The position numbers and the translations under genes were made by a program. The notes beneath the pieces were generated by a model. It ran no database searches and was not told the origin of the DNA. It saw only the letters and a program-made list of their open reading frames with translations. Below are positions 1 through 36,862 of a stretch of 36,862 bases of DNA, in pieces (position 1 is the stretch's first letter; every line of letters begins with the position of its first letter). Origin of the DNA: a virus; the IMG/VR virus record IMGVR_UViG_3300020438_002904, positions 1 through 36,862 of that record; one strand, written 5' to 3'.

Positions 1-800
1 TTCCATAGATCAAATAAATCCTCTCGCCATTCAACTCCATTTGAGTTATAACGTAGTTCCAAGTCACCTGCAATGCCTTGCCTAATTGCTTCTTCAAGTA
101 TTTCATAATGTTCCTCAATAATTAAACTTTCACCACCTGCAAAATATACCTGTTTCATATGAGGCATTTGTTCATAAAATTGTTCCCAAAACTTTGGATT
201 GTGTTTGTGCCAGTTGTAACTGCTTCCGTTTATACTACCTTTGTCTCTCCATTGTGTATTGCTCTTTAAACTAGGATTTTCTATTTGTGGGTGTATAGCT
301 TTCCAATCTTTTATCCAGCCACTGCTATCATGTGGACTACACATTACACAAGCCAATTGACACTTTGTTCCAAAGCGTAAATCAATGTATGCTAACTGTG
401 GAGGAACTTCACCGTTCTCTTTTGTATTCTGTAGTAAACTTTCTAGGTCAACTCTTTGCATCCAGTATTTGGTTTCCCATTGACGTTTACTCATATGTCC
501 TGCCGCTTCTTCTTTGTAACATTTAATACAGCTGGGTGGCTTTTCTCCATTTAGCATTTGCTGTCTTACATTACGCATATAGGTACTGTTCCAACTGCTT
601 TCAAAGTCAGTAATGTTTAAGTTGTTTGGTTTTCCTTCATCATCTTTGAGTACGCCTACCATGCCGCCATGTTTTTTATCATTGGTAGCACCAACACTAC
701 TAGCATTTGCTGTACAACAAACTCGCATACTGCCGTCGGGTCTTGTGCTTAGGTGTACCCAAGGTAAAATGCAAAATGTATCACTGGGTAAATCAGACAT
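1..800 (-). CDS. Radical SAM protein with N-terminal twitch-like region (partial, C-terminus off the window)
   Basis: About 266 codons are present; the gene runs off the left edge. The ATG at 800 overlaps the end of the upstream gene (stop 793-795) by 8 bases. The N-terminal part has the twitch-like pattern of this window's main family: FCILPWVHL (C10), CC at about 28-29, and CIKC at about 91-94. The rSAM core follows with CQLACVMC (C147, C151, C154), ligands for the [4Fe-4S] cluster that cleaves S-adenosylmethionine. The SAM-binding GGEP motif reads GGES (FAGGESLI), an odd substitution. The segment around EEHYEILEEAI matches the paralogs at 20328-21566 and 21566-22843 closely. Substrate unknown. 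No plausible Shine-Dalgarno precedes the ATG, so translation is probably coupled to the upstream gene. Confidence 0.9.
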   Translation of the reverse strand, partial: MSDLPSDTFCILPWVHLSTRPDGSMRVCCTANASSVGATNDKKHGGMVGVLKDDEGKPNNLNITDFESSWNSTYMRNVRQQMLNGEKPPSCIKCYKEEAAGHMSKRQWETKYWMQRVDLESLLQNTKENGEVPPQLAYIDLRFGTKCQLACVMCSPHDSSGWIKDWKAIHPQIENPSLKSNTQWRDKGSINGSSYNWHKHNPKFWEQFYEQMPHMKQVYFAGGESLIIEEHYEILEEAIRQGIAGDLELRYNSNGVEWREDLFDLW

Positions 801-1392
801 TGATTGTAAACTCGTATGGATAATGTTCTATTGTATTTTGTGCTAGTTCTTCGTGAACTACAACATCAGTAATTGATATATTTGACTTTGTTAAAATTTT
901 ATCTAATCCTATTTTACTGCCATTGGGACTGGTAAATGTATTGTGCTTCATATGGTTTGTTAGTTCGTACTTGTTGTATATGTCATTTATAAACCTATCT
1001 TCTCTGTGCATATCACCTGTGAGTATGCAATCATCTTCTACTAGACTTGCAACAAAATCTAATTGCTGATTCATTTTGGTGTGATCATAACTGGTTAAAC
1101 AGTTTATAATTTTGCAATTATCCATGTGCAATACTGGAATATGTTTGCCTTGACTCTGTGCTTCATTGTGTCCAGTATTGTGTGGTAGTTCATAAGTAGC
1201 AATATTTTTGCAACCTCTGACCAGCATTCCATGTGATTTATAATTTTCTATAAACCAACAATCACCAAAATAACTTACTAAGTTTTTTGGAAACCGTTGT
1301 ATTAACATTACGTCACAGTCGCTAAACACCTGCATAATAGGTGTAGGATCTATTCTATCAAAATACCAGACATAACTGCCTACTCTAATCAT
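793..1392 (-). CDS. Putative endonuclease/exonuclease/phosphatase (EEP, DNase I-like) superfamily protein
   Basis: 199 residues. The second half follows the EEP fold pattern: ILTGDMH near residue 124 (family usually GDFN), then SPNGSKIGLDKILTK near 153-167 (the family's 'T...G..IDYIL' strand), and HYPYEF near 191 (family usually SDHYPV). The family includes nucleases, sphingomyelinases and inositol-phosphate phosphatases that use a metal with Asp/His/Asn residues. Here the GDxN asparagine is replaced by His and the terminal SDH reads IEH, so catalysis may be altered. It is coupled to the PP-loop gene upstream (ATGA overlap at 1389-1392) and to the rSAM gene downstream. Its neighbours suggest a small-molecule or glycan role rather than DNA cutting, but this is inference. 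Confidence 0.5.
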   Translation of the reverse strand: MIRVGSYVWYFDRIDPTPIMQVFSDCDVMLIQRFPKNLVSYFGDCWFIENYKSHGMLVRGCKNIATYELPHNTGHNEAQSQGKHIPVLHMDNCKIINCLTSYDHTKMNQQLDFVASLVEDDCILTGDMHREDRFINDIYNKYELTNHMKHNTFTSPNGSKIGLDKILTKSNISITDVVVHEELAQNTIEHYPYEFTINV

Positions 1393-2183
1393 GATGTTTC
1401 CTTTTCAGTACCCCAAGGATGCGGATTGATAGCCCAAGCACGTTCTTGACACCACCAACACACATTACAAGTCTTTGTCCAATTATCTGTGCGTTCTCTA
1501 TTGCCTTCACAACTGCGACTAATAGTATTTAATTTTTCAAAAACATCAAACTGTTTGGCAAGATAAATGCACACACGCTTGTCTGTATTACGAAATGGTT
1601 CTACCATTCTTTTATTTGTATTATTTGCTCCATGAATAACTGTGCAACTATCTTCAGCTACTGCCGGACTATTTGCATCATTGTGGTCACGTTTTAATTC
1701 TCTGTTCTCATGTTGATTTTCAATTGACATTGGTACTGGAGGATTTTTTGTAACACCATTATAATCATGAAGCTCGCAATCATGCCAACTTTGATTTGCT
1801 GGTGGGCCATCTAAGTGTTGCTCATTGACTAAATTTCGTTGAGCATCAGTGTAACTTACGTTTCCATTTTCCCACCATTTAAATGCATCTCTCCAAATTT
1901 TGTCTTTGATATCTGCTGTTGGAAATTCACTGCGAACCCAATCAACAATACCATCTACAATAGGTCTATTATCAACCCTATGCCAACTTGGATATTCGTC
2001 TTCATTTGTTCTAACCACAGTTAATGGTTGTATAATAGCTTTTGAATTTGCTTCAACACAAGTCTTTGCTATCATATACAGTAATAAAGCACTATCAAAC
2101 CCGCCACTGGTCCTAACAGTTATTATCGGACTAGATATAGGTATGTGTACGTTGCCATATGGTGTTTCATAAATTTTTGTCAT
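1389..2183 (-). CDS. QueC-like PP-loop ATP pyrophosphatase
   Basis: 264 residues. An N-terminal PP-loop is clear: SGGFDSALLLYMIAK around residues 27-41, the SGGxDS signature of N-type ATP pyrophosphatases that adenylate a carboxylate or carbonyl. The C-terminal part has the QueC-type zinc pattern: RSCE followed by TCNVCWWCQERAWA (Cys-x2-Cys-x2-Cys near 240-246). QueC converts carboxy-deazaguanine to preQ0 using ammonia. The middle (about 110-200) is rich in Asn, His and Asp and longer than in QueC, so the substrate probably differs. No folE, queD or queE homologue is recognisable nearby. Coupled by ATGA overlaps to rSAM upstream and the EEP-like gene downstream. A second, shorter homologue lies at 6272-6937. 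Confidence 0.8.
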   Translation of the reverse strand: MTKIYETPYGNVHIPISSPIITVRTSGGFDSALLLYMIAKTCVEANSKAIIQPLTVVRTNEDEYPSWHRVDNRPIVDGIVDWVRSEFPTADIKDKIWRDAFKWWENGNVSYTDAQRNLVNEQHLDGPPANQSWHDCELHDYNGVTKNPPVPMSIENQHENRELKRDHNDANSPAVAEDSCTVIHGANNTNKRMVEPFRNTDKRVCIYLAKQFDVFEKLNTISRSCEGNRERTDNWTKTCNVCWWCQERAWAINPHPWGTEKETS

Positions 2184-3121
2184 AATTCTTCCTTAATAAA
2201 AATATCTCTTTTGTTTTGTTTACATACTTGTTCACAACGTGGTATTCTAAACTCGCTGGTCCAACTGTCTTTAATATCAGTCCAAACTTTTCCGTTAATA
2301 GCCTGATCTATACTAACATTGTTGAGATTAATATCATTCATATAGTCTTGCTCTATTAGAATATCTTCAAATCTATCTTTTCTTTTATTACTTACTGGAT
2401 ATTCCAACATCTTTGCATTTAGATGACAACATGGAATAACATTGCCCATGTGATTTACAAATATTCTTTTTTGATTTCCGTACTTACAACTGATACTTGG
2501 ATTTTCTTCTACTTTAACTTTTTTATGTTTAACCCCGCCTGTATCTTTTCTATGACTTATAATAGTTTTAAATTCTTTAAATCCTTCGTCTTTGGCCATT
2601 TGCCTTGCAGTCTCCAATTGATGTTCATTGTGTTCAAAACTAATAAACTGCCAATTGGCTCTACCCCCAGCGGCAATAAATGCCCTGTAGTTTTGTTGAA
2701 CTTTTTTAAAATTTGAACCTTCTCTGTACACTTCACTAAGCTCGTCACTGCCATCAATACCCCATACAACTTTATGACTAGGAGGAAGTATAGTTGCTAA
2801 CTTTTCCCACCATTTTGTTGTGCGTAGACTTCCGTTTGTAGCAATATTGATATGTGCATTCCAATCTGCAAAATGTTCTATAATTTCGTGAAACTGAGGA
2901 TGACTGCATGGCTCATCAACACTACCACAAAAATTAATAATTCTAATATTAGGAAACATTTCTTTTTGAAACTTTTGTTTAAGTGTATCAAGATCCAAAT
3001 AGGTTTTGTTTAATATCTTATCGGCATGTTCACTCATCACACGAAAACAACCTTTGCAACGAATATTACAAAAACTTGTAAGTTCAATATCAATCCATTC
3101 TAATGTTTCAATTGACCACAT
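2180..3121 (-). CDS. Radical SAM protein with C-terminal SPASM-like region (CGxxxEP subtype)
   Basis: 313 residues from the ATG at 3121, chosen because GAGG sits about 6 bases upstream and the overlap with the previous gene is only 14 bases; an ATG at 3190 would overlap by 83 bases and adds residues unlike its paralogs. Core triad CNIRCKGC (C18, C22, C25). The usual GGEP strand is FCGSVDEP, and WQFISFEHNEHQ is the subtype's second signature, shared with the genes at 3108, 5190, 17967 and 25918. The C-terminal region has CKYG, a GNVIPCCHL strand and a final CEQVCKQ, probable ligands of an auxiliary Fe-S cluster. SPASM/twitch enzymes oxidise or epimerise sugars, peptides and cyclitols; the substrate here is unknown. 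Confidence 0.9.
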   Translation of the reverse strand: MWSIETLEWIDIELTSFCNIRCKGCFRVMSEHADKILNKTYLDLDTLKQKFQKEMFPNIRIINFCGSVDEPCSHPQFHEIIEHFADWNAHINIATNGSLRTTKWWEKLATILPPSHKVVWGIDGSDELSEVYREGSNFKKVQQNYRAFIAAGGRANWQFISFEHNEHQLETARQMAKDEGFKEFKTIISHRKDTGGVKHKKVKVEENPSISCKYGNQKRIFVNHMGNVIPCCHLNAKMLEYPVSNKRKDRFEDILIEQDYMNDINLNNVSIDQAINGKVWTDIKDSWTSEFRIPRCEQVCKQNKRDIFIKEEL

Positions 3122-4190
3122 TGTGTTCCTCAATTTTAAATTTTGCAATAGGTCTATCAACTTGACTTTTAACACTACAGGTGCTAGCACATTTTACCAT
3201 TTTATCACCACACTCCATTCCATAATCTTTTTCAAAACTGTCTACTATATCTTTTTTATAAAAAGGGTGTTCAAGTATCTCATCTACACTATGTAAATCT
3301 AATCTATTCCAATCATTGTCGTTGTATACATCATGCATAATACTTTTTACTTGATGCCAATGAGTATTGTGTCCACCAAATTCAGAATTGCGTATAAAAC
3401 AACAGGGCCATAGTCTAGCATTAAAATCAATAAAATACATTTGTTCATTTTTAAAATAACAATCAATTTTGTTTTTTTCAAACTGCTGAAATCTATCGAA
3501 TAGACCTTGCATGTCAAACTGTTCATTTAATCTTGCAGGTCTATTTGCTTTTTTAATTTGCATTATATCGTCGATGTCCCAGTCTTTTTCTCTGACTATA
3601 CTTCTATCTATTCTATGTATAAAAGTTTTGAAACCCATTTGTTTACTCAGTTCACTGGCTTCTTCAACTTGATGTTTGTTCCAAGGAAAAACTAGATATT
3701 GCCAACCTGCTGTTCCTCCTTCGTCTATAAATGCTTGTGCATTTTCCATTATCTTATCAAAGTTTGTACGCTGTCTATACAAATGGTTGGTATCTCGCAA
3801 ACCATCTACACTAAATTTTAAATTGTGCATGTCAAACTGTTTGAGTATTCTAGCTGACTCTCGCCAATAATCTGTTTCTCTAATGCTTCCATTGGTATGG
3901 ATAAAGATGTTTTTAATACCACTATCCAATGCTAGCTGTAATATATCATTGAACTGCGGGTGCATAAAAGGATCATCTACAGTTCCACAAAAATCCAAAC
4001 CAGTAACAGATTCAAATTCAGTAAATGCTTTTTTTAATGTACTTAATTCTAATATTTTTTTGTTTGGTATAAGAGGTAGTTTACCATTGAAGTTTGCTTT
4101 GTCCGTGCGGGCACACCCATAGCACAATGCATTGCACATACTGCTAATTTCTAGTTGCAATTTCGTAGGATTTTTCAAATAATGGTGCAT
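3108..4190 (-). CDS. Radical SAM protein with C-terminal SPASM-like region (CGxxxDP subtype)
   Basis: 360 residues. Core triad CNALCYGC (C19, C23, C26). It has FCGTVDDPF where most rSAM enzymes have GGEP, then FSVDGLRDTNHLYRQ and YLVFPWNKHQVEEA, both almost repeated in the gene at 5190. The C-terminal half carries CYFKNEQ, RLWPCCFIRN and a final cysteine group around CGDKMVKCASTC, fitting a SPASM-like auxiliary cluster. The start at 4190 has GGAGAG about 10 bases upstream and overlaps the preceding rSAM gene by 47 bases; no later in-frame Met precedes the triad region except M18, which sits too close to it. Part of a run of four consecutive rSAM genes read leftward. Confidence 0.92.
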   Translation of the reverse strand: MHHYLKNPTKLQLEISSMCNALCYGCARTDKANFNGKLPLIPNKKILELSTLKKAFTEFESVTGLDFCGTVDDPFMHPQFNDILQLALDSGIKNIFIHTNGSIRETDYWRESARILKQFDMHNLKFSVDGLRDTNHLYRQRTNFDKIMENAQAFIDEGGTAGWQYLVFPWNKHQVEEASELSKQMGFKTFIHRIDRSIVREKDWDIDDIMQIKKANRPARLNEQFDMQGLFDRFQQFEKNKIDCYFKNEQMYFIDFNARLWPCCFIRNSEFGGHNTHWHQVKSIMHDVYNDNDWNRLDLHSVDEILEHPFYKKDIVDSFEKDYGMECGDKMVKCASTCSVKSQVDRPIAKFKIEEHNVVN

Positions 4191-5193
4191 CTATATATTT
4201 CTCTCCAACAGCAATATCTTTAACTTTTGTAGTTTGTAAATCTGTTAAACAACCACAATAATCTAATTTACACAATACTGGTAACAAAGGAACGCTGTAT
4301 TCTTTGTCTTTAATATTTCCATATTTTAACCATTTAAAACAATTACTGCCAGGTTTAATATGTCCTTGGTGTTGTACTACTATTGTTTCTATACCCATGT
4401 TACAATACCATCCATTCCAGTTATTCAAATGTGTCAATAACAATTCTTTTTCAATACTATGTACTCTTACTGGTTCTTCTCCTATTTTTCTCCATTGCAT
4501 TGGGTTTTGTTGTTGGTGTCTATTCTCGCCATGTTCTTTCTGCGGTAAATTTTGCATTATACTCAACTGTTGTTCTGTATAATTTTGTAATTGAGCTTTT
4601 ATAATTGTTGTTCTCAATGGTTTAAACTGTAGCTGTGGTCCTTTGCAATTATTATATAGGTATTTATAGGTCTCTATACAAGTATCAAATGCATTTGTAT
4701 CTACCATGACATGTAAACTAACATCTATAACGCTGTCGTAAACAGCATCAAACTTTTCACTGATCTCTTCATTTTTTGATTGACCATGATGTACACTTAC
4801 AATTATACTATTAATCAAATGATTTCTCTTTGTCCACCATTTGACATTTCGTGTTCCGTTTGTTAATAATCTAATTTGATTATCGGTATTAAGTCTTTTA
4901 ACGTGTTCACAAAAACGATCTAAGTTGGGCCATAGTGTTGGTTCACCAGCATGTATATTGAAATACAATATTTTATTTTGTGGTATACAAACATTTTCCC
5001 ATAACCAATCAATGAAACGAGTACAATCATCAATATCATGCCATGGAGTTTTTCCTTCGTAAAACAAAGGATCACAGTAGGTGCAACTAAAATTACACAT
5101 ACTGCCTACTGCCCAATCAACTATGAGAAAAGGCTTATAAATTCCGCTTTTAGATTTACGTGGTTCAAAAATATCATATATATGTTTGCTCAT
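4144..5193 (-). CDS. Radical SAM protein, HAGEP subtype
   Basis: 349 residues. Classical triad CNFSCTYC (C33, C37, C40) after a WAVGSMC lead-in; SAM-binding strand reads FNIHAGEPTLWP; the next strand is LLTNGTRNVKWW. A histidine-rich SVHHG replaces the sequence other members have near SVDG. Four C-terminal cysteine positions (WYCNMG, NCFKW, LCKLDYCGC) suggest an auxiliary cluster. It differs clearly from its neighbours on both sides and is the only member of its subtype here, so it probably acts on another substrate or step. The start ATG at 5193 overlaps the previous stop as ATGA. Confidence 0.92.
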   Translation of the reverse strand: MSKHIYDIFEPRKSKSGIYKPFLIVDWAVGSMCNFSCTYCDPLFYEGKTPWHDIDDCTRFIDWLWENVCIPQNKILYFNIHAGEPTLWPNLDRFCEHVKRLNTDNQIRLLTNGTRNVKWWTKRNHLINSIIVSVHHGQSKNEEISEKFDAVYDSVIDVSLHVMVDTNAFDTCIETYKYLYNNCKGPQLQFKPLRTTIIKAQLQNYTEQQLSIMQNLPQKEHGENRHQQQNPMQWRKIGEEPVRVHSIEKELLLTHLNNWNGWYCNMGIETIVVQHQGHIKPGSNCFKWLKYGNIKDKEYSVPLLPVLCKLDYCGCLTDLQTTKVKDIAVGEKYIDAPLFEKSYEIATRN

Positions 5194-6272
5194 TCGAATT
5201 GTGCTCCAAAAGGATCAAACTCTGATCCACATTTCATAGCACAAACTCCTAATTTGCCTTTTTCAATGCTGTCTAAACTCCAGCTGTTTTCAATATCTTT
5301 GAGTAAACTACCTTCCATTACTGTTTGAAGATCATTGTTTATTATATCAATTCCGCCTTTACCACCAGAGCGATCAATGTGATCCCATATTTGTTCTACT
5401 CTATAATCTTTGTGCCACCACTTGTACATTCGCCCGGCTGTCCAACAGCATGGCATTAGCAAGCCTTCTGCTGTAACAAATATTTCTTTTTTCCCTACTG
5501 CTTTACAATTAATTTGACACTTGTTGTAATAATCCATCATACTGCCATATGTTTTTTTAATTTCAGCAGTTTTTTCCAATGCTATATTTTTATTTTCTTT
5601 TTTAGCAGGCTCTGCAATAGCCTGTGTTTGTTCACCTTTTCTATTTCTTGCTTGATGTACTTCTTTGCGTTCACTACCAGCAGTAAAGAATCTTGCAGAC
5701 TTTTTCTTTTGAAAACGTTCTACTCCCCAGTCTTGTGCCAACTGCTCTGCTTCTTCAACCTGGTGTTCGTTGTGTCCAAATATAATAAAATCCCAACGAG
5801 CTCTACCACCAGCATCTATAAATGCTCGCATGTTGCGTTCAACATTATCCCAAACAACATTTTGCCTGTACAAGTGATTTGTATCACGCAAACCATCAAC
5901 ACTAAAAATTACTGCACCCATACGACCATATACTTGAGCAAGTTCACGCCACCATTCTACAGGTTTTGCTCCAGCATTTGTATTCATGCTCAGCCACATG
6001 TTTTTGTTATGACTTCTAAAATAATCAAATACTTCAAGGCTATCTCGTGCAACTATAGGATCTCCCAAGTTGCCACACATGTACATGTTGTTTAATTGTT
6101 GAATAAATGCGGGTGTAAAGATTGATTGACAGTCGCTTAAACTAAGTTCAGCATTGGTTATATGACGATTGTCTTTACCGCCATTTTCATTTCTGTCACA
6201 CATTGGGCAAGCGGCTTGGCACTTTTGCGTAATCTCCAAATGAACTTGTTCAATGTCATCATAATTGTACAT
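5190..6272 (-). CDS. Radical SAM protein with C-terminal SPASM-like region and Lys/Glu-rich insert
   Basis: 360 residues from the ATG at 6272; a TTG at 6275 is in frame but less likely. The ATG overlaps the upstream stop (TGATG). Triad CQAACPMC (C18, C22, C25). Subtype signatures MCGNLGDP, FSVDGLRDTNHLYRQN and FIIFGHNEHQVEEA match the genes at 3108 and 17967. Between the core and the C-terminal GLLMPCCWTAG strand lies a hydrophilic insert (about residues 200-240) rich in Lys, Glu and Gln and absent from the closest paralogs. The final VCAMKCG supplies further Cys ligands. Substrate unknown; it sits between a QueC-like ATPase upstream and three further rSAM genes downstream. Confidence 0.92.
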   Translation of the reverse strand: MYNYDDIEQVHLEITQKCQAACPMCDRNENGGKDNRHITNAELSLSDCQSIFTPAFIQQLNNMYMCGNLGDPIVARDSLEVFDYFRSHNKNMWLSMNTNAGAKPVEWWRELAQVYGRMGAVIFSVDGLRDTNHLYRQNVVWDNVERNMRAFIDAGGRARWDFIIFGHNEHQVEEAEQLAQDWGVERFQKKKSARFFTAGSERKEVHQARNRKGEQTQAIAEPAKKENKNIALEKTAEIKKTYGSMMDYYNKCQINCKAVGKKEIFVTAEGLLMPCCWTAGRMYKWWHKDYRVEQIWDHIDRSGGKGGIDIINNDLQTVMEGSLLKDIENSWSLDSIEKGKLGVCAMKCGSEFDPFGAQFE

Positions 6273-6937
6273 CAAACATATCTACCAAATCCCCATAACC
6301 TTTCTTTACAAAACCAACATTCACCACAATGTTCACTGAAGTCTGTGGTATGTATTTCGCAACTTCTGGTCAATGGGAATAATTCTTCTAGTACGCCTAA
6401 TCTTACATAGTGTTCATGTACACCTTTTTTATCCACATTAATCAATGGTCTGTTACTAGTACCAGTTACATAAGATTTTTTTGTGTCTTGCTTTTGTCTA
6501 TCGTTGTACCATGCACTTTCAAATTCTGTTGGATCTACTAGTTCTGGGGCTTCTTCGGCTGTAGGGTTTGCTGTAATTCCACTAAAATGTAGGCTTAAAT
6601 CAAATTTCTCATAAACACTCCATACAAGTTTATCTTGGTCTGGTACATAATTATGATCGCTTCTAACACTTTCTGCTGTATGTTCTCCAAACTTATAATC
6701 TAATAATTGTTCTATTTTTACTATAACTTGTTTGGAAAATATTCCTTGAAATGGTTTTAATTCTCCTACACCTGTAATTGGATAAATTGTGATATCTGGT
6801 CTCTGTTCTTTGCAATACTTGGCTAGCATGTATGCAACAATAGTACTATCAGTACCACCACTCATTTTTATTCCAACTCTTTTTACATCAGGATCTATGT
6901 TCATTTCATATGAATCTTGGCTGTTTTCAAATAACAT
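6272..6937 (-). CDS. QueC-like PP-loop ATP pyrophosphatase (second copy)
   Basis: 221 residues, close to the usual QueC length (about 220-230). The N-terminal PP-loop is MSGGTDSTIVAYMLAKYC (about residues 25-42). The C-terminus has RSCEIH and HCGECWFCKERLW, matching the QueC zinc site (Cys, then Cys-x2-Cys-x2-Cys). The enzyme type activates a substrate with ATP and transfers an amine or amide. It is distantly related to the gene at 1389-2183 and, like it, is followed directly by an rSAM gene. In queuosine synthesis QueC works after the rSAM enzyme QueE, but none of the rSAM proteins here is an obvious QueE and the other pathway enzymes are not seen. Function beyond the family is unresolved. 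Confidence 0.82.
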   Translation of the reverse strand: MLFENSQDSYEMNIDPDVKRVGIKMSGGTDSTIVAYMLAKYCKEQRPDITIYPITGVGELKPFQGIFSKQVIVKIEQLLDYKFGEHTAESVRSDHNYVPDQDKLVWSVYEKFDLSLHFSGITANPTAEEAPELVDPTEFESAWYNDRQKQDTKKSYVTGTSNRPLINVDKKGVHEHYVRLGVLEELFPLTRSCEIHTTDFSEHCGECWFCKERLWGFGRYV

Positions 6938-7168
6938 TTAATTCTCCATAACTAATTTAATTTCTTTTCCTGGACCTGCACGACTAGGTAAATCTCCATA
7001 TGTATTTACATACCATTGGATCACTGTAAGATACCAAGTTTGGCTATTATGATGTGCTTTTTTATTAAATTTATATATGTTATTATTGGTTGCTTGCATT
7101 GTAGCTAGTGCTCTAGCACATTCAGTTTGCATCTCTCTAAGAGTTAATTTGGTATTGGCTTTTTCCAT
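6938..7168 (-). CDS. Small protein of unknown function (76 residues)
   Basis: Not recognised. It starts with an ATG overlapping the upstream stop (7168-7170) and its own TAA abuts the ATG of the PP-loop gene at 6937, so it fits the operon exactly. The protein is soluble, helical at the N-terminus (LREMQTECARALATMQ), basic in the middle (YKFNKKAHHN), and ends with WYLTVIQWYVNTYGDLPS. No cysteine motif, signal peptide or membrane segment. It is not repeated elsewhere in the window. A small partner of the PP-loop enzyme is possible but only from position. Confidence 0.7.
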   Translation of the reverse strand: MEKANTKLTLREMQTECARALATMQATNNNIYKFNKKAHHNSQTWYLTVIQWYVNTYGDLPSRAGPGKEIKLVMEN

Positions 7169-8190
7169 TACTTTTCACCAATTAACATAAACCTATTATA
7201 CAAGTGTGTATCTATTTCACCTTCATACAAAACTTCTTTCATTGGGTACTTGACTTTAGCTTCCTCTATTCCATGCACACAATTTATATGCTGTTCATTT
7301 GAAAAATAATCATTTGTTTGTAAACACACCAATGTTCCATCTGGTAAATTCTTAAACCAATCTTCACTCATGTGCTCGCAACTTGTGTTTATAATTATAT
7401 CTGGTTTGACTTCAACATGAACACCTTTTCCACTTCTACTATTAATATACATGCGAAAAGCACCAGTAGAATTATAATTAATGTTATCTACATTTTTTAC
7501 AACACTTTTAAATTGCCATTGATTTTGATACTGTTCATAGTTAAAGTCATCGGCTATATCTATACATTTTGTATCTTTTTCTAAATTATAATATTTTTTA
7601 ATTTTAAACTTTTCAAACAAATGTTTGGCTACTGTAGCATACCAGCCACCATAGTGTACAACTGTACCTAAGTACTTGTCTGGAAAAATTTTTGACATTT
7701 CTTCTACCATCCAACACTTGCTTTTCATTTGTCCTCTGCTGAAGTGTTGGTCTAAGAGTGCATCATACTGCCACTTTATACTCCAACTGCTGATCTTTCT
7801 TATATAATCGTTGTCAATGCAATGTGATATATATTGCAGAAGTTTACGAGGATTCACATATTCATATCCTGTGTAAAATGATAGAATAATATTTAAAAAA
7901 TCATCAGTGTTTTCTACTTCGCCTCTGCGTATTTCGTCTGTGACTAGTTCTTTAATATACCATACGTTGCCATACATTATAGCACGTTTAATTTTCATAT
8001 ATTTTTCTAAATTGTGATCATTGGTATACTGCATGTATTCTTCTATTCCGTGCAACCAATGCAATTCCTTTAGCATTTCTGTATTAACCATGTGTGCGCC
8101 ATTTTCAGCAAGCTGAACTTTATTATTTCTTGTAAGTTCATCGCGATACTTTAAGTGTGCATCATCTGCGTTGTGATTTGTATTATTCAT
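7168..8190 (-). CDS. SAM-dependent methyltransferase-like protein with N-terminal helical extension
   Basis: 340 residues. Residues 1-165 look helical and resemble nothing I know. From about 195 the class I methyltransferase order can be followed: VVHYGGWYATVAKHLF (motif I-like glycine loop), YNLEKDTKCIDIADDF (acidic end of strand 2 and helix), IIINTSCEHM (motif IV position) and DGTLVCLQTND (strand 5). The N/D-P-P-Y type motif of DNA methylases is absent, so a small-molecule or glycan substrate is more likely than DNA. It overlaps the glycosyltransferase upstream by 8 bases and the 76-residue gene downstream by one. The family call rests on motif order only. Confidence 0.55.
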   Translation of the reverse strand: MNNTNHNADDAHLKYRDELTRNNKVQLAENGAHMVNTEMLKELHWLHGIEEYMQYTNDHNLEKYMKIKRAIMYGNVWYIKELVTDEIRRGEVENTDDFLNIILSFYTGYEYVNPRKLLQYISHCIDNDYIRKISSWSIKWQYDALLDQHFSRGQMKSKCWMVEEMSKIFPDKYLGTVVHYGGWYATVAKHLFEKFKIKKYYNLEKDTKCIDIADDFNYEQYQNQWQFKSVVKNVDNINYNSTGAFRMYINSRSGKGVHVEVKPDIIINTSCEHMSEDWFKNLPDGTLVCLQTNDYFSNEQHINCVHGIEEAKVKYPMKEVLYEGEIDTHLYNRFMLIGEK

Positions 8191-8893
8191 TTACTCCGCC
8201 GTCCCATACTTCTTGTAGCCACTTAAAATCATTAATATAATTTAATGCTTTAAGATTATTTTTATATGTTGATCCAAATTCACCACCCTGCATTGCTCCT
8301 TGAATAGCAAATTCACCAAAAGGTCTTTTATGTCCTCTTTGTTGCCATATTTTTAATCTATATTCGTTGTCTGTATTATCACCGTTAGGAATAATAGCAC
8401 TTGCTAATTTAGCACATTCTCTGAATGCACTACGCCATGTACTGTAAGGATCAGTATTAAACTGTGTAATATTACTCACCTGAAACCTGGGAACAAAAGG
8501 ACAACCAAGTGTTGTTGTCATATCTATATTCCAATGTTCAGCATCTATCATTGCTTGACGTTTAAAAAGTTTTGCTCCGCCATAACCATACAGTAAATCA
8601 TTTATAGGATTTCTACTACGCCATACATAAACACAATCTGTCTCTGGTATATTAGGATATGCATCTTTATCTTTATCTGGTTTAAATCTAAAACTAAATT
8701 CTTCGTCCATAACTGCATCAGCATCAATTACATAAAAATGGCTGGTCTCTGCAATTTCAGCCGCGGCTTTGTGTGCTTCAAAGATACCTTTGACGCCCTC
8801 TATACGTTTTGCGTGAGGTGCAAACAGTTGTAGTAACTCAAAATTATCATCAGCATATGGTTCGTGATAGCTGATTTGAACAACGTCTAACAT
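8183..8893 (-). CDS. GT-A-like glycosyltransferase (DAD motif)
   Basis: 236 residues. The N-terminus VVQISYHEPYADDNFELL leads to AHKAAAEIAE and FYVIDADAVM, a DxD-type metal and sugar-nucleotide site (about residues 55-62). The segment DLLYGYGGAKLFKRQAM and the WRSAFREC helix recur in the longer paralog at 28755-29732 (NGLVYGNGGIKCWP, WRAGFREG), which shares the SYDEPNAD start. The family is found in phages; the acceptor is unknown. It is the first gene after a strong sigma70-like promoter (8914-8941), with AGGAG about 6 bases before its ATG, so it probably heads the transcript that runs leftward through the methyltransferase, PP-loop and rSAM genes. Confidence 0.7.
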   Translation of the reverse strand: MLDVVQISYHEPYADDNFELLQLFAPHAKRIEGVKGIFEAHKAAAEIAETSHFYVIDADAVMDEEFSFRFKPDKDKDAYPNIPETDCVYVWRSRNPINDLLYGYGGAKLFKRQAMIDAEHWNIDMTTTLGCPFVPRFQVSNITQFNTDPYSTWRSAFRECAKLASAIIPNGDNTDNEYRLKIWQQRGHKRPFGEFAIQGAMQGGEFGSTYKNNLKALNYINDFKWLQEVWDGGVNE

Positions 8894-8913
8894 ACAATCT
8901 CCTAGACTATTTT

Positions 8914-8941
8914 ATTATACACATTTTTGACTAAATGTCAA
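8914..8941 (-). promoter_or_regulatory. Sigma70-type promoter, perfect hexamers
   Basis: Read on the minus strand: TTGACA at 8941-8936, a 16-base spacer, TATAAT at 8919-8914, with TGTG just before the -10 (extended -10 character). Transcription should start near 8907 and gives a leader of about 13 bases containing AGGAG before the ATG at 8893. The -35 overlaps the TGA stop of the 38-residue gene. TTGAC and GTCAA form a 5-base inverted repeat around the -35, a possible operator. Such host-type promoters serve early phage genes, which sets this block apart from the late-promoter region at the right end. Confidence 0.75.
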
Positions 8942-9054
8942 TCATAAATGTAAGGGTCTTTTTTTCGTAGCTCTGCTAATTTCTTTTTTAATCGTCTTCG
9001 TCGTTTATATTCATGCCAAGGATATAAAATAAAATTTATTATTCTGGTAAACAT
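8938..9054 (-). CDS. Small basic protein, 38 residues
   Basis: A short gene easily missed. It starts with MFTRIINFILYPWHEY, continues with a strongly basic stretch KRRRRLKKKLAELRKK and ends DPYIYD. The hydrophobic N-terminus followed by a positive helix suggests a peripheral membrane or nucleic-acid-associated peptide. The ATG at 9054 has GGAG seven bases upstream and overlaps the carbamoyltransferase end by 16 bases, like other junctions here. Similar tiny LYP-basic-DPYIY proteins occur in T4-like marine phages as far as I recall; function unknown. Confidence 0.75.
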   Translation of the reverse strand: MFTRIINFILYPWHEYKRRRRLKKKLAELRKKDPYIYD

Positions 9055-10520
9055 ACTTGTACTCCATATGTATTTGTCCAACGTTCGGCGTCTTCTCTAG
9101 TATTAACCAAAGGTTCTCCTTTGATATTTAAACTTGTATTCAATAGCATTGGACAATTGGTTTGTTTGTACCAACGTTCTAACAATGTTCTGAATCCTGT
9201 ATTATCTGTTTTAGCAACTGTCTGAACTCTTGAGGTGTTATCGTAGTGGACGATTGCTGGAAACGAAGTAGGATCTTTACACGTTGCGGTGTATTGCATA
9301 TACGGGCCTGTGTAGCCGTCGAAATAGCGTTGTGAATGCTCTTCAAGTATTGCTGGTGCGAATGGTCTGAAACTTTCTCTTTGCTTGATGCTGTTAACAA
9401 GGTCCTTGACATCATTTCCGCGGGGATCAGCAAGAATACTACGGTTGCCAAGAGCCCGAGGGCCAAACTCAGCACCTCCACTTGCCACAGCCGTAATTTT
9501 CTTTTCATGTAATTGTTTGAGTATTTTTTCAACTGGATAATCTCCCTTAATGTTATGTCCCAGATAAGCCCCGGGCCATTCAATGTGATGATTCCAATGT
9601 GCAAGTACACAACCAATAGCACTCCCTGCATCACCAGGGTTGGGCATTATCCATACATTATCAAACTGTTTGTGAGCTAAACTATTAGCAACACAATTTA
9701 ATGCACAACCTCCCATTAAAACTAAATTCTTTTTATTTGTTAGATAAGCAGTATGTTCAACTAATCCTTGGAATATTTCTTCATATATACGCTGTACACC
9801 AGCGGCAATATCTGCATAATCTTGTACACTACTTAGTGTGGGCATCCAATCCAAACAACCTCGATGACAGTTGCGTAAAAAAATAATTTTACCATCTTCT
9901 TTGGTTGGCATTTTTAAAATAAAATCTTCTTTAATTTGATCATAAAATTTATTTGGGTCACCCACAGCCGCCATGCCCATTAATATGTATTCATGTTCCT
10001 GTGGCTTTAGACCTATACGCTGTGTCATACCACTGTACCATATGCCCACGCTGTCAGGATAACGTAAACTCCATAGTTTTTTAAGATGATTACCTTGAGC
10101 TGTCCATATGCTAGTAGTATCCCATTCACCAATACTGTCTATGCACAGTATGGCACAATCAGTAAACTCACTGGTAAAATAACCAGCCGCGGCATGACTG
10201 AGATGATGATTTGTACTAATGCTTCGAGGAGCATCTTTAAAAATTTTTCTCATATGTGTTGTGGGTGATTGTTTTTTAAGTAAGTTATATTGCCCAGCAT
10301 ATAACTGTCTTGTCTTTTTAAGCCAAGGTGTTTCATAAAAATAAACTCGATCTGGTTCGCCAAATTCTAATAGTGCATCTGAAAGTAACCATGTGTTTAA
10401 ATTTTTATCATTTTTTATTCTACTGTAGCGTTCAGCATGAGATGCAAATACCAGTTGCTTGTCTTTAAAGACTGCTAAACTAGCATCATGTGACATTCCT
10501 GTCCAACCCCAAGTAATCAT
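9039..10520 (-). CDS. O-carbamoyltransferase, NodU/CmcH/TobZ family
   Basis: 493 residues, somewhat shorter than the usual 550-600. Family marks in order: SHDASLAVF (about 11-19), HAERYSRIK, NHHLSHAAAGYF (about 103-114; metal-binding histidines), LCIDSIGEWD, MGGCALNCVANSL (about 268-280), AEFGPRALGNRSILADPR (about 350-367, the family's hallmark), FRPFAPAIL and LLNTSLNIKGEP. These enzymes move a carbamoyl group from carbamoyl phosphate, through carbamoyl-AMP, to a hydroxyl of a sugar such as in Nod factors or aminoglycosides. All key segments look intact. It is ATGA-coupled to the nucleotidyltransferase upstream. Context suggests decoration of a sugar or nucleotide sugar made by the genes upstream; the actual acceptor is unknown. 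Confidence 0.95.
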   Translation of the reverse strand: MITWGWTGMSHDASLAVFKDKQLVFASHAERYSRIKNDKNLNTWLLSDALLEFGEPDRVYFYETPWLKKTRQLYAGQYNLLKKQSPTTHMRKIFKDAPRSISTNHHLSHAAAGYFTSEFTDCAILCIDSIGEWDTTSIWTAQGNHLKKLWSLRYPDSVGIWYSGMTQRIGLKPQEHEYILMGMAAVGDPNKFYDQIKEDFILKMPTKEDGKIIFLRNCHRGCLDWMPTLSSVQDYADIAAGVQRIYEEIFQGLVEHTAYLTNKKNLVLMGGCALNCVANSLAHKQFDNVWIMPNPGDAGSAIGCVLAHWNHHIEWPGAYLGHNIKGDYPVEKILKQLHEKKITAVASGGAEFGPRALGNRSILADPRGNDVKDLVNSIKQRESFRPFAPAILEEHSQRYFDGYTGPYMQYTATCKDPTSFPAIVHYDNTSRVQTVAKTDNTGFRTLLERWYKQTNCPMLLNTSLNIKGEPLVNTREDAERWTNTYGVQVCLPE

Positions 10521-10924
10521 AGTTCGCCTTTATCTCTCATGTCTTGTCTTATTTTAGTTGCACTAATATCGTGTATCTCTTTTCCTAAGTCGTGTTCTGT
10601 AAATGTATAACCTACACCTCTACCATAACTAATATCTACTATGTTAGGTACTTTCATAATAATGTATTCGTGATTGTATTGGTATCCTTCTTTTGCTAAT
10701 TCTTTCTTTATGTTTTCAATAATATCCATTACTTGAAAAGGATTATCGTCTTGCGTCATAGTTCTTCCACCACTTGCATCTTCTTGTTGTGGTACAATTC
10801 TAATCATAATACATACTTGTCCTGTTTCAGCTAAGGCACGTTTAAATAATTCTGTGTGTCCAGCATGCCATGGTTGCCATCTACCTAACATCTGTGTAGT
10901 TGGTTTAAAGTGATTAAACAGCAT
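10517..10924 (-). CDS. HxGH nucleotidyltransferase (cytidylyl/adenylyltransferase-like)
   Basis: 135 residues. GRWQPWHAGHTELFKRAL (about 14-31) carries the HxGH motif of the HIGH nucleotidyltransferase superfamily, and ISATKIRQDM near the end is its second nucleotide-binding motif (ISxTxxR). Candidates are NMN adenylyltransferase-like, CTP-using glycerol- or ribitol-phosphate enzymes, or a reduced ATP-sulfurylase-like protein. Directly upstream and overlapping by 11 bases is an APS-kinase-like gene, so a link to activated sulfate is possible but unproven. The start at 10924 is preceded by GGAG at 4-5 bases; a later Met at residue 12 has no such site. Confidence 0.8.
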   Translation of the reverse strand: MLFNHFKPTTQMLGRWQPWHAGHTELFKRALAETGQVCIMIRIVPQQEDASGGRTMTQDDNPFQVMDIIENIKKELAKEGYQYNHEYIIMKVPNIVDISYGRGVGYTFTEHDLGKEIHDISATKIRQDMRDKGEL

Positions 10925-11342
10925 TACGCTCCATCCAGCGTTGTATTACAGGCATTAATTGTGCGTGGGTATCATCAAACCATTTTGATACATGATAGTC
11001 TACTTTATAACTTGGCTTTTCAAACATAGCATTTGTATCTTCGAATCTGCCTTCATTGATTGTATCCATCCAAATAGTATAGTCTGGATTGAACTCTTGT
11101 CTTGCACGTTCAGTTGGACATACAAAATCAGCTACTGCAACTTTTCCTGCCATTACAACACCATCTGCTAAATGTTTCATTCTTTGTGCTTGTCTAATTC
11201 TGCCCTGTTCACTAAAGTCCCAGTCATTATAACTTGTACGAATCACATCAGCATTTATATGAACACCACCAATTAATTCTGCAAACGGTTTTGCAAGTGT
11301 AGTTTTACCACTTCCTGGTAATCCAAATATTAATACTTTCAT
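10914..11342 (-). CDS. Adenylylsulfate (APS) kinase-like P-loop kinase
   Basis: 142 residues, shorter than bacterial CysC (about 180-200). P-loop GLPGSGKTTLAKPFAEL at residues 7-23; VHINADVIR matches the APS-kinase 'LDGDNVR' strand; DFVCPTERARQEF matches the family's 'FISPFRxxR' segment. CysC phosphorylates adenylylsulfate to PAPS, the sulfate donor used by sulfotransferases, and a sulfotransferase-like gene lies about 3 kb upstream in this block. Related small kinases also act on other substrates, so the substrate is not certain. GGAG precedes the ATG, and a CATAAATA late-promoter-like octamer lies 33-40 bases upstream, making this the likely first gene of its transcript. Confidence 0.75.
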   Translation of the reverse strand: MKVLIFGLPGSGKTTLAKPFAELIGGVHINADVIRTSYNDWDFSEQGRIRQAQRMKHLADGVVMAGKVAVADFVCPTERARQEFNPDYTIWMDTINEGRFEDTNAMFEKPSYKVDYHVSKWFDDTHAQLMPVIQRWMERNAV

Positions 11343-11366
11343 TTTAACTCCATTAAGTACATAGTT

Positions 11367-11382
11367 AATAAATATATTTATG
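11367..11382. promoter_or_regulatory. Palindromic divergent late-promoter-like site
   Basis: ATAAATATATTTAT at 11368-11381 is a perfect 14-base palindrome in the only divergent gap. It holds a T4-type late -10 octamer on each strand: AATAAATA on plus (11367-11374) and CATAAATA on minus (11382-11375), each one base off TATAAATA. With T4 geometry the minus transcript would start near 11369, giving a 27-base leader with GGAG before the ATG at 11342. The plus transcript would start at or next to the ATG at 11380, nearly leaderless. Assignment rests on sequence match only. Confidence 0.5.
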
Positions 11383-11733
11383 ATACTTTATATTGACATT
11401 GATGGCACTATCTGCACCGAGAAAAAAGTAATGGGAAAGAGCGCCAAGGACTATATGGGGGCTAAACCTTATATGGATAGGATTGCAGTAATTAATAAAC
11501 TGTATGATGAAGGACACGAAATACACTACTGGACTGCCAGAGGAACAAGCAGTGGTATCGATTGGACTGATCTTACTACTGAACAAATTACTAATTGGGG
11601 TTGCAAGTTTCATGAACTGCATGTAGGCAACAAACCACACTTTGATGCATATATTTGTGATAAAAGTTGGAACAGTGATGCTTGGTTTACTCAAAATTTG
11701 TATGAACAAATTGCTCCGACGGAAGAAAACTAA
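11380..11733 (+). CDS. Small HAD-superfamily phosphatase
   Basis: 117 residues, the only plus-strand gene. MILYIDIDGTICTEK gives the HAD motif I (DxDGT, nucleophile D6 and acid D8). YWTARGT (about 50-56) is motif II, and NKPHFDAYICDKSWNSD (about 84-100) holds the motif III lysine and motif IV acids. It lacks a sizeable cap domain, like GmhB-type and capsule-associated sugar phosphatases. It probably removes phosphate from a sugar intermediate made by the flanking isomerase, epimerase and kinase-nucleotidyltransferase genes. Its 3' end overlaps the converging SIS gene by 47 bases. No Shine-Dalgarno precedes the ATG. An antisense reading frame on the minus strand across it is a shadow. Confidence 0.88.
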   Translation: MILYIDIDGTICTEKKVMGKSAKDYMGAKPYMDRIAVINKLYDEGHEIHYWTARGTSSGIDWTDLTTEQITNWGCKFHELHVGNKPHFDAYICDKSWNSDAWFTQNLYEQIAPTEEN

Positions 11734-12178
11734 CTATTCTTTCAAATATGTAAATGAATCCAACTTCATAATAACTTTTCATTAATCCTTTTTCTTTGGG
11801 CTGTGGGTATTCAGCTACTTGATCGCATTGTTGGCTTATCTCACCTTTGGCATTAAAAGTTATTGCCAGTGTTCTACATTTACATCTACAGGCAATGTCT
11901 ACATATGCAAGACTACTCGCAGTACTACCACTTGCTGTTACAAATATTGCAAGGTCTTGTGAACCTATCTCAGGTATTAACAAATCTTCACTGTGAGCTA
12001 CTGCGTATCCTAGTTGACTAAGACGTTGCATAAACATTTTGGTTGCAAGTCCTACTCTACCTTTAGCAACGAATACTATGCGTCTTGCTCTTCTAATAGC
12101 AGTAATAATTGTTGCTTCATTCTGAGGATGTTTTAAATCCTTGGTATAACTTATCCATGTTTTATCAAATTCGTTCAT
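11687..12178 (-). CDS. SIS-domain sugar-phosphate isomerase (6-phospho-3-hexuloisomerase-like)
   Basis: 163 residues, a bare SIS domain. VFVAKGRVGLATKMFMQRL (about 32-50), LLIPEIGSQDLAIFVTASGS (about 62-81) and TLAITFNAKGEISQQCDQV follow the order and spacing of HxlB/PHI enzymes, which interconvert ketose and aldose phosphates; GmhA and KdsD are more distant alternatives. It overlaps the fused nucleotidyltransferase-kinase gene upstream by 14 bases, and an RPE-like epimerase lies one gene further, so the three probably form one sugar-phosphate route. Its last 47 bases are antisense to the HAD gene. Confidence 0.8.
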   Translation of the reverse strand: MNEFDKTWISYTKDLKHPQNEATIITAIRRARRIVFVAKGRVGLATKMFMQRLSQLGYAVAHSEDLLIPEIGSQDLAIFVTASGSTASSLAYVDIACRCKCRTLAITFNAKGEISQQCDQVAEYPQPKEKGLMKSYYEVGFIYIFERIVSFLPSEQFVHTNFE

Positions 12179-13562
12179 GTTTCTTCAACTGTTCAATGGC
12201 TAATAAAAATAAAAATTTATTTAAATTTTTGTCTACGTTTAAAGGACTCATACTAAGCCATATACAGCCAACACCAAGTTCAATTTTGCGTTTGTGCTGA
12301 TGATAAATTGGTGATAGCTGGAATTGATTCAAACGAATACTGTCTTCATCGCTCGGCGATAGATTTACTTTATAAACTTTATGTTCTTCTTGTAGTTTAT
12401 ATCTTTTTAAATTATCGTTGTGTAGTGATAAACTGTGATAAAATTTACAAATATCATAAAAAATATCATTGACAACACCTGGTCTATGGTCTATATAATG
12501 TATTTGATCTTCACCTACTATTATATTGTCAACTACTAAATCACCATGACATGCACCTACAACTCCTGTGCTTACCAAGTCCCAATCAATGTTTTCAACA
12601 ATTCTAGTACAATCAACATAGCTATCGTTAATCATTATTGTTCCACCAAACTCAGGAAATTGTTGTACTATTTGATCAAAACGTTCCCAGGTTTTGTCTT
12701 GCCATAGTGCTTTGTTCACACAAGGAATATTATTTTTTAAACTAAAACGCCAAGTATCTTCTAAGTTGTTTAATAGCTTATCAAAGTCACCATTAAATGG
12801 ATTAACTTTGCCGTCCACATGTTGATATGATAAACCTCGTTCACTATGCTCGATAGGTGTTGGGTGTGGATAATTGTTGTTTAAATGTATTTGCGGTTTG
12901 GTATGAAACAACTTTACAATTCTATTGTTTACATTATAAATTTCTTGTTGTGTTTTATCTAGTACGCTAAAACTAGCATCTTGTTTTACTGTATGATAAC
13001 TTTGTTCATTACCTATATCGTACCAATCGTCAAGTGCAACACTTTGTAAATCGTTTAATTGCTGTAGCAATAATAAATCATTTCTATTAATATCGGTGGC
13101 TTGTAGTATATCGAAATACTCTTTGCTATCTTTTATATAACTAATTCCGCTGTATACCACATCTTCACTGGTATCATAATACTGTGCATTTTCAGGTGTG
13201 CAAGTAAACCAAGTGTTTTTATCCACAGTCGCAACACTGGTGCTCCAATTATCACATGCATTGTAGTACACGGGTTCATCAAATACATAGCTGGGTATTT
13301 GTTTAAAGCTGGCAATTTGACTGCTATTCCAGTTTTCAACAGGAATAAATTCTACATTTTTGCGACCCGTGTGTTGTATATACTCTTGTATATACTCAGC
13401 TTCATATCCTAGTGTAATATAAATCTTTTCTACGTTTTCAAAACTGTTGATAATATGATCAATGACTGCACAATCGCCTATGCGGATAAGTGCTTTGTGA
13501 AATTTTGTGTACCCAATACTTCTTGAGCCAGGGCCACTACAGGGTATTAAGAGATTAGGCAT
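12165..13562 (-). CDS. Fused sugar nucleotidyltransferase and APH-like small-molecule kinase
   Basis: 465 residues in two halves. Residues 1 to about 200 are a nucleotidyltransferase: LLIPCSGPGSRSIGYTK with HKALIRIG (GxGxR and lysine of the NTP-binding loop), ITLGYEAEYI, and YNACDNW where the metal-binding Asp is expected. From about residue 270 a kinase of the aminoglycoside or choline phosphotransferase type follows: CHGDLVVDNIIV (about 340-351; HGDxxxxN catalytic loop) and IHYIDHRPG (metal-binding Asp). Such fusions phosphorylate a sugar or alcohol and then couple it to a nucleotide, as in LicA/LicC-type or heptose-type pathways. It lies between the RPE-like and SIS genes, so a nucleotide-activated sugar is the likely product. 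Exact sugar and nucleotide are unknown. Confidence 0.83.
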   Translation of the reverse strand: MPNLLIPCSGPGSRSIGYTKFHKALIRIGDCAVIDHIINSFENVEKIYITLGYEAEYIQEYIQHTGRKNVEFIPVENWNSSQIASFKQIPSYVFDEPVYYNACDNWSTSVATVDKNTWFTCTPENAQYYDTSEDVVYSGISYIKDSKEYFDILQATDINRNDLLLLQQLNDLQSVALDDWYDIGNEQSYHTVKQDASFSVLDKTQQEIYNVNNRIVKLFHTKPQIHLNNNYPHPTPIEHSERGLSYQHVDGKVNPFNGDFDKLLNNLEDTWRFSLKNNIPCVNKALWQDKTWERFDQIVQQFPEFGGTIMINDSYVDCTRIVENIDWDLVSTGVVGACHGDLVVDNIIVGEDQIHYIDHRPGVVNDIFYDICKFYHSLSLHNDNLKRYKLQEEHKVYKVNLSPSDEDSIRLNQFQLSPIYHQHKRKIELGVGCIWLSMSPLNVDKNLNKFLFLLAIEQLKKHERI

Positions 13563-14155
13563 TCGATATTAGCCTCATAGTTGTCATTGAATAATACTTT
13601 ACTACCAGCTACTAGTGTAACTCCAGGTTCATCTTTAAATTGTTGTACTGTAGACAGTTTAACTCCGCCGTCTACAGTAACATGACGTTGTGTATCCGCA
13701 AGTGTTTCCAAGTTGTAGTATGCGTCTTGTACTTTTATTCCAGGATTATAAGCCATTAATAAAAATTCATCAACTGCTAATCTATCACAGATTCGATCAA
13801 TTTGTTGAATAGTATGATAGGGTTTAAACGCTAGTTTTAGCCTTGTGTCTCTGTTTAAAAAGTCCATGCATTGTTGTTCGCTGTGAAAACTTTCATAGTG
13901 TGCAAATATTACATCTGCTTGTGTGTTGAGTATGTCTTCCCAGGCTGGATTGTTACAAGAGATCATAGCATGTATATCTATGTGTTCGGCATAGTCTAAC
14001 TCATCAACAGCTTCTGGGTGTACACCCAAGCGTGGTACAAAGTGTCCGTCCATAAAGTCCATGTGTACACTCATTTTGTAGTGTTGCATTAATCTTGCAT
14101 AGCTTTGTTGAATATTATTAGGGTTATCACATATATAGCTCAAACTTAACTGCAT
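13547..14155 (-). CDS. Ribulose-phosphate 3-epimerase-like enzyme
   Basis: 202 residues, slightly short of the usual 210-225. TIM-barrel marks of the RPE family: MQLSLSYI at the first strand, VHMDFMDGHFVPRLG (about 30-44; metal ligands His and Asp), DIHAMIS (second His; family DxHLMV), MAYNPGIK (family MSVNPGFGGQ, here shortened), and HVTVDGGV (second Asp). All four metal ligands seem present. RPE interconverts ribulose-5-phosphate and xylulose-5-phosphate; relatives epimerise allulose-6-phosphate. The altered phosphate loop and its neighbours (SIS isomerase, nucleotidyltransferase-kinase, HAD phosphatase) favour a role in making a special sugar rather than the pentose phosphate pathway. Confidence 0.88.
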   Translation of the reverse strand: MQLSLSYICDNPNNIQQSYARLMQHYKMSVHMDFMDGHFVPRLGVHPEAVDELDYAEHIDIHAMISCNNPAWEDILNTQADVIFAHYESFHSEQQCMDFLNRDTRLKLAFKPYHTIQQIDRICDRLAVDEFLLMAYNPGIKVQDAYYNLETLADTQRHVTVDGGVKLSTVQQFKDEPGVTLVAGSKVLFNDNYEANIECLIS

Positions 14156-14868
14156 GTAAAATCTTCTATTATGTTTTCTTTGATATTTAAACTATCTTGA
14201 TTGCCCCAATAATTTACTTCTTGCTGTTGTACAAGTTCCATACTCAAGTTTTGGAGATCTTCGTAGTTAATTATTATTTCATCTTTAGGTGGACTTATAT
14301 TAGTGTATTCTTTCGGAAAGTTTACAATAGCTATTGGATCTGTCATACATAATCCAATATTAATCCAGTCTTGTTTTGTATCTCTGGTAAGTTCATCATA
14401 ACGTACCCATTTGTCTACTTTTATATTATAGTAATTGTTCTTTAGTTTCATTGTTTCCCAATAAAAACCTTTCCAAAACATTTTAAACATCATTGGATCA
14501 ACCTCTATTGGCTTTATATCTTGTTGGTTTGCATACCATTGGTCTTTTGTAACACTTACACACAGACTAGCAGTTAATTCAAATATATTAGGTCTCCACA
14601 CTACAACAGTAAAGTCCATTAGTCCTTTTAACCTGTCAAGCTCTTCAGGAGGCATTTGAGGCAAATGTAATGTATGATTTTTTATTACTGCTCTAGGAGT
14701 TTGTGCAATTAGATCTAATTGTTCGCTAAATGTCGAACTGTCTCTGAAGTCACTGTTAAACGGTTCGTTACCAAAGTCTACTTGTTGTTTAGTTACATAA
14801 TGTTGTCTAATAACATTATATAGATATGTAGTACCACTTCTTGCTTGTCCTAATAAATGTATTCTCAT
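14146..14868 (-). CDS. Sulfotransferase-family protein
   Basis: 240 residues. LLGQARSGTTYLYNVIRQHY (residues 4-23) is the 5'-phosphosulfate-binding loop typical of PAPS-dependent sulfotransferases. FTVVVWRPNIFELTASLCVS (about 86-105) fits the 3'-phosphate motif (Arg and Ser spaced by about eight). EPFN and AVIKNH also match the family. It would transfer sulfate from PAPS to a hydroxyl, here probably of a glycan, and the APS-kinase-like gene at 10914-11342 could supply PAPS. The ATG overlaps the stop of the rSAM gene upstream (ATGA) and the 3' end overlaps the epimerase gene by 10 bases. Confidence 0.82.
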   Translation of the reverse strand: MRIHLLGQARSGTTYLYNVIRQHYVTKQQVDFGNEPFNSDFRDSSTFSEQLDLIAQTPRAVIKNHTLHLPQMPPEELDRLKGLMDFTVVVWRPNIFELTASLCVSVTKDQWYANQQDIKPIEVDPMMFKMFWKGFYWETMKLKNNYYNIKVDKWVRYDELTRDTKQDWINIGLCMTDPIAIVNFPKEYTNISPPKDEIIINYEDLQNLSMELVQQQEVNYWGNQDSLNIKENIIEDFTCS

Positions 14869-16091
14869 AACCAGCCCTCATATTCAGGAATAACATCAAC
14901 AATATTTTGTTTTCTAATTGGATCATATAGTTTAACTCTTTTTTTGAATTCTTCCCAATCACTGCCGTGACCAATAGGATCAACAGTTTTAATATGATTG
15001 TAAATACCTTCCCAAGTTTTTTCTTCAATGATATCTTTCCAATGCGGTTGCCATTCATTGTTTATTTTGTTTAACAGTTGTTTCTTTAGTTCTTCAGGCA
15101 TATTGGTTACACATGAGCCGCCGTCATAAACATAATTTGGCCAAATTTTGACTACGCCTTTGAATTCCCGTTCATAATATTCAAAACTACGCATTAGATC
15201 CCATACGCTGTAGTTGCTGATACTATAGCTGATCTTAGGTCTAAACCCATGATCCCAAACAAAACGTTTTAAATTTTTTTTAAATACGTCCCACTTGCCT
15301 GGATATCTTGCATATTCAAAAGTAGGGCCAATTCCATCAGCACTGAACAGCATATGCACAATTTTAAAATGAGGCCAGATGTTGTCTATTGCATTTTTTG
15401 GATAAACACTACCATTTGTAGCATAGTTCAAAGTTATGTTTTGTGCATATCCTTTTTTGATAATTTTTTCTAAAAATTGAAATTGCTGTTTAATTAAAAA
15501 AGGCTCTCCTCCATATAAATCAATTTGGTCGATATGTGGTAAAAACATTTCTAGTGTTTCCCAATATTCTTGACTTTCATACCATTTCATATTGTGATTT
15601 TGTTTACTATTAAAATAGTTATCAAATCCTGCTTGCCGTAGATCGTCTACCCAACGACTGCTACTCCAGGCATTGCAAATTCTACAAGCTAAATTACATA
15701 GATTGCCCAACTTTAAATCTAAATATTTGTGTGTAAATTTATTTTCAGTTATCATTATTCCTCGATCGGCATAACCTAGATTTTCTCTCATGCGTCTTGT
15801 TACACCACCATCAGCTTCTTCAATATAACATTCTTCACAGCCTCTAACAGGTTTATCTTCTAGTGCCTGTTGACGCATTTCAACTGCATCTTTACTGTTT
15901 ACAATGTCTTGAATATTGTGCGTTGCCGCATTGAAAGGCACACCTTTTTCATCCTTATAAACAGTCCTGCTTACACAACAAGGTGCAACATGTCCAAATG
16001 TTTTAATTTCATAATGAAGGAACGGTAAAGCACAAAAATACTTGGTTTCGAGCTTTTGTCCATCTTTACTTCTAGAGTAATCTGTTTCCAT
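14865..16091 (-). CDS. Radical SAM protein with N-terminal twitch-like region
   Basis: 408 residues. N-terminal cysteines: FCALPFLHYE (C20), APCC (C38-C39), RGCEECY (C85, C88), the layout of the twitch-domain rSAM family in which an auxiliary Fe-S cluster region precedes the core. The core has LKLGNLCNLACRICNAWSSS (C132, C136, C139), YGGEPFLI, YATNGSVYP and FSADGIGPTFEYARYPGKW, the last shared with the gene at 26667. Unlike the other rSAM genes it sits next to the sulfotransferase and sugar block and is separated from the main array by two unknown genes. The 45-base gap upstream (16092-16136) holds no clear promoter; GTTAAATA at 16131-16124 is a weak late-promoter-like match, and AAGG lies far (about 16 bases) from the ATG. 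Confidence 0.93.
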   Translation of the reverse strand: METDYSRSKDGQKLETKYFCALPFLHYEIKTFGHVAPCCVSRTVYKDEKGVPFNAATHNIQDIVNSKDAVEMRQQALEDKPVRGCEECYIEEADGGVTRRMRENLGYADRGIMITENKFTHKYLDLKLGNLCNLACRICNAWSSSRWVDDLRQAGFDNYFNSKQNHNMKWYESQEYWETLEMFLPHIDQIDLYGGEPFLIKQQFQFLEKIIKKGYAQNITLNYATNGSVYPKNAIDNIWPHFKIVHMLFSADGIGPTFEYARYPGKWDVFKKNLKRFVWDHGFRPKISYSISNYSVWDLMRSFEYYEREFKGVVKIWPNYVYDGGSCVTNMPEELKKQLLNKINNEWQPHWKDIIEEKTWEGIYNHIKTVDPIGHGSDWEEFKKRVKLYDPIRKQNIVDVIPEYEGWL

Positions 16092-16136
16092 ATCGATCGA
16101 GTTTTTACCTTAATTTCTCGTTGTATTTAACAATTT

Positions 16137-17156
16137 TTATAATTGGGCTTTGCGTTCATTGTACCAATCTAGCCAACTATAATCCCAACTCTTGTTAGCT
16201 AATTTATTGTTGTTTTCATCTAATAGACTAATACTATAAATGTCGTCGTATTTCCACAGTTCCATCATAACCAGCATATTGTCTTGTGCAAGTCCACTTT
16301 CTTCTTTATTGATATCACCAAATATGCACCAACCCAAGCTAAGTGTTTTATCATTTACATCAATTTGTTTTTCCATACACCATGTACGAAACGAATCCCA
16401 ATCTTCACTTTCTTTTCCGCTATTCAAATTGATATCAAACTCGCCGCTCAAATAGCGTATGCCACTTATATTACTGTTATAGATATCTTCATCATCGTCG
16501 TGCCATGCTTCTCTGTGTGTTTTACCTGTTTGTGCATAGTGCATTCTTATTTGGCCAAATTCTTGATCCTTCATTTCAAAATGATCATAGTCTCCATTTT
16601 CCAATACCATGTCATGTCGTATAATAGGCTTCATACAAATAACAATACTACTTGAACTCCTGCCTAATTTATATGCGTTTATTCCTCTGAGTTGACTTTC
16701 TATTTCATGGCACAACCAATTAAAGTTGTTAATACTAAACTGATGAGGTAGATCAAATTTCTCGTAAATTGGATTTTTGTTCCATATTTGTCCAATTAGT
16801 ATTTCAAAATGATGATGTATTTTGTTTAATTTGTCTTGATTAACTGTATCTGGATCAAAGTGCAAATTAATAATATCGTAATCAATTGCATGTTTTATAC
16901 AGTAGTTGTTTACTTTGTCAATGTGAAAATTAAGCTCTTTACACATAAAAGGTATACTACGTTCGTTATTTGTTTTTGGATATACCCACCCATGTAACAT
17001 AAATTGTTTTTCTATTCTTGCTTCAGTTTCCAAGTAATCAGTCTGTAGTGCTTGGGCCCATTTTTGTGCTAGTGCATGTTCTCTAATATCCCATACAACA
17101 TCTTTTGAGTCAGTGTCCTCGGTGTTCCTGAGTGTTATTACTAACTTTTTGTACAT
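16137..17156 (-). CDS. Unknown protein, paralog of the adjacent upstream gene
   Basis: 339 residues, not recognised. It is distantly homologous to 17156-17986. Both begin with a short beta-strand start (YKKLVITLR / TQFLIKFYW), share a helical middle with an FEILIGQ / YEILIDQ segment, then DHFEMKDQEFGQIRMHYAQT against EHMDLFTPGYTQRCLYLGYS followed by a GKT triplet, and finally FRTWC / YDEWC and a GWCIFGD / GQIEIGK strand. Strongly acidic, rich in Trp, His and Asn, without signal peptide, membrane segment or cysteine cluster. It ends at the 45-base gap before the rSAM gene at 16091. A substrate, scaffold or binding protein for the rSAM enzymes is possible but only from position. Confidence 0.8.
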   Translation of the reverse strand: MYKKLVITLRNTEDTDSKDVVWDIREHALAQKWAQALQTDYLETEARIEKQFMLHGWVYPKTNNERSIPFMCKELNFHIDKVNNYCIKHAIDYDIINLHFDPDTVNQDKLNKIHHHFEILIGQIWNKNPIYEKFDLPHQFSINNFNWLCHEIESQLRGINAYKLGRSSSSIVICMKPIIRHDMVLENGDYDHFEMKDQEFGQIRMHYAQTGKTHREAWHDDDEDIYNSNISGIRYLSGEFDINLNSGKESEDWDSFRTWCMEKQIDVNDKTLSLGWCIFGDINKEESGLAQDNMLVMMELWKYDDIYSISLLDENNNKLANKSWDYSWLDWYNERKAQL

Positions 17157-17986
17157 TATTCTCTGAGCTCCACTTCTACTTTATCAAAAGGTTTTAGCTG
17201 ATATGCATGTGAATCTGCTAGTTTACCTATTTCAATCTGACCCCATTGCCTTGGATCTTCATGGTCAACTCCTTGTGCGTTTTGAATACACCATTCATCG
17301 TACTTGTCCCAATCCCATATTGCATTGAAGTATGGCAACATTATTTCATTGGTAATGCTTTGTTTTGGATTACTTTGTTTACGCTGTGCCGCTTGCTTAT
17401 CATCAGCTTCGTACATGTGCCATAGTGTTTTGCCTATTTCACTGTAGCCTAAATACAAACAACGCTGAGTGTATCCTGGTGTAAACAAGTCCATGTGTTC
17501 TTCTCTGAGTGGTATTTTCTTAAATGGATCCATTCTAAAACTTAACCAGCTACCTTCATATCCAACTCTATCATTTTCTAAGTTGTGTATGTTGTCATTG
17601 AATTTACTGATTAATGGACCTAGCCATCTATTTTCCTCATTACTGACCTGATCAATAAGTATTTCGTACTCTTCAACATAGTTGTGCAAATAATTAAGTG
17701 TATCTTGATTCCATCCATCAAGTATAATTTCTGGATTTATTTTTCCTATTGTATCATTATATATTTTTGTTTCTAATAACTGTTTAGCTTGTCTATACAG
17801 TTCGCAATACTTGTTAACAGTTTCGCTTTTGGTAAACACCATACTAGTATTGTATACTGGAACATCACTACCATGCTTTACAGTTTTAACAAAGTCTTCA
17901 ACTGCTGGATTATTGTCGTATAAATTGTACAACAACTGGCTTTTTTGATCCCCTTTCCAATAAAATTTAATTAAGAATTGTGTCAT
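17156..17986 (-). CDS. Unknown protein, paralog of the adjacent downstream gene
   Basis: 276 residues, not recognised; see 16137-17156 for shared segments. In this copy LREEHMDLFTPGYTQRCLYL (about 178-197) and SEIGKTLWHMYEADD form the best conserved block, followed by YDEWCIQNAQGVDHEDPRQW. The ATG at 17986 overlaps the end of the rSAM gene upstream by 20 bases, and its TAA overlaps the next ATG (TAATG), so the pair is translated together. No catalytic motif is evident. Being a tandem pair embedded between rSAM genes makes them candidates for a dedicated partner or acceptor. Confidence 0.8.
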   Translation of the reverse strand: MTQFLIKFYWKGDQKSQLLYNLYDNNPAVEDFVKTVKHGSDVPVYNTSMVFTKSETVNKYCELYRQAKQLLETKIYNDTIGKINPEIILDGWNQDTLNYLHNYVEEYEILIDQVSNEENRWLGPLISKFNDNIHNLENDRVGYEGSWLSFRMDPFKKIPLREEHMDLFTPGYTQRCLYLGYSEIGKTLWHMYEADDKQAAQRKQSNPKQSITNEIMLPYFNAIWDWDKYDEWCIQNAQGVDHEDPRQWGQIEIGKLADSHAYQLKPFDKVEVELRE

Positions 17987-19133
17987 GACCTGGCCCCGCT
18001 TTTGTATGAATCAATCTATCTATAGGACTATTGTCTCCACAAATTTTAGCACAGTACATACACTTGCCTTCTTCGTATGATTGATAACTCCAAGACTTTA
18101 ATACTGTTAAGTCTAGATAATTCATTATATCACTAAATCTATTTTTTGTCAAGTCCAAGTACTGCATATCCCACATATTTTCAAGTTGTCTTTTTGCATC
18201 ATCTTGTCTTCCGCTTGTCCATAATTCTCCAATGTAACAGCAAGGCATAACAGTACCATCACATTGTATCATTATTTCACTACCATTTCCTTTTAGACTT
18301 TTGCAATCTATATTATGATACTGATATTGTTTGTATGCTTCAGGAGCATATAAATCTTCCCATTTTTCTGGAGGTTTACCCACACTTGGTGAAGGATCTT
18401 GTAAGTTTCTTTCCATGCTTATTGGTGCATTCACATACTGTAAATCTGTTGCGGCTTCAATATAATATTCTAAATCACCTATATTATCATACACACCTCT
18501 TTTTTGTATTTTGTTATCCCATACCAACCCATCAGGATTTTTAATTCTAACACTTTTAAATCCTATCTCTTTGGCTAATTTCTTGACATCTTCAATTTGA
18601 TGTTCGTTGTGTTTGAATACAAGCATATCCCAATAAGCTGTACCACCTGCTTCTATGAATGCTTGTGCATTACGCATTAACTTATCCCAATTTACATTTC
18701 TCCTATACAAATGATTTGTATCTTCTAGTCCGTCGATACTAAACCACATAAACCATTTAGGATTCTTTTTTAGTATCTTACCTGCTTCTCTCCAAAGATT
18801 TTCACTTCGTAATCCACCATTGCTGTGAGTTACTAATTGTTTGTTGTATGGTAATACACTAGCACAATAATCTAATATCTCAACAATATCTTTTGCGGCA
18901 AAAGGATCTCCTTGATTTCCACACAACATCATTCTATCTACATTTTTTGACATCAGATCAACAGGAAACCAATTTTTAAACTGTTCAATTGTAATGCTCG
19001 TTGGCACAAGACCTGGTCTTGTTATTTTACTACCTGCCCAATAGCGAGGGCATATAGGACAAGCGGCATTACATACATTGCTTAGTTCTACATGAAACTG
19101 ATATTGATTGTATTTAGGTTGTGTCCAGCTCAA
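17967..19133 (-). CDS. Radical SAM protein with C-terminal SPASM-like region (CGxxxDP subtype)
   Basis: 388 residues, read from a TTG at 19133 (the TTGA overlaps the upstream stop; GGAG lies about 9 bases ahead; the next Met is past the active-site triad). Triad CNAACPIC (C21, C25, C28). Signatures MLCGNQGDP, SIDGLEDTNHLYRRN and MLVFKHNEHQIED tie it to the genes at 3108 and 5190, about 11-14 kb away. C-terminal region: CKSLKG, GTVMPCCYIGE, and CMYCAKICGDNS as likely auxiliary-cluster ligands. It is the last rSAM of the main array and is followed by the unknown paralog pair. Confidence 0.93.
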   Translation of the reverse strand: MSWTQPKYNQYQFHVELSNVCNAACPICPRYWAGSKITRPGLVPTSITIEQFKNWFPVDLMSKNVDRMMLCGNQGDPFAAKDIVEILDYCASVLPYNKQLVTHSNGGLRSENLWREAGKILKKNPKWFMWFSIDGLEDTNHLYRRNVNWDKLMRNAQAFIEAGGTAYWDMLVFKHNEHQIEDVKKLAKEIGFKSVRIKNPDGLVWDNKIQKRGVYDNIGDLEYYIEAATDLQYVNAPISMERNLQDPSPSVGKPPEKWEDLYAPEAYKQYQYHNIDCKSLKGNGSEIMIQCDGTVMPCCYIGELWTSGRQDDAKRQLENMWDMQYLDLTKNRFSDIMNYLDLTVLKSWSYQSYEEGKCMYCAKICGDNSPIDRLIHTKAGPGHDTILN

Positions 19134-20347
19134 AACAAAAACTCCAACTTAGGAAACACAGTAGGACAATCTTCTCGTCTTGTGTTGTCTAATGCTTTTG
19201 TAAAATGTACAAATGTTTCTCTAGCTGAATCGTAATTCAACTCATTGTGATATCTACCCATCAAATCTGTGTGCATGTGTTCTGGTAGTTTAACTGTTAA
19301 ACTATCTAATTTTTGTTTACGCATTTTGTCTGGTATAATGTAAGCTGTTTGATAGTCTGGACTATGCACATGGTTATAATAATGATACAAGTCTATATCG
19401 TTGTCTTGTAGCCATTGCCAAAGTTCTTCTACATATAAAAAGTTGTACACATTTACAGTTTGACAAATCAATAGTTTTATGTTAGGGTAACGTTCTTGAA
19501 ATAAACGAATGTTTTTTATACTCAATTCCCAATTGGCAGGGTTGCGTATGTATGCGTTTCTTTGGTCAATATCATCTAAACTTAGATTAAATCTTACTCC
19601 GTTAAATTTACTGAGTATTTCTAATCCAGGTTTAATTTTATCCAAGTCATAGTTGAGATTAGTATGGTATCCTATGTTTATATCAGTCTTTCCTCGATCT
19701 AATAATCCTTGCAAAAACTTAAAATGTCTTGGGACTAAAAAAGGTTCACCACCACTTATATGTAACTCTCGTAAATCACCGGTGTGTTCTAATATGTCTT
19801 GATAAAAATCATCGCTGTCTACCCAATCAAAACTGTAGCGATCTTCAGCTCGAATATTATCATACGCACTTGCCAATGGTAGCTTGTCTTTGAGCATATC
19901 ATATTCTTTTATCCATTTTGTACTGCTCTCAGCATTGCAACTTCTACAGCGTAGGTTGCAATGATTACCTAGCCTAAGTTCTATGCTACGCAAGTTAGGT
20001 TTAATTGTACCGTCTGCTTCGGTAACTGCTTGCCAGTCATCTTTCCAAATACTATCTCGGATACGTTTGCTTCTACCTCCACTGTCTTCAATTTTTTTAC
20101 AGCCCATACAAGCATCTGGAACTTTACCTTGTAACATTTCTTTGCGTATGCGTTTATAGTTGTCGCTGTTTATGATTTGTTCTATGCTATAATTTTTTAC
20201 ACCAAGTATATTCTTTTTACCTCGTTCATCGATGTTATACCCATGCCCTATTGCTTTCTTATGTTCTGCTTCACAGCATACACTAGTACTGCCATGTGGG
20301 AACATACTAAAATGTACCCAAGGTAAATCACACAGGAATTGCATCAT
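19130..20347 (-). CDS. Radical SAM protein with N-terminal twitch-like region
   Basis: 405 residues. N-terminal LCDLPWVHFS (C6), VCC (C24-C25) and CMGC (C80, C83) form the twitch-like cysteine set. The core triad is CNLRCRSC (C130, C134, C137) after SIELRLGNH; SGGEPFLVPRHF and FNLSLDDIDQRNAYIRNP follow. The FxxSLDDID...YIRxP run resembles NASIDDIETRAEYIRKG in the next upstream gene. It overlaps that gene by 20 bases and the TTG-started gene downstream by 4. No other domain. Substrate unknown. Confidence 0.93.
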   Translation of the reverse strand: MMQFLCDLPWVHFSMFPHGSTSVCCEAEHKKAIGHGYNIDERGKKNILGVKNYSIEQIINSDNYKRIRKEMLQGKVPDACMGCKKIEDSGGRSKRIRDSIWKDDWQAVTEADGTIKPNLRSIELRLGNHCNLRCRSCNAESSTKWIKEYDMLKDKLPLASAYDNIRAEDRYSFDWVDSDDFYQDILEHTGDLRELHISGGEPFLVPRHFKFLQGLLDRGKTDINIGYHTNLNYDLDKIKPGLEILSKFNGVRFNLSLDDIDQRNAYIRNPANWELSIKNIRLFQERYPNIKLLICQTVNVYNFLYVEELWQWLQDNDIDLYHYYNHVHSPDYQTAYIIPDKMRKQKLDSLTVKLPEHMHTDLMGRYHNELNYDSARETFVHFTKALDNTRREDCPTVFPKLEFLF

Positions 20348-21566
20348 ACCATTCCTTTAAATGTGGGAAAACAGTTGTAAATTTTTCCTGTCTCATATCA
20401 TCTAACGCATTTTGTTTTATTTTGAACTGTTTGCGTAAATTTTGTACGTCATCAAAATTTTGCATGTTATTCATATATTCAACTATTGTTTGAAATTTAG
20501 TCTTTAAATCATTTTGTATGTTTTCTGGTTGTGTAGTTACATAGTTTGCTAGCTTTTGTTCTACTTGTTGTTTAAGTTCATCGCTTAATATTTTAACTGT
20601 AAAACTTCTTGGATACTGCAAGAGATTGTGCAGTTGAACTCTAAACATTGGTAAACCAATTTCATGTAATCTTTGAAACAGTTCAGGTAGAGTCATCACA
20701 TTCATAGCTTGTGTAGTGCAGTCTACATTTAATCTAACGTTTGTATCTAGCAATCTTTTGATATTATCTTCAATGTCTTGCCATTTGGTTCCTTTGCGTA
20801 TGTATTCTGCTCTTGTTTCTATATCATCTATACTTGCATTTACTTGTACTAGATCAAAACGTTTCCACATGTCAACTAAATCAAAGTCTCTGAACTTTAA
20901 TTTTAGTAAATTGCTGTTGTATCTAATTTTCACATCAAAACGTTTATGATCAATAAGTTTTTTAAGTATGTAATAGTGTTCTTCCATTATAAGTGGTTCG
21001 CCACCTGCAAAGTAACAATACTCCACATCTTGAATTTTGCTATCAACCCATTCTTTAAGATTTATTTGTGATTTTTCTTGACTGTTTACAACTCTTTTTT
21101 CTACGCTAACTTTAGCTAGTCCTCTACGTTCTAGTTCAACTTCATCATCAAACCATAAACTACTAAACCCAGTTCCGCACATTCTACATTTCATATTACA
21201 CAAGTTACTGAATCTAAAATCCCAATACTTGAAAGTTACTTTGTTTATACTTCCGTCTGTATTAGTATTGTTGATTAGTTGAGGTATGTCTTTGCTAAAA
21301 TATTCATTATGATGTTGCCTCATGCTTATTACATTGTATTGTTCTCTTTCAAAACACCTTATACAACTATCGGGCTTTTCATTATTTAAAAGTTTGAGTC
21401 TTAGTTTTTTATACTTTTCATTGTTGATAATTTCATCAGGACTACCATCACTTAGATCGCCCATAGCACTTTCTTTATGACCAAGGCAACAATGATGCAC
21501 TTTTCCATCTGGATGAAAGTGTAGATGTAACCAGGGTAATACGCAGAATGTTTCACTTACTGTCAT
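20328..21566 (-). CDS. Radical SAM protein with N-terminal twitch-like region (tandem copy A)
   Basis: 412 residues. FCVLPWLHLH (C8), HHCC (C26-C27), SCIRC (C68, C71); core DFRFSNLCNMKCRMCG (C123, C127, C130); FAGGEPLIMEEHYYILKKLI; YNSNLLKLKF; NASIDDIETRAEYIRKGTKW. Almost every one of these runs recurs in the next upstream gene (21566-22843), so the two arose by tandem duplication; the partial gene at 1-800 belongs to the same subgroup. The start ATG overlaps the upstream stop (TGATG). The C-terminal 110 residues are helical with many Lys and Gln and carry no cysteines. Confidence 0.94.
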   Translation of the reverse strand: MTVSETFCVLPWLHLHFHPDGKVHHCCLGHKESAMGDLSDGSPDEIINNEKYKKLRLKLLNNEKPDSCIRCFEREQYNVISMRQHHNEYFSKDIPQLINNTNTDGSINKVTFKYWDFRFSNLCNMKCRMCGTGFSSLWFDDEVELERRGLAKVSVEKRVVNSQEKSQINLKEWVDSKIQDVEYCYFAGGEPLIMEEHYYILKKLIDHKRFDVKIRYNSNLLKLKFRDFDLVDMWKRFDLVQVNASIDDIETRAEYIRKGTKWQDIEDNIKRLLDTNVRLNVDCTTQAMNVMTLPELFQRLHEIGLPMFRVQLHNLLQYPRSFTVKILSDELKQQVEQKLANYVTTQPENIQNDLKTKFQTIVEYMNNMQNFDDVQNLRKQFKIKQNALDDMRQEKFTTVFPHLKEWYDAIPV

Positions 21567-22843
21567 CAGCTATTCCACTGCTTGTCGTACTGTTGCTTTG
21601 CCTCCTGGTAAAAATCTGTTAACTCTGGAAAAATTTCAACAAAACTTTCTTTTCTATGTTTGTCTAGCATATCTGTAACTTCACAAAACTTTGCTCTAGT
21701 AAAATTCAATTTTTCATCATCCATATCATTTTTCAAATAACTTGTAATACTATCGTATTTGTTTTTGAGATCTTGTTTTCCATTTACATCACCAATACTA
21801 GTGATGTGTTGGTCAAAAGATTCTTTTATTTCCTGTTTATCATTGTCTAATAATATATTTACATGATACCATTGGGGATTTGTCAACACATTATTCAAAT
21901 GTATTTTTGTTGGATCTAATCCTTTGCTAAACAACCAATCAACAAATTGAGTAGTTGCTTTTACATTGAACAAGTTAATAGTTGGTGAAATATTGAACAT
22001 GATGTCTTCTTGACTTATCCTATCAACATTCTTTTCAATAGTGCTCCATACTGTACCTTTGCGTATATATTCTCCTCTAGTATCCATAGCATCTAAACTT
22101 GCAATCACATTTACACTATCAAAATGTTTCCATAATTCTATGTTATCCCATTTTTTAAAGTTTAACTTTAGTAGGTTAGTATTGTATCTTAGTTTTACAT
22201 CAGTACGCTTTTTTTCGATTAACTTTTCTATAATGTAATAGTGTTCGTCCATTATAAGAGGTTCGCCGCCAGCAAAGTAAATTTCTTCAACATGTTCTAT
22301 GTGTTGGTCTAACAATTCATACAAGTTATCTACGCTGAGATCTTTAGTGTTTACAACACCACCAGGAGCTGACTCACTTGATTTACCATAGACAGCCAGT
22401 TCATCTGCATTCCATAAACTGCTTAAATGACCTCCACACATTCTACACTTCATGTTACAAAGATTACTGAATCTAAAGTCCCAATAGTATAGTTTCATAT
22501 CTTCTACATGCCCAGAACTATCTGTTTTTTCATCTACAGTTCCAACGTGTTCATTAAAAGTAAAGTTTGCATTTTGTCTAAAACTAGTGATGCCCATTTC
22601 TTCTTGTTCATAACATTTTTTACAGCTTTCAGGAAAATCACCATTTAATAACTCTTGCCTTAGATTACGCATGTATTCATTGTTAAAAACTTCTTTTAGT
22701 GTATTCTTTTTAAGATCGCCGATAACATTTCTATAATCAGTAATACAACATTGAAACACACTACCATTGGGCCAGGTATTCATATGAACCCAAGGTATAA
22801 TGCAAAAACTTTTGCTGGGATCTTTATTAGGCCCTTTCTGCAT
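21566..22843 (-). CDS. Radical SAM protein with N-terminal twitch-like region (tandem copy B)
   Basis: 425 residues. FCIIPWVHMN (C14), QCC (C32-C33), SCKKC (C74, C77); core DFRFSNLCNMKCRMCG (C129, C133, C136); FAGGEPLIMDEHYYIIEKLI; YNTNLLKLNF; IASLDAMDTRGEYIRKGTVW. It is the sister of 20328-21566, with divergence mostly in the region between the N-terminal cysteines and the core and in the C-terminal helical part. A strong Shine-Dalgarno, GGGAGGAAA, precedes the ATG by about 8 bases, so this gene may be translated independently. Confidence 0.94.
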   Translation of the reverse strand: MQKGPNKDPSKSFCIIPWVHMNTWPNGSVFQCCITDYRNVIGDLKKNTLKEVFNNEYMRNLRQELLNGDFPESCKKCYEQEEMGITSFRQNANFTFNEHVGTVDEKTDSSGHVEDMKLYYWDFRFSNLCNMKCRMCGGHLSSLWNADELAVYGKSSESAPGGVVNTKDLSVDNLYELLDQHIEHVEEIYFAGGEPLIMDEHYYIIEKLIEKKRTDVKLRYNTNLLKLNFKKWDNIELWKHFDSVNVIASLDAMDTRGEYIRKGTVWSTIEKNVDRISQEDIMFNISPTINLFNVKATTQFVDWLFSKGLDPTKIHLNNVLTNPQWYHVNILLDNDKQEIKESFDQHITSIGDVNGKQDLKNKYDSITSYLKNDMDDEKLNFTRAKFCEVTDMLDKHRKESFVEIFPELTDFYQEAKQQYDKQWNS

Positions 22844-24182
22844 TCATTTCCTCCCACCACTTTGTAAACCCATCATTGTCTATTGTTTCCACAATGTCAA
22901 TATCACGTCGCTGTGTATAGCTAGTAAAAAACTTTACAAAGTCTTCTCTTTTGTCTTCTGTTGAATCAGTATCTTCTAGTGCCTTATCAATTTTTTCTAA
23001 GTAACTAATTAAACGACTAATATGTGCTTTTTCACTATCCGTTAAGAAACCACCAAATGCATCTAACCACATTGTTAAATGTTCTATACGTTCTTCTTTG
23101 ATGTAATCTGGTAATAGAGTTACACTTTGAAAACTAGGAAAACGCAATATGTTCAATGTCATATGAAATAATGCTTTGTTACTAAATTCTCTTTTAAGAT
23201 CAATAATGTCGTCAAAGAAATCAGTAATACTAAACAATGTAAGGTTACTAATAGTCATCATAATACTAATATGTCTATATGCGCCTTCTTTTGCGAAACG
23301 TACTAGGTTGTTTTTCCATGTATCATATTTAAATCCGTGTCTAATAAGTTCAGCATGTTTACCTGATGTTTCACAACTGGTGTACAAATCAAATGTTTGG
23401 AATTTTTTGCTTGCACCTATTAGCTTGTCCATCATACTATCTTCTAGTATGAGATTACTGTTTATTGCAAAGTTAAATTTAGCACCTTCGCACTTGTCAA
23501 CTAACTTCCAAAAGTGAGGACTACGAGTTGGTTCACCTCCTGTGACTCTTAGTTCTTGTAGGTCATCTTTAAGACCATCATCAAACCATTTAAAAAACGC
23601 TTTGGTAAACAAATTACCGTCGTGTCCTTTAAGTCCAAAGCTGTGTGCATGATCTCCGGCGTTTTGGTATGCGCCGCCGCCAGCTGTTTTCATTCCTTCG
23701 TATATACCATTTTTCTTTATGTCGTTGGCCCAAGTTGTACTAAACTCTGCATTGCAATAACTACAACTTAGGTTACACAAGTTGTCAAAACTTATCTCAA
23801 GTGTTTTAGGATTTACATCTTCTTCCCACCCAATTTCTTTGATTGCTTCTATTTCTTCAGGTGTGTAGATGCTACTCTTAAAAACTCTATCACTCATAGC
23901 ATCTGGTTCAGCATCTTCTACAGCCCAACAATAAGTGCATTCTTCAGGACGCTTACCTTCAAGCATTTCTTTTCTACGTTGTTTTTTAAACTCTGTGTTG
24001 TGTAGTGCTTTATGATTTTTAAAAACTTCTCTTGGTGGTATGTAGTGTGCTTCTGGATGATGACAACTTGCAGTTCTGCCGTTGCTCAACCATATAGTAC
24101 TGTTATACCACTTGGCGGCACAAAATCCGCATCCTACTTTGTTAACCTGGTCTTTAACTTTTTGTAATTCTTTATGCTTCAT
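22827..24182 (-). CDS. Radical SAM protein with variant N-terminal cysteine region (tandem copy C)
   Basis: 451 residues from the ATG at 24182, which has AGGA six bases upstream and lies just beyond the upstream stop; an ATG at 24218 would add 12 residues, overlap 34 bases and has no ribosome site. N-terminal set: CGFCAAKW (C18, C21), SCHHP (C40, with His-His in place of the usual CC), CTYC (C82, C85). Core LEISFDNLCNLSCSYCNAEF (C136, C140, C143), TGGEPTRSPHFW, and a SCETSGKHAELIRHG run. Clearly paralogous to 24185-25612, with which it forms the second tandem pair of the array. The His-for-Cys change suggests a different auxiliary-cluster ligation. Confidence 0.92.
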   Translation of the reverse strand: MKHKELQKVKDQVNKVGCGFCAAKWYNSTIWLSNGRTASCHHPEAHYIPPREVFKNHKALHNTEFKKQRRKEMLEGKRPEECTYCWAVEDAEPDAMSDRVFKSSIYTPEEIEAIKEIGWEEDVNPKTLEISFDNLCNLSCSYCNAEFSTTWANDIKKNGIYEGMKTAGGGAYQNAGDHAHSFGLKGHDGNLFTKAFFKWFDDGLKDDLQELRVTGGEPTRSPHFWKLVDKCEGAKFNFAINSNLILEDSMMDKLIGASKKFQTFDLYTSCETSGKHAELIRHGFKYDTWKNNLVRFAKEGAYRHISIMMTISNLTLFSITDFFDDIIDLKREFSNKALFHMTLNILRFPSFQSVTLLPDYIKEERIEHLTMWLDAFGGFLTDSEKAHISRLISYLEKIDKALEDTDSTEDKREDFVKFFTSYTQRRDIDIVETIDNDGFTKWWEEMNAERA

Positions 24183-24184
24183 GA

Positions 24185-25612
24185 TTATCCTGTATAAGTC
24201 AAAGATGCACTTTGCCATTTATGTGTTTTACATATTTCATAATATGATGCTAGTTCTGGAAATGTTTCTGAAAAATTAGTATTTCTACGTTTATCGTATT
24301 CGTCCATGTATTTCCAAAAATCGCTTCTGTTCATATCTAATGTACCAATATTATCATCGTTCATAAAACCTAGTAATCTTTCTAGTTGATTAATTTCTTC
24401 TAGCCACAAAAATCCTGTGTCTTTGGTGTTTCCAATTTGGTAGCTTTCGGCTATCTCTATAATATCTTTTTCAACACTAGCTTTGGTTTTATCGTCTAGA
24501 TTGCAAATTGCTAAAAAATTAGGATAGCGAAGAAAGTTAGACATACAAGGTAATAAGTTTCCATCATCCTTGTGTTTAATATACTTAGCCCTTAGTTTTA
24601 GCACATCTTTTAAAAACAAATGATATGATCCTACGCTTAATATATTTACTGTGGTCATAAAAGCAAATACTAATTTAAACTCGCCGTATAGCTCGCTTAA
24701 TATCCAATCGCAGTTTTTATACCATCTATCATAATCTAAGCCATAACGTGCATACTCAGCCGCCGCTCCTGTACTTTCTCCACTAGTAAAAATTTGAAAT
24801 TCTTTGATTTTAGGACCTATCTCTTTAGCAATAGCTACAAATCTTTCCAATAGTTTAGGTTCTACGTCCAAGTTTGTATTAACTGCAAGAACGAGATCAT
24901 CTCTTGGGTCATCTCGAATTGCTTCTAATACTTTCCAACAGTCTTTGCTCATCAGAGGCTCGCCTCCTGTTAGTCTAAGTGTATGTAAATTTGGATACAA
25001 CTCAGGCCACCATTTCCAAAAAGCATCTACATAAGGGTTAGGATCTTTTTTAGGTATAGGCATTCTGCCCATATCTACTTGTGCTTCTAGATTATTGTGT
25101 TTAAAATGTGTAGGATAATGTCCGTGTTGATTTATTTCTTCCATCCACTTACTGCTGAGATCAGGACTACAATATGCACATTTTAAATTACAAACATTGC
25201 TAAAACTAATTTCTAAGTAACTTGGTTCTATATCTGTATCAGCACCTTTTTCCATTACATCATAAATGTAGGGCATTGCCCAACTGGTTTGACTTTTGTA
25301 TGTCCTATCGCTGAAGAACTTCTCACCTTGATCTTCTACTCGCCAACAGTAGTCACATTCTTTAGGTCTTTCACCTGCCAGCATCTGTCTCATACGTTCT
25401 TTTTTGTGTTTGGTATTGTGCAATGCTTTAGGATTTGCAATTACTTCTTCAACCGGTATTTTATGTGTAGGTGGATGATGGCAACTGTGATTCATACCAT
25501 TTTGTAGGTATAGAGTATGTTGCATCCATTTGGCTAAACAAAAACTAGGACTTATGCTGTTAAGCAAGTCTCTGGTTTCATTCAGTTCATCTTCTAATTG
25601 TTTTCTACCCAA
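24185..25612 (-). CDS. Radical SAM protein with variant N-terminal cysteine region (tandem copy D)
   Basis: 475 residues from a TTG at 25612, with GAGG six bases upstream; no ATG lies before the first conserved cysteine. N-terminal FCLAKWMQHT (C25), SCHHPPTH (C44, again His-His), CDYCW (C86, C89). Core LEISFSNVCNLKCAYCSPDL (C141, C145, C148), TGGEPLMSKDCW, SGESTGAAAEYARYGLDYD. The shared SDR[TV][YF]KS, HNTKHKKERM and FVKFF / FWKYM parts show descent from a common ancestor with 22827-24182. Its stop lies 2 bases before the next start. Confidence 0.92.
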   Translation of the reverse strand: MGRKQLEDELNETRDLLNSISPSFCLAKWMQHTLYLQNGMNHSCHHPPTHKIPVEEVIANPKALHNTKHKKERMRQMLAGERPKECDYCWRVEDQGEKFFSDRTYKSQTSWAMPYIYDVMEKGADTDIEPSYLEISFSNVCNLKCAYCSPDLSSKWMEEINQHGHYPTHFKHNNLEAQVDMGRMPIPKKDPNPYVDAFWKWWPELYPNLHTLRLTGGEPLMSKDCWKVLEAIRDDPRDDLVLAVNTNLDVEPKLLERFVAIAKEIGPKIKEFQIFTSGESTGAAAEYARYGLDYDRWYKNCDWILSELYGEFKLVFAFMTTVNILSVGSYHLFLKDVLKLRAKYIKHKDDGNLLPCMSNFLRYPNFLAICNLDDKTKASVEKDIIEIAESYQIGNTKDTGFLWLEEINQLERLLGFMNDDNIGTLDMNRSDFWKYMDEYDKRRNTNFSETFPELASYYEICKTHKWQSASLTYTG

Positions 25613-25613
25613 C

Positions 25614-25931
25614 TTATTCCTCTACTTCCACTGAACAATTTTTCCAACAAATATGATGTGCTTTCTCCTGGTCATTCATTAAGTTTCTGAAAAATTCTTT
25701 CCATTGTTTACTATACAATATTTCTTGAATAGAATCAACATTTTTTATGTTTAATTCTTCATCCCAAAGATTTGCAAAGTTTTCTTTTTTAAGCGGAGTA
25801 TGATCTAACCAACAGCAAGGTAACATAAATCCAGCACTGGTAAAATTTGGAAAGTTGCCCAATTCTTTTGCTTTGATGAAATCAAAGTTATGTGGCATGC
25901 ATTTTGGATTAATCTTTTTAATCTTCGTCAT
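25614..25931 (-). CDS. Stand-alone SPASM-like domain, split from the upstream radical SAM gene
   Basis: 105 residues. It contains exactly the part that its upstream neighbour lacks: CMPHNF near residue 11, GFMLPCCWLD (about 33-42; CC at 38-39) and a final HHICWKNC. This order matches the C-terminal halves of the intact paralogs at 2180, 3108, 5190 and 17967 (for example GLLMPCCWTAG and VCAMKCG). The ATG at 25931 overlaps the upstream stop by 14 bases and lies in the +1 frame. The ribosome site is weak (AAGAG, about 12 bases away), so coupling is likely. It probably pairs with the core protein to rebuild the full enzyme. Confidence 0.85.
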   Translation of the reverse strand: MTKIKKINPKCMPHNFDFIKAKELGNFPNFTSAGFMLPCCWLDHTPLKKENFANLWDEELNIKNVDSIQEILYSKQWKEFFRNLMNDQEKAHHICWKNCSVEVEE

Positions 25932-26676
25932 ATTTTATATATTCTCTTGAGCTTATTATGTTAGTGCTATATAAACTTTCATCATCTGGTGGATCTAAAG
26001 GACCATTTTCAAATCCAAATCTCCCACTTTTAAGAATTAAGAATCTAAGTTTATGTTGTTTAGCTAATGCTTTTGCTTGTTCAATTTCATATTGATTGTA
26101 TTTGAAAGGAATAAACTGCCACACAACAAGACTGTTTTCTGGATTCAAGTTTTGTTTACAATAGGTCATTGCATACCAACTTTCATCAAATTTTTGATTT
26201 GCTCTATGTATTGCACATTTGTCATCTATTCCATCTATGCCAAAAACCAACTCTGTATAATATTTCTGACTGTTACAAATATCAACCAGTTCATGCCACC
26301 ATTCATTGGGTTTCCAACTGCCATTTGTGTGTATTTGCACACTTTCAGTAGTTGTAGTGCCAAGTGCTCTAAGTATATCTAAGAACTGTGGATTGTATAT
26401 AGGATCACTTATGTTACCACAGAACATGTTTTCTTTAAAACTATTACCTAGTTGCATTGCATCTTCTACAGTCAGATCTCCATAGGTCTTTTGATGATCT
26501 TTTATTTGATCCACACCCCAAGGCAAAAAACTTCTATTACAAAACACACATGCCAACATACATCTATGTGTAGCATCAATGTTTACTCTATAATTCATTA
26601 ACCACTTTATATAGTCGTCATACATGTCATCAAACTGCTGATCTGTTAGTGCTTGTTTTGCAAAAGTTATTGACAT
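25918..26676 (-). CDS. Radical SAM core protein lacking its SPASM-like region (CGxxxDP subtype)
   Basis: 252 residues. Triad CMLACVFC (C39, C43, C46); FCGNISDPIYNPQF in place of GGEP; FGIDGIDD; WQFIPFKYNQYEIEQA matches the subtype signature though with NQYEIE instead of NxHQxE. The protein ends shortly after the barrel, where the paralogs continue for about 100 further residues into a PCC strand; that part is encoded by the next gene (25614-25931). It may be a natural fission or a recent or assembly frameshift; the clean ATG, stop overlap and conserved cysteines in both halves favour a working split enzyme. Confidence 0.9.
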   Translation of the reverse strand: MSITFAKQALTDQQFDDMYDDYIKWLMNYRVNIDATHRCMLACVFCNRSFLPWGVDQIKDHQKTYGDLTVEDAMQLGNSFKENMFCGNISDPIYNPQFLDILRALGTTTTESVQIHTNGSWKPNEWWHELVDICNSQKYYTELVFGIDGIDDKCAIHRANQKFDESWYAMTYCKQNLNPENSLVVWQFIPFKYNQYEIEQAKALAKQHKLRFLILKSGRFGFENGPLDPPDDESLYSTNIISSREYIKYDED

Positions 26677-27644
26677 GGCATATGCTCTTTATAATCTGTG
26701 CCGTGTATTCTATCTAGTATTGTCATTTGTTCAACAAATTTTTCTTTGAGTTCAGGATCATCAAGTGCATTTGGTTTCATCCAGACTGGACTATATACAG
26801 GTTGATTGAAAATACAATTTATATCATGGTCTGCAAAAAACTTTCTAATGTCATCTAATAAATGATTGTTCAGTGCTTGGGGTGTACACAATACAAAAAG
26901 ATTCTTGACATTCTTTTTTATGTCTAGTATATTAGGCCACACTTGATTCCAATCAGCATTTTGTCTTAGATAATTGAACAGTGGTCCAATTCCGTCTGCA
27001 CTTACTGTTACTGTAATGTCTTTGAACTGTGCAAACTTTTCATAGTATATACTTAGATCCCATGTACCATTTGTTGTAAGTGCAAGATTTATATTTTTAG
27101 CTAGATCTTTTTCAATAAGATAATTTATTATTTTTCTAACTTGTGGAATCATTATAGGTTCTCCACCTGTAAATTTTATCTCCATTGCACCGTCAAGTTC
27201 ATGCGTTAAATCTTTTACTTCTTTGTGCCATCTATTACTTCGAATTTTTCCATAATGAGCACCAAGTCCGCTGTTTGCTGGATCTTTTACTATTTGTTCC
27301 CATGTACTACTAGCAAAGGCACTACAAATCCTACAAGCAAGATTGCATGTATTATTAATTTTTAAATCCCAAAATAGTATTCCTTGTTGTGCGTCAAAGT
27401 TTTCGAGTTTTCTATTATAGGTTGTTCTATAGCTGTGACCATCACGTTCTTCAACAGTCTTACACCCATGACATGCATCAAGCCAACCATGCTTGCTCTG
27501 TTCATACATTTCCATTTGTTTGCTGTACCAATCGTCTTCAAATGCAAACTTAGGATAGTCTTTTTTGTCAAATACACAACAAGGCAATATACTGCCGTCT
27601 GGATCAATAGTAACACCATGTTTGAATAATTTACAATAGCTCAT
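26667..27644 (-). CDS. Radical SAM protein with compact N-terminal twitch-like region
   Basis: 325 residues, the shortest complete member of its type. MSYCKLF (C4), LPCC (C22-C23), ACHGC (C58, C61); core DLKINNTCNLACRICSAF (C100, C104, C107); FTGGEPIMIPQV; LTTNGTWD; SADGIGPLFNYLRQNADW, shared with 14865-16091. The C-terminal tail is short, without the long helical region seen in the tandem pairs. ATGA overlap with the upstream stop at 27641-27644. Confidence 0.92.
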   Translation of the reverse strand: MSYCKLFKHGVTIDPDGSILPCCVFDKKDYPKFAFEDDWYSKQMEMYEQSKHGWLDACHGCKTVEERDGHSYRTTYNRKLENFDAQQGILFWDLKINNTCNLACRICSAFASSTWEQIVKDPANSGLGAHYGKIRSNRWHKEVKDLTHELDGAMEIKFTGGEPIMIPQVRKIINYLIEKDLAKNINLALTTNGTWDLSIYYEKFAQFKDITVTVSADGIGPLFNYLRQNADWNQVWPNILDIKKNVKNLFVLCTPQALNNHLLDDIRKFFADHDINCIFNQPVYSPVWMKPNALDDPELKEKFVEQMTILDRIHGTDYKEHMPCQ

Positions 27645-28771
27645 AGTTCTAGCACCTTACACAATTCTGGCAAATAGTCTTGTATATCCAATTTTCTAAA
27701 ATCTATTGTATATTTAATTGCATAAAGAAAATGTTTAAAATCTTCTTCTTTGTATTCAGCACTTGTCAAATAGTTTTGGATACTTTTGGTATGATGTTGT
27801 CCATAAGACATACTTTGTAAAATCCAATCCATGTTTTTTGTTTTTTTGTCATTGCTTATAACGCTGTAACTGTAATGTGGAGGTCTAACTACATATGTAT
27901 AGCCCATATGTCCAAATTTAGGGAAACCTTGACGTTCAACAAAGTATTCATACAATTCTTTTAGATACATCATATTAAGAATACTAACTGTAGCATGATT
28001 TTTTAACATTACATTTGGTCTAGTTTTCCAGTATGCTATTGTTTCTTCAACTTGATCCCATACACCTAGTGTTCTTATGTATTCAAATTTTTTGCCTACT
28101 GCATCAATACTAAAATTGATGCGTATATCTTTGAACTTATCAAACATTTTTTCAATGTCTGGGTTTATTTTTTTAGTGCCATTTGTGCTATAAAAAAGTG
28201 TAATCTTACTAGGATCAGCTTCTCTGCAAACTTTTTCTAAAAATACTAAATGATCAGTTTCATAAAAAGGTTCACCTCCAAGCACGTCAATATACTCTAA
28301 ATTGTCCAATGGAACATCAATTACGTCAGGATTAAATTTTTTAACTACTGCTCTATAATCATATATTGGAATTTTTTTATTTTGTTCATTAATCCGGTTG
28401 TGCTCTTTGATCCAACTTGTACTACTATGAGCTCCACAAGTTCTACAAGCTAAGTTGCATTTATTTCCGCTGAATAGTGTAAGATGTCTAAGTACTCCTT
28501 CAGAATCTGTAGTGTGCGGAGACAATTTATTGGAATGCTGTCTTTTACTGGATTTTTTGTTAGACTCGTCTTGCCAGCATTTTTCACATGCAGGATGCTC
28601 TTCACCACGAGCAAGTGCTTGTCTTATTTCTTTGGACCGGTCTGAATTTAACCAGCTTTTAGCAGTACTGTTAGGATACGATTTGTGTTTAATAAAACAA
28701 CATGCGGCTCTTGATCTTTGATCATATCCATTTGAAGCTAACATACATGTTTTACTATCCGATTGTATCAT
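27641..28771 (-). CDS. Radical SAM protein with N-terminal twitch-like region
   Basis: 376 residues. TCMLASNG (C9), RAACCF (C24-C25), ACEKCW (C62, C65); core SGNKCNLACRTCG (C105, C109, C112); LGGEPFYETDHLVFL; YSTNGTKKI; NFSIDAVGKKFEYIRTLGVW. First rSAM gene of the main array, directly after the glycosyltransferase at 28755, which it overlaps by 17 bases. The region after the barrel is about 120 residues, rich in Tyr, His and Lys. Substrate unknown. Confidence 0.92.
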   Translation of the reverse strand: MIQSDSKTCMLASNGYDQRSRAACCFIKHKSYPNSTAKSWLNSDRSKEIRQALARGEEHPACEKCWQDESNKKSSKRQHSNKLSPHTTDSEGVLRHLTLFSGNKCNLACRTCGAHSSTSWIKEHNRINEQNKKIPIYDYRAVVKKFNPDVIDVPLDNLEYIDVLGGEPFYETDHLVFLEKVCREADPSKITLFYSTNGTKKINPDIEKMFDKFKDIRINFSIDAVGKKFEYIRTLGVWDQVEETIAYWKTRPNVMLKNHATVSILNMMYLKELYEYFVERQGFPKFGHMGYTYVVRPPHYSYSVISNDKKTKNMDWILQSMSYGQHHTKSIQNYLTSAEYKEEDFKHFLYAIKYTIDFRKLDIQDYLPELCKVLEL

Positions 28772-29732
28772 CTACTTGGTCTTCTCTGACCATTGCGCCA
28801 AGCCTATGTGGATTCTTATATACTTTCTTAAAGAATCTACTGCCAGTCCAATCCAAGTCACTAATTTCCAAGTCAAGTTTACCACGAAGGTCTTCTCCTA
28901 GTTCAACTGTTTTTGCTTTGAGTTTATCCCAATCCCAGCTTACCCCAGTATTTACACATAATTGATCACCGCCTTCAAACTCAGGAAATAACTCGTCTGT
29001 AAAAAATTTACTGAGCCAATCGAAATCTCTTACATTGCGCCAATCCCATGCACGTCTTTCTACATTGGTCATGTGACAGCCTAACCTAGATCCGTATATA
29101 GCCCAAAGTCCGTTGGTTGTGTCCTCACCCACTGTCATCCATACCAGCAGTCTTTTGTAATTATCTTGGTGTATACGCTTTAAATCTTTAGGATCAACAA
29201 CATCTCCACCTTCTAACCCCATCTTGACACCTTCACGGAAACCAGCTCTCCATGCTTGCAATGGGCTACCATTGTTTGCTACATCACAGTAAATATTATT
29301 CATTTGTACATAATGTATATTCCAACAAAAGTCAACCTGTGCCGCTTTGTCACTTTCAGGAGCCGCTTCGTGTGTACGCATTCTATTAACAACATCAATG
29401 GGCCAACACTTTATACCACCATTACCATAAACCAAACCATTTACTGCATTCTTACCTGCCCAACTAATAACATCAGTACCTCTAATTCTACTCATATCAA
29501 GTTCAGCATTAAAAAAATCTTCTCTTACAATATTATCTGCATCTACAGTAATGAAACGTTCTGTATCACTCATTGCCGCCGCGGCTTTATGAGCGGCATC
29601 ACTGCCCCATACTCCATGACTGCGTTTTGCCCACGGACATTTATCTAATAGATCTGCATAATTTGCATCTGCATTTGGTTCATCATAACTTATAAAAATT
29701 AAGTCAAATTCATTTACTGGTGTCATGTTCAT
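28755..29732 (-). CDS. GT-A-like glycosyltransferase, long paralog
   Basis: 325 residues. LIFISYDEPNADANYADLL (about 10-28), AHKAAAAMSD and FITVDADNIVREDFF (DxD-type DAD, about 61-63) define the fold; NGLVYGNGGIKCWPID and WRAGFREGVKMG match the shorter gene at 8183-8893, to which it adds about 90 residues at the C-terminus. Start: AAAGGAGA precedes the ATG at 29732; a second Met follows at residue 3. It heads into the rSAM array, suggesting that the glycan it builds is the array's substrate or product, an inference from order only. Confidence 0.72.
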   Translation of the reverse strand: MNMTPVNEFDLIFISYDEPNADANYADLLDKCPWAKRSHGVWGSDAAHKAAAAMSDTERFITVDADNIVREDFFNAELDMSRIRGTDVISWAGKNAVNGLVYGNGGIKCWPIDVVNRMRTHEAAPESDKAAQVDFCWNIHYVQMNNIYCDVANNGSPLQAWRAGFREGVKMGLEGGDVVDPKDLKRIHQDNYKRLLVWMTVGEDTTNGLWAIYGSRLGCHMTNVERRAWDWRNVRDFDWLSKFFTDELFPEFEGGDQLCVNTGVSWDWDKLKAKTVELGEDLRGKLDLEISDLDWTGSRFFKKVYKNPHRLGAMVREDQVDDTIG

Positions 29733-30733
29733 GCTGGTATCTCCTTTGCGTAATCAAACGATAGTTTGGTGGCAGATTCTTTACATAAGAATCCACATTT
29801 TTCTAAAGGAACTTTTGTATCAATTTCTATGAATCCGTGCCACCCTAGTTTTGATAATGGCAATGTTAATTCTGCGAGTAAACTATTTGGATTTAACGGA
29901 TCAGTAATATATATTCCTATGTCATTATATATCTTATGTTCTTGTGGATCTCCAAAGTTACTTTGTATTAGGTATAAATTATCTTTTTTAGAAATAGTAA
30001 AATCACTATCGATGTCATTGTTTTTTCTATAAGGTACTTGGTATGATCTTCTCTTGGTATATCTTGTTGAATAATCTACACCTGTAAAAGTTGCTTTTCT
30101 CTCCAAGCGATAACTCTTAAATATTTTCTTAGTCATTATTGTAATTTCACCTAAACCAGCTATACGTCTAAGTGGAGACATGTCAAAAACAAGATATCCT
30201 TCTTCCATTAATTCTGATGGATCAATTTCTATTTGCTTAATGAGAAAGTTTGGGTCATTGTCTTTAATTAGGTAAAAAGCAATTTTATCATACTTTCCTT
30301 GTTGTTCTGGATTGATGTTAATAGTTTTAACATGGCGTTTGCCAGTCATTCTGTACAATGTATCTTGATTAAAGTTGACCTCTAGCTTCCAACTATTAAT
30401 ATACATTATAATATTAACATCGGCTTTTGTCTTAGATATAGGTATTAAACTTAGTTTTCGTTCTGCTTCTTTAAGACGTAATACTGCTGACTTTTCTACG
30501 AACGTCAAAGCACCACGTATGTCAGCAACAGCAAATTTTTTTGGATCCAAGTGCCCCATAAGTATTTTCCTTGCATCATCACTTTCAGTGAATACATACG
30601 GACTCTTTATAAAGTCTTTATAACGATTGGTTACAGTAACAATATCACCAGTATCATGTTCATAGTATACACACCATTTAGGCGGACTTTTAGGTTTATC
30701 AAGTTCGTTTAGTAATGCTGGTTCTGAAGACAT
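29729..30733 (-). CDS. Phage protein of unknown function with an internal beta-rich repeat
   Basis: 334 residues, not recognised. The N-terminal VYYEHDTGDIVTVTNRY and the following YVFTESDDARKILMG resemble structural or tail-associated phage proteins. The second half appears to hold a duplicated unit: YDKIAFYLIKDNDPNFLIKQ with EIDPSEL, then YNDIGIYITDPLNPNSLLAE with TLPLSKL. It is beta-rich and without signal peptide or cysteine cluster. It overlaps the GT8-like gene upstream by 35 bases (the ATG at 30733 is the only early start) and the glycosyltransferase downstream by 4. A virion decoration or glycan-acceptor protein is possible. Confidence 0.75.
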   Translation of the reverse strand: MSSEPALLNELDKPKSPPKWCVYYEHDTGDIVTVTNRYKDFIKSPYVFTESDDARKILMGHLDPKKFAVADIRGALTFVEKSAVLRLKEAERKLSLIPISKTKADVNIIMYINSWKLEVNFNQDTLYRMTGKRHVKTININPEQQGKYDKIAFYLIKDNDPNFLIKQIEIDPSELMEEGYLVFDMSPLRRIAGLGEITIMTKKIFKSYRLERKATFTGVDYSTRYTKRRSYQVPYRKNNDIDSDFTISKKDNLYLIQSNFGDPQEHKIYNDIGIYITDPLNPNSLLAELTLPLSKLGWHGFIEIDTKVPLEKCGFLCKESATKLSFDYAKEIPA

Positions 30734-31574
30734 CTATCACTTCGTCTGTTAAAAACGTTTCATCACTGTAATGAATAATTCCACTGCTGATGATACTATT
30801 CTCTATCTGTATTTTTCTATTTGTAGTTACCCAATAGTTGAGCATATCAGTCCAATTTTTTGGTATCGCTTCTGGGTTAGGAAAAACTCCATGTGAGGCT
30901 GAATGCAAGTCATAATGATTATTTAAAACAACTCCTATATCGTTTTGCATATCCATAAAATGTGTAATGACATTACCTAGTAAATTTTTTTCAAATTTGT
31001 CAGGTTTTTTATCATTAAACTGATTATTGTAAACATCTCTCCAATTTTGCATAACGGGATCAGCCATTTTAAACCAGTGATTTGCTGTTACGGATTTATT
31101 AAAGTAAATCATATTAAAATAAAATTGTGGCAAATTGTATTGTAGTTCGTATTCAAATCTAGGAAAATTTGGCACAGGATAATTTCTATAACTTAACGCA
31201 TTAACAGGTACACTAATATCATTCTGACTCATTGTATTCCATAGATTGTTTGTATCTACATTTACAAATAGTGTGTCGTAATCTACATATATTGTTTCTT
31301 GATAAGGAGTACAATGGTATACCTGCCACAAGTTCATGCCATGAAAGCCATCTTTATAAGCACTATTACCATGTGGTAATTCTACCATATAATCAAATGC
31401 ATGATTATAGTAACTTTGTACGTTACCAAGTCCATTTTTATCTACAACCAGTGTTACACTTGCATTAGGATCACATGCTTTTATACTAAGTGCCAAAGCA
31501 TAACAATATCTTATTTTATCTTCATCGGTATTAATACCTAGTGTAATGTATCCTCTTTTTGGAGTTTCAGACAT
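30699..31574 (-). CDS. GT8-like glycosyltransferase A
   Basis: 291 residues from the ATG at 31574, which has AGGTG about 4 bases upstream; a GTG at 31580 is also in frame. GYITLGINTDEDKIRYCYAL at the start, SVTLVVDK, and TIYVDYDTLFVNVD (DxD type, about 97-99) followed by LWNTM match the GT8/GT-A layout in which the acid pair holds the metal of the nucleotide sugar. MNLWQVYHCTPYQE before it corresponds to the family's helix. Related to the next upstream gene; both use the Y-x-x-T-x-x-D-x-D-x-L pattern. Donor and acceptor unknown. Confidence 0.75.
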   Translation of the reverse strand: MSETPKRGYITLGINTDEDKIRYCYALALSIKACDPNASVTLVVDKNGLGNVQSYYNHAFDYMVELPHGNSAYKDGFHGMNLWQVYHCTPYQETIYVDYDTLFVNVDTNNLWNTMSQNDISVPVNALSYRNYPVPNFPRFEYELQYNLPQFYFNMIYFNKSVTANHWFKMADPVMQNWRDVYNNQFNDKKPDKFEKNLLGNVITHFMDMQNDIGVVLNNHYDLHSASHGVFPNPEAIPKNWTDMLNYWVTTNRKIQIENSIISSGIIHYSDETFLTDEVIDVFRTSITKRT

Positions 31575-32475
31575 TTTCACCTACTTTAAACATATCTATA
31601 ATTTCTGGATACTTTCTGTCCAATGCACGTTTATTCATAATATGAAGATTTGTATCGGTATATCTACACAATATATTTTTCCATTGCTCTACCCTATTAT
31701 GTTTTAAAAATACATAATCATTCAACGCATTAACTTTTGCTATATCATCTTTTTGATCCATGTTTATCAAAGGTGTACCACAAAAATCATGTATGAAATT
31801 ATCATTATTAAATCCATTCATCAACTGACAGGCAATACTTACACAAAAATCTGTTCTAAATAACTGTCTTGGATATTGATATAATAAACTGTAGTATTCC
31901 CAATGATCTTTAACATGTGTCCAAATATCAAAGAACAATTTACTTTGTTCACTTTGATCAAAATAAACTATTGTACTCCACCAATGATTGATTCCAGCAT
32001 CATTTAAATGTATTTCGTTTGTATATGGCATTTCACCGCCAATGTATTGTGCATACCTATGTAGTGCAATAGGTTCATCGGTGTCAAAAATATAACTATA
32101 AAAATTGTTGGTAATTAAATAATCAGTATCAATTAATAGTGTGCGTTCATACGGAGTATATTCGTATACCATATGTTTATTACTATTTGTAAACTGAGCA
32201 TTGAATTCTGTCCATGGACTATCCATATGTTTTCTTGGATTAGATTCATATTCAACTGGTTTAATCAATATCTGATTAAATGTTTTTCCTATCAGTTCTT
32301 CGTCATGTGATTGTTCCATCCATGCTACAGTACCATCATCAGTTATTAATGTAACATCAATGTTATCCATTGATTTTTTAGCATAACTAGCGGCAAGAAG
32401 AGCAAATTTTATATAATCTAACTGCTCGTTATTGTAACAGAACATACAAATGCCATTTCCTTTTTTCTCTGACAT
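31567..32475 (-). CDS. GT8-like glycosyltransferase B
   Basis: 302 residues. ICMFCYNNEQLDYIKFALLA at the N-terminus, VTLITDDGTV, and YTPYERTLLIDTDYLITNNF (DTD, DxD type) align with the same positions in 30699-31574, so the two are paralogs. Later GINHWWSTIVYFDQSEQSKL matches the family's segment before the last helix. It starts 3 bases after the stop of the coiled-coil gene, without a good ribosome site. Together with gene A it probably adds successive sugars. Confidence 0.75.
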   Translation of the reverse strand: MSEKKGNGICMFCYNNEQLDYIKFALLAASYAKKSMDNIDVTLITDDGTVAWMEQSHDEELIGKTFNQILIKPVEYESNPRKHMDSPWTEFNAQFTNSNKHMVYEYTPYERTLLIDTDYLITNNFYSYIFDTDEPIALHRYAQYIGGEMPYTNEIHLNDAGINHWWSTIVYFDQSEQSKLFFDIWTHVKDHWEYYSLLYQYPRQLFRTDFCVSIACQLMNGFNNDNFIHDFCGTPLINMDQKDDIAKVNALNDYVFLKHNRVEQWKNILCRYTDTNLHIMNKRALDRKYPEIIDMFKVGENV

Positions 32476-32478
32476 TTG

Positions 32479-32826
32479 TTACCAATCCATCAGGCTCTTA
32501 ATATTTCTAGCCTTTTTAATTTTATCTGACTGTACTTTGTATTCGTTCATTGCTTCAGTATAAGCACTTATCAATGTATCTAAAAATTCTTTTAAATCTT
32601 CTATATGAATAGGATTTTCTTTTGTATCAACAATGATACTATCTTCTTTATTAGAATCAAGTAATGTTTTAACAAAACTAATAGTTACATGATCAGCAAA
32701 AAATACACCTTTTGAGTAATGTACTGTTTGTAGAACTTGTGTTCTTTGTTTTAAAGTGCGTTTTTGATTACCTAGTGTAATTCTATAATTTGCAAATTCC
32801 AACGCTTTTTCGAGTCTCTCGTCCAT
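32479..32826 (-). CDS. Small helical protein of unknown function
   Basis: 115 residues, not recognised. Mostly charged helices (MDERLEKALEFANYR at the start, IEDLKEFLDTLISAYTEAMN and a KVQSDKIKKARN tail), so probably a coiled-coil dimer, with a central strand KGVFFADHVTISFV. AGGAG precedes the ATG by about 9 bases. It is the first gene after the promoter-bearing gap at 32827-32890 and so leads the transcript into the glycosyltransferases and rSAM genes. A virion assembly or chaperone function is a guess. Confidence 0.7.
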   Translation of the reverse strand: MDERLEKALEFANYRITLGNQKRTLKQRTQVLQTVHYSKGVFFADHVTISFVKTLLDSNKEDSIIVDTKENPIHIEDLKEFLDTLISAYTEAMNEYKVQSDKIKKARNIKSLMDW

Positions 32827-32853
32827 ATTGAGTTTCTCCTATAATTATATACT

Positions 32854-32883
32854 ACTATAACTTATTTATGTTAGGATTGTCAA
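32854..32883 (-). promoter_or_regulatory. Composite early/late promoter region
   Basis: The 64-base gap between the structural genes and the coiled-coil gene has two candidate promoters on the minus strand. One is sigma70-like: TTGACA at 32883-32878, 18-base spacer, TATAGT at 32859-32854. The other is a T4-type late octamer CATAAATA at 32870-32863, one base off consensus, that would give a leader of about 30 bases with AGGAG. They overlap, so the 17-kb downstream block could be read both early and late. Match-based only. Confidence 0.5.
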
Positions 32884-32890
32884 GTGTTTT

Positions 32891-34039
32891 TTAACTGTCG
32901 TCTGCACTTGTAAAGTCGTTAACTATTGCGAATGTAGGAGCAGGTGTAACATCAAAACTGGTTGTGTCAATAGTTAATGTATCTGGCATTAAGTAACTAC
33001 ATGTTGGTGTTATTGATCCGTCTACTATGTTAGCATGAGTTGTATCATCTAGCACCAACTTAAATTGTACTCCAGCACCAGCATCAATGTATTTTCCATA
33101 TATTTTAAATTTTAATTGTTGATATGTGCTATAAGCACTATAGGCACTTATGTATACACCGCCGTAGCTACCACCTTTTGGATCAGCCCATTGTGGATAA
33201 AGACCTTGTCCACTAATATAACCAAAGCCATAGCCATATGTGCTACCATATGTTCCAACTTTTCTTCCTATTGTTACACCGCTTGATGTAAACAATAGAC
33301 CTTCGTCTGACGCTCCAGCATCACTACCATCACCGTAGTATTGAGTTAAATCATAAAAACCTTTACCAGTTGACGTACCACTGGTAATAGCCGCACTTTG
33401 CGTAAGGGTATCCCAATTGAAGTTTAAAACACCCATTTCGTTAATAACATCACTCCAGTTATAGTAACCAGCAGTTGTTCCGCCAGTCATGTTTAGTGAA
33501 ACTCTTAGTTGTCCGCCACCATTGAAAAAGTATCTAGCTTTATTGTAACTAGCCCAGGACCATTTGTGTTCTCCTACAAGTTGAGTATTCCACGTTGTAG
33601 ACCTACTGTAACCTGAACTATTTGCTACAAAAGCACTTGCATTGGTAGCATCTATTGTAAGATGTTTGTTGTTGGCTAAAATTGGTATAATTTTAGTTCT
33701 AATTAAGTTTAAGTCTTCTGCTCTAACAGGTGTTCCTGTTGCTATTGTGGTTCTATTAGCAGGTACAGCAAAAACTAAAACAGTATCGGTTAATTCTGTA
33801 TGATTGTTCGCAATGTTTGTTCTATGCACCATTCCTTGTAAACGCTCAGCAGTAATCAATGTGCCATCTACTAGTGCATCATCAAGGTTTACTGAACCCC
33901 AACCAAATTTATGTGTGTTTACACGATTTGCATCAGTTACCGCGGCTGAAGAAAACTGGTCACCAAAAAATTTGTTTACATCTACAGCAACTAAGTTATA
34001 TTGTTCATTAGTAGCTAGTTCTCCAGCAGATTGTGCCAT
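32891..34039 (-). CDS. Phage virion structural protein (tail or fibre associated)
   Basis: 382 residues. Rich in Gly, Ser, Thr, Tyr and Asn, nearly without Cys; runs such as YFFNGGGQLRVSLNMTGGTT and GSTYGYGFGYISGQG are typical of beta-rich tail proteins of T4-like marine phages. The N-terminal VDVNKFFGDQF and FGWGSVNLDDALVDGTLI resemble attachment regions in that group. It follows the tail-protein gene at 34040 directly (TAAATG junction). Exact position in the virion is unknown. Confidence 0.78.
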   Translation of the reverse strand: MAQSAGELATNEQYNLVAVDVNKFFGDQFSSAAVTDANRVNTHKFGWGSVNLDDALVDGTLITAERLQGMVHRTNIANNHTELTDTVLVFAVPANRTTIATGTPVRAEDLNLIRTKIIPILANNKHLTIDATNASAFVANSSGYSRSTTWNTQLVGEHKWSWASYNKARYFFNGGGQLRVSLNMTGGTTAGYYNWSDVINEMGVLNFNWDTLTQSAAITSGTSTGKGFYDLTQYYGDGSDAGASDEGLLFTSSGVTIGRKVGTYGSTYGYGFGYISGQGLYPQWADPKGGSYGGVYISAYSAYSTYQQLKFKIYGKYIDAGAGVQFKLVLDDTTHANIVDGSITPTCSYLMPDTLTIDTTSFDVTPAPTFAIVNDFTSADDS

Positions 34040-34951
34040 TTATCTTGCCCCAACTACTACTTCAACTGTTCCTGCTTCGTCGGAATCTTTGCTTTCTAAT
34101 GACCTACCAATTATACTTCTAATAGTATCACCTTTTTTCTCTGCTTGAGCATGTCCCGGTGTTGTACTAGATACTAGTCTATCACCTTTGTTTACAGGCC
34201 CAATTACTTTACATGGTACTCGACCAGCTAGTGCTACAAAAGGATGTGTAGCGTCTGATCCTGCACCTGCATTCATTTCAAAACCTGGAGATGCACTTAC
34301 AATTCCGAATACATCATCATCTACTTCTTCTGTTGTTTCTGTAATTTCTTTATCACCACCTATTTTTACTACTGTGCCAGCTTCATATTCTGCATCTGCT
34401 TCATACCTTTCAGCAAGGTCAGCATATTCTGCACTTGTAGCAATACCTCTAAACTTATAATGTGTTGTACTGTTCATGTTTACACCAGATTGTATACTAG
34501 CAAATTGTGTACTCAATGCCGTTGTACCATCTTCTAATTTTTCATCTGCGTGAGGTGTCCAGGCTGTAGTATCATCAACCATAATTGTTACAATGTTGCC
34601 ATCTACAATGTGTTCAATTGTTTTGTGATAATTACCGCCTGTGTCTTTTCTATTTCTAAATTCAACTTTAGTTGTTCCTGCACTTGTACTAATAGTAGTC
34701 CAAACTCCGTTATCGTATAATTTCAATAGGCTGTTTGTGGTATCGTACCAAAGTTGTCCTTCTGATGGATTTGATGGAGCATTTGTGTTAGCAAAGTTTT
34801 CCAACAAATGTAATAAGTTTTCGTTTAATGTTTCACCAAAGCGTGTATAGTTTTTTCCAATAAGTCCAAGACTTGTACTGGTGTCTATTGTCCCATCATT
34901 GACAATAATTGCTGTTTTACTACTTTGACTGTAATCTACTGTATATGGCAT
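34040..34951 (-). CDS. Phage tail fibre-like protein with self-chaperone-like C-terminus
   Basis: 303 residues. N-terminal half: NPSEGQLWYDTTNSLLKLYD (about 59-78) is the 'G.LWYDT....L..Y.....W' unit common in phage fibres. C-terminal half: ADLAERYEADAEYEAGTVVK (about 175-194), VFGIVSASPGF, ALAGRVPCKVIGPVNKGDRL and SIIGRSLESKD follow the conserved C-terminal domain of many phage fibres and structural proteins, often an intramolecular chaperone or peptidase_G2-like region. GAGGAAAT precedes the ATG. Possible receptor-contact or baseplate-associated protein. Confidence 0.82.
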   Translation of the reverse strand: MPYTVDYSQSSKTAIIVNDGTIDTSTSLGLIGKNYTRFGETLNENLLHLLENFANTNAPSNPSEGQLWYDTTNSLLKLYDNGVWTTISTSAGTTKVEFRNRKDTGGNYHKTIEHIVDGNIVTIMVDDTTAWTPHADEKLEDGTTALSTQFASIQSGVNMNSTTHYKFRGIATSAEYADLAERYEADAEYEAGTVVKIGGDKEITETTEEVDDDVFGIVSASPGFEMNAGAGSDATHPFVALAGRVPCKVIGPVNKGDRLVSSTTPGHAQAEKKGDTIRSIIGRSLESKDSDEAGTVEVVVGAR

Positions 34952-34964
34952 ATTATTTCCTCAA

Positions 34965-35567
34965 TTATAAGTCTGCAAAACTCGATCTAATTCTTAAAGT
35001 ATATATTACTTGTATTTTTCTATTCGCACTTTTTTGTACTGGATGAAAAATTACATGGGTTAACAAATCGTTGTTACCCGAATAAACTGCTAGTTCATCA
35101 AATACATACGTTCCATTCATACTAGATGCTGTATCTGTTGTATCTTGTCCTGTTACACTTCCGTAATCTAGTGTACATGTTATTACTGCATCTGTAAAGG
35201 TGTTAGGTGCTGTATGACTAATTTCTGTTCCGTTAAGAGCACTTCCGCTTACTGCTTCATCTACTGCTTGGTTAAATGTTTGGTTATATAAAGCACCACT
35301 TGCACTATTGGTATTTGTTGCTTTATATGTAACTGCTCCGAGACCATCAATAGTAGTCCCTCCGTTACCAAATCTCATTGTAGCAATTTGATGGGTACCT
35401 GTATTACCTGCTTCATTTGCTAATAGACTAGCTATTGCAATACTCATATTTTCATAATTAATTGCATTTCTTCTACGAACTAGTACCTCGCCTGATTCAG
35501 GATCCCATATCTTAATATGTCCCTCAATTCCTATCAATGATGTGTCGTTTAAATTATCTAGGCTCAT
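34965..35567 (-). CDS. Phage virion structural protein
   Basis: 200 residues from the ATG at 35567. A late promoter (35586-35593) would start the transcript near 35580, which leaves the in-frame ATG at 35579 without a leader, while GGAAAGAG sits just ahead of 35567; the inner start is therefore preferred (the longer form has 204 residues). IEGHIKIWDPESGEVLVRRR and NAINYENMSIAIASLL at the start and YTLRIRSS at the end are typical of structural proteins in T4-like marine phages. Mostly beta-structure; no cysteines in the first half. Precise role unknown. Confidence 0.8.
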   Translation of the reverse strand: MSLDNLNDTSLIGIEGHIKIWDPESGEVLVRRRNAINYENMSIAIASLLANEAGNTGTHQIATMRFGNGGTTIDGLGAVTYKATNTNSASGALYNQTFNQAVDEAVSGSALNGTEISHTAPNTFTDAVITCTLDYGSVTGQDTTDTASSMNGTYVFDELAVYSGNNDLLTHVIFHPVQKSANRKIQVIYTLRIRSSFADL

Positions 35568-35585
35568 TGCTCTTTCCATTTAATG

Positions 35586-35593
35586 TATTTATA
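35586..35593 (-). promoter_or_regulatory. T4-type late promoter (TATAAATA)
   Basis: Exact match to the T4 late -10 octamer on the minus strand, followed by C. It overlaps the TAA stop of the upstream gene (35589-35591). With T4 geometry transcription would begin near 35580 and the first good ribosome site leads to the ATG at 35567. The other exact copy I noticed lies inside an rSAM coding region, so placement at a gene border supports function. Confidence 0.65.
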
Positions 35594-36862
35594 TCGTTCC
35601 CTTACCTACACTTCTAATGAATGCGTGTTCAGGGGTTGTTCCAGCTGATGCAAGGCTTGTACTGTAATCATTGTATGCTAGCCTTAAACCATCACCGTAA
35701 TGTGAGAATTTTTTAAGTGTTGGTATTCGTGTGCTTGGTCCTGCGTTCCATATTTCATCAGCTATACTGTGTGCTTTTGGACTTGTACCAAGTGTACCTC
35801 TTGTAACTCCAATAAGTTTACCTGCCGTTCCTGGACCAGTTGCGTCAATAGCTAGGTATTCAATACGTTCAGTTCCTATCCACGCAACACCTGGCACTAA
35901 ATTATTAGCACCTAAGTTATTAGGATCATCTAATGCAGTTATGTCATGAACTGTAATTTCATCATCAAATACTGTAGCATTAGCAAGTAATTCAGCTTTC
36001 TTTAAATCCACAATAGCATGACTTTCTTGTATGTCCATTGGTTGAAACTGTACTATTCTAAATGCTCTACTATCGTTTGTAACTGTTGATCCACTAGCGT
36101 TTGTTTGTACTAGCATGTTGATATTCTCTGTAAAGTCTGTGGGTACAAGTTCTTCGCCCCAACCTTCAGTTGCTGGTTGTACAAACACTTGTCCATTGTA
36201 ATCATCTGTTAAATCAGCTTGTACGTGAGTAAACAATGAATAATCTACATTGCCATTAGTATCGTCAATTCTTAATCCTCCGCCCATTAGCACACTATCA
36301 CCTGCCCAAGTTCTAGTACTATGATCTGCGTAGTTAAATGTAATTACATTGTTGCGAGTAATATCTTCAATTTCTATATTTGTTGATTCACCATGTGTAT
36401 TACTTTCCATACTGCTTAATAATTTTGTATGAAATGGTTTAATACTGTTGACAAAGTTTTCAACTACTTCTATATTATATTCTTGATATTTTGCTTTATT
36501 TGTTAACAATGGTCTTTTTACTCCAAGATGTGTAAATGTAGTTTTAAATGCAAAGTCATCTGCTGTATTTTGTAATATTGCACTAAACAATAACTTAAAC
36601 CACAATTTATTATATTTTACATGATGTGTTCCTATAAAAATTTTGGTTCTTATTAAGTCAAATAATTTACCAATTACATTATCACTACATGCATCAAACG
36701 GTGTTACATCAAATCCAATAGCATCATAACCGTGTCCAAATTTGCTTTGATTCCACATTTCTTCACTTAGTTGTACTGTAGCTTTTTCTTTGTAAACTAG
36801 TTTGTCAGTACCACCTGTATAAAAATACATTTCAGCTCTGTCAATATCTGCACTAGGACTTG
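35589..36862 (-). CDS. Large phage virion structural protein (partial, N-terminus off the window)
   Basis: At least 424 codons. The frame is open to the right edge (SPSADIDRAE precedes the Met at 36830), and no ribosome site precedes that Met, so the gene continues beyond the window. VENFVNSIKPFHTKLLSS is a hallmark of giant structural proteins in T4-like cyanophages and relatives, as is WIGTERIEYLAIDA with IGVTRGTLGTSPKAH. Likely a baseplate or tail component. C-terminus GKGTI with a TAA that lies inside a late promoter octamer. Confidence 0.85.
   Translation of the reverse strand, partial: SPSADIDRAEMYFYTGGTDKLVYKEKATVQLSEEMWNQSKFGHGYDAIGFDVTPFDACSDNVIGKLFDLIRTKIFIGTHHVKYNKLWFKLLFSAILQNTADDFAFKTTFTHLGVKRPLLTNKAKYQEYNIEVVENFVNSIKPFHTKLLSSMESNTHGESTNIEIEDITRNNVITFNYADHSTRTWAGDSVLMGGGLRIDDTNGNVDYSLFTHVQADLTDDYNGQVFVQPATEGWGEELVPTDFTENINMLVQTNASGSTVTNDSRAFRIVQFQPMDIQESHAIVDLKKAELLANATVFDDEITVHDITALDDPNNLGANNLVPGVAWIGTERIEYLAIDATGPGTAGKLIGVTRGTLGTSPKAHSIADEIWNAGPSTRIPTLKKFSHYGDGLRLAYNDYSTSLASAGTTPEHAFIRSVGKGTI

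Follow-up and report, generated by a model that had tools for sequence, protein, structure and literature searches.

QueC turns acids into amides and nitriles, and in the reaction common to the QueC superfamily a carboxylate is first adenylated and an amine then attacks it. SPASM/twitch radical SAM (rSAM) enzymes, which adjoin the QueC-like genes described here, often have peptides as their substrates. The signature of canonical QueC (PF06508 cluster 1) has been defined (PMC13329287). Cap9, the QueC-like protein-deazaguanylation ligase of type IV CBASS, joins an acid to a protein (PMC11996544, PMC13279940); the Tyr and Asp of a YxD motif bind deazaguanine in both Cap9 and QueC, and this motif is replaced in QatC of the qatABCD defence system (PMC13279940). 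CmoY of cyanophage S-B43 is likewise a phage ATP-dependent amide ligase that acts on a carboxyl handle, but it belongs to the asparagine-synthetase family and its target is carboxymethylcytosine in DNA (PMC12783734). Two phage studies describe comparable gene sets: in pelagimyophages the hypervariable host recognition cluster, an island in which glycosyltransferases are typical, contains rSAM cassettes (PMC7029224), and 12 rSAM genes occur in a T4-like genome from the environment (PMC5332604). These cassettes are tail-proximal, rSAM-rich and variable, as is our locus, and the text of both studies, so far as searched, does not mention QueC. The QueC-like family reported here, together with its rSAM fusions, appears to be undescribed in the literature that we found.

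The window, that is, the whole stretch of DNA that we analysed, is the 36,862-base IMG/VR record IMGVR_UViG_3300020438_002904 from a marine virus. Its likely genes are all encoded on the minus strand, beginning at the high-coordinate end with genes that look tail-like by eye and finishing at the low-coordinate end, where g1 is cut; gene calls and start sites are mechanical predictions. The genes of the locus, transcribed in the order g9-g8-g7-g6-g5-g4-g3-g2-g1, and a second rSAM block in the same island are as follows:

3..800, minus strand: g1, SPASM/radical SAM protein, truncated at the edge of the window (SPASM 3.9e-4, CxxxCxxC motif)
793..1392, minus strand: g2, uncharacterised protein, downstream of g3 (no Pfam match; synteny)
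1389..2183, minus strand: g3, second QueC-like PP-loop ATPase, 264 aa, SGGFDS (family profile, tree)
2180..3190, minus strand: g4, radical SAM/SPASM protein encoded immediately upstream of g3 (Pfam PF04055 9.2e-7, SPASM 7.3e-6)
3108..4190, minus strand: g5, radical SAM protein (Pfam PF04055 6.9e-10)
4144..5193, minus strand: g6, radical SAM protein (Pfam PF04055 2.5e-7)
5190..6275, minus strand: g7, radical SAM protein encoded immediately downstream of g8 (Pfam PF04055 4.9e-7)
6272..6937, minus strand: g8, QueC-like PP-loop ATPase, 221 aa, SGGTDS (Pfam QueC, family profile, AlphaFold2)
6938..7168, minus strand: g9, 76 aa, abutting g8 (alignment; AlphaFold2 pLDDT 87)
14865..28771, minus strand: second rSAM block, g20, g23-g28 and g30-g32 (Pfam Radical_SAM/SPASM)

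A preliminary description had proposed two QueC-like PP-loop ATPases with SGGxDS and a Cys zinc pattern, interleaved with rSAM genes, and both parts of this proposal hold. The two proteins are encoded by open frames with Pfam or profile matches, and both end in an SCE-(x)n-CxxCxxCxER zinc pattern in which the first Cys spacing is x10 in g8 and x13 in g3. Radical_SAM of Pfam is matched by 14 genes of the window (two of them under the curated cutoff), in addition to the cut g1, and g27 passes the NCBIfam twitch rSAM model NF033640 with 286 bits against a cutoff of 170. The further claim that each ATPase gene directly precedes an rSAM gene is correct for g8, which precedes g7, but not for g3, which overlaps the end of the rSAM gene g4 and is followed by g2, a gene with neither an rSAM match nor any other Pfam match.

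Pfam QueC matches g8 with an E value of 4.4e-7 (30 bits, cutoff 22). Taken alone, g3 matched no Pfam family and gave a weak match to the PHROG QueC family (E 2.5e-3); its phmmer matches to PDB chains were rejected as chance. Single-sequence searches with g8 and g3 found no matches in phages or in IMG/VR. We reached the family through relatives of the neighbouring rSAM gene g4 (45 viral loci), followed by a search with an alignment of the family, which gave at least 540 confirmed stretches in IMG/VR. A family profile built without g3's own clade finds g3 at 3e-41, and one built without g8's own clade finds g8 at 4e-67, while none of 20 shuffles of g3 used as a control reached E<1. The two proteins thus belong to the same family, and they fall into different clades of its tree. 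Both genes are under purifying selection, with dN/dS of 0.13-0.20 against their nearest relatives, where dS is near saturation; a pair of these relatives with unsaturated dS gives 0.13-0.16.

The family to which g8 and g3 are assigned is a large, mainly viral and diverged subfamily within the QueC superfamily, and its members are common among viruses of the ocean. Among 87 aligned relatives, S26, G28, D30 and S31 of SGGxDS are invariant and G27 is conserved in 98%, as are all four zinc cysteines (invariant), the acidic residue after the first of these (E in 81%, D in 12%), P164 (94%), F or L at position 165 (81%) and K170 (100%). The canonical motifs YxQxHxxE, VPxRN and YPDC and residue Y189 are missing from the same alignment, and in their place the family conserves KP[YWF][QN], YxGxTxNPP, RD and SCE.

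A scan of cellular genomes with the family alignment gave 12 loci, several of them in large Bdellovibrionia contigs, and a family member was present in 7 of 144 Bdellovibrionia genomes. A separate canonical QueC was found in all 26 of the Bdellovibrionia genomes tested, including six that carry the family. Similarly, the genes next to FolE in virus G185 comprise the first part of a canonical QueC (YGQ, VPFRN), and a family member (L164) lies on this contig too. Because canonical QueC coexists with the family in these genomes and in this virus, the family is best classed as a paralogue that is predicted not to be a preQ0 synthase. Three loci from MAGs that bear the labels Pacearchaeota, Chloroflexi and Acidimicrobiaceae (L047, L049 and L051) are probably misbinned viral contigs, since L049 falls inside a viral clade of the tree.

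Several comparisons place the family within the QueC superfamily, as the preliminary description had proposed. In profile-profile comparison the family aligns over its full length with canonical QueC, zinc site included (probability 97-98%, E 3e-10). The AlphaFold2 model of g8 (pLDDT 94) has Cap9 as its best PDB fold match (9nto_B, E 2e-7), followed by NAD synthetase, NcsA and TilS; its best 50 PDB matches include no structure of canonical QueC, and proteins named QueC are prominent among its matches in a viral structure library. The tree, which had been suggested as a check, sets the family apart from the canonical enzymes, with 95 family members split from 9 canonical QueC proteins (SH-aLRT 100, branch 1.7).

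Neither g8 nor g3 is an orthologue of QueC, QatC or Cap9, because the residues that recognise deazaguanine (YxD of YPDC) are not conserved in them. With canonical QueC they share the superfamily, the ATP loop, the zinc cysteines and the conserved lysine, but the canonical cysteine motif, C(x)8CxxCxxC, has a different first spacing, the other canonical motifs are lacking, and the genes form a separate clade and lie outside a queD/queE operon. The likeness to Cap9 comprises small size, SGGxDS, a CE ahead of CxxCxxC and P[FL](x)4K, whereas the family lacks YxDC and the RN motif and is encoded by phages among rSAM genes; the Pfam scan of the window found no CD-NTase, and no acceptor N-terminus of the MGGS/MG[GT]S type occurs near the genes, given mechanically predicted start sites. 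QatC resembles the family in having a QueC core with an altered substrate motif, but it is ∼400 aa long, with N- and C-terminal extensions and QatA, QatB and QatD as partners, compared to the 221-264 aa of the proteins here, and the PADLOC QatC model matches one of 17 family members (E 0.042).

The association with rSAM genes extends to many relatives. A first count used distinct unfused members from loci found through the QueC family alone. An rSAM gene is present in the locus DNA of 66 of 89 such members, and 41 of 83 internal members, in loci that share ancestry, directly adjoin an rSAM gene on the same strand, compared to ∼24 expected from other non-rSAM genes of the same loci. With the loci found through g4 included, a biased set, the count is 62 of 113 against ∼31 expected. 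Some of this adjacency is background, as rSAM genes are so dense in these loci. The two activities are also found in one polypeptide: six viral loci (L013, L015, L017, L021, L022 and L025) encode fusions of ∼830-870 aa with an N-terminal SPASM-type rSAM domain and a C-terminal QueC-like domain. Nevertheless, 21 of 87 members have no rSAM gene within three genes and 23 of 89 have none throughout the locus DNA; since about a quarter of the relatives thus lack a nearby rSAM gene, the partner is not obligatory in cis. By eye, some of these rSAM-free members adjoin a DNA-polymerase-like gene or head genes.

Gene order suggests that the parts of the locus are exchanged. The closest relatives (L097, L098 and L108; 67% identity for g8 and 63-64% for g3) lack g4 and g2, so that g3 comes directly before the rSAM gene g1, and the order g8-g7-g6-g5-g3-g1 is retained in three contigs at 57-78% identity. 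The order g4 (rSAM)-QueC-g2 recurs in L047. Among the rSAM genes, g7 is kept in most relatives at ∼60-75% identity, g4 has 72-92% identity to its counterparts in most viral loci that a search with it retrieved, and g1 is 78-82% identical in relatives. The slot between g9 and g7 varies and may be empty or hold a QueC-like gene or an unrelated gene; because its contents differ between relatives, we regard these as exchangeable modules. The small protein g9 is conserved along its whole length (49-73% identity), is predicted to have a small helical fold and has neither a Pfam nor a fold-search match; a disordered precursor peptide is disfavoured, as the protein is predicted to be folded. An endonuclease-like reading of g2 was dropped for want of Pfam support, as were names given by eye to neighbours in other loci (HTTM, 2OG oxygenase, short-chain dehydrogenase, amidinotransferase and sulfotransferase).

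We think it probable, with some reserve, that g8 and g3 are ATP-dependent carboxylate-amine ligases that do not make preQ0 and that serve as exchangeable partners of rSAM enzymes in a host-recognition island. Each would use ATP to adenylate a carboxylate, a reaction type taken from the superfamily, and would then join the adenylated acid to an amine (ammonia, or a larger molecule through its amino group), with no preQ0 made. The partners would be SPASM/twitch rSAM enzymes in a hypervariable, tail-proximal island of T4-like marine phages, and linkage and fusion suggest that they and the ligase share a target. Activation of an acid by the pair to form an amide, as first suggested, is still the best generic reading, and the suggestion of protein modification seems plausible. 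The family probably adds a chemical group to a molecule made by the virus or the host. As to the target, a peptide or protein made during infection is our tentative first choice, because a protein ligase has the closest fold and peptides are frequent substrates of SPASM/twitch rSAM enzymes; no candidate precursor peptide or acceptor was found. A sugar or glycan comes second, a possible target and nearly as likely on account of the gene content of the island, and free 7-deazaguanine chemistry, third, seems rather unlikely. The family offers a lead to unassigned ligation chemistry, being a QueC-superfamily lineage whose viral members number in the hundreds and repeatedly adjoin SPASM/twitch rSAM enzymes or are fused to them. 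It also connects a second class of enzyme with the unexplained rSAM cassettes that abundant marine phages carry. As QueC, Cap9 and QatC all have well-defined assays, the function can be tested directly.

Other readings explain parts of these data. If the rSAM and QueC-like enzymes tailored a nucleotide sugar or glycan, for instance by amidating a uronic acid, to decorate the virion or the host surface, the company of g8 and g3 would make sense: a sugar-metabolism-like stretch at 9,039-14,155 encodes a carbamoyltransferase, an SIS isomerase and a pentulose-phosphate-epimerase-like protein, APS-kinase-like and nucleotidyltransferase-like genes lie in the same island, and the glycosyltransferases reported for such islands in pelagimyophages (PMC7029224) fit as well. 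However, these sugar-type genes are not common neighbours of the QueC-like genes at other loci, and the only sugar amidotransferase cluster of PF06508, WbpG, has different cysteine motifs (PMC13329287), so that we hold this reading to be doubtful. Amidation of a carboxylated base in phage DNA has a precedent in CmoY (PMC12783734), and some solo members adjoin a gene that by eye is DNA-polymerase-like, or else one for a Dam-type methylase or an IMP dehydrogenase; the genes in the window, however, sit among tail and rSAM genes, and the DNA modification raised in the preliminary description gains no support from any DpdA or TGT match, the Pfam TGT model matching none of 20 long viral contigs that carry g4 relatives and a 251-kb relative having no DpdA2 profile match. 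We therefore consider DNA modification improbable. Least probable of all is an ordinary NAD- or Asn-synthase-like PP-loop ATPase with a convergent cysteine motif. NAD synthetases do come second in the fold search, but in Pfam searches of 17 members at E up to 0.1, QueC matched 13, NAD synthase 8 (weakly) and Asn synthase one; the placement among NAD or Asn synthases, named at the outset as the outcome that would count against QueC affinity, did not occur, given the full-length QueC match with its zinc site and the rank of Cap9 ahead of NAD synthetase.

The remaining alternative is that the QueC-like enzyme attaches phage-made 7-carboxy-7-deazaguanine (CDG), or a form of it altered by rSAM enzymes, to a protein in the manner of Cap9. 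The preliminary description saw no FolE, QueD or QueE, and indeed none is found in the 37-kb window, but relatives do encode them. In the 20 long contigs, which are fragments, so that absences are weak, FolE is present in 10, a QueE-like frame right after FolE in 8 and QueD in 3, with no QueC match above ∼23 bits; another 26 contigs gave FolE in 8, one of them the contig of the closest relative L097, in which QueE comes after it. The 251-kb contig (G004) encodes FolE, QueD and QueE, and profiles found in it no canonical QueC, DpdA2 or 9g DpdA (positive control 4e-90). CDG may thus be available in infected cells, because related viruses encode FolE-QueE. The rank of Cap9 as best fold match of g8 favours this alternative too, as do P[FL](x)4K and SCE, which the family has in common with the Cap9 signature (PMC13329287). 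Against it, the YxD pair that recognises the base is missing, no MG[GT]S-type N-terminus lies near the genes, FolE and QueE are distant from the island and could have another use, and FolE is not seen in many contigs that bear the family, fragments though these are. Such a CDG ligase therefore seems unlikely to us. A more specific version, in which ocean phages with FolE-QueD-QueE use rSAM enzymes and QueC-like ligases to modify proteins of the host or the tail region with CDG or an acid altered by radical chemistry, is a speculation that we think quite unlikely; if true, it would be a phage-encoded system for protein-nucleobase conjugation, a process hitherto known only from bacterial defence. 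By eye, the phage QueE carries an insertion of ∼50 residues between CNFRC and GCDT.

Window positions 25614-26676 seem to encode one radical SAM protein that is divided between two genes, and the same divided core/SPASM-like pair adjoins QueC-like genes at loci L040-L046. The two pieces in the window, together with a small gene, are:

25918-26676, minus strand: g30, radical SAM core piece
25614-25931, minus strand: g29, separate SPASM-like piece
6938-7168, minus strand: g9, 76-aa protein

Family and fold searches with g9 returned no match; 22 of its residues are invariant in 19 viral relatives.

The very large virus contig L163 (518,643 bases) carries two QueC-like genes, embedded among densely packed radical SAM and other tailoring-type genes. 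L104 and L117 each have a single QueC-like gene with a QueD-like gene ∼4-5 kb away, and no radical SAM genes near it. The two tandem QueC-like genes of L123 (3713-5059) neighbour Dam-type methylase and IMP dehydrogenase genes. Three contigs of viral appearance, binned as Pacearchaeota (L047), Chloroflexi (L049) and Acidimicrobiaceae (L051) genomes, are probably misbinned viral contigs.

Marine T4-like phages (L089, 8304-9883; L249, L244 and L250) have a FolE-QueE operon, in which the cluster-binding loop of QueE is interrupted by a long insertion.
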